NCBI RefSeq assembly: GCF_001427665.1
Contig: NZ_LMHC01000024.1
Span: 160,970 to 224,969 of the forward strand
From: Caulobacter sp. Root655
GTDB taxonomy: Bacteria > Pseudomonadota > Alphaproteobacteria > Caulobacterales > Caulobacteraceae
Reading direction: 5' to 3'
Length of the DNA stretch: 64,000 nt
In this document: positions 1 through 64,000 of the stretch, in pieces
How the letters are laid out: the number at the start of each line of letters is the position of its first letter
Position numbering within the stretch: position 1 is the stretch's first letter
The notes under the pieces: generated by a model
Told to the model about the DNA's origin: nothing
What the model saw: the letters and a program-made list of their open reading frames with translations, nothing else
The model's database searches: none
Translations under genes and position numbers: made by a program

Positions 1-445
1 CCCGGTCCCGGACCGCGAGCGCTAAACGCCCGCCTGTTGTTCCGCCGACCCTCGCATCACGTCGTATCTGTGTTCCACGCTCGACCAGCACCAGAGACGC
101 AAGGTTGGTCCCGAAGGACCGCCGACAGAGCTTCCCGCTCGATCGCCCCCCGCCGCCGCATCGGTCGCTGGCCATGCGCCCTTTCCCCGCGACGAGGTGA
201 GATGAGCATACGGCGGGTTTTGAGGGGGAGGACAGGCGGGGTGCGGGTTGAGGGAATTCAGCCGGTTAGGCGCAAACAGCACGCGAAGTTGGCCCCTTCT
301 TGCGCCCTCTCCCGGAGGGGAGAGGGTTCAGGAAGTTCGGGGATGTTATCGGCGGGAGCCCCGCGAGGACCGGGGCAGGTCTCGCGGGCGATGAGGGGAA
401 CCGGCCTTGCGGCGCTCCACGCCCCTCCCCGGGGGGAGGATTTCG
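1..445. other. Intergenic region, no convincing gene
   Basis: No reading frame here has the look of a real protein: both strands give Arg/Pro-rich low-complexity translations typical of shadows in high-GC DNA. In one plus-strand frame the first 25 bases end in TAA after a few codons, so the extreme tail of an upstream gene may be cut at the edge, but this is too short to support. A G/C hairpin (CCCTCTCC, then GGAGAGGG) near 304-325 belongs to the REP-like class seen elsewhere in the window. Confidence 0.5.
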
Positions 446-554
446 CCCTAGAGCGTTTCCCGACCTGATTGCATCAGGCCGGGCGCTCTAGGTTTTTGTT
501 TTTGCGCATTTTCTTCACGCGAACCGGTGTCCACTTCGCTCGAAAATGCCCTAG
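446..554. repeat. Two-hairpin interspersed repeat (RIME-like)
   Basis: The first hairpin has arms CCTAGAGCG (447-455) and CGCTCTAGG (484-492), with an inner pair CCTGAT/ATCAGG (464-478), followed by a T-rich tract TTTTTGTTTTT. The second has arms GCATTTTC (506-513) and GAAAATGC (542-549). The element ends on the stop codon of the urcA-like gene and could act as its terminator. The structure is read directly from the sequence. Likeness to short interspersed mosaic elements of alphaproteobacteria is from memory and was not searched. Confidence 0.6.
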
Positions 555-880
555 CCCCCGACCGACCGCAGAGCCCGCATCTGCGGACGCGTCAGCAGCG
601 CGCGAAGATCGTCCTGGAAATCCAGGCGGCAGGCATGGGCCGACCAGGCGCCCAGCTTTTCCTGGCGCGTGCGGGTCTCGCACATCGCCTCGCCGGCGGC
701 GTCGATACGGGCCTTGAAGATGCGGGCGTCGTCAGCCCGGCTCAGGTCGAGGTCGCCGATCGGGATACGCACCACCGGCGCGGTCGGCGCGGCGTGGGCC
801 GCCTGGGCCAGGCCGAGCGCGGGAAGCGCCGCCAGGGCCAGGATCGCGGCGGTGGAGACCTTGGCGATGAACGTTCCCAT
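551..880 (-). CDS. UrcA family protein
   Basis: This is a 109-residue secreted protein with a hydrophobic Ala/Leu-rich signal peptide over about residues 1-30, ending near AHA-AP. The mature part carries the pattern of the UrcA family, small alphaproteobacterial proteins of unknown function: an N-terminal segment VVRIPIGDLDLSRADDA, a central helix, and two cysteines (in EAMCETR and HACRLDF) that could form a disulphide. The ATG start places the signal peptide at the N-terminus. It is a single gene on the minus strand, and its stop codon touches the hairpin repeat on its left, which may terminate the transcript. A periplasmic location is inferred; no reaction can be assigned. Confidence 0.75.
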   Translation of the reverse strand: MGTFIAKVSTAAILALAALPALGLAQAAHAAPTAPVVRIPIGDLDLSRADDARIFKARIDAAGEAMCETRTRQEKLGAWSAHACRLDFQDDLRALLTRPQMRALRSVGG

Positions 881-1008
881 GGCGACATTCCCTGTAATCC
901 CGACGCCGTCCGCGTCGTTGTTGGGAAATCTATGCCGGCAAGACTTGAGGAACGCCCGTTACGTCTGCTTCATGACGCCTAATTCACAAATGAACGGATT
1001 GTAATGTT

Positions 1009-2370
1009 CTACTGTGTTGAAGAGTTCAGGCGCGCTTCCTTGACCGGCGGCCTTTCCAAAGCTTGGTAGACCACCGTGCGCGTCGTGGCGTCGAGGCCCG
1101 AGCCGACCCCGCCCAGGCGCTGGATCATGCCGATGAAGAACAGGTCGTTGGTCGGGTCGACCCAGAACCAGGTGCCGGCGCTGCCGCCCCAGCTGATGGT
1201 GCCCGCCCCCACCGGCGCGCCCGAGGCGCGCGGATCGACCGCCACCGCGATGTCGAGGCCATAGCCCATGCCGGCCCCGAACGGGAACGGCTTCTTGTCC
1301 GGCCGCAGCACGTTGGCCGTGCCGTTGGTGGTGATCTGGAAGCTGGCCGGCAGGTGGTTCAGCCGCATCAGGGCCACGCTCTCGGGCTCGAGCACCCGCA
1401 CGCCGTCCAGCTGGCCGCCGTTGAGGATCATCTGGGCGAAGCGGGCGAAGTCGCCGGCGGTGGACAGCAGCCCCCCGCCGCCCGACGGGGCGGGCGGCGG
1501 CTGGGTGATGTCGCGCCACGGGCCCTCGCCGGCCGGAATCAGCTTGCCGGTGGCCGGATCGGCGTCATAGACGGCGGCGACTCGGGAGAGCTTCTCGGGC
1601 GGCGCCCAGAAGGCGGTGTCCTTCATGCCCAGGGGCACGAAGATCCGCTGCTCCATGAACACCGGCAACGACTGGCCCGACAGCTTCTCGACGATGTAGC
1701 CCTGGATGTCGGCGGCGACGCTGTAGCGCCACAGCGTGCCCGGCTGGGCGTACATCGGCAGGGTGGACACCTTCTGGATCAGTTGCTCCAGCGACTCCGA
1801 CTGCAGCACCCCGGCCCGGTAATAGGCCTGGTCGGCCATGCTGCCGGGGTCGTCGGCCAGGCCATAGGCGAAGCCGGCCGTGTGGGTCATCAGCTCGCGC
1901 ATGGTCGGCGAGCGGCTGACGGGGGTCAGGATCGGACGGCCCTCGGCGTCGACGCCGGAGGCGATGCGCAGGTTGGCGAACTCGGGCACGTACTTGGTGA
2001 CCGGGTCGTCCAGCTTCCACTTGCCCTCCTGGTAGAGGATCAGCATGGCCACGCCGGTGACGGGCTTGGTCTCCGAGCGGATGCGGAAGATGGCGTCGAC
2101 GGGCATGGCCTCGCCGGTTTCCAGGCTGCGCTTGCCGAAGGTCTTCAGCGACACGACGCGGCCGTGGCGGCCCAGCAGGGTCACCCCGCCGGCGATCTGG
2201 CCCTGGTCGACCAGGGTCTGCATCGTCTCGTCCAGCTTCCTGAGCTTGACCGCCGAGAAGCCCATCGCCTCGGGCTTGGCGCGCGGCAGGGGCGCGGCCG
2301 AGACCGCTCCGGCGGCGCTCAGTCCGAGCAGCGCGGCCAAGGCGCCGGCGGTCTTGCGGATGAAGCTCAT
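1009..2370 (-). CDS. Serine hydrolase, class C beta-lactamase fold (EstB-like)
   Basis: This 453-residue protein has a signal peptide (about 1-26, ending AVSAA). It then shows the serine beta-lactamase/penicillin-binding fold: the SxxK nucleophile motif S99-E-T-K102, a Tyr-Ser pair at 216-217 in the position of the YxN motif, and a Gly-rich C-terminal half. Such proteins are usually periplasmic esterases, D-aminopeptidases or lactonases rather than true antibiotic hydrolases; the substrate cannot be told from sequence. It stands alone on the minus strand, separated from parC by paired REP-like hairpins. A close paralogue lies at 32240-33559, with the same FR(I)-S-x-TKPVTGVAM core and the same FAYGL and YIVEKLSGQSL segments. 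Confidence 0.85.
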   Translation of the reverse strand: MSFIRKTAGALAALLGLSAAGAVSAAPLPRAKPEAMGFSAVKLRKLDETMQTLVDQGQIAGGVTLLGRHGRVVSLKTFGKRSLETGEAMPVDAIFRIRSETKPVTGVAMLILYQEGKWKLDDPVTKYVPEFANLRIASGVDAEGRPILTPVSRSPTMRELMTHTAGFAYGLADDPGSMADQAYYRAGVLQSESLEQLIQKVSTLPMYAQPGTLWRYSVAADIQGYIVEKLSGQSLPVFMEQRIFVPLGMKDTAFWAPPEKLSRVAAVYDADPATGKLIPAGEGPWRDITQPPPAPSGGGGLLSTAGDFARFAQMILNGGQLDGVRVLEPESVALMRLNHLPASFQITTNGTANVLRPDKKPFPFGAGMGYGLDIAVAVDPRASGAPVGAGTISWGGSAGTWFWVDPTNDLFFIGMIQRLGGVGSGLDATTRTVVYQALERPPVKEARLNSSTQ

Positions 2371-2373
2371 GCT

Positions 2374-2500
2374 CCCTTCCCCCTGGAGGGGGGAAGGGTC
2401 GGGGATGGGGGTGGAAGAGCTTCAGGATAGAACGCCAACGCAGCGGCTTCCGCCGGCGGCGCCACCCCCACTCCTGCCCCTCCCCCCTCCAGGGGGAGGG
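2374..2500. repeat. Pair of REP-like GC hairpins
   Basis: Two strong palindromes flank a short spacer between the serine hydrolase and parC: CCCTTCCCCC/GGGGGGAAGGG at about 2374-2398 and CCCTCCCCC/GGGGGAGGG at about 2477-2500. They sit downstream of parC and upstream of the hydrolase, the usual intergenic position of REP-type sequences. They may stabilise or end the parC message. Confidence 0.6.
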
Positions 2501-2524
2501 AGAAGCGCTCGACCGCCCCGCCCA

Positions 2525-4801
<2,277 letters not shown>

Positions 4802-4878
4802 TGGGGAGATTCGTTACGCGTGGAAGGCACCCTAGCCAATCCCGCGCGGCAAATCCTCCCCTTGAACGCCTTTTGTTC

Positions 4879-6468
4879 TCAAGCTTCGACCAGACGCGGG
4901 TCCCCCGCTTCGATCGCCAGTGTCTTGCGCGTGGTCAGGGCGCCGTCGCGGCGAGTGATGGCGTCCAGCACCTTGAACTCGGTGACCCAGCGCTCGGGCG
5001 TGACGTCGCAGATCGCGTAGCCGCGCTGGCTGTTGTTGAACTTCAGCTGCGGGTTGCTGGCCTGGATCTTCACGAACTCGGCGGTCTGGTCGACGCCGTC
5101 GCCGCCCGACGAGATCGAGGTGACCACGAACTCGGTGGCGATCGGCCGGGCGGCCGGATGGGCGCCGTCCAGCTGCAGTTCGCCGGCGAAGTTCTGGTGC
5201 TCGTCGCCGGTCAGCACCACGGGATTGGCGATCTTGCGGTCGCGAAGCGTCTTGAGCAGCCGCTCGCGCGGCGTGCGGTAGCCGGCCCAGCTATCGGGAT
5301 TGGCCAGCACGCCCGGACCCGGATCGCGGTCGAGGTCCATCATCATCACCTGCTGGGCCAGGACGTTCCAGGTAGCCTTGGACGCGGTCAGCCCCTCGGT
5401 CAGCCACTTCTCCTGGCGCAGGCCCATCATCTCGGCGTCGGCCCGGTCCAGCTCGTTGCAGGCCGCGAACCTGTCGCCGCACGGCTGGTCGGTGCGGAAC
5501 TGGCGGGTGTCGAGCAGGTTCAGCTCCAGCAGCCGGCCATAGGCGGCGCGGCGGTAGATCTGGATGGAGGTCCCGACCGGGAAGGCGCTCATCCGCAGCG
5601 GCATGTGCTCGTAATAGGCCTGGGCGGCGGCCTGGCGGCGCAGGTTGAAGACCTTGGGGTCCGTGCCGTCCTGGTCGAGGTCGGAGACCCAGTTGTTGTC
5701 GGTCTCGTGGTCGTCCCAGACCACGAACCACGGGGCGGCGGCGTGTGCGGCCTGCAGATCGGCGTCCATCTTGTACTGGGCGTAGCGGCGGCGGTAGTCG
5801 TCGAGGCTGTAGATCTCGCCGCCGAAATGCTGGCGGACGTTTTCGCGCGGGCCCTCGGCGCTGTTCGAGACCCGGGCGCCGCGGCCCTCATAGATGTAGT
5901 CGCCATAGCAGAACACGAAGTCGGGGTTGTCCTGGGCCAGCTTGCGATAGGCGGTGTAGTAACCCGCCTCATAGTGCTGGCAGCCGGCGACGGCGAAGCG
6001 CACGCGGTCGACGGCGGCGCCGGCGGCAGGGGCCGTGCGGGCCCGACCGACCAGGCTGCGCTCCTTGCCGGCCGTGAAGCGGTACCAATGGTCGCGCCCG
6101 GGCTCGAGACCCGCCACCTCGACGTGAACGGCGTGGCCCAGCTCGGGCATGGCCACGGCCGTTCCCTTGGCGACGACGGTCTTGAACCCGCGGTCGGCGG
6201 CGACTTCCCAGCTCACCTCGACCGGCGCCGTCGGCATGCCGTAGCCGATCTCGAACGGCTCCGGGGCCAGGCGGGTCCAGATCACGAACCCGTCCGGCCA
6301 CGGGTCCCCCGAGGCGACGCCCAGCTGGAAAGGATACTGGACGAACACCGCCTGGGCGAAGGCCTGGTTGCCGGCCAGCGGGATCGACATCGCCGTGACG
6401 GCGGCGGCGCCGAAGGTCTTCAGCAGGCGGCGGCGGTTGAAGGCGTAGCGGTCGAGCAGGACGGACAT
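4879..6468 (-). CDS. phoD: Alkaline phosphatase D (PhoD family)
   Basis: This 529-residue phosphodiesterase/alkaline phosphatase is exported by the Tat pathway: the N-terminus carries NRRRLLKTFGAA followed by a hydrophobic stretch and an AFAQA cleavage site. An N-terminal PhoD Fn3-like domain (about 40-140) precedes the metallophosphatase domain with its characteristic segments CQHYEAGYYTAY, CYGDYIYEG, WDDHETDNNW and LTGDEHQNFAG. These hold the acidic, Asn and His ligands of the Fe/Ca cluster and the cysteine ligand. It hydrolyses phosphate mono- and diesters in the periplasm, usually under phosphate limitation. No clear Pho box was identified in the 150 bp upstream, which it shares with a divergent lipoprotein gene. 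Confidence 0.93.
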   Translation of the reverse strand: MSVLLDRYAFNRRRLLKTFGAAAVTAMSIPLAGNQAFAQAVFVQYPFQLGVASGDPWPDGFVIWTRLAPEPFEIGYGMPTAPVEVSWEVAADRGFKTVVAKGTAVAMPELGHAVHVEVAGLEPGRDHWYRFTAGKERSLVGRARTAPAAGAAVDRVRFAVAGCQHYEAGYYTAYRKLAQDNPDFVFCYGDYIYEGRGARVSNSAEGPRENVRQHFGGEIYSLDDYRRRYAQYKMDADLQAAHAAAPWFVVWDDHETDNNWVSDLDQDGTDPKVFNLRRQAAAQAYYEHMPLRMSAFPVGTSIQIYRRAAYGRLLELNLLDTRQFRTDQPCGDRFAACNELDRADAEMMGLRQEKWLTEGLTASKATWNVLAQQVMMMDLDRDPGPGVLANPDSWAGYRTPRERLLKTLRDRKIANPVVLTGDEHQNFAGELQLDGAHPAARPIATEFVVTSISSGGDGVDQTAEFVKIQASNPQLKFNNSQRGYAICDVTPERWVTEFKVLDAITRRDGALTTRKTLAIEAGDPRLVEA

Positions 6469-6617
6469 GGGACGGGACTCCGGAGGGGGTCCTGCCCGAT
6501 AGCCGCGCTTTGTGACGGTTCGATCTCAAAAGTCAAAACGCCGCCCGCGCTTTTGGTTGATTAATTATTAATTACGTTCCTTATAGTTGAGTTTCATTCT
6601 TGTCCTTGGGGGGCTTG

Positions 6618-7295
6618 ATGCGCATTCGATACTTCACCCTGATCCCGCTAGTGCTCAGCCTAGTCGGTTGCGCTGATCGAGGGCCGTGGACATTTGCGGC
6701 GTCGCCCATGCTCTCCGCGAATAAAAACAAGCCCTACCTCCCGATGCAGCTAAGCCTGCCAATTCTGCTGGGGGGCAGTAGTGCCGACTCCCTGGAAACC
6801 GCGTTAGCCAAGTTCAACACCGACCCAACGCAGCCAAAACGAAACGCCGTCGTCGGGGCTTTGCTCGCGGCGTCCGAAAGGAATTGCGACATCTACGTCG
6901 AAAATCTGAGAGGGAACCAGGCAACTTGGCGAACCACATTCAGCCTCTCTACCGTTGTACTTGGCGCAGCGGGATCCATTGTCACCGACGCGGATAGCGC
7001 CCGCACCCTGTCCGCGCTTTCCGGAGCGGCAGGCGGTGCATCGGGGAAGATGGACGAAAACATCCTGGCCGGCCGCGGAGCCGAAGTCATCCTGACCGGT
7101 ATTCGCGCGGCGCGTGAGCCTTACCGACTCCAGCTCATTGATAGCATGAAGAAACAACCCTATCCTGATTGGCCCTTAGAAGTCGCCCTTGCTGACGTCA
7201 TGCGTTACCATGGTCGTTGCAACGTCATATCCGGCCTCTCTGCCATCCAGACCGCGACGGAAAAGGACATCGAATCCGCCGTCGCCAAGAAATAG
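6618..7295 (+). CDS. Hypothetical lipoprotein
   Basis: I do not recognise the family. The protein has a lipoprotein signal: MRIRYFTLIPLVLSLVGC, with lipobox L15-V-G-C18, so a membrane-anchored, probably periplasm-facing location is likely. I chose the ATG at 6618, preceded by a GGGGGG stretch, over the TTG at 6600, because it puts the lipobox at the normal distance. The body contains a Gly/Ala-rich segment (about residues 105-150) that could be a hydrophobic glycine-zipper-like hairpin, and two later cysteines. Base composition is visibly lower in GC than the neighbours, with AAA, AAT and ATT codons, suggesting transfer. It converges on recO with no spacer: the two stop codons are adjacent. 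Confidence 0.7.
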   Translation: MRIRYFTLIPLVLSLVGCADRGPWTFAASPMLSANKNKPYLPMQLSLPILLGGSSADSLETALAKFNTDPTQPKRNAVVGALLAASERNCDIYVENLRGNQATWRTTFSLSTVVLGAAGSIVTDADSARTLSALSGAAGGASGKMDENILAGRGAEVILTGIRAAREPYRLQLIDSMKKQPYPDWPLEVALADVMRYHGRCNVISGLSAIQTATEKDIESAVAKK

Positions 7296-8027
7296 CTAAA
7301 GCCGCCCCGCCTCGGCCAACCGGTCCAGCAGCCACACCCGGGCCGGCGGCAGCGGCTTGTTCAGCGGGTGGAACACGAACTGCTCGAGGAAATGGCCGGT
7401 GATGTCGAGCCCCGCCTTGACGTCGCCCGGGGCCAGCCCGCCCTGGGCCGACAGCATGAACGGCGGCAGCGGCAGCAGCTTGTCGTGATAGGGCGCGCCC
7501 GCCGCCCGGCTAACCGCCCGGCCGGTGCGCGGACTGACATAGACCAGGTCGTCCAGCGAGCCGGTGGCGGCGCACCGCGAGAGGTCCAGGCCGAAACCCA
7601 GGTCCTGCAGCAGGCCGGCCTCGAACCGCACATAGACCGCCGGCCAGATCTCGGGAATGGCCAGGGCGGCGATCATCGCCTCCAGCGCATGAAAGGCGCC
7701 GGGGTGCGGTTCCCGCTCCGGCAAGGCCCCGGCGGCGACGGCGGCGGCGGCCGAGAGGCCGGACAAGGCCAGCGGCTCGTCGAACAGCGACGAGGGCCCC
7801 TCGCCCATCGGCTCCAGGGTCGCCCCGCCCAGTTGGCCGTCCATCCGGGCGCGATAGCGGGCGATGACCCGCGCCCCGGCCTGCAGGAACGGCTTCATCC
7901 GCCGCGAGGCCGCGCCCGAGACGTGGGCGGCGAACTTGCCGCGGTCCTGGGTCAGCAGTTCGACGATCGCCCCGGTCTCGCCGTGGGCGCGCGCCGACAG
8001 CACGAAGGCCTCGTCCTCCCATTCCAT
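7296..8027 (-). CDS. recO: DNA repair protein RecO
   Basis: This 243-residue protein loads RecA onto gaps in the RecFOR pathway by displacing SSB and annealing strands. The N-terminal OB fold begins MEWEDEAFVLSARAHGETGA, the typical RecO opening, followed by the helical C-terminal domain with RFEAGLLQDLGFGLDL, where RecO proteins conserve a similar segment. The start is the ATG at 8027, which overlaps the stop of the N-acetyltransferase gene in a TGATG, indicating translational coupling. An upstream extension of the frame lies inside that neighbour and is not used. It is the last gene of the pyrE-to-recO minus-strand block. Confidence 0.92.
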   Translation of the reverse strand: MEWEDEAFVLSARAHGETGAIVELLTQDRGKFAAHVSGAASRRMKPFLQAGARVIARYRARMDGQLGGATLEPMGEGPSSLFDEPLALSGLSAAAAVAAGALPEREPHPGAFHALEAMIAALAIPEIWPAVYVRFEAGLLQDLGFGLDLSRCAATGSLDDLVYVSPRTGRAVSRAAGAPYHDKLLPLPPFMLSAQGGLAPGDVKAGLDITGHFLEQFVFHPLNKPLPPARVWLLDRLAEAGRL

Positions 8028-8905
8028 CAGCCTGACGTCCCCCAGGCCACGACTGTCTCCAGCACGGGCCGCCACGAGGGCTCAACCGGCAGGCCGATGA
8101 CGTCGCGCAGGGTCGCCTCCAGCTCGTCGACCGACAGGTCGCGCTGCTCGACCAGCGCGCCGGTGACGTCGCGATGGGTCAGGCGGTTGTTCTTCATCGC
8201 GTAGCGCGCGGTGGGCGTGGTGCGGCCCGCCGTCAGGCTCCAGGTGAAGTGCGAGTCGGGATGGGCGTAGGTGTAGTAGTTGGCGTGCTCGTAATCGACG
8301 TCGGCCAGGGGCCCGAGCGCCACCTGATAGGTCGGCGCCCAATGCCCCGAGAGGTCGGCCAGGACCAGCCGCTCGCCACCCATGTCCGGCGCGACCGTCT
8401 CCAGGCGGAACGCGCCGTTGGGGGTTTCCTGCACCTCGTCGGAGAACAACCGCAGCGGCGCGGTCAGCACACAGCCGCCGAATCCGACGTCCGCCAACCA
8501 GGTTTCGCTCTCGCCCGGGATCTTCACGCTCAGCACCATGTGCGAGCGGGCGCGCGTGGGCGCGTCGGCGGGCTTCATCCACCAGACCCGGGCCATCAGG
8601 CCCCGCACGTCGAACCCGAGCGCCGTCAGCACCCGCTTCAGCAGGCCGTTCTGCTCGTAGCAGTAGCCGCCGCGCCCGGCCCCGATCAGCTTGGCGTCAA
8701 TGGCGGCGGGGTCCAGGTCGATCGGCCGGCCTAGCAGCACGTCGAGGTTCTCGAACGGGATGGCGTCGGGGTGCTTCTGGTGGATGGCGCGCAGCACCGC
8801 GAGCGTCGGCTCGCGCGGGCCGTCATAGCCGATGCGAGCGAAATAGGCGTCGAGATCGACCGAGGGAGAAGCCGCTTCGGCGGGCGCGATGTCGAGCTTG
8901 CTCAC
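8027..8905 (-). CDS. Arylamine N-acetyltransferase
   Basis: This 292-residue cytosolic enzyme of the NAT family transfers acetyl groups from acetyl-CoA to arylamines and hydrazines. The Cys-His-Asp triad is complete: C82 in GRGGYCYEQN, H122 in RSHMVL and D139 in LADVGFGG. The PFENLDV segment of the family is at about 50-56. The start is taken as the GTG at 8905 (MSKLDIAPAE). The longer frame up to 8977 would run into the inverted-repeat element and reads as non-protein. It is inserted between era and recO, which are usually close neighbours in related genomes, and is coupled to recO by a one-base overlap. Confidence 0.9.
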   Translation of the reverse strand: MSKLDIAPAEAASPSVDLDAYFARIGYDGPREPTLAVLRAIHQKHPDAIPFENLDVLLGRPIDLDPAAIDAKLIGAGRGGYCYEQNGLLKRVLTALGFDVRGLMARVWWMKPADAPTRARSHMVLSVKIPGESETWLADVGFGGCVLTAPLRLFSDEVQETPNGAFRLETVAPDMGGERLVLADLSGHWAPTYQVALGPLADVDYEHANYYTYAHPDSHFTWSLTAGRTTPTARYAMKNNRLTHRDVTGALVEQRDLSVDELEATLRDVIGLPVEPSWRPVLETVVAWGTSG

Positions 8906-8976
8906 GGGCGCGATATTCCCTGTCTGTTCACGGTCCAAGGACAGGGTGTCGGCGGTGAAGTCAAGCCTCCCCCACA

Positions 8977-9103
8977 CCGCTCATCCCGGCGAATGCCGGG
9001 ACCCAGATGGGATGGCTCGAAGGTGGACGCCACGAGCGCCGCGCTCTTCCAATCATCCACACCGCTATGGGATCTGGGTCCCGGCGTTCGCCGGGATGAG
9101 CGG
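8977..9103. repeat. Inverted-repeat element between era and nat
   Basis: Near-identical arms of about 31 bases face each other at 8977-9007 and 9072-9103: CCGCTCATCCCGGCGAATGC continuing into CGGGACCCAGAT, and its reverse complement with a single mismatch (GAATG against GAACG). A 64-base spacer separates them and is not itself palindromic. Each arm also contains the smaller palindrome CCCGGCG-AA-YGCCGGG. The layout resembles a small non-autonomous (MITE-like) or REP-doublet element. No ORF is carried. Confidence 0.75.
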
Positions 9104-9116
9104 ATTGTGGTTGGGC

Positions 9117-10070
9117 CTAAACGTCGAAGTCCAACCCCATGTCGTTGAACAGTCCGCGTTCCTCGGCCCAGTTCTCCTTGACCTTGACGTGCAGGAACAG
9201 GTGGATCTTGCGGTCGAGGATCTGCTCCAGCTCCTCGCGCGAGGTCTTGCCGATCCACTTGATCACCTCGCCGCCCTTGCCCAGCACGATGGCCCGCTGG
9301 CCGTCGCGCTCGACATAGATGGTCTGCTCGATGCGGGCGCTGCCGTCCGGACGTTCCTCGAAGGCGGTCGTCTCGACGGACGCCGCGTAGGGCAGTTCCT
9401 CGTGGACGCGCAGATAGATCTTCTCGCGGGTGATCTCAGCGGCCAGCAGGCGGGCCGGCAGGTCGGCGGTCTGGTCTTCCGGATAGAGCCAGGGCCCCTC
9501 CGGCATCAGCGAGGCCAGCTTGGCCATCAGGTCGTCGACGCCCGCGCCGGTGCTGGCGCTGATCATGAAGACCTCGGAATAGACGCCGGTCTCGAACAGG
9601 TCCTGGGTGACGGCCAGCAGGGTGTCGCGCTTGACGCCGTCGATCTTGTTGAGCGCCAGGATCACCTGGCGGTTGGCGGCCTTCAGGCCCTCGATGATGG
9701 TCTGGACGTCCTGCACCGAGCGGTGCTCGCCGGCCGAGGCGCGGCGCTCGCGAGCGGCCAGTTCGGCCTGGACGTCGACCAGGTGGACGACGACTTCGCT
9801 GTCCTCGGCGCCGCTCCAGGCCGAGCGGACCATGGCCCGGTCCAGCCGCCGACGCGGGGTGAAGATGCCGGGGGTGTCGACCAGGATGATCTGGGTCTGG
9901 CCGGTCATGGCCACGCCGCGCACGGGGAAGCGCGTCGTCTGGACCTTCTGGGTGACGATCGAGACCTTGGCGCCGACCATGCGGTTGACCAGGGTGGACT
10001 TGCCGGCGTTCGGGGCGCCGATGATGGCGGCGAACCCGGCGCGGGTGCTTTGGGGGGTGGTTTCAGTCAT
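9117..10070 (-). CDS. era: GTPase Era
   Basis: This 317-residue Ras-like GTPase acts in 16S rRNA maturation and 30S assembly. The G-domain motifs are all present: GAPNAGKST at 18-26 (G1), DTPG at 65-68 (G3) and NKID at 141-144 (G4). The C-terminal KH domain includes the VLGKGGEVIKWIGKTSR type loop and the family's end segment for binding the 3' end of 16S rRNA. The start is the ATG at 10070 (MTETTPQ). A GTG six codons upstream (10088) lies next to a GGAGGAG that belongs to the REP hairpin, so a slightly longer product cannot be excluded. It follows rnc across a cluster of REP-like hairpins. Confidence 0.96.
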   Translation of the reverse strand: MTETTPQSTRAGFAAIIGAPNAGKSTLVNRMVGAKVSIVTQKVQTTRFPVRGVAMTGQTQIILVDTPGIFTPRRRLDRAMVRSAWSGAEDSEVVVHLVDVQAELAARERRASAGEHRSVQDVQTIIEGLKAANRQVILALNKIDGVKRDTLLAVTQDLFETGVYSEVFMISASTGAGVDDLMAKLASLMPEGPWLYPEDQTADLPARLLAAEITREKIYLRVHEELPYAASVETTAFEERPDGSARIEQTIYVERDGQRAIVLGKGGEVIKWIGKTSREELEQILDRKIHLFLHVKVKENWAEERGLFNDMGLDFDV

Positions 10071-10091
10071 TGCGGGTGCGTGTAGCACACT

Positions 10092-10272
10092 CCTCCCCCT
10101 GTGGGGGAGGCGATCACGAAGTGATCGGTGGGGGGACCAAAAGCCTCCCCCCGTGGGGGAGGTGTCGGCGAAGCCGACGGTGGGGGGAGTGTTCGGCGGA
10201 CGGCCAACGGCAAGGTTGGACGCCCTAAAACTCCCCCCACCGGCCTTCGGCCGCCCCCCCCAAAGGGGGAGG
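10092..10272. repeat. Tandem REP-like palindromes between rnc and era
   Basis: Three units follow one another. Unit 1 pairs CCTCCCCC (10092-10099) with GGGGGAGG (10103-10110), then CGATCAC with GTGATCG (10111-10127). Unit 2 pairs CCTCCCCC (10144-10151) with GGGGGAGG (10155-10162), then GTCGGC with GCCGAC (10164-10178). Unit 3, about 10224-10272, is in the reverse orientation (CGGCC ttc GGCCG, then a GGGGGAGG end). The same two-hairpin unit recurs at 12215-12347. These sit inside the lepB-rnc-era transcript and could uncouple expression of era from rnc. Confidence 0.75.
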
Positions 10273-10277
10273 ACCTA

Positions 10278-10976
10278 TCAAACCCCCGCCCCTTCCCGCT
10301 CCAGCAGCGCCTTGGCCGCCGCCTTCTCGGCCTCCTGGCGCGAGCGCCCCTCGGCATGGACCGGGTCGACGCCGACCACGGTCACCTGCACGGTGAACAC
10401 CGGCGCGTGGTCGGGGCCCTTGCGGTCCTTGACGGCATAGGTCGGCAGGGGCTTGCCCTGGGCCTGGGCCCATTCCTGCAGGGCGGTCTTGGGATCGCGC
10501 GGCTTGCCCTCGCCGGCCTTGTCGAACTCGCCGGACCACAGGTCGAGGAACACCCGGCGGGCCGTTTCCAGCCCCCCATCGCGATAAAGCGCCGCCATCA
10601 GCGCCTCGGCGGCGCCGGCCAGGATCGAGTCGGTCTCGCGGCCGCCGATCTTGCTGGACGAGGCCGACAGCCGCAGCGCCGGGCCCATCTCGGCCGCGCG
10701 GGCGACCCGGGCGCAGGTCTCGCGGCTGACCAGGGCGTTGAGGCGCGGGGCCAGCTCGCCCTCCTTGGCCTTGGGAAAGCGCTCGGCCAGGGCCTCGGCG
10801 GCCAGCAGGCCCAGCACGCGGTCGCCGATGAACTCCAGCACCTCGTTGTCGGCCGTCTTCTTGGCTCCGTCGCCGACGCTGGCGTGAGTCAGCGCCTGCT
10901 CCAGCAGCTTGCGATCGCCGAAGGTGTGACCGATCCGGCGCTCGAGGTCGCCGACGGCGACTGCGCGCCTGTCCAC
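10278..10976 (-). CDS. rnc: Ribonuclease III
   Basis: This 232-residue double-strand-specific RNase has an N-terminal endonuclease domain (about 8-140) and a C-terminal dsRNA-binding domain (about 160-230) ending [15 protein letters not shown]. The signature is [13 protein letters not shown] with E45, E48 and D52 matching E. coli E38, E41 and D45. The second metal motif reads ILAGAAEAL, so the equivalent of E. coli Asp114 is Gly121 while Glu117 is kept as E124. The start is the GTG at 10976, overlapping the lepB stop in TAGTG; the frame upstream lies within lepB. It acts in rRNA processing and double-stranded RNA turnover. Confidence 0.95.
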
Positions 10977-11824
10977 TACTTTAGAACGCGGAAGAAGCGG
11001 CTCGGACGGGCGTCCATGAACCAGGTCCAGGGCTTGAACAGGTGGGCGTCGGCGTTCCACGACAGCAGGATCAGCTGGGCGCGGCCCACCAGGTTTTCGG
11101 CCGGCACGAAGCCGACGCCTTCCTGCATGCCGATGTACTGGTCGTTGCCCGGGTCCCAGGCGCAAACGCCCGAGCCGGTCTTGAACGGCGAGACCTGCGG
11201 GTCGAAGCGGCTGTCCAGCGAGTTGTCGCGGTTGTCGCCCATGAAGAAGTAGCAGTTCTCCGGCACGGTATAGACGCCGGTGTTGTCGGCGTCGCCGTCG
11301 GGACCATAGTCCTGGGTGGCGTACTTGCGGCCCTCGGGATTGGTTTCCTCGAAGCGCTGGATGCTGCGCGTGCCGTAGCCCGTGTCGGCCAGCACCGAGG
11401 GCATTTCGGCGCGTTTCAGCGCCTGGCCGTTGATGTAGACCACGCCGCCGCGCACCTGCACCTTGTCGCCGGGCATGCCGATCAGGCGCTTGATGTAGTC
11501 GACATTGGGGTCGCGCGGCAGCTTGAAGACCACGATGTCGCCGCGGGTCGGGGCCTTGCCCAGGATGCGGCCGTCGAACAGCGGCGGGCTGAACGGGATC
11601 GAGTGCTTCGAATAGCCGTAGCTGAACTTCGAAACGATGATGTAGTCGCCCTGGTAGAGGTTGGGCTCCATCGACGCCGACGGGATGGTGAAGGGCTGGA
11701 ACAGCAGGATCCGCAGCACCAGGGCGATGCCCAGGGCGTAGGCGACCGTCTTGACGATCTCGATGAACTCCTTGACCGCCCCGTTCTTGTCTTCGGCGGT
11801 CTCGATGTCGGCGGTGTCGGTCAT
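10976..11824 (-). CDS. lepB: Signal peptidase I
   Basis: This 282-residue inner-membrane serine protease removes signal peptides from exported proteins. A single transmembrane segment lies at about 25-43. The catalytic serine is S51 in PSASMEPN and the general-base lysine is K112 in [12 protein letters not shown]. The conserved box [11 protein letters not shown] lies further on. The ATG at 11824 gives a short cytoplasmic N-tail ([15 protein letters not shown]), normal for alphaproteobacteria. It shares a one-base overlap with rnc, so the two are translationally coupled. Confidence 0.96.
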
Positions 11825-11983
11825 GCGCGCGGGAGCTCTCGACGGAATGGGCTTCGGGACGGACCCGACGAGCCTAGCTAGACGGGCTTTACGACGGGAG
11901 CAAGCTTGGCGCCCGTTAACTCGCCTTCATGGCGTGTTCGGGGCGAACCGGCTCCGCGTTCAGCTTGACCGTGAGACCGGGGC

Positions 11984-12142
11984 CTAAATTGTGGCGAAGG
12001 CGGCCAGCAACGTCAGGGCGACGAATCCCCAGCCGGCCAGCAGCCAGGCGAACGGCCGTTCCTGCCAGGGCATCAGGGCGCGACGAGCGCGCGCCTTCGC
12101 CGTCCGACACGTCCTCGATTCGGTATCGACCCACAAAGTCAT
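11984..12142 (-). CDS. Small single-pass membrane protein (52 aa)
   Basis: Reading the minus strand from the ATG at 12142 to the TAG at 11984 gives 52 residues. They comprise a hydrophilic, Arg/Lys-rich N-terminal half, then [20 protein letters not shown] leading into a hydrophobic Leu/Ala run to the end. This is a positive-inside, C-terminal-anchor layout. It lies between acpS and lepB on the same strand. Other frames here give Arg-rich non-protein translations, so this is the best explanation of the gap. I do not recognise the family and no function can be assigned. Upstream is a G-rich but weak ribosome-binding site (GGGACGGGGCG). Confidence 0.55.
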
Positions 12143-12214
12143 CGCCCCGTCCCACAACGGCGCCGTTGGCGGCGTCTCGGGGGATGGATTGCAAGGCGGA
12201 GGCCGGAAGAAGGT

Positions 12215-12347
12215 CCTCCCCCCGTGGGGGAGGCGGTCGCGCAGCGACCGGTGGGGGGACTTATGGGATCTTCACCCCCTTGACGGCGGGCGGCGCGAAC
12301 GCCCCCCTCCGTCGGCTTCGCCGACACCTCCCCCACGGGGGGAGGAC
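12215..12347. repeat. Facing pair of REP-like two-hairpin units
   Basis: The unit CCTCCCCC-cgt-GGGGGAGG (12215-12233) with GGTCGC-gca-GCGACC, and its inverted partner GTCGGC-ttc-GCCGAC plus CCTCCCCC-acg-GGGGGAGG (about 12310-12345), face each other around a short spacer. The right unit ends one base before the acpS stop codon. The sequence type is the same as at 10092-10272, so both belong to one repeat family. Confidence 0.72.
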
Positions 12348-12752
12348 TTAGGTTCCGGCCGCCACCGCCTCGATGATCACGAAGGCCTGGGCGTAGGGAT
12401 GGTCGTCGGTCAGCGACAGGTGGACCACGGCGGTCATGCCCGGCGGGGTCAGTTGCGCCAGCCGCTCGGCCGCGCCGCCGGTCAAGGCCATGGTCGGCTT
12501 GCCCGACGGCAGGTTGACCACGCCCATGCCGGCCAGGTGCACGCCGCGCTTCAACCCCGTGCCCAGGGCCTTGGAGCAGGCCTCCTTGGCGGCGAAGCGC
12601 TTGGCGTAGCTACTGGCGCGGTCGGGCTTGCGCTCGGACCGCTTGCGCTCGGTCTCGGTGAACACCTTGTTGGTGAAGCGGTCGCCGAACCGTTCGAGGG
12701 ATTTCTCGATCCGGCGGATGTCGCACAGGTCCGAACCGATCCCGATGATCAT
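12348..12752 (-). CDS. acpS: Holo-[acyl-carrier-protein] synthase
   Basis: This 134-residue enzyme transfers the 4'-phosphopantetheine arm of CoA to the conserved serine of acyl carrier protein. The family hallmarks are [11 protein letters not shown] near the start (Mg-binding D8) and [14 protein letters not shown] (Mg-binding E57). The C-terminal strand holds [17 protein letters not shown]. The ATG at 12752 overlaps the pdxJ stop as ATGA, so translation is probably coupled. The pdxJ-acpS order is common in proteobacteria. Confidence 0.95.
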
Positions 12753-13504
12753 GCCAACGCCTCCATGCGCGCCGCGTCCATCAGGGTCCGCATCCGCAGG
12801 ATGGCCTGGGGCAGGCCGACGAAAATCGCCTCGCCAATGAGAAAGTGGCCGATGTTGAGTTCGGCGATCTGCGGGATGGCGGCGATGGGCTTGACCGTGG
12901 CGTAGTCGATGCCGTGGCCAGCATGGACTTCCAGGCCGAGGCCGGCGGCCAGGACCGCGCCGGCCTTCAGGCGTTCCAGGATGGCGGCGGCGCGGTCGGC
13001 GTGGCCGTCGCGGGCGGCGTCGCAATAGGCGCCGGTGTGCAGTTCCACGACCTGGGCTCCGACGTCGGCCGAGGCCTGGATCTGGGCCGGGTCGGCCTCG
13101 ATGAACAGCGAAACCCGGGCCCCGGCGCCGCGCAGGCGGCTGGTGGCGTCGGCGATGCGATTGGCGCCGCGGACCACGTCGAGGCCGCCCTCGGTGGTCA
13201 CCTCCTCGCGCCGCTCGGGCACCAGGCAGGCGGCGTGCGGCCGGGCGGCCAGGGCGATGCCGACCATCTCGTCGGTGACCGCCATCTCGAAGTTCAGCGG
13301 CTTGCCGCGCTTGAGGCACAGGGCGTTGAGCAGGGCGATGTCAGCGTCGCTGATGTGGCGACGGTCCTCGCGCAGGTGGGCGGTGATGCCGTCGGCCCCC
13401 GCCGCCAGGGCCAGCTCGGCGGCCCGCACCGGTTCCGGATAGCTGGACCCGCGCGCGTTGCGGATCGTGGCCACGTGGTCGATGTTGACGCCGAGCCGCA
13501 GCAT
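12749..13504 (-). CDS. pdxJ: Pyridoxine 5'-phosphate synthase
   Basis: This 251-residue TIM-barrel enzyme condenses 1-deoxyxylulose 5-phosphate with 3-amino-2-oxopropyl phosphate in the last ring-forming step of vitamin B6 synthesis. The opening [19 protein letters not shown] is the family signature. The later [38 protein letters not shown] and [12 protein letters not shown] segments hold the active-site His, Glu and phosphate-binding residues. The ATG at 13504 is chosen because it begins exactly at the conserved N-terminus. A longer frame overlaps pyrE. It is followed by acpS with a 4-base overlap. Confidence 0.96.
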
Positions 13505-13509
13505 GGTCG

Positions 13510-14094
13510 TCAGCCCCTCAGCCGCCGGCTGCCCGGATCCTCGATCGGCACGGCCGCCAGTTCCGGCGGCAGGGCGTCGGCCGGATAGGCCGGGACCTCG
13601 AGGCTGCACAGCGAGACCAGCGGCACGCCGACATCGACCTTGCCGCCCGAACGGTCGACGATGCAGGCCGCCGCGATGACGTCGCCGCCGGCCTCCTGGA
13701 TCGCGGCGATGCACTCGCGCGACGACAGGCCGGTGGTGACGATGTCCTCGACCATCACCACCTTCTGGCCGGGCTCCAGGTGGAAGCCGCGGCGGAACTT
13801 GAAGGCCCCGCCCTCGCGCTCGACATAGATCGAGGCGACGTTCAGGTGGCGGGCGGTCTCGTAGCCGGGGATGATCCCGCCGACGGCCGGCGACACGGCC
13901 ACGTCGGGCTGGCCCACCGTGGCGATGATCTTTTCGGCCAGCGCCTTGCAGAGGCGCTCGCAGCGCTCGGGCCGCATGAACACCAGGTTCTTCTGCAGGA
14001 AGACGGGGCTATGCAGGCCGGAGGACAGCACGAAGTGGCCTTCGCGCAAGGCGCCGGCGGCGCGGAATTCGTCGAGGACGTCGTCGTTGGTCAT
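13510..14094 (-). CDS. pyrE: Orotate phosphoribosyltransferase
   Basis: This 194-residue enzyme makes orotidine 5'-phosphate from orotate and PRPP in pyrimidine synthesis. The PRPP-binding motif is [14 protein letters not shown] at about 112-125. The flexible-loop segment [15 protein letters not shown] precedes it. The protein is close to the bacterial PyrE length. It is the first gene of the minus-strand block and only 5 bases separate its stop from the pdxJ start. Its upstream region (14095-14352) is shared with a divergent small gene. Confidence 0.95.
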
Positions 14095-14352
14095 GAGACG
14101 TGGATATAGCGAACCCGCGCGAGTCTACAAATCGCGACGTGGCGTGAGGGCCGCCAACTCGCCGATCAGGGGAACAAAAGCCAAACCCAACCGCTATGGT
14201 CTGGTCCCCGCGTGAGTGAGGCGGACACGAGTCGCCCCGGACAACCCCGTGAGGCGCGACGGCCACCGCCGGCGAAAGGCGCGTGCGCGAAAACTCCCGA
14301 CGCCCAGCCGGTCCGCGACCGCGGACATGACGAGCAACCCAAAGGTGGCTCC

Positions 14353-14565
14353 ATGGCCCACGACACCGTCGCGACCTCGGCCAGCCTGTACCTGAAGGCC
14401 GACGAGCTCGACCTGCTCGCCCTGAAGGCCAACAGTCCCGGACATGCCAGCATCTACCGCCGCGTGGCCAATGCGAACCGCGTGGCCGCCGCCGTCGCCA
14501 AGATCTCCGAGACGATGGACTATCACGACGCCCTGGCCGGTGTAGGAAAGGACCATGTCGGATGA
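14353..14565 (+). CDS. Hypothetical 70-residue protein overlapping a Nudix gene
   Basis: The ATG at 14353 follows AAAGGTGG at good spacing and gives a 70-residue, mostly helical hydrophilic protein (MAHDTVATSASLYLKADELD...). It has no signal peptide or cysteines. The frame upstream of this ATG reads as Pro/Arg-rich non-protein, so the shorter form is preferred. Its stop lies 11 bases inside the following Nudix gene, so the pair is probably co-translated. I do not recognise the family. Confidence 0.6.
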   Translation: MAHDTVATSASLYLKADELDLLALKANSPGHASIYRRVANANRVAAAVAKISETMDYHDALAGVGKDHVG

Positions 14566-14962
14566 ATCGCTTCCCCCGCCCCGTCCTCGCATAGGCTGCG
14601 GCGCCGCCGTCCTCGACGCCCAGGGCCGCCTGCTGCTGGTCCAGCGCCGCCGCGCCCCCGAAGCCGACCACTGGGGCGTGCCGGGCGGCAAGCTGGACTG
14701 GGGCGAAAGCGCCCGGACCTGCGCCGAACGCGAGATCGCCGAGGAACTGGGGATCACCGTCGTCGCCGGGGCCGTGCTGGCCGTCACCGACATGATCGCG
14801 CCCGACCACCACTGGGTGGCGGTGACCTATCGCGCCGAGCGGTTCGAGGGCCAGCCGGCGGTCCAAGAGCCGCAGGCCCTGGCCGACTGGGGATGGTTCG
14901 CGCTGGACGCCCTGCCCTCGCCGCTGACCCGGGCGACCCAGGACGCCGTGGCCGCTCTTTAA
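14555..14962 (+). CDS. Nudix hydrolase
   Basis: This 135-residue protein contains a perfect Nudix box GX5EX7REUXEEXGU at residues 45-67 (from GKLDWGE to REIAEELGI). The N-terminal strand is IGCGAAVLDAQGRLLLVQRR. Such enzymes cleave nucleoside diphosphates linked to another group (X). The trailing sequence (DHHWVAVTYRAERFEGQPAVQEPQA-type) resembles the ADP-ribose/CTP-pyrophosphorylase and MutT-like groups, but the substrate is not determined. The start overlaps the preceding 70-residue gene. Its end overlaps the convergent hydrolase gene by 4 bases. Confidence 0.88.
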   Translation: MSDESLPPPRPRIGCGAAVLDAQGRLLLVQRRRAPEADHWGVPGGKLDWGESARTCAEREIAEELGITVVAGAVLAVTDMIAPDHHWVAVTYRAERFEGQPAVQEPQALADWGWFALDALPSPLTRATQDAVAAL

Positions 14963-15999
14963 AGCTCCTTGGCCAGCCGCCAGGCCCGCAGCGGCAGGAT
15001 ATAGTCGCGGTTGCCGATCGCCTCGGCGTCGAGCCCCGCCAACACCGCCCCGATGTCGAACGCCATGGCGCGACTGCGCGCGAAATAGCCGTGCTGGACC
15101 GTGGGGTCGGCGTGGCGGGCCACGTTGCGGCAATCGACCAGCACCACCTTCTTGGGCAACAGGTCGACCATGCGCGGTCCGTCCGAGCCCAGCCGGTCGG
15201 GGTTGGCCTTGGTCTTGTCGGAGATCGTCAGCGCGCGGTCGGCCGGGTTGAAATAGACGGTCACCTGTCGCGCCAGGCGCGGCAGCAGCTTGAGCTTGTC
15301 GTCGCGCTCGAAGGTGTCGTCGTCCTCGTCGGGCGCGGCCAGCAGGATCTGGTCGAAGGCCCGCGTCAGGCTGTCGGGCTGCTTGGCGATCGTCGCCTGC
15401 AGGCCCTGGCGCAGCACATAGGCGCCCATGCTGTGGGCCAGCAGGTGGACGCTGCGCTGGCAGCGATCCTCGACCGACATGCTGAACAGGAACTCACGCA
15501 GCTTGAGGAAGGTCCGCGCCAGGGCGGGTCCCGAGGCCCGGGCGTCCTCGCGATCGCTGTAGTACGACATCAGCGGCACCGCCTCGCCGTCCGAGGGCCA
15601 GCTGAACACCACCACGTTCACCGGCCGGCCGGCGTCGGTCGCCGCGGCCCGGACCCGCACGTCGCGCGCCAGCCTAGCCCCGGCCTCCAGGGCGCCGTTG
15701 AAGCTGACATTGAAGCCGTGAATGAACACCAGGGTGTCGCAGCCCCCGTCGATCATCGTCTTGCGCAGGTCTTCGAGAAAGGCGCCGCCGCCGGTCTTGG
15801 TGATGTCGGGCTCGCCCTTGATGTCGGGATAGACGAACACCGACCCCGATTGCAGGCTCTCGGCCCCGTCGGGAAAATCCACGTGGCCGAACCTCAAGGC
15901 CGCCACGCCGTCGGGATTGAAGCGCGGGCCGAAGACCAGCTTCTTGTTCTCGGGCTGCTGGTTCCTGTTGGTGGCGAAATAGACCCGGACGGCGACCAT
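14959..15999 (-). CDS. Alpha/beta hydrolase, DUF900 type
   Basis: This 346-residue protein belongs to the DUF900 branch of the alpha/beta-hydrolase fold. It opens with VYFATNRN, has the oxyanion-side strand TLVFIHGFNVSF at about 89-100 and SWPSDG at 133-138, and its nucleophile elbow is LLAHSMGAYVL with S190. A late Asp/His pair (in YFNPADRAL and ARHADPTVQHGYF) can complete the triad. There is no signal peptide, so it is likely cytoplasmic. Substrates of DUF900 proteins are largely unknown; esterase or lipase activity is inferred from the fold. It stands alone, converging on the Nudix gene. Confidence 0.8.
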   Translation of the reverse strand: MVAVRVYFATNRNQQPENKKLVFGPRFNPDGVAALRFGHVDFPDGAESLQSGSVFVYPDIKGEPDITKTGGGAFLEDLRKTMIDGGCDTLVFIHGFNVSFNGALEAGARLARDVRVRAAATDAGRPVNVVVFSWPSDGEAVPLMSYYSDREDARASGPALARTFLKLREFLFSMSVEDRCQRSVHLLAHSMGAYVLRQGLQATIAKQPDSLTRAFDQILLAAPDEDDDTFERDDKLKLLPRLARQVTVYFNPADRALTISDKTKANPDRLGSDGPRMVDLLPKKVVLVDCRNVARHADPTVQHGYFARSRAMAFDIGAVLAGLDAEAIGNRDYILPLRAWRLAKEL

Positions 16000-16082
16000 C
16001 TTCGCTCCCTCACGCGCTACACGCCGGGGAGAGTGCCCCCGTCGCGCGAACGCGGCAAGGCGGTCAGGGTTCGGGCGCTTCG

Positions 16083-16466
16083 CTAGAGGTTTCCGCCATA
16101 GGCGGCCAGAGCCTCGTCCACCCGGGCTTTCACCGCCGGCGGCATGCTGCTTGTCCAGACGCAGCGGAAAGCCATGCGAAAGCTCGGCCGCCGGCGAGCC
16201 TCCAACAAAATTCGTTCAAGATTTTCGTCGGTCGCCTTGGTGAGGAGCTCCTCAACCGCTCCCGCACCCAAGACGGCGAGCACGTTGACGTCGTCGGTCA
16301 GTTCAGAGACGGCCAAGGCGACATTGAGCGCCCTGTGGGAGTCGTCGGCGACCAGTTCGATCAAGCGCCACCAGGGGTCATCGCCTTCTTCACCGGGATC
16401 GACCTCCGGATCGGTGTCCACGCAGGAACGCGCCAGGGCGAGATCCGCAGCGTCAAGCTCTGCCAC
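16083..16466 (-). CDS. Hypothetical protein (DUF6869-like)
   Basis: This 127-residue acidic helical protein starts at a GTG one base after the rel/spoT stop. It has no signal peptide or membrane segment. The pattern WWRLIELVADDSHRALNVAL, then a central VLGAGAVEELLTKATDENLE and a terminal FRMAFRCVW, is reminiscent of DUF6869-type proteins, in which W..L..L.., AAGPLE.LL and F..V W recur. This likeness is from memory only. Position suggests it is the third gene of an rpoZ-rel/spoT operon. No function can be assigned. Confidence 0.6.
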   Translation of the reverse strand: MAELDAADLALARSCVDTDPEVDPGEEGDDPWWRLIELVADDSHRALNVALAVSELTDDVNVLAVLGAGAVEELLTKATDENLERILLEARRRPSFRMAFRCVWTSSMPPAVKARVDEALAAYGGNL

Positions 16467-16467
16467 C

Positions 16468-18699
16468 CTAGCCCCGCGTCCGGTCCACCGTCTCGACGGT
16501 CGGACAGGTCCGCAGCGCCGCCGAGATGTTGGTCAGGTGCTTGGCGTCGCGCACTTCCACATCGATGTCGACGTCGAAGAAGTCGCTCTGCCGATGGTGC
16601 ATGCGCAGATTGACGATGTTGCCGCCAGCCTCGCCGATGATCGTGCAGACCTGGCCCAGCACGCCCGGCGCATTGCCGATGGTGGCGTGCAGGCGGGCCA
16701 GGGACACCGTCTCGCGCTCGGCCTCGGGCGTCCAGTTGAGGTCGCGCCAGAGGTCCTCGCGGTCCTCGTATTCGGCCAGTTTCGGGCAGTCGATGGTGTG
16801 GACGTCGAGCCCTTCACCGTCCTCGCGCAGGATGCCGACGATGCGGTCGCCCGGCACCGGGCTGCAGCAGTGGGCGAAGTGCAGCGAGACGCCGGGGGTC
16901 AGGCCGCCGCCGCGCACATAGAGCCGCGCGCCCTTGCCGCCCTCGATCTTGCGCCGCGCCGTGGCCACGGCCACGTCGGTGTCCTTCATGCCTGGGAAGG
17001 CCGTCTCCAGCACCTGGCTGGGCGACACCCGGCCGCGTCCGACGGCGTCGAACAGGGCGTCCTCGGTGTCCAGGGCGTAGCGCTCCAGGATCGGCCGCAG
17101 CGACACGTCCTTCAGCTTCTTGCCGGCCCGCTCGAACACCTGCTCCACCGAGGCCTTGCCCAGGCGCAGGAACTCTTCCTTCTCGGTCTGGCGGATGTGG
17201 CGGCGGATGGCCGAGCGCGCCCGGCCGGTCACCGTCAGCGAACGCCAGTCCGGCGGCACCACCGGCTTGGAGCCGCGGATCACCTCGACCACGTCGCCGT
17301 TGTTGAGGCCGGTGCGCAGGGGCTTCAGCTCGCCGTTGATCTTCACGCCGATGCAGGTGTCGCCGACGCTGGTGTGGACGGCGTAGGCGAAGTCCAGCGG
17401 CATGGCGCCGCGCGGCAGGCTGACCAGCTTGCCCTTGGGCGTGAACACGAACACCTGGTCGAGGAACATCTCCAGCTTGGCGTGCTCGACCAGTTCCTCG
17501 GCGTCGCCGCCGTGTTCCAGCACCTGGACCAGCTGGCGCAGGTTGGCCAGCGGATCGCGGCCGCCGGCCGCCTCCATGCCTTCCAGGTCCAGGCCGTAGG
17601 AGGCGTCCTTGTAGCGGAAGTGGGCGGCCACGCCCTCCTCGTTGACCCGGTCCATGGCCTCGGTGCGGATCTGCATCTCGATGCGCATGCCGCGCGGCCC
17701 CACCACCGTGGTGTGCAGCGAGCGGTAGTTGTTGCGCTTGGGGGTCGAGATGAAATCCTTGAAGCGGTCGGGCACGCTGGACCAGGCGCGGTGGACGACG
17801 CCCAGCGCGCGGTAGCAGTCCTCCTCGCTGTCGACGATCACCCGGAAGGCGTAGATGTCGGACATCTGCGAGAAGCCGATCGATTTCCTCTGCAGCTTGC
17901 GCCAGATCGAATAGGGCGACTTTTCGCGGCCGAACACCCGGGCCGGCACGTCGGCCGATTCCAGCCGCGCGGCGATCTCCTGGCTGACCAGGGCGACGGC
18001 CCCGCCCTGCTCGGCGCGCAGGGTGTCGAGCCGGCGGATGATCGCGTTGCGGGCCACCGGATTGGTGTGCTCGAACGACAGCTCCTCCAGCTCGGTGCAG
18101 ATGCGGTGGCAGCCGATGTTGCGGGCCAGGGGCGCGTAGATGTCGCGCGTCTCGCGAGCGATCCGCTCGCGCTTGGCCTCGCTCTTGATGAAATGCAGCG
18201 TCCGCATGTTGTGCAGACGGTCGGCCAGCTTGACCAGCAGGACGCGGACGTCCTTGGAGATGGCCAGGATGAACTTGCGCAGGTTCTCGGCCTGGCGCGA
18301 GTGCTCGGCCTGCAGCTCCAGCTTCGACAGCTTGGTGACGCCCTCGACCAGCTCGGCGATCTCCTCGCCGAACAGGCCCGCGATCTCCTCCTTGGTGACC
18401 GGGGTGTCCTCGATCACGTCGTGCAGCAGCGCCGTGACGATGGTCGCGGTGTCGAGGCGATATTCGGTGAGGATGCCGGCCACCTCGATCGGGTGGGCGT
18501 AGTAGGGGTCGCCGCTGGCCCGGGTCTGCGAGCCGTGCATGCGCATGGCGTAGACATAGGCGCGGTTCAGCAGGGCCTCGTCGGCCGTCGGATCGTAGGC
18601 GTGGACGCGCTCGATCAACTCGTACTGGCGAAGGAACTTCTGGCGGGGCTTGGCGGCCGGGGTCGCAACCGGAGCCGCGGCGGGCTCGACGGGGACCAC
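16468..18699 (-). CDS. spoT: Bifunctional (p)ppGpp synthetase/hydrolase
   Basis: This stringent-response enzyme of the Rel/SpoT family makes and degrades (p)ppGpp. The hydrolase HD domain is present with HDVIEDTPVT. The synthetase domain carries VPDRFKDFI (the RFKD form typical of bifunctional enzymes), SDIYAFRVIV and NNYRSLHTTVVG. A TGS domain (VFVFTPKGKLVSLPRGAMPLD...) and a C-terminal ACT domain follow. The start is uncertain. I give the GTG at 18699 (743 aa), but no good ribosome site precedes it. A CTG at 18816, directly after a near-perfect AGGAGG and overlapping the rpoZ stop as CTGA, is in frame and would add a 39-residue Ala/Pro-rich leader. It follows rpoZ on the same strand. Confidence 0.93.
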   Translation of the reverse strand: MVPVEPAAAPVATPAAKPRQKFLRQYELIERVHAYDPTADEALLNRAYVYAMRMHGSQTRASGDPYYAHPIEVAGILTEYRLDTATIVTALLHDVIEDTPVTKEEIAGLFGEEIAELVEGVTKLSKLELQAEHSRQAENLRKFILAISKDVRVLLVKLADRLHNMRTLHFIKSEAKRERIARETRDIYAPLARNIGCHRICTELEELSFEHTNPVARNAIIRRLDTLRAEQGGAVALVSQEIAARLESADVPARVFGREKSPYSIWRKLQRKSIGFSQMSDIYAFRVIVDSEEDCYRALGVVHRAWSSVPDRFKDFISTPKRNNYRSLHTTVVGPRGMRIEMQIRTEAMDRVNEEGVAAHFRYKDASYGLDLEGMEAAGGRDPLANLRQLVQVLEHGGDAEELVEHAKLEMFLDQVFVFTPKGKLVSLPRGAMPLDFAYAVHTSVGDTCIGVKINGELKPLRTGLNNGDVVEVIRGSKPVVPPDWRSLTVTGRARSAIRRHIRQTEKEEFLRLGKASVEQVFERAGKKLKDVSLRPILERYALDTEDALFDAVGRGRVSPSQVLETAFPGMKDTDVAVATARRKIEGGKGARLYVRGGGLTPGVSLHFAHCCSPVPGDRIVGILREDGEGLDVHTIDCPKLAEYEDREDLWRDLNWTPEAERETVSLARLHATIGNAPGVLGQVCTIIGEAGGNIVNLRMHHRQSDFFDVDIDVEVRDAKHLTNISAALRTCPTVETVDRTRG

Positions 18700-18812
18700 A
18701 GACGAAGACGCGCCCGATTCCCCCCCAAGAGATGGAGAAGCTTCGGGCGCGCGTTCGGAAGGAGCGGCGGCGGGCGCCGCTTCGAGAATGAGAGGGTCTG
18801 CGCCGTCGGGGC

Positions 18813-19172
18813 TCAGTACCGCTCCTCCTGACCGCCGTCGCGGTCGCTCTGCAGGGCGCGAACCAGCTCGAGTTCGCTCATCTGCATGTGGGTGGGATCG
18901 GCCAGCAGGGCGAGGGTTTCGGCCTCTTCCTCGGCTTCGGTGTGCTCGTCCACGCGCTGCAGCGTGGTGATCAGCTGTTCCTTGAGGCCCTCGTGATCGA
19001 CCACGTCGTCGGCGATCTCGCGCAGGGCGACGACGGGGTTCTTGTCGTTGTCGCGATCGACGAGCAGCGAGGCGCCGGCCGAGATGCCGCGCGCCCGATG
19101 GGCGGACAGCAGGACCAGAGCGAAGCGGTTGGGAACCTTCTCGACGCAATCTTCGACGGTGACGCGGGCCAT
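18813..19172 (-). CDS. rpoZ: RNA polymerase omega subunit
   Basis: This 119-residue protein has the omega opening [22 protein letters not shown], the helix SAHRARGIS and the segment [12 protein letters not shown] that binds the beta' subunit. An acidic C-terminal tail follows, as in alphaproteobacterial omega. It assists assembly and ppGpp response of RNA polymerase. It lies immediately upstream of rel/spoT, the usual bacterial arrangement. Its final codons contain CAGGAGGAG, which doubles as a strong ribosome-binding site for the next gene. Confidence 0.96.
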
Positions 19173-19638
19173 GAATTCCTCGGGCTGTGAGCCTTGGTTA
19201 TCGCAAAATAGGGTTCCACGCGGCGTTGTGCAACGCCGCAGAGGTGGAGTCCCAGCTTTCGCGAGGGGGCGCTTATGCCGCGTTCGCGGGGAGAAGTCCA
19301 GCGGGACGGAACCGGCGCGGGCTTTGAGCGACCGCTGGGAGTCTCGGCGTCCGCCTTGGAGATCAGGCTCCAGGCTGGTCGGCTCCTTTCAGGGGGTGAG
19401 CCAAGGGGGACATGCACTCACGCCAGAGCCTCAGCCGCATGCGCACCGTGCTTGCAGTGAGTGCGTGTCCCCACGGATTTGCTGCGTTGCTTTCAAGGCC
19501 ATGGATGCAATTGGGGACACGCACTCACCCCCAGTCTTGGAATTCGATTTTCGAGTCCTTGCCATGAGAGCACGTCCCGCCTCCTCGGCTGGATCATGGC
19601 CCGCAATGTGTGCTGGAGCTCTTCCGCGACGGGTAGAG
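19173..19638. other. Intergenic region with palindromic repeats
   Basis: No protein-like frame was found. The region holds the presumed rpoZ promoter, one full copy of the GGGGAC repeat (19406-19472) and a half copy (19513-19528). It is followed by the 3' end of the winged-helix regulator gene from the other side. Confidence 0.6.
19406..19472. repeat. GGGGAC palindromic repeat, copy A
   Basis: Arms GGGGACATGCACTCAC (19406-19421) and GTGAGTGCGTGTCCCC (19457-19472) pair over 16 bases with one mismatch, around a 35-base loop containing CCTCAGCCGCATGCGC. A lone left arm, GGGGACACGCACTCAC, sits at 19513-19528. Related copies lie at 21437-21503 and 24373-24440. The symmetrical, intergenic and dispersed pattern is that of REP/BIME-like elements, which are often mobilised by single-strand (IS200-like) transposases; none is present in the window. 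Confidence 0.75.
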
Positions 19639-20535
19639 CTAGCCCTGGCAGCATCGTCGAATGGCCTCGGTCACATCTCCGGCGACGTCGTCCTGCGCCT
19701 TCAGGAGATCGCGCGACGAGCGATCATAGCTCTGCGACCAGACCACGACACCATCGGCCGCGCGCACGACGCGCGCCGAGACCCGCAGCGTGTCTCCAGA
19801 TTTGCGCAAGCTGCCGTCGACCACATAGTCGACGTTCAGCACCTTCGCCGTCTCGGCGACCGTCATCTTCTTGCCCTTCAGCGCGAAGGAGTCCGTGGGC
19901 GCGGTCACCCGCAAACCCTCCATATGGCTCAAGCGCGTGATCAGTTCCTCGGTCATGCCATCGGCGAAATACTCCTCGTTCATGGCCTGGCTGGTGAGGT
20001 CGAGGAACGGAAGGACAGCCACGGCCCGTGTGGGCTGCCGTGGAACGGCGGGCGACGGTGACGAGGGGGCATCGCCGGCGGCGCCGTGGCTCAGGACGAC
20101 AAACCCCAGCGCCACGGCCGCGGCCGCGGCCGCGGCGCAACCCGCAAGCAGCCCGAGCCGGCGCCGCGATGGCGGCGACGCCATCGGCGCGGAAGCCGCG
20201 GGCCCGACGTCCGTCGCGACGGAGGCCACCAGGCGGTAACCCTGGCGTGGCACGGTGGCGATGTAGGCCGGCTCTTTGCGATTGTCCCCGAGCAGGCGGC
20301 GGAGCGACGTGACCGCCTGGTAGACGGAGTCCTGGGATACCACGGCGCCCGCCCAGACTTCGTCGAGGAGATGGTCGATGGTGACCGTCCGCCCGGCGTG
20401 CTCGGCGAGGCAGACGAGGAGTCGCATTGACCGATCGTCGACGCGCAAGCGCTCGCCGTCGCGAGCGATCTGGCCGGATTTGGGATCGACCGACCAGGCG
20501 CCGACGCGGAAGGCGGATCCAGGAAAGGGGCTCAT
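19639..20535 (-). CDS. Membrane-anchored winged-helix regulator (CadC/ToxR-like) with TolB/FlgO-like domain
   Basis: This 298-residue protein has an N-terminal OmpR-type winged helix (about 8-105, with DDRSMRLLVCLAEHAG, SVYQAVTSLRRLLGD and YIATVPRQGYRL). A single transmembrane segment follows (about 126-150, Ala-rich). The periplasmic part begins VAVLPFLDLTSQAMNEEYFADGMTEEL, the FlgO/TolB-N-like fold common in adenylate-cyclase-linked regulators, and ends near residue 298 without the usual TPR repeats. It is probably a one-component sensor that binds DNA from the membrane. Its promoter region (268 bp) faces a YceI gene, a plausible target. The ATG start begins at the domain edge. Confidence 0.85.
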   Translation of the reverse strand: MSPFPGSAFRVGAWSVDPKSGQIARDGERLRVDDRSMRLLVCLAEHAGRTVTIDHLLDEVWAGAVVSQDSVYQAVTSLRRLLGDNRKEPAYIATVPRQGYRLVASVATDVGPAASAPMASPPSRRRLGLLAGCAAAAAAAVALGFVVLSHGAAGDAPSSPSPAVPRQPTRAVAVLPFLDLTSQAMNEEYFADGMTEELITRLSHMEGLRVTAPTDSFALKGKKMTVAETAKVLNVDYVVDGSLRKSGDTLRVSARVVRAADGVVVWSQSYDRSSRDLLKAQDDVAGDVTEAIRRCCQG

Positions 20536-20803
20536 GTCTCTGCGGAATCTCCGGAATCTGAACAGGCCTGAGAGCCGCAGGCGGGACGTGCGAAGGTCTC
20601 GCGAACGCGGGAGACGTCAAGGGCCAAGGGCGAAAATCGCAACGGCCGATCTTCCTCAACCGAAGTTTTCAGAGCTTTTCAGGAGACCATTCAGGACCTC
20701 CGCAACGGTGGTCGGCACCTTGGCCAAGCGCCGCGGTGAACGGCCGGCGCCGTGGCGCGACCGCGCCTTTGACTGAGACGCACCTCACCTGGGAGACCCC
20801 TGA

Positions 20804-21412
20804 ATGACCCGAATGCTGCCTTGCCTCGCGGCCGCTCTGACGATAGCCGCCGCCATCGATCCGGCTCGCGCCCAGGCGCTCTTCAATCCCGATGAGGCGC
20901 CGGCGGGGACCTACACGATCGACTCGAAGGAGACGCTGGTCCGCTACGGGACCATCCACATGGGCATCAACGAGTTCTGGGGCACCTTTCCCGGCGCCAA
21001 GGGGACGCTGGTGATCGATCCAAAGTCGCTCGATGGCGCCAAGCTCGACGTCGCCGTGCCGATCGCCACGGTGTCTACGACCAACAAGGACCTCGACACT
21101 CAGCTCGTGTCCTCGACATTCTTCGATGCGGCGAAGTATCCCGAAATGCGTTTCGTCTCGACCTCGGTGAGCCGCACGGGACCGACGACGGCCAAGGTCG
21201 CTGGCGACCTGACCTTGCATGGCGTCACGAAGCCAATCGTGCTCGACGCCACCTTCACCGGCGCGGGGCCCAATCAGTTTTCCAAGGTCTTCACCATCGG
21301 CTTCAAAGCCCAAGGCCAGATCAACCGCTCGGAATTCGGAATCGCCAAGTGGGTTCCCGTCATCAGCGACGCCACGACCATCAATATCAGCGCGGCTTTC
21401 GAGAAGAAGTAG
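20804..21412 (+). CDS. YceI family periplasmic protein
   Basis: This 202-residue protein has a cleavable signal peptide (about 1-24, DPARAQA) and a YceI lipocalin-like beta barrel. Typical segments are GTYTIDSKETLVRYGTIHMG, GTLVIDPKSLDGAKLDV, FFDAAKYPEMRFVST, GDLTLHGVTKPIVL and FGIAKWVPVISD. Members bind polyisoprenoid-type ligands in the periplasm; the ligand here is unknown. It is divergent from the winged-helix regulator and followed by repeat copy B. Confidence 0.9.
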   Translation: MTRMLPCLAAALTIAAAIDPARAQALFNPDEAPAGTYTIDSKETLVRYGTIHMGINEFWGTFPGAKGTLVIDPKSLDGAKLDVAVPIATVSTTNKDLDTQLVSSTFFDAAKYPEMRFVSTSVSRTGPTTAKVAGDLTLHGVTKPIVLDATFTGAGPNQFSKVFTIGFKAQGQINRSEFGIAKWVPVISDATTINISAAFEKK

Positions 21413-21436
21413 GGCGCCGCCGAGGTGCTAGCGGTC

Positions 21437-21503
21437 GGGGACATGCTCTCACGCAACGGCCTCAGCCACATGCGTGGAGCGCGTGCCGTGAGTGCGCGTC
21501 CCC
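21437..21503. repeat. GGGGAC palindromic repeat, copy B
   Basis: Arms GGGGACATGCTCTCAC (21437-21452) and GTGAGTGCGCGTCCCC (21488-21503) enclose a loop with CCTCAGCCACATGCG, nearly the same as in copy A. The repeat fills the gap between the convergent yceI-like and ydeI-like genes, where it may serve as a transcript end. Confidence 0.75.
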
Positions 21504-21516
21504 GGTCGCCGAGTCC

Positions 21517-22116
21517 CTACCGCCTCCCCTGCGGATGGATCGTCTCGCCGCGTTCGAGCATGGCGACGAACGTCTCGATCTTCTTCCTGCGTCCGGCTTC
21601 CGTCTTCATGTTGTGGGTGCGGAAGGCCAGGGCGAAGCGGTTCTGGGCGGACAGCCGCTCCAGCATCGCCTTGGCCGCCGGGCTGGCGTCGATCGCCGCC
21701 TGGAGGTCGTCGGGGATCTTCATGTCCTTGCCGCTGCCGTAGGCCCGGCCCCACCGTCCGTCGGCCTTGGCCGCCTCGACCTCGCGCAGGCCATGCTCGG
21801 TCATCCGGCCCTCGGCGATCAGGCGGGCGACGTTGTCGACATTGATCTGGCTCCAGATGCTCTTCTTGCCGCGCGGCGTGTAGCGCTGCAGGAAGCTCTT
21901 GTCGTCGAAGCCCTTGCGCACCCCGTCGATCCACCCCCAGCACAGCACCACGCCCACCGCCTGCGCCCAGGTGATCGAGGGCAGACCCGATGCGACCTTG
22001 TGCATCTTGATCCAGACCTCGCTCTCCTGGTCATGATGGCGCGCGAGCCAGGCGTAGAAGGCGTCGGCGTCCACGAACTCATGGACCCGCGCCGGATCGA
22101 CCTCGATTGCAGCCAT
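21517..22116 (-). CDS. YdeI/OmpD-associated family protein
   Basis: This 199-residue protein carries the YdeI pattern: FYAWLARHHDQESEVWIKMHK, SITWAQAVGVVLCWGWIDG, SFLQRYTPRGKKSIWSQIN and a C-terminal KKIETFVAMLERGE. Family members resemble bacteriocin-protection proteins; their biochemistry is not settled. The ATG at 22116 is preferred to the TTG one codon upstream; an AGGATC lies upstream. The gene is alone on the minus strand, 70 bases downstream of the M13 protease. Confidence 0.85.
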   Translation of the reverse strand: MAAIEVDPARVHEFVDADAFYAWLARHHDQESEVWIKMHKVASGLPSITWAQAVGVVLCWGWIDGVRKGFDDKSFLQRYTPRGKKSIWSQINVDNVARLIAEGRMTEHGLREVEAAKADGRWGRAYGSGKDMKIPDDLQAAIDASPAAKAMLERLSAQNRFALAFRTHNMKTEAGRRKKIETFVAMLERGETIHPQGRR

Positions 22117-22186
22117 CAATGATCCTCGGACGGCGGACGAACGGTCCCGGGCGCGCGGCCCGGGACGACGAGCTTGAAGGCGGGAC

Positions 22187-24247
22187 CTACCAGACCTTCA
22201 CGCGCTGCTCGGGCGACAGGTACAGCGGGTCGCCGGGCTTGATCTGGAAGGCGGCGTACCAGGCGTCGAGGTTGCGCACCGTCAGGGCCCGGTACTGGGC
22301 CGGGGCGTGGCCGTCGGTGACCAGGGCCTGGCGCAGGGCCGCCGGCCGCGCATAGGTCAGCCAGCTCTGGGCGTAGGCCAGGAAGAACCGCTGGTCGCCG
22401 GTCAGGCCGTCGATCACCGGCGCCGGCTTGCCGCCCAGCGAGGCGTGGTAGGCGTCCAGCGCCGCCGCCAGGCCGGCGACGTCGGCGATGTTCTCGCTGA
22501 GGGTCTGCTTGCCGTTCACGGCCAGGTCGGGGAACGGCTTGTAACCGTCGAACTGCAGGGCCAGGGCCGTGCCCGCCTTCTGGAAGTGGTCGAAGTCGGA
22601 CGGCGTCCACCAGTTGCGCAGACGGCCCTGCGAGTCGAACTGCGCGCCTTGGTCGTCGAAGCTGTGGCTGATCTCATGGCCGATGGTGGCGCCGGTCGCC
22701 CCGTAGTTGGCGGCGGCGTCATAGCTGGCGTCGAAGTTGGGGGCCTGCAGGATGGCGGCCGGGAAGTTCAGGCCGTTCAGCATCGGCAGGTTCACGGCGT
22801 TGACGGTCTGGGGCGTCATCACCCACTCGCCGCGGTCGACCGCCTTGCCCAGCTTGGCCAGGGTGGTCTGGTAGTCGAAGACCTCCGAGCGCTGGAAATT
22901 GCCCAGAGCGTCGCCGCGCACGACCTTCAGCCCCGAATAGTCGCGCCACTTGTCGGGATAGCCGACGCCGACCTTCAGCACGTCGACCTTGCGATGGGCC
23001 TCGGCCTTGGTCTCGGGCGCCATCCAGTCCAGGCTGTCGATGCGCTTTTCGAAGGCGACCTTCATGGTGTCGACCATGGCCGAGACCTCGGCCTTCGACT
23101 GGGCCGGGAAGTATTTGGCGACATAGAGCTGGCCGACCGCGTCGCCGAGCACGGCGTTGGTCGAATTGACCCCGCGCTTCCAGCGGGCGGCCAGCTGCGG
23201 CGTGCCCTGCAGGGCCGTGCCGTAGAAGGCGAAGCGCTCGTCGACAAAAGCCTTGGGCAGCAGGTTGCTGTAGTGGTCCAGCAGGTGGAAGGTCAGATAG
23301 TCCTTCCAGGTGTCGAGGCTCTCGTCGGCGGCGACCTTGCCCAGACCCGTGACCATGGTCGGGTGCCAGACGATGAAGCGCGGCTGGTCGGACAGGCCGG
23401 CGGCGGCGAAGAAGGCCTTCCAGTCCAGCCCAGGCGCCTTCGCGGCGAAGTCGGCCGGGGTCCAGCTGTTGTTGGCCTTCTGGACGTCGGCGCTGTCGGC
23501 GCGGCTGCCCGAGGCCTGGGCGAGCCTGGTCTCCAGGGCCATGATCCGCGCGGCCTTGGCCTCGGCGTCGGCGATCCCGCCCAGGGTCAGGATCTTGGCG
23601 ATGTGAGCCTGGTACTTGGTCCGGGCCTCCTGCATCGAGGCGCTGTCGCCCACATAGTACTGGCGGTCGGGCATGCCCAACCCGCCCTGCAGCAGGAACG
23701 GCGCGTACTTGGTCGTGTCGTCGAAGGCCGGCGAGGCCCACAGGCCCAGGACGTTGTCGGTGTAGAAATCGGTGGAATTGAGGGCGTCGACATCGGCCCG
23801 CAGGTTGCCGCCCAGCACGCCGGCCAGGGCCGTCTTGTCCTTGATCGCGGCGATGCGGGCCAGGCCAGCCTTCAGCGGCGCCGTCCCCTTGGCCTCGATG
23901 CCCGCCTCGTCCATGTAGCTGGCGTAGTAGTCGCCGACCTTCTGGCCGTCGCCCGCGCCGCCAGCTTTCGCCGCGGTCTGGATCAGGTCGACCGTCCGCT
24001 TGGCGGCCTCCTCGACCATCACCGCGCTCTTGCCGTAGCTGTTGCGGTCGGCCGGGATCGGATGGGCCTTGACCCATTCGCCATTGGCGTAGGTCCAGAA
24101 GTCGGCGCCCGGGGCGACGGCCTTGTCGAAGCTGGTCTGGTCGACGCCGCTCTTGTCGCCGGCGAAGGCGGCCGAAACGAACGGCGGAGCGGCGGAGAGC
24201 AACGCGCAGGCGGCGGCGCAGGCGAGCAGCGAACGTGTGAAGGACAT
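22187..24247 (-). CDS. M13 family metallopeptidase (neprilysin-like)
   Basis: This 686-residue zinc endopeptidase has a signal peptide (about 1-30). An N-terminal M13 domain begins DKSGVDQTSFDKAVAPGADF. The catalytic domain carries the zinc motif HEISH (about 523-527) in GHEISHSFDDQGAQFD and the third ligand in LSENIADVAGL. The protein ends in the conserved region with VRNLDAWYAAF and a terminal Val-Trp. It probably cuts peptides in the periplasm or at the cell surface. It is a single gene; copy C of the GGGGAC repeat lies just upstream. Confidence 0.93.
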   Translation of the reverse strand: MSFTRSLLACAAACALLSAAPPFVSAAFAGDKSGVDQTSFDKAVAPGADFWTYANGEWVKAHPIPADRNSYGKSAVMVEEAAKRTVDLIQTAAKAGGAGDGQKVGDYYASYMDEAGIEAKGTAPLKAGLARIAAIKDKTALAGVLGGNLRADVDALNSTDFYTDNVLGLWASPAFDDTTKYAPFLLQGGLGMPDRQYYVGDSASMQEARTKYQAHIAKILTLGGIADAEAKAARIMALETRLAQASGSRADSADVQKANNSWTPADFAAKAPGLDWKAFFAAAGLSDQPRFIVWHPTMVTGLGKVAADESLDTWKDYLTFHLLDHYSNLLPKAFVDERFAFYGTALQGTPQLAARWKRGVNSTNAVLGDAVGQLYVAKYFPAQSKAEVSAMVDTMKVAFEKRIDSLDWMAPETKAEAHRKVDVLKVGVGYPDKWRDYSGLKVVRGDALGNFQRSEVFDYQTTLAKLGKAVDRGEWVMTPQTVNAVNLPMLNGLNFPAAILQAPNFDASYDAAANYGATGATIGHEISHSFDDQGAQFDSQGRLRNWWTPSDFDHFQKAGTALALQFDGYKPFPDLAVNGKQTLSENIADVAGLAAALDAYHASLGGKPAPVIDGLTGDQRFFLAYAQSWLTYARPAALRQALVTDGHAPAQYRALTVRNLDAWYAAFQIKPGDPLYLSPEQRVKVW

Positions 24248-24372
24248 GCGAGAAAATTCCCCAAGGCGCGCGCGCCGGGCGGCGCGACGACGCTCAACGC
24301 GAAGTTTGGGCGGACTATTGAGCCGAGGCCGGCGGGCCGCGAATTAAAGTTTGGCAATGTTGACGGACGACC

Positions 24373-24440
24373 GGGGACACACGCTCACCCCAGAGCGTCC
24401 TGCGATCCTGCCGTCGTGTTAGCGGTGGGTGGGTGTCCCC
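24373..24440. repeat. GGGGAC palindromic repeat, copy C, overlapping folK end
   Basis: The left arm GGGGACACACGCTCACC (24373-24389) and right arm GGTGGGTGGGTGTCCCC (24424-24440) pair with several mismatches. The right arm lies inside the folK frame and encodes its last residues and stop codon, so insertion of the repeat appears to have reshaped the folK C-terminus. Confidence 0.65.
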
Positions 24441-24922
24441 AACTCTGGCGCGGCGTCCGTCCCGACCGTCGCTTCCGTCGCCAGCTCGCCAGCCGTTCGT
24501 CCGCCGACCGGATGCCGCCAACCCGGCGCGATCTCCGCCAGCGGGCCCATCACGAACAGCCGCTCCCGCGCGCGGGGATGGGGCACGACCACCTCGCCCT
24601 TGAGCACCGTCCGGCCGTGGGCGACCAGGTCGAGGTCCAGGGTGCGGGGGGCGTTGGGCTGGCCGCGCCGGCGGTCGAAGCGGGCCTCGATGCGATGCAG
24701 CGCCGCCAGCGCCGCGTCCGCCGCCAGCGTCGTCTCGACCAGGGCCACGCCGTTGAGATAGGCTGGCGCGGTCGGGTCGGGCCAGGCGGCCGAGGTCCAC
24801 CACGAGGAGCAGGCCGCGACCTTCAGCCCCTCGGACGCCAGGGCCTCGACTGCGGCGTCCAACAGAGCCTCGCGACTCGGGTAAGCTCCCGCCAGGCTGC
24901 AGCCCAGCGCCACCACCGTCAC
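24419..24922 (-). CDS. folK: 2-amino-4-hydroxy-6-hydroxymethyldihydropteridine pyrophosphokinase
   Basis: This enzyme (HPPK) transfers pyrophosphate from ATP to the pterin in folate synthesis. Family motifs are the N-terminal VTVVALGCSLAG, RRRGQPNAPRTLDLDLVAHG with the Mg-binding Asp pair, and VVPHPRARERLFVMGPLAEIAP. I chose the GTG at 24922, which starts at the conserved first strand. A TTG about 12 codons upstream would leave only about 14 bases to the divergent NYN gene. The last residues come from the GGGGAC repeat and look non-conserved. Confidence 0.9.
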   Translation of the reverse strand: MTVVALGCSLAGAYPSREALLDAAVEALASEGLKVAACSSWWTSAAWPDPTAPAYLNGVALVETTLAADAALAALHRIEARFDRRRGQPNAPRTLDLDLVAHGRTVLKGEVVVPHPRARERLFVMGPLAEIAPGWRHPVGGRTAGELATEATVGTDAAPELGTPTHR

Positions 24923-24972
24923 GTCATCCAGCCAATTTTGATCGAACTGATTTTTCAAGGAATTCCGACCCA

Positions 24973-25590
24973 GTGACCTTCTATCCGACCGAGCGCCTGG
25001 CGCTGTTCATCGACGGGGCCAATTTCTTCTCCGCCGCCAAGGCCCTGAACCTCGACATCGACTACCGCAAGCTGCTGGACGAGTTCCGCAAGCGCGGCGT
25101 GCTGGTGCGGGCCTATTACTACACCGCCATCGCCGAAAACGAGGAGTATTCCCCGATCCGGCCGCTGGTCGACTGGCTCGACTACAACGGCTTCACCCTG
25201 GTGACCAAGCCGGCCCGCGAATTCACCGACAGCCAGGGCCGCAAGCGCTGGCGCGGCGACATGGACGTCGAGATCGCCGTCGACATGCTGGAGATGGCCG
25301 CCACGGTCGATCACCTGGTGCTGTTCTCCGGCGACGGCGACTTCCGCGCCCTGGTCGAGGCCGTGCAGCGCAAGGGCCGCCGCGTCACCGTGGTCTCCAC
25401 CATGAAGAGCCAGCCGCCGATGACCAGCGACGACCTGCGCCGCCAGGCCGACAACTTCGTCGACCTGGCCGACCTGGGCGCCATCATCGGCCGCCCGCAG
25501 CGCGGCAATCCCCTGCCCCGCTTCGTCACCGAGCCGGCGCGATCGTCGGAACGCGACATGCCAGACCGCGACATGGACGACGAAGACTAG
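24973..25590 (+). CDS. NYN domain ribonuclease-like protein (LabA/DUF88)
   Basis: This 205-residue protein has a PIN-like NYN fold. Its acidic active-site residues fall in LALFIDGANFFSAAK, RGDMDVEIAVDMLEMA and LFSGDGDFRALVEAVQRKG. NYN proteins are typically metal-dependent RNases. A disordered, charged tail (about 185-205) ends the protein. The start is a GTG at 24973, immediately upstream of the conserved FYPTERLALFIDG. A type-5 uracil-DNA glycosylase starts one base after the stop, so the two are co-translated. The target RNA is unknown. Confidence 0.88.
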   Translation: MTFYPTERLALFIDGANFFSAAKALNLDIDYRKLLDEFRKRGVLVRAYYYTAIAENEEYSPIRPLVDWLDYNGFTLVTKPAREFTDSQGRKRWRGDMDVEIAVDMLEMAATVDHLVLFSGDGDFRALVEAVQRKGRRVTVVSTMKSQPPMTSDDLRRQADNFVDLADLGAIIGRPQRGNPLPRFVTEPARSSERDMPDRDMDDED

Positions 25591-25591
25591 G

Positions 25592-26269
25592 ATGGCCCAG
25601 CACTCCAACATCCCCGGCGAGGTCGTGCCCTCACGCGCCGAGCCGCCGCGCGACTGCCCGCTGTGCCCGCGGCTGGTGGCCTATCGTCGCGAGAACCAGG
25701 ACCTCTATCCCGACTGGTTCAACGGCCCCGCCCCGTCGTTCGGCGACAGGGACGCCCGGCTGCTGGTCGTCGGCCTGGCTCCGGGCCGCAAGGGGGCCAA
25801 CCGCACCGGCCGGCCGTTCACCGGCGACTATGCCGGGACCCTGCTCTACGACACCCTGATCAAGTACGGCTTCGCCACCGGCAAGTTCGAAGCCCGGCCC
25901 GACGACAGCCTGAAACTGGTCGGCAGCGCGGTGACCAACGCCGTGCGCTGCGCCCCGCCCGGCAACAAGCCCGAGACCTCGGAAGAGAACAACTGCCGCC
26001 CCTTCCTGACCGCACGGCTGGAAATGTTCCCCAAGCTGAAGGCCATTGTCACCCTGGGCGACGTCTCGCGACGGAACCTGCTGAAGGCCCTGGGCCTGAA
26101 GGCCTCGGCGGGCATCCCCGGCCACGGCTCGGAGTTCCAGGCCGGGCCGTACCGGGTGTTCAACAGCTATCACTGCTCGCGGCTGAACACCAACACCGGG
26201 CGGCTGACAACGCCGATGTTCGAGGACCTGTTCGGGCGGGTGAAGACGTATCTGGACGAGGTGGAGTAG
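25592..26269 (+). CDS. Uracil-DNA glycosylase, type 5 (UDGb-like)
   Basis: This 225-residue Fe-S glycosylase has an N-terminal cysteine pair (CPLCPRL) with further cysteines for a 4Fe-4S cluster (in AVRCAPPGNKP and NNC). The active-site motif is VVGLAPGRKGANRTGRPFTGD, whose GLAPG..GANRTGRPFTGD form is the hallmark of family 5 (UDGb), and the second motif is YHCSRLNTNTGRLT. These enzymes remove uracil and deaminated purines from DNA. It is coupled to the NYN gene by a one-base spacing. REP hairpins follow. Confidence 0.88.
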   Translation: MAQHSNIPGEVVPSRAEPPRDCPLCPRLVAYRRENQDLYPDWFNGPAPSFGDRDARLLVVGLAPGRKGANRTGRPFTGDYAGTLLYDTLIKYGFATGKFEARPDDSLKLVGSAVTNAVRCAPPGNKPETSEENNCRPFLTARLEMFPKLKAIVTLGDVSRRNLLKALGLKASAGIPGHGSEFQAGPYRVFNSYHCSRLNTNTGRLTTPMFEDLFGRVKTYLDEVE

Positions 26270-26280
26270 TGTTCGAGAAA

Positions 26281-26446
26281 CCCTCTCCCAGCGGGAGAGG
26301 GAGGGGCCCGCCGCGTAGCGGTGGGAAGGTGAGGGATTACACCCTCACCGTTTTCCTCAACGCCCTACCGGCACGCCGTTAGGCGTCAAAACCCCTCACC
26401 CTCCCAAGCTTCGCTTGGGTCCCTCCCTCTCCCCATGGGAGAGGGT
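26281..26446. repeat. REP-like hairpin cluster
   Basis: Two outward copies of CCCTCTCCC/GGGAGAGGG (26281-26301 and about 26425-26446) flank inner palindromes: a GTGAGGG/CCCTCAC pairing (about 26328-26350), and CCCAAGC-ttc-GCTTGGG at 26403-26419. The cluster lies between convergent genes and can fold into one long stem. Confidence 0.65.
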
Positions 26447-26510
26447 TTTAAGCTCATCACACCAGCCCGGATCCGGCCGACCGTGGGGTGGTACGTCATG
26501 GCGCCTACCC

Positions 26511-27365
26511 CTACTTCTCTAGCCGCGCCACCAGGCTGGAGGTGTCCCACCGCTGGCCGCCCATCGCCTGGACCTCCTGGTAGAAGCCGTCGATCAGAGC
26601 CGTGGTCTCCAGCCGGGCGCCGTTGACGGCCGCCTCGCCCAGGGCGATGCCGAGGTCCTTGCGCATCCAGTCGACCGCGAAGCCGAAGTCGAACTTGCCC
26701 TCCGACATGGTCTTCCAGCGGTTCTCCATCTGCCACGACTGGGCGGCGCCCTTGGAGATCGCCGCCAGCACGTCGTCGGTCGGCAGGCCGGCGCGCTTGG
26801 CGAAGTGCAGGGCCTCGGCGACGCCCTGCACGACCCCGGCGATGGCGATCTGGTTGCACATCTTGGTCAATTGGCCCGCGCCCGACGGTCCCATGTGGCG
26901 GATGGCCTTGGCGTAGGCGTCCAGCACCGGCTCGACCCGGGCGTAGGCGGCCTCGTCGCCGCCGGCCATGATCGTCAGCTGGCCGTTCTCGGCCCCCGCC
27001 TGACCGCCCGACACCGGGGCGTCGATGAACCACCGGCCGGCGGCGCGCGCCGCCGCGTCCATCTCGCGGGCCACGGTGGCCGAGGTGGTGGTGTGGTCGA
27101 CGATCACCCCGCCCGCCGCTATCGCCGGCAGAGCCTGCGCCACGACGTCGCGGACGTCATCGTCATTGCCGACGCACAGCACCACCAGTTCCGCGCCCGC
27201 CACCGCCTCGGCGATGGTCGGCCTGGCGCCGCCGCCATGCTTTTCGACCCAGCGCGCGGCCTTTTCCGGACTGCGGTTGAAGACCGTGACGTCGTGGCCG
27301 GCCGCCTTCAGGTGGCCGGCCATCGGAAAGCCCATCACGCCCAGGCCGATAAACGCCGTCTTCAT
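26511..27365 (-). CDS. NAD(P)-dependent oxidoreductase, 3-hydroxyisobutyrate dehydrogenase family
   Basis: This 284-residue beta-hydroxyacid dehydrogenase starts with the Rossmann motif MKTAFIGLGVMGFPMAG. It has the substrate-binding DAPVSGGQAGAENGQLTIM and the catalytic lysine in GAGQLTKMCNQIA. It probably reduces or oxidises a small 3-hydroxy acid (3-hydroxyisobutyrate, tartronate or similar); the exact substrate is not given by the sequence. The ATG at 27365 is preceded by GAGGAG at good spacing and begins exactly at the Rossmann strand. It is a single gene, divergent from motB. Confidence 0.87.
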   Translation of the reverse strand: MKTAFIGLGVMGFPMAGHLKAAGHDVTVFNRSPEKAARWVEKHGGGARPTIAEAVAGAELVVLCVGNDDDVRDVVAQALPAIAAGGVIVDHTTTSATVAREMDAAARAAGRWFIDAPVSGGQAGAENGQLTIMAGGDEAAYARVEPVLDAYAKAIRHMGPSGAGQLTKMCNQIAIAGVVQGVAEALHFAKRAGLPTDDVLAAISKGAAQSWQMENRWKTMSEGKFDFGFAVDWMRKDLGIALGEAAVNGARLETTALIDGFYQEVQAMGGQRWDTSSLVARLEK

Positions 27366-27490
27366 GGTCGAACTCCTCACATGGCCTGCGCCCTTCCCCG
27401 CGACATCGCCCTTCGCGGCCGCGATCGCAACGGCATTTTAACGTCCAGGCCCCAGGTTCCGGGGAACAGGGTTAAGCAGGCTTAAGCACA

Positions 27491-28390
27491 ATGGCCGTCA
27501 GCGGCGAACAGCCGATCGTCATCAAGAAGGTCAAGAAGGTCGTCGGCGGGGGTCACCACGGCGGCGCCTGGAAGGTGGCCTATGCCGACTTCGTGACCGC
27601 GATGATGGCCTTCTTCCTGCTGATGTGGCTGCTGAACGTCACCAGCCCCGAGCAGAAACAGGGCATCGCCGACTATTTCGCGCCGGCCTCGATCTCGCAG
27701 ACCACCAGCGGTTCGGGCGGCATTCTCGGCGGCACGTCGCTGGGCGACGACGGCGCCAAGGCCGACGGCAAGATGTCGGTCGTCCAGCAGATGGCCCCCG
27801 AGGCCCCGACGGAAACCAGCAAGGACGGCCAGAGCTCGACCACCGCCAGCCTCGACTCGGCCAGCGAGCAGGCTCTGCGCGACGCCCTGGCCAAGAAGGA
27901 GCAGGACAGCTTCGCCTCGGCCGCCCAGTCGCTGCGCCAGTCGCTGCAGGAAATGCCGGAGCTGGCCGAACTGTCCAAGCAGATCATGATCGACCAGACC
28001 CCCGAGGGCCTGCGCATCCAGCTGATCGACCAGGACGGCCGCTCGATGTTCAAGGAGAACTCGCGCGAGCCGAACGACCGGGCCCGCATCCTGCTGCGCG
28101 CCATCTCCAAGATCATCAACCAGCTGCCCAACCGCATCACCATCTCGGGCCACACCAGCGCCAGCGCCGCCGGCAAGCGGGCCGACTCGGACTGGGCCCT
28201 GTCGGCCGGGCGCGCCGACGCCTCGCGCCAGATCCTGCGCGGGGCCGGCGTCGACGAGGACCGCATCTACCAGGTGTCGGGCAAGGCCAATTCCGAGCCG
28301 CTGTACGCGGACGATCCCACCCTGGCCGGCAACCGGCGCATCTCGATCGTGCTGCTGCGCGAAAAGCCCGTGCTGCCCGATGGCCTTTGA
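27491..28390 (+). CDS. motB: Flagellar motor protein MotB
   Basis: This 299-residue stator protein has a short cytoplasmic N-tail rich in Lys and one membrane helix (about 35-53, AMMAFFLLMWLLN). The proton-carrying aspartate is D33 in VAYADFVTAMM. After a plug/linker region (Gly/Ser/Thr-rich, about 65-115), an OmpA-like peptidoglycan-binding domain follows with ITISGHTSASAAGKRADSDWALSAGRA and NRRISIVLL. It anchors the MotA/B stator to the cell wall. No motA is beside it, matching Caulobacter, where motA and motB are unlinked as I recall. Confidence 0.94.
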   Translation: MAVSGEQPIVIKKVKKVVGGGHHGGAWKVAYADFVTAMMAFFLLMWLLNVTSPEQKQGIADYFAPASISQTTSGSGGILGGTSLGDDGAKADGKMSVVQQMAPEAPTETSKDGQSSTTASLDSASEQALRDALAKKEQDSFASAAQSLRQSLQEMPELAELSKQIMIDQTPEGLRIQLIDQDGRSMFKENSREPNDRARILLRAISKIINQLPNRITISGHTSASAAGKRADSDWALSAGRADASRQILRGAGVDEDRIYQVSGKANSEPLYADDPTLAGNRRISIVLLREKPVLPDGL

Positions 28391-28515
28391 CGGGAGCCTG
28401 TGACGCGATGCCGCTGACCTCGCCGGCATGGCTTGCGCAAGCGGCGCGGATGCCCCCTAATCGGCTATCGGCCAGGATCGGCTGGCCGAACCACTAGAGG
28501 GAACAGGCGCTTTCC

Positions 28516-29373
28516 GTGACGCAGCATTTTCCGACGCGACAGCTGCGGTTCTTCCTGACGGCGCCCACGCCTTGCCCCTACCTGCCCGGCCGCGAGGAGC
28601 GGAAGGTCTTCGCCCACTTGCCGCTGTCCGACGGCCCCACGGTCAATGACAGCCTGACCCAGGTCGGCTTCCGCCGCTCGCAGAACATCGCCTACCGCCC
28701 CGCCTGCGAGACCTGCCGCGCCTGCCAGTCGGCCCGCGCCCCGGCCGGCGACTACGTATTTTCGCGCTCCGAGCGCCGGGCCCTGGTCCGCAACACCGAC
28801 CTGGAGCGCCACCTGGTCGAGGCCGAGGCCACGCTGGAGCAGTTCGAGCTGCTGCGCCGCTACCTGCTGACCCGCCACGCCGACGGCGGCATGGCCGAGA
28901 TGACCTGGCCTGACTACGTGGCCATGGTCGAGGACACGGCGGTCCGCACCCACCTGATCGAATACCGCCTGCGCTCGCAGGACCGCGGCCCCGGCGACCT
29001 GATCGCCTGCGTGCTGGTCGACGTCCTCGCCGACGGCCTGTCGCTGGTCTACAGCTTCTACGACCCCACCCTGGTCAAGCGCAGCCTGGGCTCGTTCATC
29101 ATCCTGGACCACATCCTCCAGGCCCAGATCAACAACCTGCCCTATGTCTATCTGGGCTACTGGGTGCCGGGCAGCGAGAAGATGGCCTACAAGGCCCGCT
29201 TCTCGCCGCTGGAGATCCTCAAGCCCGGCGGCTGGGCCCTGATGTCGGCCCGCGAACGCGGCGCGAGGCCGCCCAAGCCGGTCGGCGGCGGCGGATCCAC
29301 CACTGCCGGGGTGGAACTCAGCGACGCCGAGCCGGCGGAACTGGCGGGCTTCCCGTCGCCGGGGAAGCCTTAG
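28516..29373 (+). CDS. bpt: Aspartate/glutamate leucyltransferase (Bpt)
   Basis: This 285-residue protein is an N-end-rule enzyme that adds leucine from Leu-tRNA to proteins with N-terminal Asp or Glu, marking them for ClpS/ClpAP. It has the ATE-N region with the cysteine motif YRPACETCRACQSAR and the ATE-C acyltransferase region (SLGSFIILDHI, NLPYVYLGYWVPGSEKMAYKA, RFSPLEIL). The family includes eukaryotic arginyltransferases; the bacterial form in this size class is Bpt. The GTG at 28516 follows GAGGGAACAGG. The last 40 residues (Gly/Ser-rich) look disordered. Confidence 0.9.
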   Translation: MTQHFPTRQLRFFLTAPTPCPYLPGREERKVFAHLPLSDGPTVNDSLTQVGFRRSQNIAYRPACETCRACQSARAPAGDYVFSRSERRALVRNTDLERHLVEAEATLEQFELLRRYLLTRHADGGMAEMTWPDYVAMVEDTAVRTHLIEYRLRSQDRGPGDLIACVLVDVLADGLSLVYSFYDPTLVKRSLGSFIILDHILQAQINNLPYVYLGYWVPGSEKMAYKARFSPLEILKPGGWALMSARERGARPPKPVGGGGSTTAGVELSDAEPAELAGFPSPGKP

Positions 29374-29380
29374 GCGCTTT

Positions 29381-29483
29381 GCGTCCTTCGAGGCTCGGCT
29401 TCGCCTCGCACCTCAGGATGAGGAAGTCAGAGCAACAAAGCTCCTCATCCTGAGGCGCCCGCGCAGCGGGCCTCGAAGGACGC
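29381..29483. repeat. Nested long inverted repeat between bpt and SDR gene
   Basis: Outer arms GCGTCCTTCGAGGC (29381-29394) and GCCTCGAAGGACGC (29470-29483) and inner arms CCTCAGGATGAGGA (29411-29424) and TCCTCATCCTGAGG (29443-29456) are perfect. Minor palindromes (GCTCGGC.., GCCCGCGCAGCGGGC) lie between. The element fits exactly between two convergent stop codons and should form a bifurcated stem, a likely bidirectional transcript end or REP-like mobile repeat. Confidence 0.75.
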
Positions 29484-29489
29484 ACTGAC

Positions 29490-30257
29490 CTACCGCGCGA
29501 AACTCACCCCGCCGTCCACGGTCACGGCCGAGCCCGTCACATAGTCCCCGGCCCGCGAGGCCAGGAAGATCGCCGTCCCGGCCATGTCCTCGGTCGTGCC
29601 GATGCGGCCGGCCGGGATGCGCTGCGACACCGCCTCGGCGTGGTCGCGGGCCACCTTGTTCATGTCCGAGGCGAAGGCGCCGGGCGCGATGCAGCTGACG
29701 GCGATGTTGTCGCCCGCCAGGCGCAGGGCCATGCGCTTGGTCATGTGCAGCAGGCCAGCCTTGCTGGCGCCGTAGGGATAGGTCTCCTCGCCAGCCACCG
29801 ACTGGCCATCGATCGAGGCGATGTTGATGACCTTGGCGACGTGGTCCTTGCCGGCCGCGCGCAGGTGGCCGATCAGGGCCTGGGTCAGGAAGAACGGGGT
29901 CTTCATGTTGAGGTCGACGACCTTGTCCCAGCCGCTCTCGGGGAACTCGTCGAAGGGCGCGCCCCAGGCGGCGCCGGCGTTGTTGACCAGGATGTCCAGC
30001 TTGTCCTCGCGCTCGGCGATCCGCGCCACCAGGCCGTTGATCCCCTCCAGGGTCGAGACGTCGGCCGGCAGCGAGACGCACTCGCCGATCGCCGACAGTT
30101 CCTCGGCGGCGGCGTCGCAGGCGGCGGCCTTGCGGGCCGACACATAGACCCGGCGGGCGCCGTAGGTGAGGAAGCCCTCGGCGATCATCTTGCCGATGCC
30201 GCGCGAGCCGCCGGTGACCAGGGCGACGCGGCCCTTCAGGGAAAACAGGTTCTGCAT
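29490..30257 (-). CDS. SDR family oxidoreductase
   Basis: This 255-residue short-chain dehydrogenase has the cofactor motif TGGSRGIG, NNAG at the end of strand 4, the catalytic Ser in NIASIDG and the YGASK active-site motif. Its C-terminal VTGSAVTVDGGVSFAR is typical of this group. The start is ATG 30257 (or the adjacent ATG at 30260), since the further upstream extension overlaps the neighbour's 3' end. It is the last gene of a four-gene minus-strand run. Substrate unknown. Confidence 0.88.
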   Translation of the reverse strand: MQNLFSLKGRVALVTGGSRGIGKMIAEGFLTYGARRVYVSARKAAACDAAAEELSAIGECVSLPADVSTLEGINGLVARIAEREDKLDILVNNAGAAWGAPFDEFPESGWDKVVDLNMKTPFFLTQALIGHLRAAGKDHVAKVINIASIDGQSVAGEETYPYGASKAGLLHMTKRMALRLAGDNIAVSCIAPGAFASDMNKVARDHAEAVSQRIPAGRIGTTEDMAGTAIFLASRAGDYVTGSAVTVDGGVSFAR

Positions 30258-30283
30258 CATGGCCTTGTCTTTCAGAAGTGGGT

Positions 30284-31219
30284 TCAAAAGTGTCTGGCGG
30301 CGCTGAGCGCGCCGAGCCGTTGGGTGATGGCGAAGAATTCGGCGACGGTTTCGTCGATGATCTGGGCGGCGGGTTTCACTTCGTCGATCAGGCCGACCGT
30401 CTGCCCCGCGAGCGCGGGCGCCGCCTCCATGTCGCCGCCGAAATAGACGCCCAGAATGCCCTTGAGGGCGTCTGGCGGCATCAGGCCGGCCTCATGGATT
30501 TCCCGCGTGCGTTCGGACTTCAGGGCGCGGATACAGGGGCTGGCCTTCTTGTTGAGAATCCAGGTGCCCGTCTCCTTGGAGCCGGTGATGGCGGCCTTGT
30601 AGTTGTCGTGCACCGGGCTCTCGGCGGCGCTGACGAAGCGGGTGCCCATCTGCACGGCCTCGGCCCCCAGGGCGAAGGCGGCGGCCATGCCGCGACCATC
30701 GCAGATGCCGCCGGCCGCGATCAGCGGCACGTCGACCCGGGCCCGGATGGCCTGCAGCAAGACCAGGGTCGAGACCTCCTCGGGGTTCTTGAAGCCCCCG
30801 CCCTCGGCCCCCTCGACCACCAGGCCGTCGATCCCGGCCTCGGCGCATTTCACGGCGGCGTCGACCGTCGGCACGGCGTGGTAGACGACGATCCCGGCGT
30901 CCTTCAGCGGCCCGATGAACTTGGCCGGGCTGCCGGCCGAGGTGGTGACGAACTTGACGCCGCTCTCGCAGACGAAACGCAGCATGGCGTCGTCCTTGAG
31001 GAACAGGATCGGCAGGTTGACCCCGAACGGCAGGCCGCTGTCGGCCATCTTGCGGATCTCGGCCTTGCAGTTTTCGGTCTCGCCGGACGAGGTCTCGATG
31101 ATCCCCAATCCCCCGGCCCTTGAGACGGCGCTGGCCAGGGGATAGCGGGCGATCCAGCCCATCGGGGCCTGGACGATGGGGTACTTGGCGCCCGTGTGGG
31201 CCAGGACGCGATTACTCAT
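30284..31219 (-). CDS. Nitronate monooxygenase family flavoprotein
   Basis: This 311-residue FMN-dependent TIM-barrel protein is of the NMO/2-nitropropane dioxygenase type. It has YPIVQAPMGWIA near the start, SRAGGLGIIE, and the phosphate-binding AGGICDGRGMAAAFALGAEAVQMGTRF. The usual catalytic histidine region reads VVEGAEGGGF rather than the classical AGGHRG form, so the true substrate may not be a nitronate; enoyl-reductase-like relatives exist. The ATG at 31219 overlaps the stop of the upstream quinone-oxidoreductase gene as ATGA, indicating coupling. Confidence 0.82.
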   Translation of the reverse strand: MSNRVLAHTGAKYPIVQAPMGWIARYPLASAVSRAGGLGIIETSSGETENCKAEIRKMADSGLPFGVNLPILFLKDDAMLRFVCESGVKFVTTSAGSPAKFIGPLKDAGIVVYHAVPTVDAAVKCAEAGIDGLVVEGAEGGGFKNPEEVSTLVLLQAIRARVDVPLIAAGGICDGRGMAAAFALGAEAVQMGTRFVSAAESPVHDNYKAAITGSKETGTWILNKKASPCIRALKSERTREIHEAGLMPPDALKGILGVYFGGDMEAAPALAGQTVGLIDEVKPAAQIIDETVAEFFAITQRLGALSAARHF

Positions 31220-32193
31220 TTGGCGGGCGCTTCGGGGATCAGCAGCACCCGGCCGACGGCCTGGCGGCTCTCGATATAGGCGTGGGCGGCGGCGGCCTCC
31301 GACAGCGGGAAGGTCCGGTCGATCACCACCTGAAGCTCGCCGCGCGCGGCCTCGTCGATCAGTTGCTGGATCATGTCGTGGACGCGGTCGGTCATGATCT
31401 CGGCCCCCAGGAACACGCCCGACAGCGACCGGTTGCCGCCCATCAGCGACGACACGTCCACCTTGGTCGGCTCGCGTCCGGCCATGCCGACCAGCGAGAT
31501 GCGGCCGCGGTAGCCCAGGGCCAGGATGCTGCCCTGCAAGGTCTGGCCGCCGACCGGATCGACCACCAGGTCGACGCCCTTGCCGCCGGTCAGCTTCATG
31601 ACCTGCTCGACCACGTCGTCGCGGCCGTAATTGATACCGTGGTCGAGGCCGAAGGCCTTCAGCTTCTCCAGCCGTTCGTCGCTGGAGGCGGTGGCCAGCA
31701 CCGTCGCCCCGGCCCGCTTGGCCAGCTGGATGGCGGCGATGCCGACCGCGCCGGCCCCGGCCTGGACCAGCACGGTCTCGCCGGCCTTCAGGCGGCCGGT
31801 CCCGAACAGGCACTCATGCGCCGTACCGAACGGCACCGGGATGGCGGAGGCTTGCCGGATGTCGAAGCCGTCGGGGATCGACCAGGCGTTGCGAGCCGGC
31901 ACGCCGCGCAGCGCCGCGTGCGAGCCGAAGGCGTTCACGGTGACGACCTTCTGGCCGACCTTCAGGTGCGTGACCTCGGCCCCGACCTCGACGATCTCGC
32001 CGGCCGCCTGGTAGCCGACGATGTGCGGGCTGCCGGCCATCTGGCCGCCGCCGCGGTTGAGGGTGTCGCCGCCCTCGATGCTGACCGCCTCGACGCGGAT
32101 CACCACGCCGCCAGCGTGGCATTCCGGATCGGCGAGGTCCTCATAGCGGAACACGTCCGGCGAACCGGTTTCGTAATAGACGGCGGCCTTCAT
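31216..32193 (-). CDS. Zinc-independent quinone oxidoreductase-like MDR protein
   Basis: This 325-residue medium-chain reductase begins MKAAVYYETGSPDVFRYEDL. It has the NADPH-binding LVQAGAGAVGIAAIQLAKR and lacks the cysteine ligands of zinc-containing alcohol dehydrogenases, as expected for the QOR group. The C-terminus ends AVGRVLLIPEAPAK. It probably reduces quinones or enones with NADPH. The ATG at 32193 is preceded by GGGAGCGCCCC, and the longer frame runs into intergenic sequence. It is coupled to the following nitronate-monooxygenase-like gene. Confidence 0.86.
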   Translation of the reverse strand: MKAAVYYETGSPDVFRYEDLADPECHAGGVVIRVEAVSIEGGDTLNRGGGQMAGSPHIVGYQAAGEIVEVGAEVTHLKVGQKVVTVNAFGSHAALRGVPARNAWSIPDGFDIRQASAIPVPFGTAHECLFGTGRLKAGETVLVQAGAGAVGIAAIQLAKRAGATVLATASSDERLEKLKAFGLDHGINYGRDDVVEQVMKLTGGKGVDLVVDPVGGQTLQGSILALGYRGRISLVGMAGREPTKVDVSSLMGGNRSLSGVFLGAEIMTDRVHDMIQQLIDEAARGELQVVIDRTFPLSEAAAAHAYIESRQAVGRVLLIPEAPAK

Positions 32194-32239
32194 GGGGCGC
32201 TCCCTAAGCTTCTGTTTTCGTTGGCCCAAAACGGGGCGG

Positions 32240-33559
32240 TTACTTGGTTGGATCGACCAGGGCCTGGTAGACCAGGGTGGCGGCGTCCAGATCGATACGG
32301 GCCAGGGTCGGATCGGCCTCCTTGCCCAGGATGTGGATCATTCCCAGCATGAACAGGTCGTTCTTGGGGTCGATCCAGAACCAGGTGCCGGCCGCCCCGC
32401 CCCAACTATAGGTCCCCTCGCCCTGCAACGTTCCCGCTCGGACCGGGTCGGTGACCACCGCGACGTCGAGGCCGAAGCCCAGTCCGCGGGCCGGCGAGAA
32501 CATCGCCCCCGGCGCGCCCATGACGGGGTCGGACAGGTGGTTGCCGGCCATCAGCGCGATCGTGCCCGGGGCCAGGATCCGCGCGCCGTCCAACTGGCCG
32601 CCGTTCAGCAGCATCTGAGCGAAGCGGGCGTAGTCGGCGGTGGTCGAGACCAGCCCGCCGCCGCCCGAGGCCACCGGCGGCGGCTTGCTGACGTCCAGCA
32701 CCATGAAGTTGTCGGCCACGACCAGCTTCTTGGCCTTCGGGTCGATCGCGTAGAGCGTAGCCAGGCGGTCGGTCTTGGCCGGCGGCAGCCAGAAGCCGGT
32801 GTCGACCATCTTCAGCGGGCCGAAGATCCGGCTCTGCATGAAGTCCGCCAGGCTCTGGCCCGACAGCTTCTCGACGATATAGCCCTGCACGTCGACCGAG
32901 GCGCTGTAGCGCCACTCCGTGCCCGGCTGGCTGGCCAGAGGCAGCTTGGACAGGGTGTCGATGAAGGCCCGCGGGGTCTTGGAGCTGAGCAGGCCGCTGT
33001 CGCGATAGGCCTTCTCGACCGGCTGGTCGGTGCGCAGACCATAGGCGAAGCCGCCCGTGTGGCTCATGATCTCGCGCATGGTCGGCGGCCGCGAGGCGGG
33101 TTCGGTGATGAAGGTCCCGTCCGGGTTCTGGCCCTTGTAGACCCGCAGGTCGGCGAATTCGGGCACGAACTTGGTGACCGGATCGTCGAGGCGCCACTTG
33201 CCCTCCTCGAACAGGATCATCATCGCCACGCCGGTCACCGGCTTGGTCTGGGAATAGATCCGGAAGACCGTGTCCTTGGTCATCGGCGCGCCGCCGATCG
33301 CCTTCCGGCCGAAGGTCTCGAAGCTGACGACCTTGCCGTGGCGGGCGATCAGGGTGGTGGCGCCCGGCAGGTGGCCCTGGTCGACCAGGCCCTGCATGTA
33401 GGCGTCCAGGCGCTTGAGGCGTTCGGGCGAGAAGCCGACGGCCTGGGGCTCGGCGGACGTCAGGATCGCGACCGGCGCGGCCTTCGGGGCGCTCCAGGCG
33501 GGACCGCCCGCCAGGGTCAGGACGGCCATCGCCGCCGCCATCGTCAGCCGAACCCGCAT
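32240..33559 (-). CDS. Serine hydrolase, class C beta-lactamase fold (paralogue)
   Basis: This 439-residue exported hydrolase has a signal peptide (about 1-24, AWSA) and the SxxK motif S103-Q-T-K106 in RIYSQTKPVTG. It has WRYSASVDVQGYIVEKLSGQSL for the Tyr motif and a Gly-rich C-terminal region with YSWGGAAGTWFWIDP. The start chosen is ATG 33559, whose N-terminus forms a proper signal peptide. It is clearly a duplicate of the gene at 1009-2370. It is the first gene of the run with the oxidoreductases; a periplasmic esterase or lactonase role is inferred. Confidence 0.85.
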   Translation of the reverse strand: MRVRLTMAAAMAVLTLAGGPAWSAPKAAPVAILTSAEPQAVGFSPERLKRLDAYMQGLVDQGHLPGATTLIARHGKVVSFETFGRKAIGGAPMTKDTVFRIYSQTKPVTGVAMMILFEEGKWRLDDPVTKFVPEFADLRVYKGQNPDGTFITEPASRPPTMREIMSHTGGFAYGLRTDQPVEKAYRDSGLLSSKTPRAFIDTLSKLPLASQPGTEWRYSASVDVQGYIVEKLSGQSLADFMQSRIFGPLKMVDTGFWLPPAKTDRLATLYAIDPKAKKLVVADNFMVLDVSKPPPVASGGGGLVSTTADYARFAQMLLNGGQLDGARILAPGTIALMAGNHLSDPVMGAPGAMFSPARGLGFGLDVAVVTDPVRAGTLQGEGTYSWGGAAGTWFWIDPKNDLFMLGMIHILGKEADPTLARIDLDAATLVYQALVDPTK

Positions 33560-33719
33560 CCACTGCCCCCGAACAGTTGTTTGAGAGCACCTTAGCTTGG
33601 TTTGGCCCATCGGCAATGACGATAGGAAATCGTCCCCCTCCAAGGGAGAACTTGGAGACGCCCTTGCCCGCCGCCCATCGTTGCGGCTAAGGAGAAGCCC
33701 CGCTCGGCGCAGCGGATTG

Positions 33720-33795
33720 GCCGGTTTAGCTCAGCTGGTAGAGCAGCGGTTTTGTAAACCGAAGGTCACGGGTTCGATTCCTGTAACCGGCACCA
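33720..33795 (+). tRNA. tRNA-Thr (UGU)
   Basis: The 76-base cloverleaf has acceptor arms GCCGGTT/AACCGGC, a D-arm GCTC..GAGC and an anticodon loop TTTGTAA with anticodon TGT at positions 34-36. The T-arm is ACGGG-TTCGATT-CCTGT, and the 3' CCA is encoded. The first and last bases of the anticodon stem (G27-A43) do not pair, a small irregularity. It marks the boundary after which no core genes are seen. Confidence 0.96.
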
Positions 33796-34084
33796 TTATA
33801 ACGCATTGTTTTCAAAGACATCCAAGATCGAATTGCTACGGACGCTGGCGTCGAACGGCGGCGTGGAGCCGGCGGCGCTAGACGTTCGCAGTTTGGTACC
33901 GAATTGGCGCCCGCTGTCGGACGAAGCCGATCACTACGAGTACGCCTGGCCGTCGGCAACGCCGCCAATAGCGGACTCGCGGAGCATTCCAACAACACGA
34001 CTTTCAGCCCGTAGCTCTCAGGTCATGAGCGCCCATCTAGCACAATGGGCAGGCCTACTAAGCAGGCATGTCGCCTCGCCGCCC
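33796..34084. other. Intergenic region after tRNA-Thr
   Basis: Mixed-composition sequence without a convincing gene. The minus-strand frame reaching into the tRNA ends YRNRTRDLRFTKPLLYQLS-type, the known artefact of translating a tRNA. No duplicated tRNA 3' end (attachment site) was seen by eye. Confidence 0.5.
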
Positions 34085-34978
34085 TCAAATTCGGACAAAG
34101 GCGGCCAGTTCTTCCGGCTCTCCCGTGGGAAATGCGGACTTGAGGTGATCAAGGAACGCCGACACCCGCGCGCTGAGCAGGCGCCGCGACGGGTAGAGCG
34201 TCCAAAGGGCAATTTCTGGCCCGTCGATGTCACCCCAGTGCAACAGGCGGCCCGCCGCCAAGTCGGGACCAACCAGCGAGACGGGAAGTCGCGCGACGCC
34301 GACACCAGCCCGAACCGCATCGCGAACCATGATCATCGATGACAGACCAAGGACGGGATCGACCACGATGGTCGAACGCCCAGTCGCGTTCGCCACCTTC
34401 CAGGCCTCGGTTCCGGACCCTGCCCCGCGCACGATGGCGGGGACGGCCGATCCGTCCGTGGGCCGGGCAAGATCGGGGCTGGCCACGACCACCAGGCGAT
34501 CACGCATGAAGGCGCGCCCGACGAGGGTCTCGTCCGGGTCCGGATTCACGCGGATCACCAGATCGTAGCCTTCCTCGACCATGTCGACGGCTCGATCTTC
34601 CGTCGTCACCTCCAGGCGGACGTCCGGGAATTTCATGGCGAACTCGGCGGCCAGCCTTCCCATCGCGATCTGCGAGAACAGCAAGGGCGCGCTGATCCGC
34701 AGCAATCCGCGGGGGGTGCTCCCGCCGGAAGCAATCCCCGCCGCGGTCTCGTCGAGTTCGGTGAGCAACGCGGCGGTTCGCTCATGGAGCGCCCGTCCCT
34801 CCTGGGTGAGCTTCAGCGTCCGCCCGCCACGCTCGAAGAGGCGCAGGCCGAGGCTAGCCTCAAGCTCGACGACCCTGCGCGACAAGGTCGCCTTGGGCCG
34901 CCCGGCGGCGCGCGCGGCTCGGCCGACCCCTCCATGCCGCGCGACCAGATTGAAGTCAGCAAGGGCAAGCAAATCCAT
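34085..34978 (-). CDS. LysR family transcriptional regulator
   Basis: This 297-residue regulator has an N-terminal winged helix (MDLLALADFNLVARHGGVGRAA, then KATLSRRVVELEASLGLRLFERGG) and a periplasmic-binding-like effector domain from about 90. It is most like the CrgA/AaeR-type LysR proteins that often control a divergent reductase gene. The ATG at 34978 is chosen; a GTG three codons upstream is possible. A 100-bp region separates it from the divergent NmrA-like gene, its probable target. The inducer is unknown. Confidence 0.9.
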   Translation of the reverse strand: MDLLALADFNLVARHGGVGRAARAAGRPKATLSRRVVELEASLGLRLFERGGRTLKLTQEGRALHERTAALLTELDETAAGIASGGSTPRGLLRISAPLLFSQIAMGRLAAEFAMKFPDVRLEVTTEDRAVDMVEEGYDLVIRVNPDPDETLVGRAFMRDRLVVVASPDLARPTDGSAVPAIVRGAGSGTEAWKVANATGRSTIVVDPVLGLSSMIMVRDAVRAGVGVARLPVSLVGPDLAAGRLLHWGDIDGPEIALWTLYPSRRLLSARVSAFLDHLKSAFPTGEPEELAAFVRI

Positions 34979-35078
34979 GCGTTCCACCAGTGAGACATGC
35001 TGTTCATATCTAGAGTCTATTGGTCTGCATGTGGATCACTAATTTCCCGGGTGTTCCTTCAAACCCCGGAGATCTTCC

Positions 35079-35960
35079 ATGACCATCCTTGTTACCGGCG
35101 CCACCGGCCGTGTCGGCGGCCAAGTCGTCCAGCAACTCGTGCAGCGCGACGCCGACGTGCGCGTCCTGGTCCGCGATCCCTCGAAGGCCAGCTTCCCGGC
35201 CGGCGTGGAAGTCGTGCAAGGCGACCTGCTCGACATCGACGCGGTGCGCGCGGCGTTCGCCGGCGTCCGTACGCTGTTCCTGCTCAACGCGGTGGCGGCG
35301 GACGAATTCACCCAGGCGCTGATCGCGCTCAACGTCGCCCGCGAGTCCGGCGTCGAACGGGTCGTCTATCTGTCGGTGATCCACGCCGATCGCTTCGTGA
35401 ACGTGCCGCACTTCGCGGTGAAGTCCGGCGCCGAGCGGATGATCGAGCAGATGGGCTTCAGCGCCACGATCCTGCGCCCGGCCTACTTCATCGACAACGA
35501 GCTGACGATCAAGGACGTCGTCCTCGACCACGGCGTCTATCCGATGCCGATTGGCGGCAAGGGCCTGGCCATGGTCGACGCCCGCGACATCGCCGAGGTC
35601 GCGGCGATCGAGCTGATCCGCCGCGACCGGGCCCCGGGCAAGCTGCCGATCGAGACCCTCAATCTGGTCGGCCCCGATACGCTGACCGGGTCGGACGTGG
35701 CGGCGATCTGGTCGGACGTCCTGGGCCGCCCGGTCGTCTATGGCGGCGATGATCCCACGGCGTTCGAGCAGAACCTGACGAACTTCATGCCCAAATGGAT
35801 GGCCTATGAAATGCGCCTGATGGCCGAGCGCTTTGTCGGCGACGGCATGCTCCCCGAGGCTGGCGACATCGCGCGCCTGACCGGAATCCTGGGCCGCCCG
35901 CTGCACACCTATCGCGACTTCGCGACCCAGATCGCCGCGGCCGCCGCCAAGTCGGCCTGA
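35079..35960 (+). CDS. NmrA-like NAD(P)-binding protein
   Basis: This 293-residue atypical SDR opens MTILVTGATGRVGGQVVQQL, the NmrA/azoreductase-like nucleotide motif, followed by VVQGDLLD and VVYLSVIHADRF. It lacks a clear YxxxK pair, as usual for NmrA proteins, which act as redox sensors or quinone/azo reductases. The C-terminal part (FMPKWMAYEMRLMAERFV) is helical. It lies divergent from the LysR gene and 30 bases before the AtaL-like gene, with which it probably forms an operon. Confidence 0.86.
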   Translation: MTILVTGATGRVGGQVVQQLVQRDADVRVLVRDPSKASFPAGVEVVQGDLLDIDAVRAAFAGVRTLFLLNAVAADEFTQALIALNVARESGVERVVYLSVIHADRFVNVPHFAVKSGAERMIEQMGFSATILRPAYFIDNELTIKDVVLDHGVYPMPIGGKGLAMVDARDIAEVAAIELIRRDRAPGKLPIETLNLVGPDTLTGSDVAAIWSDVLGRPVVYGGDDPTAFEQNLTNFMPKWMAYEMRLMAERFVGDGMLPEAGDIARLTGILGRPLHTYRDFATQIAAAAAKSA

Positions 35961-35990
35961 CCGCTCAGCACGCTCCCGAGGAAGACGACC

Positions 35991-36467
35991 ATGATCTATT
36001 CAACCGCCACCGTCCCGGTGAACCCGGAAGGCGAAACCAGGCTGACCCGTGCGCAAGTCTGGGCTGGCCTGGAACTCAAGGCCCGCGACGCCCGCCTGTT
36101 CCTGCCGCCGGGCCTCTGCACGCACTGCGATGTCGTGGAGGAAAGCGCGACCCATTTCGTCCGCGAAGCCACGATCGGCGGCGCCGACCTCCGCGAGATC
36201 GTCACCCTGGAACCTCGGAGCAAGGTCACCTTCTTCCAGGCCGCCGGTCCGCGTGAAGGCGCCATCATCAACGAACTGTTCGAGGATGAGACTGGAGCGC
36301 TGCAACTGCGCTTCTATTGCTATCTGGGCCTGCGCGACAAGGAGCCCAACGGCCCCGAAGAGCAGGCCGACCAGAAGCAATTCGACAGCGGCGGCTACAG
36401 GATCGCCCTGCTGTCGACGCTGAAGCGGACCCGCGAACTGCTTGCAAGCGACCAACTTCGAGCCTGA
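35991..36467 (+). CDS. AtaL-like (DUF1857) SRPBCC protein
   Basis: This 158-residue protein matches the AtaL-like/DUF1857 pattern: LTRAQVWAGLELKARDARLFLPPG, then FVREATIGGADLREIVTLEP, and a C-terminal LQLRFYCYLGL region. These have a START/SRPBCC ligand-binding fold; the role is unknown in bacteria. It follows the NmrA-like gene with AGGAAGACGACC upstream of its ATG. No signal peptide is present. Confidence 0.78.
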   Translation: MIYSTATVPVNPEGETRLTRAQVWAGLELKARDARLFLPPGLCTHCDVVEESATHFVREATIGGADLREIVTLEPRSKVTFFQAAGPREGAIINELFEDETGALQLRFYCYLGLRDKEPNGPEEQADQKQFDSGGYRIALLSTLKRTRELLASDQLRA

Positions 36468-36491
36468 CGACCAGGCCGCGGAGCCGCTTCT

Positions 36492-37406
36492 TCAAGAGGC
36501 GGCTCCCGTGCGTCGATCGTCGCCTTCCGCACCAGCGTGGCGCTGGAAGCACTCGGCCAGCACATCCCCCAGCACCCGCACCTTGCGCGTCTGGAAATCG
36601 CTCGGCGGGCGGACAAGATAGATACCGGCCGGCGGCGAGGGAAAGGCCTCCAGCACCGTGACCAGGGCGCCCGAGGCGATTGCGTCCTGGATCAGGAAAT
36701 CCGGCAAGGCCGCGATGCCCAGGCCCTGGATCGCGGCGGCGGCCAGGGCCACGCCGTTGTCGGCCTTGAAACGCCCATGGGGCCGAACCGAAAGCATCTG
36801 CCCGCCAGTCATGAACCGCCACGTCTCCGTGCCTTGCATGAGGCATTCGTGTTCGGCCAGCGCCTCGGGCGTTTCCGGCGCGCCATGCGTGGCGATGTAG
36901 TCGGGACTGGCGACGCAGCGTCCCCGCAGAGGCGCGATCCGGCGTGCAAGCAGGTTGGAATCCGTCAGGTAGCCCACGCGGATGCCGGCATCGAATCCCT
37001 CACCGACCAGGTCCACGAAGCGATCGCTGTAGGACGTGTGAACATGCAGCTTGGGGTGTCGACTCGCCAGCAACGCTAGCACCGGCGCGAAGTGGGTGGG
37101 TCCCAGCGTCAGCGGCGCCGCGATCCGCAACCGCCCCGTCAACTGGCCTTCCGGGGCGACGGCGTCCCGCGCGGCCTCGATCTCGGCGACCACCCGCGCC
37201 GCATGCTGGCGAAAGGTCGCGCCGGCTTCCGTCAGCGCCGCGCCGCGTGTGGTCCGTGTGAGAAGCTCCACGTCGAGGGCGGCCTCCAAGCGCTTCAGGC
37301 GACGGCTGACGATCGACTTGGGAAGTCCCAGCCGTCTCGCCCCGGCGGTCACGCCGCCGGCGTCGGCCACTTCGACGAAGGTGGCGAGATCTTCCAGGTC
37401 GAACAT
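36492..37406 (-). CDS. LysR family transcriptional regulator
   Basis: This 304-residue LysR regulator begins MFDLEDLATFVEVADAGGVT with the helix-turn-helix GARRLGLPKSIVSRRLKRLE. Its effector domain spans about 93-295 (LRIAAPLTLGPTHFAPVLAL...). The sequence class resembles those next to redox and quorum-quenching genes. It is divergent from an isochorismatase-like gene, with a 6-4-6 palindrome (GCGACA/TGTCGC) in the 124-bp gap. It also converges on the AtaL-like gene. Confidence 0.92.
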   Translation of the reverse strand: MFDLEDLATFVEVADAGGVTAGARRLGLPKSIVSRRLKRLEAALDVELLTRTTRGAALTEAGATFRQHAARVVAEIEAARDAVAPEGQLTGRLRIAAPLTLGPTHFAPVLALLASRHPKLHVHTSYSDRFVDLVGEGFDAGIRVGYLTDSNLLARRIAPLRGRCVASPDYIATHGAPETPEALAEHECLMQGTETWRFMTGGQMLSVRPHGRFKADNGVALAAAAIQGLGIAALPDFLIQDAIASGALVTVLEAFPSPPAGIYLVRPPSDFQTRKVRVLGDVLAECFQRHAGAEGDDRRTGAAS

Positions 37407-37425
37407 CGATAGCGTTCCACTTTTC

Positions 37426-37441
37426 GCGACACAGATGTCGC
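37426..37441. promoter_or_regulatory. Candidate LysR operator palindrome
   Basis: GCGACA-caga-TGTCGC is a perfect 6-4-6 palindrome in the divergent promoter region between the LysR gene and the isochorismatase-like gene. LysR proteins commonly bind interrupted dyads near their own start; assignment to this regulator is inferred from position. Confidence 0.4.
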
Positions 37442-37530
37442 TTTTGTCAATCTACCATTACCCATATAGGAACGCCAATCTCTCCTCATCGACTGAGGGC
37501 ATTTGGGCCCTGCCAACCGGAGAGATCCAA

Positions 37531-38139
37531 ATGACCACCTCGCAGCGCGTCTTCAGGCACGAAGACTCGGCCCTCGTGCTGATCGACTACCAGACCGAGA
37601 TGTTCGACAATGTCCGTTCTGAAACCTCCACCGACCTGATCGACCTGAACGTTCGCCTGCTGATCAAGGCCGCCAAGGCCTTCGGCATGCCCGTCATCCT
37701 GTCGACGGTCGGTGTGAAGATGGGCGTGAACCACCCAACCCGTCAGTCCATCGCCGACGAACTGTCGGGCGTCGAGGTCATCGACCGCTCGTCCATGAAC
37801 GCCTGGGAAGACGGGGCCTTTCGCGCGGCCGTCGAGAAGACCGGACGCAAGAAGCTGATCTTCGGCGCCCTCTACACCGAGATCTGCCTGGCCTTCCCCG
37901 TCCTGGAGGCCATGGCCGACGGCTATGACGTGACCTTCGTCGTCGACGCCGTCGGCGGCATGTCGCAGTTGGCCCACCGCACCGCCGTTGAACGGCTGAC
38001 CCAGGCGGGCGCGGCGCCCAACACCGCCATGGCCGTGGTCACCGAACTGTTTCGCGACTGGGCCTCGCCGGTGGCGAACGACGCCCGCGCTATCCTCACC
38101 GCCCACGCAACTGATCTCGCCGCCCTCGCCCCGCGCTGA
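37531..38139 (+). CDS. Isochorismatase-like cysteine hydrolase
   Basis: This 202-residue protein has the isochorismatase-like fold: a catalytic Asp in ALVLIDYQTEMF, a Lys in GRKKLIFGALYTEICL, and a nucleophilic Cys in that same segment. It is most like the YcaC/nicotinamidase-related hydrolases. The start is the ATG at 37531 after GAGAGATCC; the longer frame includes the LysR promoter region and is rejected. It is followed by a pirin gene 34 bases on, and is probably controlled by the divergent LysR protein. Substrate unknown. Confidence 0.85.
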   Translation: MTTSQRVFRHEDSALVLIDYQTEMFDNVRSETSTDLIDLNVRLLIKAAKAFGMPVILSTVGVKMGVNHPTRQSIADELSGVEVIDRSSMNAWEDGAFRAAVEKTGRKKLIFGALYTEICLAFPVLEAMADGYDVTFVVDAVGGMSQLAHRTAVERLTQAGAAPNTAMAVVTELFRDWASPVANDARAILTAHATDLAALAPR

Positions 38140-38173
38140 GCGGTTCAGCAAACCCACGCCCAAGGAGCGCCTC

Positions 38174-39076
38174 ATGTCTCTGGCTACCCTCAACCCCGCC
38201 CCGGTCGTCCTGTCATCCCCGCGTCCGATCGTTCACCGCACGCGGGGGCGCGGCCACGGACCGATCACCCGGCTGATGAGCCCTGGCGACCTGGGTCAGG
38301 CGCTGAAGCCCTTCGTCTTCCTCGACCTGTTCGAGGCCGATCCCCGGATGATGGCGGAAAGCATGGGGATTCATCCCCACTCGGGCATCGCCACCATCAC
38401 GCTCCTCACTCAAGGCGATCTTCGCTTCGATGACCCGGACGCCGGGCAAGGCACGATCGGCTACGGCGGCGTCGAATGGATGCGGGCCGGCGGCGGGGTC
38501 TGGCATGGCAAGGAACTGTCGGCCGGCGCTTCGGCGCGGATCCAGGGCTTCCAGCTGTGGATCGCGCTGCCGCCCGAGACGGAGAACGCGCCGTCCGAGA
38601 GCCAATATATTCCGGCGGAAGGCATCGCCAATGTCGGACCGGCCCATGTGATCCTTGGCCAGTACGAGGGCGTTGGCAGCCCTGTCCGCGCGCCGGCCGG
38701 CGTCAACTATCTGCTGGTCACGCTGCGGCCGGGCGAAACCTGGTCGTACACGCCGCCAGCCGGGCACGAGGCCGCCTGGGTAGCCGTCGCCAGCGGCAAG
38801 CTTCAGACCACCGAGGCGCTGTCTGGCGGCGACATGGCCGTCTTCGCCCCGTCGCAGGACAGGATCATCTTCTCCGCGCTGGGCGACCAGGACGCCGTCT
38901 TCGTGCTGGGTTCGGCCGCACCGCACCCGCATGACCTGCACATGGGCTACTATTCGGTCCACACCTCGGCCGAAGCCCTCGTGCGCGGCGAGAGCCGGAT
39001 CGCCGAGCTTGGCCGGGCCTTGGCCGAGGCGGGCGACCGCCGCACCCAGTCTGGCTCTACGCCCGTCTTCCGCTGA
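38174..39076 (+). CDS. Pirin family protein
   Basis: This 300-residue bicupin has the metal-binding GIHPHSGIATITLL motif and a second cupin ending near residue 260. It has FVFLDLFEA and GGVEWMRAGGGVWHGKE, typical of pirins with quercetin-2,3-dioxygenase-like activity. The usual His-rich MxSGxGIxHSE segment here reads as WMRAGGGVWHGKE, a common variant. The start is the ATG at 38174. It follows the isochorismatase-like gene. It may act as a redox-responsive or dioxygenase protein; the substrate is unproven. Confidence 0.87.
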   Translation: MSLATLNPAPVVLSSPRPIVHRTRGRGHGPITRLMSPGDLGQALKPFVFLDLFEADPRMMAESMGIHPHSGIATITLLTQGDLRFDDPDAGQGTIGYGGVEWMRAGGGVWHGKELSAGASARIQGFQLWIALPPETENAPSESQYIPAEGIANVGPAHVILGQYEGVGSPVRAPAGVNYLLVTLRPGETWSYTPPAGHEAAWVAVASGKLQTTEALSGGDMAVFAPSQDRIIFSALGDQDAVFVLGSAAPHPHDLHMGYYSVHTSAEALVRGESRIAELGRALAEAGDRRTQSGSTPVFR

Positions 39077-39110
39077 AACCAGACCACACGGGCGGCGAGC
39101 CGCCCGCCCC

Positions 39111-39356
39111 GCCCTCGTTCTCGTGATCCTCAAGGCCGGGGGAGCGGCGTCCGCGGGTGTCATAGGCTGGACGCTGGGCCAACTCGGCTACACGCCCGGC
39201 GCCCATCAAGCCTGGGCGGTCCTCGCAGGGATGAAGGCGCTGGCGTGCGGTGTGCCGATCGTTGGCGGCATGGTCGCCATCCCGGTGCTCTCGCACCTCT
39301 CGGTCGGACATCTGGCCCATGCGAGAGTCCTCCGCGCGCTGGGCGCGCGGAGGCTC
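39111..39356 (+). pseudogene. C-terminal remnant of a sugar:cation symporter (GPH/MFS-type)
   Basis: One plus-strand frame reads ALVLVILKAGGAASAGVIGW, continuing through TLGQLGYTPG to a second hydrophobic run (MKALACGVPIVGGMVAIPVL), and ends HARVLRALGARR. This is the shape of the last two membrane helices and the H..I...L..RR tail of the GPH (MelB-like) transporter group. No start codon with a ribosome site or N-terminal helices is present; the frame upstream overlaps the pirin gene. It therefore looks like the surviving tail of a deleted transporter. Confidence 0.6.
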
Positions 39357-39364
39357 GGCGCCGA

Positions 39365-40543
39365 TCAGGGATCGAGCGGATCCAAGGGATCGACGCGCAG
39401 CGACGACGCCGCGGGCCGGAAGGTCAGTTCGACAGACGAGAGCCTCTCTCCGACCTTGCCCGGCTGATAGCCGAGCTCGATCCTGTTGCGCTCGCTGAAC
39501 AGGGCGCTCTCGATGTATTTGCTCTGCTCGGCATTCGTGACAATCAGGGCCTCTTGATCGACCGGCGCCCCCAGCGCGACAAGCCGGCGCGTGACGTTGC
39601 GCAGATTGGTCGTCGTGTGCCGGGCATAAGGCTCGACCACGATGCTCTCGGGCGGAATGGCGAAACGCTCGATCAGCGCATTTCGCATCTCCAGGGCTTC
39701 CACGTTGGGCGACAGTCGAGGATGCACGGCGCCGCCGCTGAGGATGATGAAGGGCGCGGCGCCGTCGGCGAAGCGCTGGGCCGCCATGCGGACGTTCAGC
39801 TTGCCCCGCGCGCTGAGCGTCAGCCCTGGATTCTCGGGTCCGACGCCAGGCACGATGATCGCCGTGAACCGGTAGCGCCGCCAGTCGATGGCGCGCGCGT
39901 GCGCCAGGGCGGCGCCGTTGTAGCGTTCGTCGAGCGGCTCGAACGCCGACGCCGTGCCCCGATCGTTCACGTCCAGCAGCGCCAGGGCCAGGGAGATGCT
40001 TGGATCAAGCACCGCGCTACGATCCTGCTTGCCAGCCTCCGCCACACTCACGGCGTCGACGAGGGTCGCGCTGAACAAGGCGGCGCCTGGGGGGTCGATT
40101 GGGCCATCGATCTGGGGATAGCGCGGCGGCGCGCCGAGGCCGTAGACCTGCAGGATGCTGTTGAGACCCTTCAGTTCGCGCGCGACCTGGGCCTGAAGGC
40201 CGTCGTCGGCCGAGGCGGCCTGACGCGCGGGTCCTTGCAGAGCGTGATCCGCGAGCGCCGCGACGTCCGCGATCTCCGCATCGCTCCAGAGACCGGCGCG
40301 CAAAAGACAGCCTGGGGCCTGCTGACACGCGTCCATCCGCCCGCGACGCTCGGCGAGCGGCGCGCTCAGGTTCGACGCCTTGTCGCCGGCGGCGGCCTGG
40401 GCCCGCTCCAAGGCGGTCAGCGCGGGGAAGAGGCGCGCCGCGAGCACCGACCACTGCTGGTCGCCAACCGGGGCGCAATGCCCCGGCCGCGCCAGCAGCA
40501 GCGTCGCCAGGACAAGAGCCGAGGTCAGCCCTGCCCTCACCAT
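39365..40543 (-). CDS. YdcF/DUF218-domain protein, exported
   Basis: This 392-residue protein has a signal peptide (about 1-24, GHCA). A helical, Ala-rich N-terminal half has a CQQAPGCLLR cysteine pair. From about 215, a DUF218 domain follows (FTAIIVPGVGPENPG, FADGAAPFIILSGG, ESIVVEPYARHTTTNLRNV, ALIVTNAEQSKY). DUF218 proteins include SanA and ElyC envelope factors; the reaction is unresolved. The ATG at 40543 overlaps the TonB receptor's stop by 7 bases, so the two are coupled. Confidence 0.85.
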   Translation of the reverse strand: MVRAGLTSALVLATLLLARPGHCAPVGDQQWSVLAARLFPALTALERAQAAAGDKASNLSAPLAERRGRMDACQQAPGCLLRAGLWSDAEIADVAALADHALQGPARQAASADDGLQAQVARELKGLNSILQVYGLGAPPRYPQIDGPIDPPGAALFSATLVDAVSVAEAGKQDRSAVLDPSISLALALLDVNDRGTASAFEPLDERYNGAALAHARAIDWRRYRFTAIIVPGVGPENPGLTLSARGKLNVRMAAQRFADGAAPFIILSGGAVHPRLSPNVEALEMRNALIERFAIPPESIVVEPYARHTTTNLRNVTRRLVALGAPVDQEALIVTNAEQSKYIESALFSERNRIELGYQPGKVGERLSSVELTFRPAASSLRVDPLDPLDP

Positions 40544-43053
40544 GACTTGCTCACCACGAACCGGAAGCTTCGGCCAAAGATCGGCCGCCCGTAGATCGCC
40601 TCGCGGCTGCCTTGTCCCGACAGGGTGTCGGTGCGGGTGTTGCCCTCGGTCAAGCCGTGGGCATTGGTCAAGTTGTCGCCGACGACCTGGGCGCGCCAGG
40701 CGCCGTTCGTCAACATCACTCCGGCGCTGTAGGCGCCGTAGCTCGGCAGAGCGGTGTTGTTGAAGAAATCGACGTATCGCTTGCCCGTGTATTCGTATCG
40801 GCCATAGAGCTCGACGCTGCCCATCGCCGTCTCGAAAGTGAAGTTGGGGCGGATATTGCCGAAAATCTTGGACTCACGAATGATCTGGTTGCCTTCGACC
40901 TGGCTGGGGTCCGCGCCGGCAGCGTTGACGAGACTCTTGTATTGCGGATCTTGAACCGTCAGCGAGCCGTCGATCGAGAACCAGTTCGCCAGGCGCAGCG
41001 CGCCGTCCATCTCCGCGCCCTTGACGACCGCCGTGCCGACGAACGGAACCGTCTGGTCGTTGCGGCCGGTCACCGGATTGAAGGCGAGGAACGAGGCGTT
41101 GAGCGGATCAAACTTGGTGTAGAAGCCCGTCACGTACAGGTACGACCGGCCGTAGGTGGCCTTGAAGCCGACTTCGAACTGGTCCGCCTTGGTCTTGACG
41201 ATGGTCGGGTTGACCGAGGCGGTGACCTGCAGGCTGGGCGGCACTTCCAGGTGCGACGCGCGTGCATAGACGCCCAGGTCGCTGGTGAAGTCGTAGTTGG
41301 CGCCCAGCGTCCAGTTCGTGACCGTGGGGCTCAGCTTGTGAGGTTGGGTCGCGCCCGTGAAGTAGCGCGTGGCGTCGTCGGCCAGGGTGGTGGTGTCGCC
41401 GAGGTTCGTCTGGTCGGTGAGCAGCGCGTAGCCGTCGAAGCTGTAGCGCTCATGACGGACGCCGGCGTCCAGGCGGATTTTGTCCGTGATGTCCCAGGTA
41501 TCGTTGGCGTAGAGCGCGACCATCTTGGCGTCGGCGTCCCCCTGGTTCAGGGTGGTGGTGTAACGCAGAACCCCCTTGTCGGTGACGTAGCCGAGGACGG
41601 CGCCGGTCGAGGAGTAGGCGACCAGATCCAGCGTCCGCGGCTTGCCGGCGACCTCGATCAGATAGTCTTGATAGACCGACTTGCTCGTCTGACCGTAGAT
41701 GCTGCCATAAACGCCGGCCTTGATGTCATGGGAGCCCAGACCGGTTTCGAACCTGCGGGTGACGCTCAGATCGCCCTGGGTCGAGTAGAAGTCCGAGCCG
41801 ACGGCCCGATACTGGCCCTGCATGACCAGGCCCGACGCCGACGCCGGATTGTAGACCGTAGCGCCGTTCGTGCCGGCGATCGCATAGCCAAGCCGGCTCA
41901 CCGCGCCGAAAGCGGTGGTCGCCGCGCTCACGAAGCCGGCCGCGAAGGTGGTCGCGTCCGCCGGGTTCGACGTCGAATAGAAGGCGTCGAAGTTCAGGCT
42001 CCCCTTGGTGAAGCCGCCCTTCGCCGCGACCAGCCAGCCGTCGAACTCGCCTTCGTACTGCAGGCCGATGTTGCCGTACTGCATGTGCCGACCGTCCGCG
42101 AGATCGCGCGTGTCGTATTGCATCACGCCAGCGCCGTTCCGGTACTTCTGGTTGACGTTTCGGAGCGACGGCGAGTTCATCGTGCCGTCGAAGTAGTCGA
42201 TGTACTTGTCGAGCGAGACCGACGGGTCCCGCGGATCGGCGGTCGGGATCGGCAGATAGAAGAGGTTGTGGTCGTCGAGGTAGTTGACGCTGACGCGGAT
42301 CGAACCGTTGTCGAGGTCGTGCTTGATATTGGCCCGGATCTGGCCGCCGCGATCGTTGGCGAAGCCGTTGTCACGATGGCCGTCGTCCTGCCGGATGAAG
42401 CCGCCGACAGCATAGTAGGTTTTGTCGCTGATCGGCCCGGCTTGATAGGCGTCCAGGCGATAGAGGCCCGTGGTCCCCAGCGTCAGTTGCGCTTTGCCCC
42501 GGGTCGTGTCGTTGCCCGAGACCGTGACGTTGTTGACGATCGCGGCCGCTTGGCTGGCGTAGATGGGCGCGGGACCGCCGCGCACGACCTCCATGCGATC
42601 GGTCATCAGATCGTAGCGCTCGAGGTCGGCGGCGCGGAAGAAGAAGCCGTCGATCTCGTGGAAAAGCGGCAGTCCATCCTGCTGGAAATAGGCATAGCCG
42701 CCGTCCGTGGGAATGCCGCGGACACGCGTGATGTTCTGCACCTCGCCGCCGGTCGGCTCGACCTGGATGCCCGGAAGCTTTCCGAGCAGATCGGCCATGT
42801 TCAGCGGCGCCAGCTTCTGGATTTGGTTCTGAGACAGGGCGTTCGCCGCATAGGACACGTCGAAGCGACGCTCGGCCCGGGCCGAACCCGTGACAATGAC
42901 CTGGTCGACCTGGGAGGAGGTTTCGGCCGTCGCGTCGACCACGGCGGCGGGTCGCGTGGTGGCAGGTGAAGCGCTGGTCTGGGCCGCGACTGGGAAGGCG
43001 GCGGCGCACAAGGCGGCCAAGGCGCAACCTCGGGCAAGCATGGTCTTGGTCAT
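40537..43053 (-). CDS. TonB-dependent receptor
   Basis: This 838-residue outer-membrane receptor has a signal peptide (about 1-25), a TonB-box-like DQVIVTGSARAERR at about 50-62, and a plug domain with LPGIQVEPTGGEVQNITRVRG and VRGGPAPIYASQAAAIVNNV. It has a beta barrel of about 22 strands ending in an aromatic (SFRFVVSKSW). The ATG at 43053 is preferred over 43065 for its ribosome-site spacing. It is divergent from a ROK repressor with an AT-rich palindrome between. A carbohydrate ligand is inferred from this context only. Confidence 0.93.
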   Translation of the reverse strand: MTKTMLARGCALAALCAAAFPVAAQTSASPATTRPAAVVDATAETSSQVDQVIVTGSARAERRFDVSYAANALSQNQIQKLAPLNMADLLGKLPGIQVEPTGGEVQNITRVRGIPTDGGYAYFQQDGLPLFHEIDGFFFRAADLERYDLMTDRMEVVRGGPAPIYASQAAAIVNNVTVSGNDTTRGKAQLTLGTTGLYRLDAYQAGPISDKTYYAVGGFIRQDDGHRDNGFANDRGGQIRANIKHDLDNGSIRVSVNYLDDHNLFYLPIPTADPRDPSVSLDKYIDYFDGTMNSPSLRNVNQKYRNGAGVMQYDTRDLADGRHMQYGNIGLQYEGEFDGWLVAAKGGFTKGSLNFDAFYSTSNPADATTFAAGFVSAATTAFGAVSRLGYAIAGTNGATVYNPASASGLVMQGQYRAVGSDFYSTQGDLSVTRRFETGLGSHDIKAGVYGSIYGQTSKSVYQDYLIEVAGKPRTLDLVAYSSTGAVLGYVTDKGVLRYTTTLNQGDADAKMVALYANDTWDITDKIRLDAGVRHERYSFDGYALLTDQTNLGDTTTLADDATRYFTGATQPHKLSPTVTNWTLGANYDFTSDLGVYARASHLEVPPSLQVTASVNPTIVKTKADQFEVGFKATYGRSYLYVTGFYTKFDPLNASFLAFNPVTGRNDQTVPFVGTAVVKGAEMDGALRLANWFSIDGSLTVQDPQYKSLVNAAGADPSQVEGNQIIRESKIFGNIRPNFTFETAMGSVELYGRYEYTGKRYVDFFNNTALPSYGAYSAGVMLTNGAWRAQVVGDNLTNAHGLTEGNTRTDTLSGQGSREAIYGRPIFGRSFRFVVSKSW

Positions 43054-43106
43054 CGGTACCCCCATGGGATTTCGGTTGGGTGGCGTATGGAGGCGCGCTG
43101 CGACAT

Positions 43107-43132
43107 ATTTATTTATTACTTGTAAAATAAAT
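43107..43132. promoter_or_regulatory. Candidate ROK (NagC/Mlc-like) operator
   Basis: ATTTATTT (43107-43114) and AAATAAAT (43125-43132) are perfect inverted arms around ATTACTTGTA. The A/T-rich TTATTT-N-AAATAA form matches what is known for NagC and Mlc operators of the ROK family, and it lies between the ROK gene and the receptor gene. It stands out in this high-GC DNA. Confidence 0.55.
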
Positions 43133-43177
43133 CGGATTCTGACCGTTCACCGCTCCGCGCCCCTACAGAGACCCTTG

Positions 43178-44296
43178 GTGAATTCCGCGCCCTTCAATTT
43201 GTCCGACGAAGAAAAGCGATTGCTCTGGCGCCTGCGGACCCACGGCCCTGCCGGGCGGACGGAACTCGCGGCCGTGCTGCGTGTGAGCAACGCCACGGTC
43301 ACCAAGCTCTCCCGTAACCTGCTCGCCTTGGGACTGATCGAGGCGGTGGAATCGCCAGACCCGCAAGGTCGCGGACGCCCTACGACGCCCCTTCGTGTCG
43401 CGGCGGAGGGCGGTTATGCCGTCGGCGCGACAGTCCATCAGGGTGTTTTTGAAATAGCCCTAGTCGACTACGCGGGCGGGATCATTTCACTGACCAGCGA
43501 AGAGATCGATCCGCCCGATCCGCACCGCTTCGCCAGGCTGGTGGATCGAAGAATCCACGATCTCGCCGTTGAACATCGCCTGCTCGGAACCCGCCTGTTG
43601 GGCGTTGGCATAGGCGTTCCAGGACCATCGCTTTCCCGCGACGGCAACCGTTGGAGCGTTGTACACACCCTTCCGGGTTGGCGCGACGTGCCGCTACGCC
43701 AGATCATGGACGAAACGCTCGGCCTGCCGGTCTGGCTCGAGAATGACGCCACCGCGGCGGTGCTGGCGGAATTCTATCTCGGAGGCCTCCTGCGGCGATG
43801 CTCCACCGCGATCGTCTTCTTGCTCGGCTATGGCATCGGGGCCGGGGTCATCGACGATGGACGCCTGTTGAAGGGCGAGTTCGGCAACGCCGGCGAGGTC
43901 GGGACCCTCTATCCTAGCGACCGGCCCCGCCCAACGACGCTCGACCTCCTTTCGGTGCTGCGTGACGAGGGATGCGACATCAATTCCGTCGCCGATTTCG
44001 AGGAACAGACGCGTGGGTACGAGCACGTCATAGACCGCTGGCTCGAACGCGCGTCCCATCAGCTGGAAATCGCCGTCAACAGCGGGATCGCCTGGTTCGA
44101 CCCCGGCGCGATCATTCTCGCGAGCCCTTTACCAGCGTCCCTGGTCGCGCGATTGGCGGATCGACTTAATCAGCATCGACTTCTTTGGGGCCTACACCGC
44201 GCCGCCATCGAAATCGCCGTGTCCAGCTTCGGGGGTAGTTCGACCGCTCTGGGCGCCGCGCTATTGCCGATCCACGCCTCCATCGCGCGGGGCTAG
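43178..44296 (+). CDS. ROK family transcriptional repressor
   Basis: This 372-residue protein has an N-terminal winged helix (about 8-65: LWRLRTHGPAGRTELAAVLRV, NATVTKLSRNLLALGLIE). The ROK sugar-kinase-like domain carries GVGIGVPGPS, LENDATAAVLAEFYLGG and GYGIGAGVIDDGRLLKGEFG. The usual zinc-binding cysteines of ROK proteins (CxCGxxGCxE) are absent; the region reads TLYPSDRPRPTTLDLL. The start is the GTG at 43178 (VNSAPFNL), since upstream codons lie in the promoter. It probably controls the divergent TonB receptor in response to a sugar. Confidence 0.87.
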   Translation: MNSAPFNLSDEEKRLLWRLRTHGPAGRTELAAVLRVSNATVTKLSRNLLALGLIEAVESPDPQGRGRPTTPLRVAAEGGYAVGATVHQGVFEIALVDYAGGIISLTSEEIDPPDPHRFARLVDRRIHDLAVEHRLLGTRLLGVGIGVPGPSLSRDGNRWSVVHTLPGWRDVPLRQIMDETLGLPVWLENDATAAVLAEFYLGGLLRRCSTAIVFLLGYGIGAGVIDDGRLLKGEFGNAGEVGTLYPSDRPRPTTLDLLSVLRDEGCDINSVADFEEQTRGYEHVIDRWLERASHQLEIAVNSGIAWFDPGAIILASPLPASLVARLADRLNQHRLLWGLHRAAIEIAVSSFGGSSTALGAALLPIHASIARG

Positions 44297-44492
44297 AGAA
44301 GGAACCCAGAATGGACATGTCGCGGCGAAACCGCGACAGGTAGCCCCCCTCGCACCAGACCTGGCATTGACCAGCGAGCCTAGCCGACGCCGCATCTCCG
44401 GAGCGATCCAGCCGAGCCTGGATGTCGTCACCATCCCAGCCGCTTGAGCCACGACTCTCCCCTCCGGCTCGGCCGGGGCTGATCGAACCTCG

Positions 44493-45566
44493 TCACTCAA
44501 CAGATCGCGGACACATCTGGCTGATGGGATTGGATCCTGTCGCGGTCAGGAGGCCAAGACGGTAGGGCAGATTGATGTAGTCCGTGCCGGCCGGGTGGGA
44601 TTCCAGGCCCTGATAGAGGAACCGCAGGGGCTTGCAGGGATCGATCGTCAGCGTCTGGTCATGGCCGCTGCGCAGCAGTTCGCCGTGGGAAACGCCTTCC
44701 GCCCAGGCCGGCCCGTCGAACGTGACATTGTCCCCCCCGGCGAAGGACTTCGAGGCGCTGATGGCCAGCGGGCGCCACTCGCCGTCCAGCCTGTCGCTGG
44801 TCCAGGCGCGGAAGTAGCGGCCGCGCGGGCTGATGGCCTCGACCGCGGTGAGGTAGGTGTTCGTCCCCGCGATCTTGTAGTGCATGCTGGCTTCGAAGAT
44901 GTCGTCGCGCTCGCCGGCCATGACGATCTTGGTGTCCGTGAAGCCCTCGGGGAACCGGCCGATGGGCGTCTGCGACCGGTAGAGCTTGCCGTTGTCGCCC
45001 GTGTTGAAGAGGTGGCAGGTGGCGTCGTCGCAAATGACCCAGAAGTCGAGCCAGCTCTCCTGACCCGAGTCTTTGACGACGGCCGGCGTTTGCGAAAAGA
45101 ACGGCTTCGGCGTGCTCCACGACATGGGGTCTTCGATGTTCGCGGTCGTCGAGTAGAGCGGCGGGCCGCCCTGATAGACCATGTACCAGAGCTTCTGCGG
45201 CGCGAAGTAGAAGACCTGCGGCGCGGCGCGATAGCCGGGGCCAATGCCGGACTGTTTCAGGCTGACGACCTCGGCCTTGGGCGCCTCGGACCAGTCGGTG
45301 AAACGGCTGTAGGCCAGGTTCCATCCATCGGGGGCGGCCGTGGTCATGAAGACGTGGTAGGCGCCGTTGAAATAGACCACCGAGGGATCCTTGAGGCCGG
45401 CATAGCGCTCGCCCTTGGCGGACGGCGCGATCAGCTGCGCTGAGGAATGCCATTGGAAACCTCCCTTCTCGCCCGCCTGGGCCTGCGTCGCGCCGACCAG
45501 GCTGGCGAGGCCGAGGAGGGCGGCGGCCGCGACCCGGGCTGAAGTCCGGCCTTTGATGATCGTCAT
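44493..45566 (-). CDS. Glycoside hydrolase family 62, alpha-L-arabinofuranosidase
   Basis: This 357-residue exported enzyme (signal peptide about 1-31) matches GH62. It has LKDPSVVYFNGAYHVFMTTA with D60, YRAAPQVFYFAPQKLWYMVYQ, LDFWVICDD with D174, LYRSQTPIGRFPEG and DIFEASMHYKI with E225, the family's catalytic residues by my alignment from memory. GH62 enzymes release arabinose from arabinoxylan. The ATG at 45566 begins the signal peptide. It is the last gene of the minus-strand hemicellulose cluster. Confidence 0.9.
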   Translation of the reverse strand: MTIIKGRTSARVAAAALLGLASLVGATQAQAGEKGGFQWHSSAQLIAPSAKGERYAGLKDPSVVYFNGAYHVFMTTAAPDGWNLAYSRFTDWSEAPKAEVVSLKQSGIGPGYRAAPQVFYFAPQKLWYMVYQGGPPLYSTTANIEDPMSWSTPKPFFSQTPAVVKDSGQESWLDFWVICDDATCHLFNTGDNGKLYRSQTPIGRFPEGFTDTKIVMAGERDDIFEASMHYKIAGTNTYLTAVEAISPRGRYFRAWTSDRLDGEWRPLAISASKSFAGGDNVTFDGPAWAEGVSHGELLRSGHDQTLTIDPCKPLRFLYQGLESHPAGTDYINLPYRLGLLTATGSNPISQMCPRSVE

Positions 45567-45609
45567 GGGCGTGTGTCCTGTCTGGAAATCGAAATGGAGA
45601 TGGGAGTGA

Positions 45610-46803
45610 TCAGTTGGAGGATCGGAAGCGACCGCGGGCCAGCAGCCTGTCGGCCAGCCAGCGCCGGGCGGGCTCGTCGTAGAGTTTGAGGCAGGCATAG
45701 GCGATCGCGACAGCGGCCACGAACACGCCGGCCCCCACCAGGGCGCCCCGCGCCGGGGGAACCTTCTTGTCCACCACCCAGCCGGTGTAGATGTAGATCA
45801 GGGGATAGTGGGTGATGTAGAGCGGATAGGACAGGTCGCCGAAGAAGCGGGCGATCCGCACCGAGGGGCCGCTCGCGTCCTTCTCGCCGGCCCCGATCAT
45901 GACGATCAGCGGAAACAGCACGATCACGCAGGCCGCTTCGTAGAGGCCATTGGCCCACAGCCGCTCCGTTCCGCCAAACCGCGGGAGCGCCAGCGCCGCG
46001 ACCAGCAGCAGGCTGCAGACCGCGAAGGCGCCGCCGACCTTGACCCGCTTGCCCAGCCGCATGAGCAGCACCCCAGCGAAGAACGGGAAGAGCACGCGCG
46101 TCAGGCCGATGCGAATTCCACCGGCGTCGAGCGCCCACCCACCAATGACGTCGCCCCTGGGACCGAACACCAGCATGTGGATCAGCGCCAAGGCCGCCAG
46201 GGCCACCAGGACGCCCAGCGCCCGGTTCGACAGCTTCCGCAGGCCCACCGCGTAGAGGATGTTGGCGAGGTACTCGTAGAACAGCGACCAGGCCGGCCCA
46301 TTGAGCGGATAGATCTCGCCCCACCCGCGAATTTCCGCCGATGGCGTCAGCGGGACCATCAGGCAGCCGAGCAGCATCACCGCCACCACCTGCCAGGCCG
46401 AAACGGCCTCCAGCTTGGGGAAGATCGAGAAGTGCTGGAAGGCGACCAGGGCCGCGCCGATCAGACTGCCCATGATGATCATCGGCTGGAGCCGGACCAG
46501 ACGGCGCTTGTAGAACGCCCATTGGCTCATCCCCGCCGCCCAGCGCTCGTCATAGGCATAGGCGATCACGAAGCCCGACAGCAGGAAGAAGAAGTCCACC
46601 GCGAGGTAGCCGTGATTGACGATCTGCTTTTGTGGATTGCCTCCGGCATAGGCCTCGAAGAGATGGAAGATGACCACCATCAGGGACGCCACGCCGCGCA
46701 AGCCATCGAGGATGACATAGTGGCCCTTCGCCGGCGCGGTGGCGTCTGTCGACGTCGCCGCGGCCGATCCGGGCATGGCGAGCGCCCCAGTTTGCTCAGT
46801 CAT
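45610..46803 (-). CDS. Acyltransferase 3 family membrane protein
   Basis: This 397-residue protein has about 10 membrane helices. The AT3 start pattern is YVILDGLRGVASLMVVIFHLFEAY with the conserved Arg and His, followed by FFLLSGFVIAYAYDERW and RLVRLQPMIIMGSLIG. It probably O-acylates a carbohydrate at the inner membrane. The ATG at 46803 is preceded by GAGGATAC. It lies inside the glycoside hydrolase cluster, which suggests it modifies a cell-surface or imported sugar, but the substrate is unknown. Confidence 0.87.
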   Translation of the reverse strand: MTEQTGALAMPGSAAATSTDATAPAKGHYVILDGLRGVASLMVVIFHLFEAYAGGNPQKQIVNHGYLAVDFFFLLSGFVIAYAYDERWAAGMSQWAFYKRRLVRLQPMIIMGSLIGAALVAFQHFSIFPKLEAVSAWQVVAVMLLGCLMVPLTPSAEIRGWGEIYPLNGPAWSLFYEYLANILYAVGLRKLSNRALGVLVALAALALIHMLVFGPRGDVIGGWALDAGGIRIGLTRVLFPFFAGVLLMRLGKRVKVGGAFAVCSLLLVAALALPRFGGTERLWANGLYEAACVIVLFPLIVMIGAGEKDASGPSVRIARFFGDLSYPLYITHYPLIYIYTGWVVDKKVPPARGALVGAGVFVAAVAIAYACLKLYDEPARRWLADRLLARGRFRSSN

Positions 46804-46846
46804 GTATCCTCGCAAAGTCGTGTGGATCGCACCGCGCGTTCCAACC

Positions 46847-48727
46847 CTAGTGAACGGGTTTGATGGTGATCGCGGCCCCGCCGCCCACGCTCATGGGAAT
46901 GTGAAGAACGTCGCGGTTCGAGATCGACTTGACGACATGTTCGACGTCATTGGCCCCAGCGCCGTCTTGCCAGATCTCGGCCTTGAACTTCCCTCCCCCC
47001 AGAAAGCCGAGCGGTATGGCGACGGTGCGTGACTCCTCGTTCGTCATGGCGCCGACGTACCAGGTCTGACCCTTGCGCCGCGCCACCACGACGTGGCTTT
47101 CCGGCGATCCATCGATGAACCGCGTCTCGTCCCAGGCGGTCGGAACATCCTTGAGAAACTCGAAGCCCGGCGCGTTCGCATAGGCCGCGGGGTCGTCGGA
47201 GATCATCTGCAGCGGGCTGTCGAACACCACGTACTGGGCCAGGGCCTGGCCGCGCGTCGTGCGGGTCATCGGCATGACTTCCCGGGCGACATAGGTCTGC
47301 GGCGTGCTGTTGCGGAAACCGCCCGGGGTATAGTCCATGGGGCCCAGCAGCATGCGGGTATAGGCGAGCTTGACGTTGTGCCCGGGCGTGACCTGTCCCC
47401 AGGCGAACTTGTTGTATTCCAGCCCCAGCACGCCTTCCTGGGTGATGTAGTTGGGATAGGTGCGCGCCAGCCCGGCCGGAGGGAAGGCGCCGTGCATGTC
47501 CAGGAGCAGATGGCGCTTGGCGGTTTCCTGGGCCAGGCGGACATAGAACTGGACCATCTCCTGGTCGTCCCGTTCCATGAAGTCGACCTTGACGCCCTTG
47601 ATCCCCCAACGCTGATAGGTGTCGAGCACCGCCTCCATCCGGGGTTCGACATGCTTCCAGTGCGCCCACAGGATGAGCCCGACGCCCTTTGAGTCCGCGT
47701 ATTTCACCAGGGCCGGCATATCGATCACCGGATTGCTCTGGGTGATGTCGGTCTTCGGGTCCGCGTCGCAGCACGGAGTGGCGTTGAGGGGCCATCCTGC
47801 GTCGATGAGAAAATAGGGAAAGCCGGACTCGGCCGCGAAATCGATGAAGCGGCGGAAACGCTCCATGGTCGGCTTCTCGCCGGCCGTCGGTCCAGACCAC
47901 CAGTCCCAGGCCACCTTGCCGGGCTTGACCCAGGAATAGTCGCCCTCGGCCTGGGCGGAGAGATTTCCGATCAGGTGGGATTGGATGAGATCGCCGGCGC
48001 GGTCGGCCATCATGACCGCGCGCCAGGCGCTGGTCAGGCCGGCGGCGGATCTGACGGCGACATCCTTGCGGTCGGGTAGCGGCGTCACCCTGACCTTCAG
48101 CCCGCCGTCGACCGGGGACAGGCTCGATCCCGCATAGGCCTCTATCCCCGACTGCACGATCGCATAGTGGGTGCGGCCGGAGGCGGACGAACAGACCACC
48201 GGAACGTCATAGAGCTTGGCGCCGTCCAGTTCGGAGATCTTCTTCAGGGCCCATGAATTCTCATGAGAGCTCGAATATTCGGTGACTTCGCAGGCGGGGT
48301 CGTTCGGAAAGCGGTACGCCGTCTTTTCCCCCTTGAGCACCACCGGCGCGTCCTTGGGCAACAGATAGCGAAACGCGACTCCGTCGTTGGAGGCCCGTGC
48401 TTCCACCGAAAGCGTCCGATGGGCGCCGGTCTTTTCACGGAAGGTGACGATCGCCCCATTGTGCCAGTCTCGCGCCGCGCTGGCCTTTGTCGCCGTCAAG
48501 GCAAGGTCGCGCTTCTGACTTTGCTTTTGAATATCGACGACCTCCAGATCCGAGAAATCGGGTGCGTTCGCCAGCTCCAGGCCCATCGGAGAAGCGGACA
48601 CGATCGGTTCGCCCTCGCGATAGACCGAGTAGCTCGCCCCGTCGGCCGCGATCCTGATCTCCGCCTTCTTGTCGGGCGAGGCCACGACGATTTGGGACAC
48701 GGCCAGCGCCATCATGATGTTGAACAA
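46847..48727 (-). CDS. Glycoside hydrolase family 97
   Basis: This 626-residue enzyme has a short signal-like N-terminus and an N-terminal beta-sandwich. The (beta/alpha)8 barrel has WDWWSGPTAGEKPTMERFRRF, YFLIDAGW, WGIKGVKVDFMERDDQEMV and YPNYITQEGVLGLEYNKFAWG. The Asp in VKVDFM matches the nucleophile of the retaining GH97 branch (alpha-galactosidase type) rather than the inverting alpha-glucosidase branch. The TTG start at 48727 is preceded by AAGGGA at about 8 bases; an ATG four codons on is possible. Confidence 0.88.
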   Translation of the reverse strand: MFNIMMALAVSQIVVASPDKKAEIRIAADGASYSVYREGEPIVSASPMGLELANAPDFSDLEVVDIQKQSQKRDLALTATKASAARDWHNGAIVTFREKTGAHRTLSVEARASNDGVAFRYLLPKDAPVVLKGEKTAYRFPNDPACEVTEYSSSHENSWALKKISELDGAKLYDVPVVCSSASGRTHYAIVQSGIEAYAGSSLSPVDGGLKVRVTPLPDRKDVAVRSAAGLTSAWRAVMMADRAGDLIQSHLIGNLSAQAEGDYSWVKPGKVAWDWWSGPTAGEKPTMERFRRFIDFAAESGFPYFLIDAGWPLNATPCCDADPKTDITQSNPVIDMPALVKYADSKGVGLILWAHWKHVEPRMEAVLDTYQRWGIKGVKVDFMERDDQEMVQFYVRLAQETAKRHLLLDMHGAFPPAGLARTYPNYITQEGVLGLEYNKFAWGQVTPGHNVKLAYTRMLLGPMDYTPGGFRNSTPQTYVAREVMPMTRTTRGQALAQYVVFDSPLQMISDDPAAYANAPGFEFLKDVPTAWDETRFIDGSPESHVVVARRKGQTWYVGAMTNEESRTVAIPLGFLGGGKFKAEIWQDGAGANDVEHVVKSISNRDVLHIPMSVGGGAAITIKPVH

Positions 48728-48798
48728 CGGAAGATTCCCTTGGAGTGAGATTCAGAGGGCGCGAAGACGATGGCTGCGGTTACCCACCGCCAATGGCC

Positions 48799-50373
48799 TC
48801 AGGCGAAGCTGATCTTGAAAACGCTGGCGTGGCGGGTCGGCGCGCGCGCCGGGACCTCGATCGACAGCGCGCCGGCGCCCTGGCGGAACTTGAGCGGCCC
48901 GCGACGGCCCAGCATCTCGACCCGCGCCACGCGCCGACGCTCATGGGGATTGCCCGCGGCGAGCGCGGCGATCTCGGTGGAGCCCGACGGTTCTCCGAGC
49001 GCGATCGCATAGAGCGTGTCGCCCTTGGTCGTGAAGCGAATGTCCCGAGCGGTATAGGCCGCGCTCTCCTGGAACGCCCCGGCCGCGGCTTCGGTCGGCC
49101 CTTCGCCGAACACCTTCCACGGCCGTGTTCCGTGAATGGCTTCGGCGTTCGCCGCCATCCATGGCGCCAGCTCCTCCAGGAGCAGTTGCGACTCGGGCGG
49201 CAGGCTGCCGTCCGGATACAGCACGACGTTCAGCAGCAGGTTGCCGTTCTTGCTGACGATGTCGGCCAGCATGGCGATGACTTCCGACGTGGTCTTGTAC
49301 TTGTAGCCGTCGCTGTAGAACCAATCGCCGTTGGAGGTGTCGGTCTGCCACGGCAGCGGATTGATGCCGTTCAGGACCCCGCGCTCGACATCCTGGACCG
49401 CCCATTCCTTGTGGAATTCGCCGGAGCCCAGATCCTTGCAATTGTAGACGGCCTCGAGCTTGCCGCCGCGCGCGATGCTGCTGTTGTACATGTGCGCGAC
49501 CAGGCTTCGCCCGACCACGCCGAACGGCAGCCCTCCGTCCGAGTACAGAAGGTCCGGCTCGTAGGTGTCAAGCAGGTCGCGCATGCGGTCGAACCAGATC
49601 TGATGGAACCGCGGATCCTTGGTGTACCAGGTGTCGGGGGCGACGCGATAAGGCTCGTTGTGCGGCGGATGGTAGAGGTCGGCGTACTTGGGGTCCGCGC
49701 CGTCATAGGCCACGCCGTTTTCGGGCCAGGCCTGGTTATAGAGATGGCTGGGATGCCACCAGTTGTGGCTGGCGCCCAGGTGCTCCGATACGCCGAAACG
49801 CAGCTTGCGCTTGCGTGCAGCCGCCTTCCAGGCGCCGACGATGTCGCGCTTGGGGCCCATGGCCACCGCGTTCCAGCGATGATGCTTGGAGTTCCACAGG
49901 TCGAAATTGTCGTGATGCACGCCCATGCTGACGAAGTACTTGGCGCCGGCGGCGGCGTACTGGTCCATGAGGACCTCGGGATCGAACTTCTCCGCCGTCC
50001 ACAAGGGAATGATGTCCTTGTAGCCGACCTTGGAAGGCTGGCCGTAGGTCTTCAGGTGGTGGTCGTAGTGCGGGTGGCCCGGAACGTACATCTGCCGGGC
50101 GTACCAGTCGCCCTGGCGCGGCACGGCCTGCGGGCCCCAATGGGCCCAGATCCCGAACTTGGCGTCGCGGAACCAGTCGGGGGCCTGGTAGGTCTTCAGG
50201 GACTCGGGCTCCTGGCGGAACGGGCCCTTGGCCATGGGCAGCCGATAGTCCGGCGCCGGCAGCTTGGCGCAGGCGTCCGCGGACGGCTCCTGCCTCGCCT
50301 GGGCGGCTCCCGCCAGGCCCAGCGCCGCGAGGGCTGGGACACCCAGGAAATGCCGCTTGTTCAACGTCACCAT
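48799..50373 (-). CDS. Alpha-L-fucosidase, GH29
   Basis: This 524-residue exported enzyme has APDWFRDAKFGIWAHWGPQAVP, the GH29 opening, YFVSMGVHHDNFDLWNSKHHRWNA, and the nucleophile Asp in EPDLLYSDGGLPFG. The C-terminal part (about 430-524) forms a beta-sandwich. The ATG at 50373 is chosen over the TTG two codons upstream. It probably removes fucose from the tip of fucosylated xyloglucan side chains, given the neighbouring alpha-xylosidase and beta-galactosidase genes. Confidence 0.9.
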   Translation of the reverse strand: MVTLNKRHFLGVPALAALGLAGAAQARQEPSADACAKLPAPDYRLPMAKGPFRQEPESLKTYQAPDWFRDAKFGIWAHWGPQAVPRQGDWYARQMYVPGHPHYDHHLKTYGQPSKVGYKDIIPLWTAEKFDPEVLMDQYAAAGAKYFVSMGVHHDNFDLWNSKHHRWNAVAMGPKRDIVGAWKAAARKRKLRFGVSEHLGASHNWWHPSHLYNQAWPENGVAYDGADPKYADLYHPPHNEPYRVAPDTWYTKDPRFHQIWFDRMRDLLDTYEPDLLYSDGGLPFGVVGRSLVAHMYNSSIARGGKLEAVYNCKDLGSGEFHKEWAVQDVERGVLNGINPLPWQTDTSNGDWFYSDGYKYKTTSEVIAMLADIVSKNGNLLLNVVLYPDGSLPPESQLLLEELAPWMAANAEAIHGTRPWKVFGEGPTEAAAGAFQESAAYTARDIRFTTKGDTLYAIALGEPSGSTEIAALAAGNPHERRRVARVEMLGRRGPLKFRQGAGALSIEVPARAPTRHASVFKISFA

Positions 50374-50451
50374 GCTCAACTCCCAAATTTCTTTGAATAT
50401 TCCTGTTGGACCGCGACCTACGGATCGCGAACCCGACGACCAAGATGTCCG

Positions 50452-51504
50452 CTATTTTCCGACGGAATGAAGTACGCGCCCAAAGAACGGCAGAACGTTA
50501 TTCTGGAAACGACTGGCGACGGCGCTGCCGTGGTCCCCACTGTAAATTTCGAAAGTGTTCTCCACGCCAGAGGCGTCCATGCGTTCGTGCAATTCGGCCG
50601 CGTCGACCTTCAGCCCGTCCTGGTCGCCCACATCCATGGCGATCGCCTGATATCGCCGCAGATTGAAGACGTACTGGTCGAGCATGCTCAGGGGCGCGTT
50701 GGCGGCCCATCGCGCCAGCACCGACCGGTCGACGACGCCGTTCGACGTCGGCAGATCGACATAGAACGGCGGCTTCTTCGGGTTCGGCGACCAGGCGGCG
50801 GCGACGGCGAAGGTCGCGCGCGGCAGGAAGCCGAGCTTGGTCGCCTCTTCCCGGGTTTTGACGGCTTCAACACTCGCGGCGGCTTCTGGCGGCGGAACCT
50901 CGCGGGCCGAAAGGCAGCATGGGCTCATGATGTAGAGCGCGCCAAACGTCTCGGGGTGCTTCATGCCGATGCGCGCGACGCCGTAGCCGCCCATGGAGTG
51001 ACCGGCGAGGCCGCGGCTCAGGCGGTCCGGAAGGGTGCGGTAATGGGTATCGACGTAGCTGACCAGGTCGCGGGTGATGAACCCTTCCCAGTCGCCGATC
51101 GTCACTGAACTCGAGTACATGGAGCCGTTGTGCAGGGTCTGGGTGTCCGGCAAGACGACGATCACGTCGGGCGCGCCCGACGCGAAGGCGGCCTCGACGG
51201 TTCGCGGGGTCTGGAGCAATCCCGCGAACGCGTCGGCGGTCATGCCATATCCATGCAGCGCGTAGACGACCGGATAGCGGCGCGACGGGTTGGCGGCATA
51301 GCCGGGTGGGAGATAGACCACGACATCCCGATCAGCCGACTCGCCTTCGAGATTGCCCTCCAAGGCCGCGCCGTGGACCTTGATACGGTCGACGGTCACG
51401 GATTTGGCGCTCGCCGCGGGAGGCGACGGCGAGGCCGCCCGCAAGTCCGTGCTCGACGCCGCCAATAGAATGGCCATCGCTATGGAAGCCCAACCGGTTT
51501 TCAC
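50452..51504 (-). CDS. Alpha/beta hydrolase, esterase D/feruloyl-esterase type
   Basis: This exported protein (350 residues from the GTG at 51504, signal ending DLRAA) has YPVVYALHGYGMTADAFAG, the nucleophile elbow GLAGHSMGGYGVARIG, and late Asp and His residues (in DVGDQDGLKVD and YSGDHG) to complete a triad. Related CE1-like esterases remove acetyl or feruloyl groups from plant polysaccharides. A GTG at 51525 is possible, but the AAGGGGA spacing favours 51504. Deacetylation of xyloglucan or xylan is inferred from context. Confidence 0.83.
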   Translation of the reverse strand: MKTGWASIAMAILLAASSTDLRAASPSPPAASAKSVTVDRIKVHGAALEGNLEGESADRDVVVYLPPGYAANPSRRYPVVYALHGYGMTADAFAGLLQTPRTVEAAFASGAPDVIVVLPDTQTLHNGSMYSSSVTIGDWEGFITRDLVSYVDTHYRTLPDRLSRGLAGHSMGGYGVARIGMKHPETFGALYIMSPCCLSAREVPPPEAAASVEAVKTREEATKLGFLPRATFAVAAAWSPNPKKPPFYVDLPTSNGVVDRSVLARWAANAPLSMLDQYVFNLRRYQAIAMDVGDQDGLKVDAAELHERMDASGVENTFEIYSGDHGSAVASRFQNNVLPFFGRVLHSVGK

Positions 51505-51595
51505 GTGCGTCCCCTTTCCCTTCACGGGTGGAAGCCTGAAATTGCCCCCCCGTTTCCTGCTCTCGCGCGCCCCGTTCCGGAGGCTTGGCCGACGA

Positions 51596-53272
51596 TCAGT
51601 TCGGGTTGCCCACCGGAATAATCGCCGCGCCCTGGGCCGCTCCGAACTTGATCCGCAGGACCTGCTGGCGATCGACCAGATTGAGGCCGTTGTCGGTCTG
51701 GTCGCCGTTCCAGACCCGCCGGAAGATCCATTTTCCGTTCTCGAACCGGCCCTCCTCGACGCGGAGCATCTGGCCGCTTTCGGGCTTGGACGGCTCGAAC
51801 TTCACGCGGGTGTTGAAACCGGTCAGCAGGTAGTCGCCCGGACCAAGCTCGGCGACCGCCGCGCCGCCCACGGGCTGGGGATTGCCGGTCGGCTTGTCCG
51901 TTCCGAACTGCCATTGGCCGAAGGTGGCGACGGCGCGATAGGGACCGAGCTCCATCACCTGGGTGTGGTTGGCCTTGGGGTCGGTCGGCTCGGAGACGCC
52001 CCAGGTCTTGCCCGCGAACGCCAGGGCCGCCCACTCGCGCGCCATGGGCTCGAACAGGGTGTAATTCCGGGCGAACAGCTTGGCCTTGGACTCGTCGAAG
52101 TCCTTGGCCCCGAGCGGGTAGTTGTAATAGCCGGTGTCGTCCATGCCGAACGGCGAGAACCCGATCGCGCCCTTGCCGATGGTCGCGAAGAAATAGCGGG
52201 CGAACTCGGTGTCGTTGCCGGTTTCGGGCACGAAGAGCGCGTTGTCGGGCCTGGAGTAGTAGTCCAGATAGGCCAGGTACGCCGCGTGGTCGCGGACATA
52301 GATGTCCGGCGCGACCAGGTCGATCGACGGCGCGGCGGCCTTGTAGACGTCGATCACGTGATGCACCGGCCCGCCGCTGGCGTAGGTCGGGGCCGGCTGC
52401 CGGCCGAAGGCCGAAGCCAGGGCCGCGTTCATGTACATCGGCAGCGGCTTGACCGCCTTGCCAGCCTTGGCGATCTCCTCGACATAGGCGGCGAACGACC
52501 AGGCATTGAAATATTCGTCCGCGTCGGCCCCGAACACGGCCTTCCAGCTTCCCGGCGATTTGCCCAGGCGCTTGAGCAGGGCGGCGGGAACTGGTCCGTC
52601 GAACAGCTTCTGGGCCGCGGGCGAGAAGTCCCGGACGCTGCCGTAGGAGCCGACCTCGTTTTCCGGCTGGATCATGATGATCGTGTTCTGCGGGTCGATC
52701 TGGCGGATGTGCTCCATCAGCTTGACGAAGGCGCGCTTGTCGGCCTCCAGCGTGGTCCGGCTATGCGGCGACAGCACATAGTGGGGCTGGCCGCTGGCGG
52801 TGATCATCCGCGGGAAGCGCTTGCCGTCGAGCTTGACCCATTCCGGCGTGTAGCTGGGCCCAGTGTTCTTCCAGGTGCCGAACCACAACAGCACCAGCCG
52901 CACCTTGTTGGCGCGGGCCTGCTCCACCAGCGTGTCCACGAACGAGAAGTCGAACCGACCCTCGACGGGCTCGATCTGCTCCCAGGCGACCGGGACCTCG
53001 ACGGTGTTGGCGTGGATGCGCTTGATCGTGGGCCAGACCTCCGGCAGCACGTCCGGATAGTTGCTGCTGTTGTTGACCTGGGCGCCCAGCATCAGGAACG
53101 GCGCGCCGTCGACGAACAGGGCGTGGCGGCCGTCGCGGGTCACGATGCGCGGAACCGGGTTGGTCGGCTGCGCCTCGGCCGCCGCCACCGCTCCGCCGGC
53201 GAAAGCCAGGACGAGGGCCGCCAGGCTGCTCACGAAACGCGGCGACCGGCCGCCACGGATCGAAGTCCACAT
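51596..53272 (-). CDS. Beta-galactosidase-like GH35 protein with DUF5597 domain
   Basis: This 558-residue exported protein (signal about 1-34, from ATG 53272) has a TIM barrel with FLMLGAQVNNSSNYPDVLPEVW, VEVPVAWEQIEP and LVLLWFGTWKN. The acid/base motif is IIMIQPENEVGSYG and the nucleophile is in ALFVPETGND. The C-terminal beta domain is of the DUF5597 type (YRAVATFGQWQF..., NGKWIFRRVWNGDQTDNG). Enzymes of this shape include xyloglucan-specific beta-galactosidases. A start at ATG 53365, overlapping the GH2 stop as ATGA, is possible but would place 31 odd residues before the signal peptide. Confidence 0.85.
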   Translation of the reverse strand: MWTSIRGGRSPRFVSSLAALVLAFAGGAVAAAEAQPTNPVPRIVTRDGRHALFVDGAPFLMLGAQVNNSSNYPDVLPEVWPTIKRIHANTVEVPVAWEQIEPVEGRFDFSFVDTLVEQARANKVRLVLLWFGTWKNTGPSYTPEWVKLDGKRFPRMITASGQPHYVLSPHSRTTLEADKRAFVKLMEHIRQIDPQNTIIMIQPENEVGSYGSVRDFSPAAQKLFDGPVPAALLKRLGKSPGSWKAVFGADADEYFNAWSFAAYVEEIAKAGKAVKPLPMYMNAALASAFGRQPAPTYASGGPVHHVIDVYKAAAPSIDLVAPDIYVRDHAAYLAYLDYYSRPDNALFVPETGNDTEFARYFFATIGKGAIGFSPFGMDDTGYYNYPLGAKDFDESKAKLFARNYTLFEPMAREWAALAFAGKTWGVSEPTDPKANHTQVMELGPYRAVATFGQWQFGTDKPTGNPQPVGGAAVAELGPGDYLLTGFNTRVKFEPSKPESGQMLRVEEGRFENGKWIFRRVWNGDQTDNGLNLVDRQQVLRIKFGAAQGAAIIPVGNPN

Positions 53273-53361
53273 GCGCGGAAAAACTCCATGAGCCCGCCCG
53301 AATGGCGAGGTCGACGTGTTGGATGAGGATCTGGCGAGGCTTCCCTGTCGTTCGGTCGCGT

Positions 53362-56268
53362 TCATTCGCGTTCCCCGACGATCACGGATGCGCTCATTCC
53401 GAACGGTTCGCCGGGCGCGACGGTCATCAGCACCGCCACGGTCCGCTCGCCCTCCTTGGCCGGCAGCGGTGCGGTCAGGGCTCCAGGCGCGGTGTCCGTC
53501 TTGGCCGCGACCTTGACGCCGTCGACATAGATCTCGGCGGGCCCCGTCAGGCGGCTGAACAGGAGCTTTCCGCCAGCCCGCCGCACTGTCGCGCGCGGCG
53601 TGAAGATCGCGCGATAGAGCGCGAACCCGCCCTCGGGAACGGCGTCCTGCAGCAATCCAGGCCTCGCCCAGGTCCAGGAATTCATGTCGTTGTCGGCCGG
53701 CTTGGTCAACGGGTCGGGACGAACGCGCGCCACCGGCGATACGCGCCAATCGGACAGGATCGAGATAGGCGGGGTCCGCGGCGCCGCCGGCAGCGTTCCG
53801 GAATGGACGGACAGCTGGGTTTGCGCCGCTCGCAGCCCCGGCGCCGACGCTTTCAGGCGCAGGACGCCGCTGGACCCGCGCTCGCTCTGCACGATCACCT
53901 GGGCCAGGCCGTTGAACAGGCTGCGCGCATTGCCCTTTTCCGGTTCATGGCAATTGGGGTCGCCGTTGCCCAGGCCGATGATCCGCCCGTTGTCGATCTC
54001 GAAGGTCACCGCCAGGTTGGCCGTGGGGACGGCCCGTCCGGCCTTGTCCAGGGCCTCGACGGTGATCGGCGCGGCGTCGCCGCCGTCGCCGGTCAGGACG
54101 GTTCGATCCGGCGTCAGGCGCAAGGCGACCGGCGGACCGGCGGTCTCGACGATCGCCTTCGACACCGGCTGGCCGCCGACATAGCCGATCGCCTCCAGGC
54201 GCCCGGGCGCATAGGGCACGGTCCAGGACGGCATGACGAAGGGATCGACCGCCTGACGCGAGACCAGCTTGCCATTAAGGCGCAGTTCCACCGCCTCGGC
54301 GTTGGTCAGCGCCATCACCTTGATCGGCTGGCCCTCCTTGCCTGGCCAGGTCCAGTGCGGAGCCAGGTCCAGCAGAGGGCGGTCCTTGATCCACTGCGCC
54401 CGGTGCAGGAAGAACGCCATCTTCGGGAAGCCGCACAGGTCCATGGCCCCGAAGAACGAGCTGGCCGAGGGCCATTCGAGCGGCGTCGGTTCGCCGCGAT
54501 AGTCGAAGCCCGACCACAGAAAGGCGCCCGCCACGAACGGACGCTTGGCGATCGCCTCCCAGCCCTTGCGATGGGTGGTTCCCCAGGACGACGGCTCCTC
54601 GTCGTTCTCGGCCAGGATGTTGCGCGAGCGGTCGGTGAACCATTCGCCCCGGGTCATGAACGCGGAGGTGTCCTCCGAACTCATCATCGGCAACTGCGGA
54701 TGCTCGGCGTGGAACCGGTCGTAGTTGTCGGACTGGTAGTTGAAGCCGACCACGTCGACGGCCTGCGAGACATTGATCGGGTTGAACATCCCGTCGTTCA
54801 TCGCGGCGGTGACCGGGCGGCTGTCGTCCAGGCGCTTGACGGCCGCCACCATCCGCCGAACCATCTGATAGCCCGCCTCGGTGCCCTGCATGGGCTCCTC
54901 GTTGAACACCGACCACAGGAAGACGCTGGGGTGGTTGCGGTCGCGGCGGATCAGCCATTCCAGCTGCCGCATGTAGTCGGGGCTGGGATTGAAGTTGCGG
55001 TTCTCGTCGAGGATCAGGACGCCCAGCCGATCGGCCGCCTCCAGCATCTCCGGGGCCGGGGCGTTGTGGGCGCAGCGGACGGCGTTGGCGCCCATCGCCT
55101 TGACCCGGCGCAACCGGAAATCCCACAGGCTGTCGGGCACGGCCACGCCGACCCCGGCATGGTCCTGGTGCAGGCACACGCCGTGGATCTTCAAGGCGCG
55201 GTCGTTGAGGAAGAACCCCTGGGCGGCGTCGAACCGCAGCGTGCGGAAGCCGGTCGAGGTGATCGCCTCGTCGACCACTTTGCCAGCCTGCAAGACGCGG
55301 GTGCGCACGGTGTAGAGGGCCGGATCGTCGACCGACCATAGGCGCGGCGCGGCGACGTCCAGCACGAGGCGGGCCTCGGCCTGGTCCAGCGATGGGGCCT
55401 CGGCGGCCACGCGCCCCGCGCCCACCACCTTGCCCCAGGGATCGATCAGCTGGGCCTCGACCTCGACCGCCTCGGCTTTGGGGCCGATATTGCCCAGGGT
55501 GGCGACCACCGGCAGGGTCCAGCGCCCCGCTCCGTCTCGTCGCGGATCGGCGTGGACGCCGTCGTCGACGATGTGCACGGCGGCGCGCTTGGTCAGCCAG
55601 ACGTGGCGATAGATGCCACCGCCCTCGTACCACCATCCCTCCATCGGATCGGCGTCGACGCGCACGGCGATGCTGTTGAGCTCGTCGCCGTAGCGGGCGA
55701 ACGGGGTCAGGTCGATCTGCAGGGCGTTGTAGCCGCTCCAGTTGTGCGCCACGACACTGCCATTGAACCAGACCGTCGCATGGGTGGCGATGGCCCCGAA
55801 CGCGATGGAGATGTGCTTGCCGCGATCGGCGGGATCCAACCGCAGGGCGCGGCGATACCAGGCCTTGCCGCGCGGGCGATAGCCTTGGGCGAGGTTCTCG
55901 TCCTTGTCGAACGGCCCCTCGACCACCCAGTCATGCGGCAAGTCCAGTTCGCGCCAGTCGCTATCGTCGTACTCGGGCGAGGCCGCGCCCCCGGCGTTGC
56001 CGGCCTTGGCGTTGGCATAGGACCAGCCATGGCCCCTGATTTTCGGAAACGGCACGTCGCCAAGATGGAAGCGCCAGCCCTGATCCAGCGACACCCGCTC
56101 GCCCGGCGCCTTGAGCTCAGGCCTGGGGTAGAACCGCTCGGGTCGGGCGGCGAGGTCCGCGTCCGCCCAGGCCAAGCCGGGCGCGCCGCCGGCGCCGACC
56201 AGCGCGACAGCGGAACTCGTCCATAGGAAGCGGCGGCGGTCCAAGTTCATACCGCTGATCTCATTCAT
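53362..56268 (-). CDS. Glycoside hydrolase family 2 (beta-galactosidase-like)
   Basis: This 968-residue enzyme has a Tat-type signal (LDRRRFLWTSSAVALVG) and the GH2 sandwich domain with DLPHDWVVEGPF, KAWYRRALRLD and WWYEGGGIYRHVWL. The catalytic barrel has the acid/base Glu in FLWSVFNEEPM and the nucleophile Glu in MMSSEDTSAFM. Extra Ig-like C-terminal domains (DUF4982-like) follow. It probably cleaves terminal beta-galactose. The ATG at 56268 follows GAGGTGA. It sits between GH31 and GH35 genes in the operon. Confidence 0.88.
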   Translation of the reverse strand: MNEISGMNLDRRRFLWTSSAVALVGAGGAPGLAWADADLAARPERFYPRPELKAPGERVSLDQGWRFHLGDVPFPKIRGHGWSYANAKAGNAGGAASPEYDDSDWRELDLPHDWVVEGPFDKDENLAQGYRPRGKAWYRRALRLDPADRGKHISIAFGAIATHATVWFNGSVVAHNWSGYNALQIDLTPFARYGDELNSIAVRVDADPMEGWWYEGGGIYRHVWLTKRAAVHIVDDGVHADPRRDGAGRWTLPVVATLGNIGPKAEAVEVEAQLIDPWGKVVGAGRVAAEAPSLDQAEARLVLDVAAPRLWSVDDPALYTVRTRVLQAGKVVDEAITSTGFRTLRFDAAQGFFLNDRALKIHGVCLHQDHAGVGVAVPDSLWDFRLRRVKAMGANAVRCAHNAPAPEMLEAADRLGVLILDENRNFNPSPDYMRQLEWLIRRDRNHPSVFLWSVFNEEPMQGTEAGYQMVRRMVAAVKRLDDSRPVTAAMNDGMFNPINVSQAVDVVGFNYQSDNYDRFHAEHPQLPMMSSEDTSAFMTRGEWFTDRSRNILAENDEEPSSWGTTHRKGWEAIAKRPFVAGAFLWSGFDYRGEPTPLEWPSASSFFGAMDLCGFPKMAFFLHRAQWIKDRPLLDLAPHWTWPGKEGQPIKVMALTNAEAVELRLNGKLVSRQAVDPFVMPSWTVPYAPGRLEAIGYVGGQPVSKAIVETAGPPVALRLTPDRTVLTGDGGDAAPITVEALDKAGRAVPTANLAVTFEIDNGRIIGLGNGDPNCHEPEKGNARSLFNGLAQVIVQSERGSSGVLRLKASAPGLRAAQTQLSVHSGTLPAAPRTPPISILSDWRVSPVARVRPDPLTKPADNDMNSWTWARPGLLQDAVPEGGFALYRAIFTPRATVRRAGGKLLFSRLTGPAEIYVDGVKVAAKTDTAPGALTAPLPAKEGERTVAVLMTVAPGEPFGMSASVIVGERE

Positions 56269-56378
56269 TCTGCTCACCTCAATTGCCCGGCGCGCCGTTC
56301 GGCCGAAGGGCGTCGCGCATGGCGGCGGCCCGCCTCTTGCCGTGCTTGCTCATGCCGACGTTCGCGCGCGCGCCCTCC

Positions 56379-58727
56379 CTAGCGCGAGACAACCTGCACC
56401 GCCGCCAACGCCTGGGCGGCCATCGCCTTGTCGCCGGAGGCTGTCAGCTTGCCGGCCTTGTCGTCCCAACGCAGCTTCACGACCTTGCTGACGCCCTTCT
56501 CGTAGGCGTTGGTCACCCCGTCGTCGTCATAGAGCGTGAATTCGGCGTCGCGGCCCGGATAGACCTTCACGGCGCTGATCGCCTGCGGCGTGGCCGTATT
56601 GAGGATCGGCGCGCCCATCGGGATGATCGAGCCGGCGCGGACGAACAACGGGATGGTGTCGATCGGCGCATGGACGCCGATCGTCTGGCCGCCGGTGAAC
56701 TTCTTGCCCGTCCAGTAGTCGTACCAGTCGGCGCCGGCCGGCAGGTAGACGTCGCGGCTCTCCACGCCCTGGTCGGTGATCGGCGCCACCAGGAAGGCCG
56801 GGCCGAACATGTACTGGTCGCCCAGGGTGGCCACCTTGGGATCGTTGGGGAAGTCCATGAACAGCCCGCGCATGAACGGCGCGCCGGTCTCGTAGGTCGT
56901 ATGCCCCATGGAATAGAGGTAGGGCATCAGGGCGTAGCGCAGCTTCAGGTACTTGGCGACCACGCCCTCGGCCCCCTTGCCCAGGGTCCAGACCTCGGTG
57001 TCCTTGCGCATGCCATGCACCCGCAGGGTCGGGGTGAAGGTTCCGTACTGGAACCAGCGGGCGAACAGCTCGGGATAGTCGTTGTTCTGGCCGACCACGG
57101 CGCGGGCGTCGGACGGATCCAGCAGCGGCGGCTTGGTCGCCGTCGTGGTCTGCGGCAGCCACTGCCAGCCGCCGATGTCGTTGCCCCAATAGGCCAGGCC
57201 CGAGGCGGTGAAGTTCAGGCCGGTCGGCACCTGGCGCTTGAGGGCTTCCCAGGTCGGCTGGATGTCGGACGACCAGAACAGCGCGCCGTTGCGCTGGGCG
57301 CCGATATAGGCGGCCCGGGCCAGGATCAGGTTGCGCTTGTCGGGCCGGTCGCGGCGCGAGCCCTCGGCCACGCCCTGGGTGTGCACCAACGGGAACAGGT
57401 TGTGATAGCGGTCGCCCGAGCCGATCGAGAAGAAATAGCCGTCCGGAACCAGGTCTGGCTCGGTCTCGTCCAGCCAGAACCAGTCGAAGCCCTTGGAGGC
57501 GATGTTGTCGCGGATCTTGCCCCAGAACCACTCGCGGGCCTGAGGATTGGTGCTGTCGATCAGCGCCCCGGCGCGGTCGCTGCGGAACGCGAGGCCGTCC
57601 GCCGGCTTGCCGTCGGCGTCCTTCAGCAGCCAACCCTTGTCGGCCAGGAAATTGAAGTAGCGGCCTTCCTTCTCGTAGCGCGGCCAGACGCTGATGATGC
57701 TGGAGACGCCCGCGTCATGCAGGGTCTTGTTCATGGCCGACGGGTCCGGGAAGGCGACCGGATCGATGTCCATCTGGCCCATCCGGGTCCAGTGGAACCA
57801 GTCCAGCACCATGATGTCGAGCGGATAGCCGCGGTCGCGATAGCCCTTGGCGACGTCGAGGATCTGCGCCTGCGTCTCGTAGCGGGCCTTGCTCTGGATG
57901 TAGCCGAAGGCGGCCTTGGGCGGCAGCGGCGTCACGCCGGTCAGCTTGCGGTAGCCGGCGTAGATCTCGTCATAGCTGCCGCCGGTGATCACGAAGAACG
58001 ACACTCGCTCGCCGACCTTCGACTGCCACAGGGTGCGGCCGTTGACGGCCGGATAGACCTTGGTGTCGGACGGATTGTCCCACAGGATTCCGTAGCCCTT
58101 GTTCGAGACCATGAACGGCACGCAGACCGTCTCGCCGTGCGGGGCGTCGTAGTCGTGCTTGCAGTCGATCTCCCGGCCGCGCAGGTCGAGTATCCCCTCT
58201 TGGTTCTGGCCCAGGCCGTAGAAGTGTTCGTCGACGGTCGTCGAGAAGCTGGCCCCGGCTCTATAGGTCCGCTCGCCGTTGACCACGTGCGGCGACATCT
58301 CCCAGCCGTTCATCGCCACCAGATCCGAACCATCCGCTTTGCGCACCTTCACCGACACCGGCGGCAAGGCCGGGGCGAAATAGCGATCCATCTGGGAAGG
58401 CGGACCCGGCCAGGGCTGGGCGACCACTTCCAGCGACAGGGCGCCGGAGGTGAAGACGTCGGCCCCGCTCTTCTGGTCATGGCGCCAGCCCTTGGCGTCG
58501 CTGGCTCCCGTGAAGCCGTAGCCGGGAGCCGCGGCGGCCAGGTCCTTGTCCTGGCTGATGGTCACCCGGACGATGTTGGGGGCGTAGGTCTCGACCGAGA
58601 CGTAGGAGCCGTTGCGGTCCATTACCGCCAAGGGCTCGGCCATCGCCGCGCCGGCGGCGAGACTCAAGGCCAGGGCCGAGACCAGTCCAGCCGTCGAACG
58701 TCGCGTGCTCTTGTTCCGTTGATGCAT
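56379..58727 (-). CDS. Glycoside hydrolase family 31, alpha-xylosidase-like
   Basis: This 782-residue exported enzyme (signal about 1-31) has an N-terminal sandwich and a GH31 barrel. Motifs are FGYIQSKARYETQAQIL, LDIMVLDWFHWTRMGQMDID, the nucleophile Asp in DWFWLDETEPDL and YWGNDIGGWQW, where the Asp of WGNDIGG is the acid/base position. The WLD.TEPD form matches alpha-xylosidases active on xyloglucan oligosaccharides. The start is the ATG at 58727, preceded by GGGGAGGAAGAC. It is the first intact gene of the minus-strand cluster. Confidence 0.9.
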   Translation of the reverse strand: MHQRNKSTRRSTAGLVSALALSLAAGAAMAEPLAVMDRNGSYVSVETYAPNIVRVTISQDKDLAAAAPGYGFTGASDAKGWRHDQKSGADVFTSGALSLEVVAQPWPGPPSQMDRYFAPALPPVSVKVRKADGSDLVAMNGWEMSPHVVNGERTYRAGASFSTTVDEHFYGLGQNQEGILDLRGREIDCKHDYDAPHGETVCVPFMVSNKGYGILWDNPSDTKVYPAVNGRTLWQSKVGERVSFFVITGGSYDEIYAGYRKLTGVTPLPPKAAFGYIQSKARYETQAQILDVAKGYRDRGYPLDIMVLDWFHWTRMGQMDIDPVAFPDPSAMNKTLHDAGVSSIISVWPRYEKEGRYFNFLADKGWLLKDADGKPADGLAFRSDRAGALIDSTNPQAREWFWGKIRDNIASKGFDWFWLDETEPDLVPDGYFFSIGSGDRYHNLFPLVHTQGVAEGSRRDRPDKRNLILARAAYIGAQRNGALFWSSDIQPTWEALKRQVPTGLNFTASGLAYWGNDIGGWQWLPQTTTATKPPLLDPSDARAVVGQNNDYPELFARWFQYGTFTPTLRVHGMRKDTEVWTLGKGAEGVVAKYLKLRYALMPYLYSMGHTTYETGAPFMRGLFMDFPNDPKVATLGDQYMFGPAFLVAPITDQGVESRDVYLPAGADWYDYWTGKKFTGGQTIGVHAPIDTIPLFVRAGSIIPMGAPILNTATPQAISAVKVYPGRDAEFTLYDDDGVTNAYEKGVSKVVKLRWDDKAGKLTASGDKAMAAQALAAVQVVSR

Positions 58728-58888
58728 GTCTTCCTCCCCAATACGCTCGTGAGCTCCGACCCGCAGCGTCGCCGCGCCGATCCGAGATCTTCCTTTGTCC
58801 CACATCCTCGTCGGTGGCGCGCAGGATGCCGCGCGGTCCTCGGAGTTTTCGCCGCTGACACTCGGCCGTTCGCCTCTCATGCCACGCA

Positions 58889-59266
58889 TCAGCAGGCCGC
58901 CTGGGCCGTGGCGGGCGCGGCCGCCAGGCCTTCCAGGAACTGGGCATGGAGCGGCATGGCTTGAGCGGTTTTGCCGATCATGTCGCGCACATGCCGCACG
59001 AACCGCCGCGCCTCATAACTCGATATGCCGTACGTCCAACCCATCTCCGGCCTTGCCGACATAGTCGCGCAGGACACGCTCGGCCGCGCCGAGGTCGGTG
59101 TGATCGGAAAGACGCCCACGCCCGCCCCGAGAATACCAATCTCGGCGGACTCGGCCAACGAGATCTCGATGCCGCCGGGAGACTGCGCGCCCAGGGTTCG
59201 GGCCAGGTAAGCGGCCGCCAGCCAGCCGGCCGTTCCGCCGCCAACGATCAGTATTCGCTTACTCAA
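58889..59266 (-). pseudogene. Tryptophan-halogenase-like gene with internal deletion
   Basis: The frame opens from a TTG preceded by GGAGGAGGCTC and reads MSKRILIVGGGTAGWLAAAY, the FAD motif of flavin-dependent (tryptophan) halogenases. After about 60 residues the frame leaves the family pattern, and later shows FVRHVRDMIGKTAQAMPLHA, which looks like the C-terminal end. The total is 125 residues against about 500 for the family. The WxWxIP motif and the catalytic Lys region are missing, so it cannot be active. It looks like an internal deletion that kept both ends. It lies between the TonB remnant and the GH31 gene. Confidence 0.72.
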
Positions 59267-59280
59267 GAGCCTCCTCCGGA

Positions 59281-59327
59281 AAGAAAAAAGTCGCCCCTCG
59301 GCCGGGGAAAAACTGGCCGAAGGGCGA
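59281..59327 (-). terminator. Intrinsic terminator after TonB remnant
   Basis: On the minus strand a stem TCGCCCTTCGGCC/GGCCGAGGGGCGA (59291-59326, one mismatch) is followed by CTTTTTTCTT. It lies about 15 bases after the TonB remnant's stop and upstream of the halogenase remnant. Confidence 0.75.
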
Positions 59328-59341
59328 AGGGGGAGGAAAAA

Positions 59342-59482
59342 TTAGAAAGACAGCCGAAGGCTGGCGCTCACGCGACGGTCGGCGATGAACCCGCTGCGGA
59401 TGTACTTGCGGTCGTCGAGGTAGCCGCCCATCGAGGCGCCCTGCAACAACATCGCCCGTAGAACGCTCTGCCTCCGAAGCAT
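59342..59482 (-). pseudogene. TonB-dependent receptor reduced to its two ends
   Basis: The 46-residue frame starts at an ATG with a strong GGGAGGGACAAA. It reads MLRRQSVLRAMLLQGA, like the beginning of a signal peptide, and then directly SMGGYLDDRKYIRSGFIADR and a final barrel strand ending RLSF. This is the N-terminal and C-terminal end of a TonB receptor joined in frame, with the plug and almost the whole barrel (about 800 residues or more) gone. The own ribosome site and terminator remain. Confidence 0.68.
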
Positions 59483-60183
59483 TTTGTCCCTCCCATCGGC
59501 GCGCCTGGGTCCTGGCGCTCTGAAGGCGCCGACTGGACCATGTTGACCACCGCCAGATGGCAGCGTTGTCATTGCCCTATGGACCTATCCCATTACCGGA
59601 AATTGGCAAGTCAATTCCTCAGACAAATAGAATTCATTTTTGACGGATGCCTCAACGGCACAATGACACCGGTGGCATTCTGGCGCCGAGGCGGCACCGG
59701 TAGAATCTGACGCCATAGACGGACTATCCTATCCATCTAATTAGATTTACTAGATAATTTCCAAAATGTAGCTCTCTATATCCTGTCACCTTCGACGCCA
59801 ATCGTTCACGATGGCGGCGACCTTTTCAACGAGTCCTGGTCGGACAATACGGCGCCCTATCGGCCAGAACTCCGCACTCGCTTCGGTACGTACTAGGCGA
59901 CGCGTTGGACGCGACCTCGCCCCTCCATGAAGCGGCGGGGCGCCGTGCGCTATCGAATTCCACGCAGCGCCAGTCGGTCGAATTTGATCCGCAGCTTAAC
60001 GGCATATCCCGCACCGCTCATGCGCAAAAGGCCGTTCCCAAGGGAGGGCAGATCGACGGCGCGACGGCGCCGGCTCCCGAGGCGAGCTCACAATTGTCAC
60101 ACAATTACACTCGTGCCTCCCGTGATCCGTGCTAGGCAACGACCAACGGCGCGACGCACGGCGTCGGTCAGGGGAGTGAACCC
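59483..60183. other. Divergent promoter region of the hemicellulose locus
   Basis: No gene is seen. The region includes an AT-rich part (59580-59790) unusual for this genome, a near-perfect palindrome at 59662-59679, a perfect 12-bp palindrome ATCTAATTAGAT at 59735-59746, and ACAATTGT near 60090. It probably carries promoters for both the minus-strand operon and the GH39 gene. Confidence 0.55.
59662..59679. promoter_or_regulatory. LacI-type operator-like palindrome
   Basis: AATGACACCGGTGGCATT is an 18-bp palindrome centred on CCGG with one mismatched pair. The TGNCACCGGTGNCA form resembles operators of LacI-family sugar repressors in alphaproteobacteria. It lies 180 bp upstream of the TonB remnant's start. 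A second half-site GGCACCGGT follows at about 59692. No LacI gene is in the window. Confidence 0.5.
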
Positions 60184-61875
60184 ATGCGAAACCGCGCTGG
60201 TGTCGGCTTGCTGGCCGCCCTGTTGTCCGTGGGTGCGCCGGCGCTCGCCCAGACACCCGCCGCCGTTCCCGTCTCGATCACCGTCGATGCCGCCAAGCCC
60301 CTTGAGGAACTTCGGCCGATTTGGCGGTTCTTTGGAGCCGACGAGCCGAACTACGCAACCATGAAGGACGGCCGCAAACTGCTTGGTCATCTGGGCGCGC
60401 TCAAGCCCAAGGCCGTCTACTTCCGAGCGCATAACCTGCTCAACACCGGAGACGGCGCCCCCGCTCTGAAATGGGGCAGCACCAACGTCTACACCGAGGA
60501 CGCCAACGGACGACCGGTCTACGACTGGACGATCCTGGACAGGCTGTTCGATACCTACCTAGCCAACGGCGTCCGGCCCTACGTCCAGATCGGCTTCATG
60601 CCGCAAGCGCTCTCGAGCCATCCCGAGCCCTACCAACACGCCTGGCGGCCGGGCTTCGACTACAACCTGATCAGCGGCGGATGGGGCTATCCGCCCAAGG
60701 ACTACGACAAGTGGTCAGAATTGGCCTACCAGTGGGTGCGCCATTGCGTCGAGCGCTACGGCCGTGCCGAGGTCGAGACCTGGTACTTCGAGGTCTGGAA
60801 CGAACCCAATGGCCCCGCCTATTGGAAAGGCACGCCTGAGGAATTTTACAAGCTGCACGACTACGCCATCGCCGGGGTGCGACGCGCCCTGCCGACGGCT
60901 CGCGTGGGCGGGCCCGATGTCGCCGGCAGCGGCGGCCAGTTCATGGAGGACTTCCTCACCCACGTGACTGATGGGACCAACTACGTCACCGGCCAAAAAG
61001 GCACGCCGACCGACTTCCTGGCCTTCCACGCCAAGGGCGCGCCGCGCTTCGTCGATGGCCACATCCAGATGGGGATCGCCACACAACTGGCCGGCATCGA
61101 CAAGGGTTTTGCAATGATCGCGGCGCGGCCGCCCTTGAAGGCCAAGCCGATCGTGATCGGCGAATCCGACCCAGAGGGGTGCGCCGCCTGCCAAGGACCC
61201 AGTTTCAGCTATCGGAACGGCACGGTCTATTCCAGCTACACGGCCGCCAGCTTCGCTCGCAAGTATGACCTGGCGGCCCGGCGCGGCGTCACGCTGGACG
61301 GCGCCCTGACCTGGGCCTTCGAGTTTGAGGACCAGCCCTATTTCGCGGGCTTCCGCCAACTGTCCAGCAATGGCCTCGACCTGGCGGTGGTCAACGTGTT
61401 CAGAATGTTCAGCCTTATGGGGCCACAGCGGATCGAGGCCGTCAGTTCGGGGCAAATCCCGCTCGACGAAATCCTCAGCAAAGGCGTCCGCGGACGACCC
61501 GATATCGGAGCCCTGGCCAGCTTGGGATCCGATCGACTGGCGATCCTGGTCTGGAACTACCACGACGATGACGTGCCTGGCCCTGCCGCCGACATTAGCC
61601 TGGACCTCAGAAACCTGCCGCGGGCTTTCGCCGGCGCCAAGCTGACCCACTACCGGGTGGACGAGGATCACGGCAATGTCTACGGCGCATGGCGGCGGAT
61701 GGGCTCGCCACCGGCCCCAACCAAGGCCCAGTACGACACCTTGGAGCAGGCCAGCGGCTTGGCCGTGCTCGACGGTCCACTGCCGGCTCGGACCAAGTCC
61801 GGGCTAACCCTGACCTTCCAACTGCCGCGACAGGGTGTATCCCTGCTGGTGCTGGAGACGACCAGGCCGCGATAG
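60184..61875 (+). CDS. Glycoside hydrolase family 39, beta-xylosidase-like
   Basis: This 563-residue exported enzyme (signal about 1-22, ALAQ) has a TIM barrel with IWRFFGADEPNYATMKDG, VYFRAHNLLNTGDGAP, the acid/base Glu in YFEVWNEPNGPAYW and the nucleophile Glu in KPIVIGESDPEGC, followed by a beta-sandwich. The motifs match GH39 beta-xylosidases. It begins the plus-strand part of the hemicellulose locus and is followed 127 bp on by a GH2 gene. The ATG at 60184 opens the signal peptide. Confidence 0.9.
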   Translation: MRNRAGVGLLAALLSVGAPALAQTPAAVPVSITVDAAKPLEELRPIWRFFGADEPNYATMKDGRKLLGHLGALKPKAVYFRAHNLLNTGDGAPALKWGSTNVYTEDANGRPVYDWTILDRLFDTYLANGVRPYVQIGFMPQALSSHPEPYQHAWRPGFDYNLISGGWGYPPKDYDKWSELAYQWVRHCVERYGRAEVETWYFEVWNEPNGPAYWKGTPEEFYKLHDYAIAGVRRALPTARVGGPDVAGSGGQFMEDFLTHVTDGTNYVTGQKGTPTDFLAFHAKGAPRFVDGHIQMGIATQLAGIDKGFAMIAARPPLKAKPIVIGESDPEGCAACQGPSFSYRNGTVYSSYTAASFARKYDLAARRGVTLDGALTWAFEFEDQPYFAGFRQLSSNGLDLAVVNVFRMFSLMGPQRIEAVSSGQIPLDEILSKGVRGRPDIGALASLGSDRLAILVWNYHDDDVPGPAADISLDLRNLPRAFAGAKLTHYRVDEDHGNVYGAWRRMGSPPAPTKAQYDTLEQASGLAVLDGPLPARTKSGLTLTFQLPRQGVSLLVLETTRPR

Positions 61876-62002
61876 CGTGAAGACCTTGGCGGACTGGTCC
61901 AGGGAGGGTCTGCCGCCCGGAAGCGGGCGCCGATGTGGCGCCGGATGCTGTCATGGCGAAGCGCCCTCCCGTCGGCACTGCCCGGACTTCAGGAGTACGC
62001 GC

Positions 62003-64000
62003 GTGCGCAAGACATCGACCCTGCTCATCGCAACGGCCCTCGCGCTACTGTCCGCCGGCGCGCGGGCGGCCGAACGCCGGACCCTGCCGCTGGCCGACAG
62101 CTGGCGCTTCATCCAGGGCGACCCGCAAGGGGCCGAGACGGCCGGCTTCGACGACACGGGCTGGACTCGCGTCTCGGTTCCCCACGACTGGGCGATCACT
62201 GGGCCGTTCGACGTGGAGGCGCGGGCCGGCGGGGCTGGCGGCTTCCTGGCGACCGGCGTGGCCTGGTACCGCCGCACCCTGGACGTGCGGCCGGTCGCCG
62301 GTCGCCGCTGGTTCGTCGAACTGGACGGGGTGATGGAGCGCAGCGGCGTCTGGATTAACGGCCACCACCTGGGCCATCGACCGAACGGCTATGTCGGCCT
62401 GCGCTACGATGTCACCGACTTTCTGAACCCGGATGGCCCCAGCATGCTGGCCGTGCGCGCCGACACCTCGGCCGCCCCCTCGTCGCGCTGGTACGCCGGT
62501 TCAGGCGTCTACCGGAACGTGCGACTGATCGAAACCGGCGACCTGCATGTAGACCAGGGCGGCGTTTTCGTTACCACGCCGACGATCACGAAGGATCGCG
62601 GCACGGTCCGCATCCAGGTCGATGTCGTCAATGACGGCAAGGCCGGGTCGCGGACGGGCCTCGAGATCGTCATCACCGGCCCCGACGGTGGGATCGTGGC
62701 TCGAAAGACCGTCGCGCCCACCGAGATTGGCGTCGCACGCACCCAGACCCTGGGCGGTGAGCTCGACATCCCCTCGCCACGGCTCTGGGACACCTCGGCC
62801 CCAAACCTCTACCGGGCGACCGTCCGGGTGGTCGACGCCGATGGCGCCGTGCAGGACAATGAGGCCGTGGCCTTCGGCGTCCGCGACGCCCGCTTCGAGG
62901 CCGACACCGGCTTCTGGCTGAACGGCCGGAACGTCAAGCTGAAGGGCGTGGCCCTGCACGCCGATGGCGGGGCCCTGGGCGCGGCCGTGCCGCTGGCGGT
63001 CTGGCGCCAGCGCCTCACTGCCCTGAAGGCCCTGGGCGTCAACGCCATCCGCACCGCCCACAACCCGCCCTCGCCAGAGTTCCTCGACCTGGCCGACCAG
63101 ATGGGCTTCCTGGTCATGGACGAGCTGTTCGATCAGTGGAACGTCGCCAAGACGCCGGGCGACTACCACCTGTTCTTCAGCGACTGGCACAGGCGCGACG
63201 CCCGCGACATGCTGCGCCGCGACCGCAACCACCCCAGCGTCGTCCTGTGGAGCGCCGGCAACGAGATCCACGACACCGCCTATCCGGTCCAGGCCAAGGC
63301 GGCGCTGAGAAGCCTGCTCGAGGTGATGCACGCCACCGACCCGACCCGACCGGTGACCATGGGTCTGTTCCGCCCCAATGTGACCGGTGACTACGACAAC
63401 GGTCTGGCCGACATGCTCGACGTGGTCGGCCAGAACTATCGCGAGGCCGAACTGACCGCCGCCCACGAGGCCAGGCCCAGCCGCAAGATCGTCGGGACCG
63501 AGAACAGCAAGACGCGCGGCTCGTGGATCGCCGTGCGCGACTACGCCCCCTATGCTGGCATGTTCCTGTGGACCGGGGTCGACTATCTGGGCGAGGCCGA
63601 CCGCAGCGGCTGGCCCAATATCGACAATCCCGCCGGCCTGCTCGACCGCGCCGGGGCGCTGAAGGTCGCGGGCATGCAGCGGGCCGGCTGGTGGGCCGAA
63701 AGTCCGGTCATCCACGTCGTACGCAACGCCGCCCCCGCCGCCCCGCCCCCCTCGAACGACGGGGCGGGACCGGCCCCTACCCTGCCGACCATGGTCGCGG
63801 TGGCCACGCCGCCGCCGAAGACCGAGATTCTCGACGACTGGACCCCGGCCGACCTGACGCCGCATCCAGAGACCATCGAGGTCTACAGCAACTGTTCCAG
63901 CGTCGAGGTTTCGCTCAACGGCCGCGCCCTGGGGGCCAAGTCCCTGCCCGCCAACGGCGCGCCGCGCCAGTGGAACGTGACCTTCGCGCCCGGCGAGGTC
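62003..64000 (+). CDS. Glycoside hydrolase family 2, partial (runs off window)
   Basis: The frame opens at a GTG (62003) after AGGAGTACGCGC and continues without a stop to the end of the window (666 codons, 3' part missing). It has a signal peptide (about 1-22, ARAAE), the GH2 sandwich with VPHDWAITGPF, GVAWYRRTL and WYAGSGVYRNVRLI, and the barrel with IRTAHNPPSPEFLDLADQMG. The acid/base Glu is in VVLWSAGNEIHD and the nucleophile Glu in IVGTENSKTRG. A Pro-rich linker (about 575-600) leads to a C-terminal domain starting ETIEVYSNCSSVEVSLNGR. It is beta-galactosidase-like (GalB group). Confidence 0.9.
   Translation, partial: MRKTSTLLIATALALLSAGARAAERRTLPLADSWRFIQGDPQGAETAGFDDTGWTRVSVPHDWAITGPFDVEARAGGAGGFLATGVAWYRRTLDVRPVAGRRWFVELDGVMERSGVWINGHHLGHRPNGYVGLRYDVTDFLNPDGPSMLAVRADTSAAPSSRWYAGSGVYRNVRLIETGDLHVDQGGVFVTTPTITKDRGTVRIQVDVVNDGKAGSRTGLEIVITGPDGGIVARKTVAPTEIGVARTQTLGGELDIPSPRLWDTSAPNLYRATVRVVDADGAVQDNEAVAFGVRDARFEADTGFWLNGRNVKLKGVALHADGGALGAAVPLAVWRQRLTALKALGVNAIRTAHNPPSPEFLDLADQMGFLVMDELFDQWNVAKTPGDYHLFFSDWHRRDARDMLRRDRNHPSVVLWSAGNEIHDTAYPVQAKAALRSLLEVMHATDPTRPVTMGLFRPNVTGDYDNGLADMLDVVGQNYREAELTAAHEARPSRKIVGTENSKTRGSWIAVRDYAPYAGMFLWTGVDYLGEADRSGWPNIDNPAGLLDRAGALKVAGMQRAGWWAESPVIHVVRNAAPAAPPPSNDGAGPAPTLPTMVAVATPPPKTEILDDWTPADLTPHPETIEVYSNCSSVEVSLNGRALGAKSLPANGAPRQWNVTFAPGEV

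Follow-up and report, generated by a model that had tools for sequence, protein, structure and literature searches.

The 64,000-nucleotide stretch of Caulobacter DNA analysed here, referred to as the window, contains at positions 58889-59482 (minus strand) the residue of three genes, namely a TonB receptor gene, halogenase 1 and halogenase 2, as recognised by comparison with locus L067 of Caulobacter sp. AP07. The stretch would be the decayed head of a polysaccharide-utilisation (plant-sugar) operon, and recurrent, ordinary deletional decay of a displaced uptake module ahead of a still-selected hydrolase operon is very likely the explanation of its structure. The evidence comes from the intact parent block in AP07, three deletion junctions in the window, deletions exclusive to individual relatives, a conserved promoter and the loss of codon constraint in the related genome G007.

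Two short open reading frames (ORFs) are found in the stretch. The 46-aa ORF (59342-59482, minus strand), a TonB-dependent receptor remnant with an ATG start after GGGAGGG, consists of the 5' end and the 3' end of the receptor gene joined in frame, both pieces being in their native frame. A Pfam search of this ORF (45 residues given) returned no match, and neither a plug nor a beta-barrel was detected. The 125-aa ORF (58889-59266, minus strand) has a TTG start after GGAGGAGG and is a chimeric halogenase remnant. It passes from the halogenase-1 start in frame, through a scrap of the halogenase-1 middle out of frame, to the halogenase-2 end, where it terminates in the native frame and at the native stop of halogenase 2. 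Pfam Trp_halogenase matched this ORF at profile positions 1-49 of 458 only, rather than over the full-length domain. An earlier note, made from the letters of the window, had described two genes that each kept both ends and lost the middle. Both ORFs exist as it had reported, and the receptor ORF is indeed made of the two ends in frame, but the halogenase ORF combines parts of two genes and is not one shortened gene.

The intact block and the three deletions

The intact block was found in Caulobacter sp. AP07 (G021, contig C17), where L067 contains the TonB receptor, halogenase 1 and halogenase 2 in this order (986, 520 and 524 aa). The receptor has plug and barrel domains, and the halogenases, which are 37% identical to each other, match Trp_halogenase at positions 1-446 and 1-457 of 458. 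The AP07 contig ends 64 bases past halogenase 2, before any glycoside hydrolase (GH) gene, and GH2 and GH35 are on another contig; we infer their linkage to the block.

The roughly 600 bases of the window can be classed as gene remnants, since an intact homologue exists in L067 and the window retains only four pieces collinear with it. Piece 1 (59629-59432; L067 5862-6061) is 78% identical, piece 2 (59436-59101; L067 8877-9214) 84%, piece 3 (59108-59005; L067 9919-10020) 89% and piece 4 (59014-58905; L067 12026-12135) 84%; pieces and junctions alike are on the minus strand. At junction 1 (59432-59436), an overlap of two L067 matches, about 2.8 kb is gone inside the receptor gene. At junction 2 (59101-59108), about 0.7 kb is gone inside halogenase 1 and the frame is shifted. 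Junction 3 (59005-59014) removes about 2.0 kb, from the halogenase-1 middle to the halogenase-2 end, and halogenase 2 is entered in its native frame. The earlier description of two adjacent genes with two in-frame deletions is thus replaced by three genes and three deletions; the frame is shifted at junction 2 and restored at junction 3.

The BLAST pieces overlap by 5, 8 and 10 bases at junctions 1, 2 and 3. The earlier note had proposed mapping the junctions for short direct repeats. With AP07 as a proxy, the exact repeats are 3, 4 and 3 bp long; repeats of at least 3 bp occur at 22% and of at least 4 bp at 7% of random junctions. Strong microhomology is not supported, the exact repeats being just modestly above chance, and deletion between short direct repeats is no more than a possible mechanism.

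Head states and codon constraint in the genus

A close GH2 orthologue (86-92% identical to that of the window) was found in at least eight of the 75 genus genomes, that is, in the window's own and at least seven further ones. Only AP07 among those eight has an intact head. The other seven, the window's included, have the same promoter with the head eroded or missing. BK020 retains the first 147 coding bases of the receptor, 70 more and the last bases; its halogenase 1 is intact (483 codons) and halogenase 2 is absent. G007 has the receptor in four scraps (one weak, E 0.03) and the halogenase in two. UNC279MFTsu5.1 (UNC279) has the promoter immediately ahead of GH31, and the only possible vestige of the head is a questionable match to the halogenase-2 end (E 0.14); the promoter and GH2 of this genome are on two contigs, both breaking inside GH31. 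Root343 has the promoter, the receptor ribosome site and first codons, and then GH2 in the same open frame. G023 and BIN4 have the promoter and then a GntR gene, the GntR match in G023 covering residues 138-281 only. The residue comparison with relatives covered matches with E up to 0.5, and rows of the locus comparison were retained at an identity of at least 45% or an E below 1e-60.

The pieces kept differ among the genomes. G007 keeps L067 6331-6437 in the receptor, which is missing in the window and BK020. BK020 keeps L067 6062-6157 and 6211-6280, both missing in the window and G007, and the window keeps L067 8877-8945, missing in G007 and BK020. Since each of the three keeps a stretch that the other two lack, there were at least three independent losses. 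In the GH2 tree, the window's genome (G000) groups with Root343, with ultrafast bootstrap values of 80 for protein and 95 for DNA, and BIN4 groups with G023. Given this grouping, an earlier window-like stage is conceivable for Root343, whose loss was not counted as independent. The other forks are open and, thus, the tree does not order the losses.

In six of the seven eroded genomes, the receptor and the halogenases were both lost and the hydrolases kept. BK020, where halogenase 1 has survived the receptor, speaks against the idea that either one strictly depends on the other. The alignment with relatives carrying the intact genes, which the earlier note had recommended, bears out its view that the receptor and FAD enzymes were lost while the promoter and the downstream glycoside hydrolases were kept, as the relatives reach the same outcome through other deletions.

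Differences from AP07 were counted by codon position. The window residues differ at 15, 15 and 49 of 170, 170 and 168 sites at the first, second and third positions, and the live GH2 gene has 50, 43 and 151 differences in 968 codons. The proportion of third-position bias is the same in both, at a higher rate in the residues (29% vs 16% at third positions). This third-position excess suggests that the window's proteins were under constraint until recently and that the loss is recent. The G007 residues differ evenly (18, 17 and 19 of 86, 84 and 83) and are unconstrained. The BK020 receptor is nearly even (16, 16 and 21 of 71, 72 and 73), and its intact halogenase 1 is constrained (41, 43 and 146 of about 481 each), suggesting that this receptor is long dead and the adjoining halogenase alive. 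Close relatives therefore present graded states at one promoter: intact, receptor dead with halogenase alive, all scraps and all gone. The series is a compact natural test of gene loss at the head of a live operon, and of whether translation and hairpins constrain its path.

With the first 11 candidates per genome scored, no other receptor more than 45% identical to that of AP07 at E <= 1e-100 was found in the genus. Intact paralogous blocks, with a TonB receptor, two halogenases and GH2 in a row, are present in UNC279 (L146, G088:C17) and BK020 (L147, G075:C18). Compared to AP07, their receptor is 42% identical, the halogenases about 61% and 59%, and GH2 about 45%. In Sphingomonas, related GH2-GH35 pairs lie directly behind a 32-33% identical TonB receptor in five of six loci (L153-L158, except L155); the best of overlapping matches was retained here and in the comparison of operon order. 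Those five loci contain no halogenase between the receptor and GH2-GH35, and in L157 a halogenase occurs only at the far 5' edge. Judging from these gene orders, Caulobacter may have gained the halogenases at a later stage.

Promoter, hairpin and downstream operon

In the ancestor, one promoter with two palindromic sites would have driven the TonB receptor, halogenase 1 and halogenase 2, and then the hydrolases. The upstream palindrome TGCCACCGGTGTCA (59664-59677, minus strand) is operator-like. Its core, ACCGGTGTC, is present in all nine aligned promoters that reach so far (the G012 row is too short), and the outer bases vary. The promoter core (ATTTGTCTGAGGAATT...CTTGCCAATTT; 59551-59629, minus strand) has the second palindrome, TGACAACGCTGCCA, at 59558-59571. 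ATTTGT and TGACARCGYTGCCA occur in 10/10 aligned promoters, which include one copy before the G007 GH35 gene and one before a second TonB receptor in the window's own genome (contig C12); ACCGGTGTC precedes both of these genes as well. Depending on the genome, the element precedes the receptor, GH31, GntR, GH2 or GH35. The promoter region, searched as DNA across the genus with 10 candidates scored in each genome, was recovered in 5 of the 75 genomes: the window's, AP07, G007, UNC279 and BK020. In Root343, G023 and BIN4 it took inspection of the DNA upstream of GH2 or GntR to reveal the promoter. A strict-pattern scan of the window's genome returned the window site alone, the copy before the C12 receptor deviating from the pattern.

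A terminator- or attenuator-like hairpin (59291-59327; 59284-59327 with its U-run, minus strand) lies between the receptor and halogenase residues. It is predicted to fold as a stable G+C-rich stem followed by the U-run (-27.4 kcal/mol, z -5.3), which bears out a terminator-like structure where the earlier note had described an intact terminator. The hairpin reaches z -5.0 in AP07 and -5.4 in G007 and is weakened in BK020. Its arms (2 x 11 bases) are identical at 22/22 positions between G007 and AP07, as counted by eye, compared to 199/253 for the G007 coding residues (Fisher p 0.007, a comparison chosen after looking). The hairpin is gone wherever the whole head is gone and, thus, is not indispensable. 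In BK020 (L068 8405-8490) the left arm is changed, and the predicted fold pairs the arm with the halogenase ribosome site GGAGGAGG in place of a terminator-like stem.

The first intact gene of the operon is GH31 (56379-58727, minus strand), which has Pfam GH31 domains and a start codon assigned by reading; 80-91% identical proteins were found in 10 of the 60 relatives searched. It probably starts at 58727, following GGGGAGGAAGAC. An ATG in frame with GH31 also overlaps the stop of the halogenase remnant, TGATG (58889), and opens an 836-aa ORF. Then follow, all on the minus strand, GH2 (53362-56277, assigned by Pfam), a GH35-like/DUF5597 gene (51596-53374, start approximate) and the remainder of the operon, with esterase, GH29 alpha-L-fucosidase, GH97 and acyltransferase genes (45610-51525). 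The order of these last four is the same in relatives where the contig reaches. Judging by GH29, GH31, GH2 and GH35, the substrate may be fucosylated xyloglucan or galactosides. The remnant mRNA is probably transcribed through into the hydrolases. The promoter and the start region of the receptor, joined in some lineages by the hairpin, would have been retained because the downstream glycoside hydrolases need that promoter.

Several further features of the neighbourhood were observed. A GntR/FCD regulator precedes GH2 in BK020, G007, UNC279 and BIN4, and the corresponding locus in the window (56277-56379) gave no match to it. The G007 operon is split (L069, L144/L247), with promoter, remnants, GntR and GH2 at one site and a second promoter copy directly before GH35, esterase, GH29, GH97 and acyltransferase at the other. 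The operon promoter and a divergent GH39 gene (60184-61875) have a common upstream region, and in AP07 the place of GH39 is taken by an IclR regulator. An intact 842-aa TonB receptor (40540-43065) is encoded on the same strand, past the distal end of the operon.

Causes of the loss and related systems

The uptake and halogenase module probably became dispensable when a second TonB receptor, under the same type of promoter, took over, and internal deletions would then have removed it piece by piece, on separate occasions in no fewer than three Caulobacter lineages. In the window's genome the second receptor (G000:C12:320386-323712) is followed by its own halogenase. It is 32% identical to the AP07 receptor, and its promoter region is 75% similar within the genome. 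At E <= 1e-150, with 10 candidates per genome scored and up to 63 in a further search, the second receptor was found in 5 of the 75 genus genomes (the window's, G007, BK020, UNC279 twice, and BIN4), all of them among the seven with an eroded head. AP07 has none at this threshold in up to 63 scored candidates. One copy in each of BIN4 and UNC279 lies beyond GH97 with a single IclR-family gene between. This distribution makes replacement by the second receptor plausible, with AP07, the only genome with an intact block, as the single intact case in the comparison. Root343 and G023 (85% complete) have eroded heads and no second receptor at E <= 1e-150, which argues against replacement as the sole reason. 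The 67 genomes that lack the GH2 orthologue also lack the second receptor (10 candidates per genome scored) and, thus, the link may be mere shared substrate.

Another possible explanation is selection against the surface receptor, such as escape from phages or bacteriocins using it. Repeated loss is seen across several lineages, and BK020 has a dead receptor beside an intact halogenase 1. The suggestion of such selection in the earlier note is right in that the receptor was lost and the operon kept, but the pattern is equally explained, and more simply, if a second receptor under the same type of promoter made this one redundant; we consider it distinctly unlikely that selection against the receptor drove the losses. 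Assembly collapse or a chimera, with full-length genes present and skipped by the assembler, had also been raised. The genome is a 5.2 Mb draft of 27 contigs, but the remnants are on a contig of 399 kb, and the best 40 of 426 candidates in the assembly included no second copy of L067 6100-12000 at more than 75% identity beyond the window pieces. The matches above 75% were the window's two pieces (84% and 89%) and three scraps of at most 82 bases at 78-79%. A halogenase search of the same genome gave 13 matches, the remnant and 12 further genes of nearly full length. Furthermore, residues with other breakpoints are present in BK020 and in G007, a two-contig assembly, and the window halogenase start has point changes (GVGEG in AP07 reads GAGVG here). 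Collapse is scarcely credible.

The mini-ORFs have good ribosome sites and open frames, and the earlier note had suggested that they may act as leader peptides. The receptor remnant ORFs are 46, 71 and about 86 codons long in the window, G007 and BK020, the halogenase remnant ORFs are 125 and 49 codons long in the window and G007, and the sequences differ in both sets, so that the conservation across relatives expected of a small protein or leader peptide is not seen. Since the G007 residues show no codon-position constraint either, and UNC279 and Root343 lack the mini-ORFs, a role for them as conserved, functional small proteins or as regulatory leader peptides is very improbable. A related proposal is that the frame was guarded: selection would pass deletions that let ribosomes reach a stop near the next gene and so shield the operon from premature Rho-dependent termination, which is unlikely, and the remnants would act as leader ORFs indifferent to sequence, which is equally doubtful. 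The native frame is kept at 5/6 receptor junctions (window 1/1, G007 3/3, BK020 1/2; about 0.018 at 1/3 each), and 4/5 remnants are open to a native or native-like stop (about 0.02). When phases were shifted, open combinations numbered 1/3 and 2/9 for the window receptor and halogenase, 6/27 and 3/9 for those of G007, and 2/9 for the BK020 receptor; in their actual state, both remnants of the window and of G007 are open and that of BK020 is not. The G007 halogenase ORF likely ends at the native halogenase-2 stop. G007 remains open despite its unconstrained codons, and the identity of its hairpin arms to those of AP07 fits the same proposal. However, the pattern is post hoc with few events, and without the weak G007 piece (E 0.03) the count is 4/5 (about 0.045). 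At the halogenase junctions the frame is lost in G007 and in the window, where junction 3 restores what junction 2 shifted. The receptor remnant of BK020 is out of frame at its end, even with an intact halogenase 1 behind it. The hairpin has weakened in that genome and is missing from those without the head. The frame pattern, being small and post hoc, is at most a weak hint of possible selection for continued translation. Erosion of the head under such a polarity filter, in which dead genes become translated spacers, indifferent to sequence, that jointly with the retained hairpin determine how strongly the hydrolase operon is expressed, is likewise rather improbable.

The pair of halogenases has a counterpart in Brevundimonas BAL3, also of the Caulobacterales, in which BrvH and its neighbour are adjacent halogenase genes, 42.7% identical, according to the article describing them (PMC5945002). 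AP07 likewise has two adjacent halogenases, 37% identical, whereas both are destroyed in the window. The word TonB is absent from the main text of that article (PMC5945002). Among the matches listed, no title or abstract gave a published description of the present locus.

In its present layout, the operon head resembles an attenuator. Transcription attenuators with a leader ORF have a short translatable ORF, a hairpin with a U-run and then the structural genes, and the same succession is found here. Unlike the leader of such a system, the window peptide is not conserved between relatives, and the arrangement arose by deletion in the receptor gene.

The recurrent deletional decay that we favour is an ordinary process, here unusually clear at an operon head and repeated within one genus. 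As in bacterial pseudogene decay by deletional bias, constraint would have been lost and internal deletions would then have left collinear scraps. The genus Caulobacter is presumably free-living. The window differs from the usual pseudogene in that its scraps head an operon whose other genes are seemingly intact, with promoter and hairpin kept, and in that this head has decayed in several Caulobacter species through different deletions.
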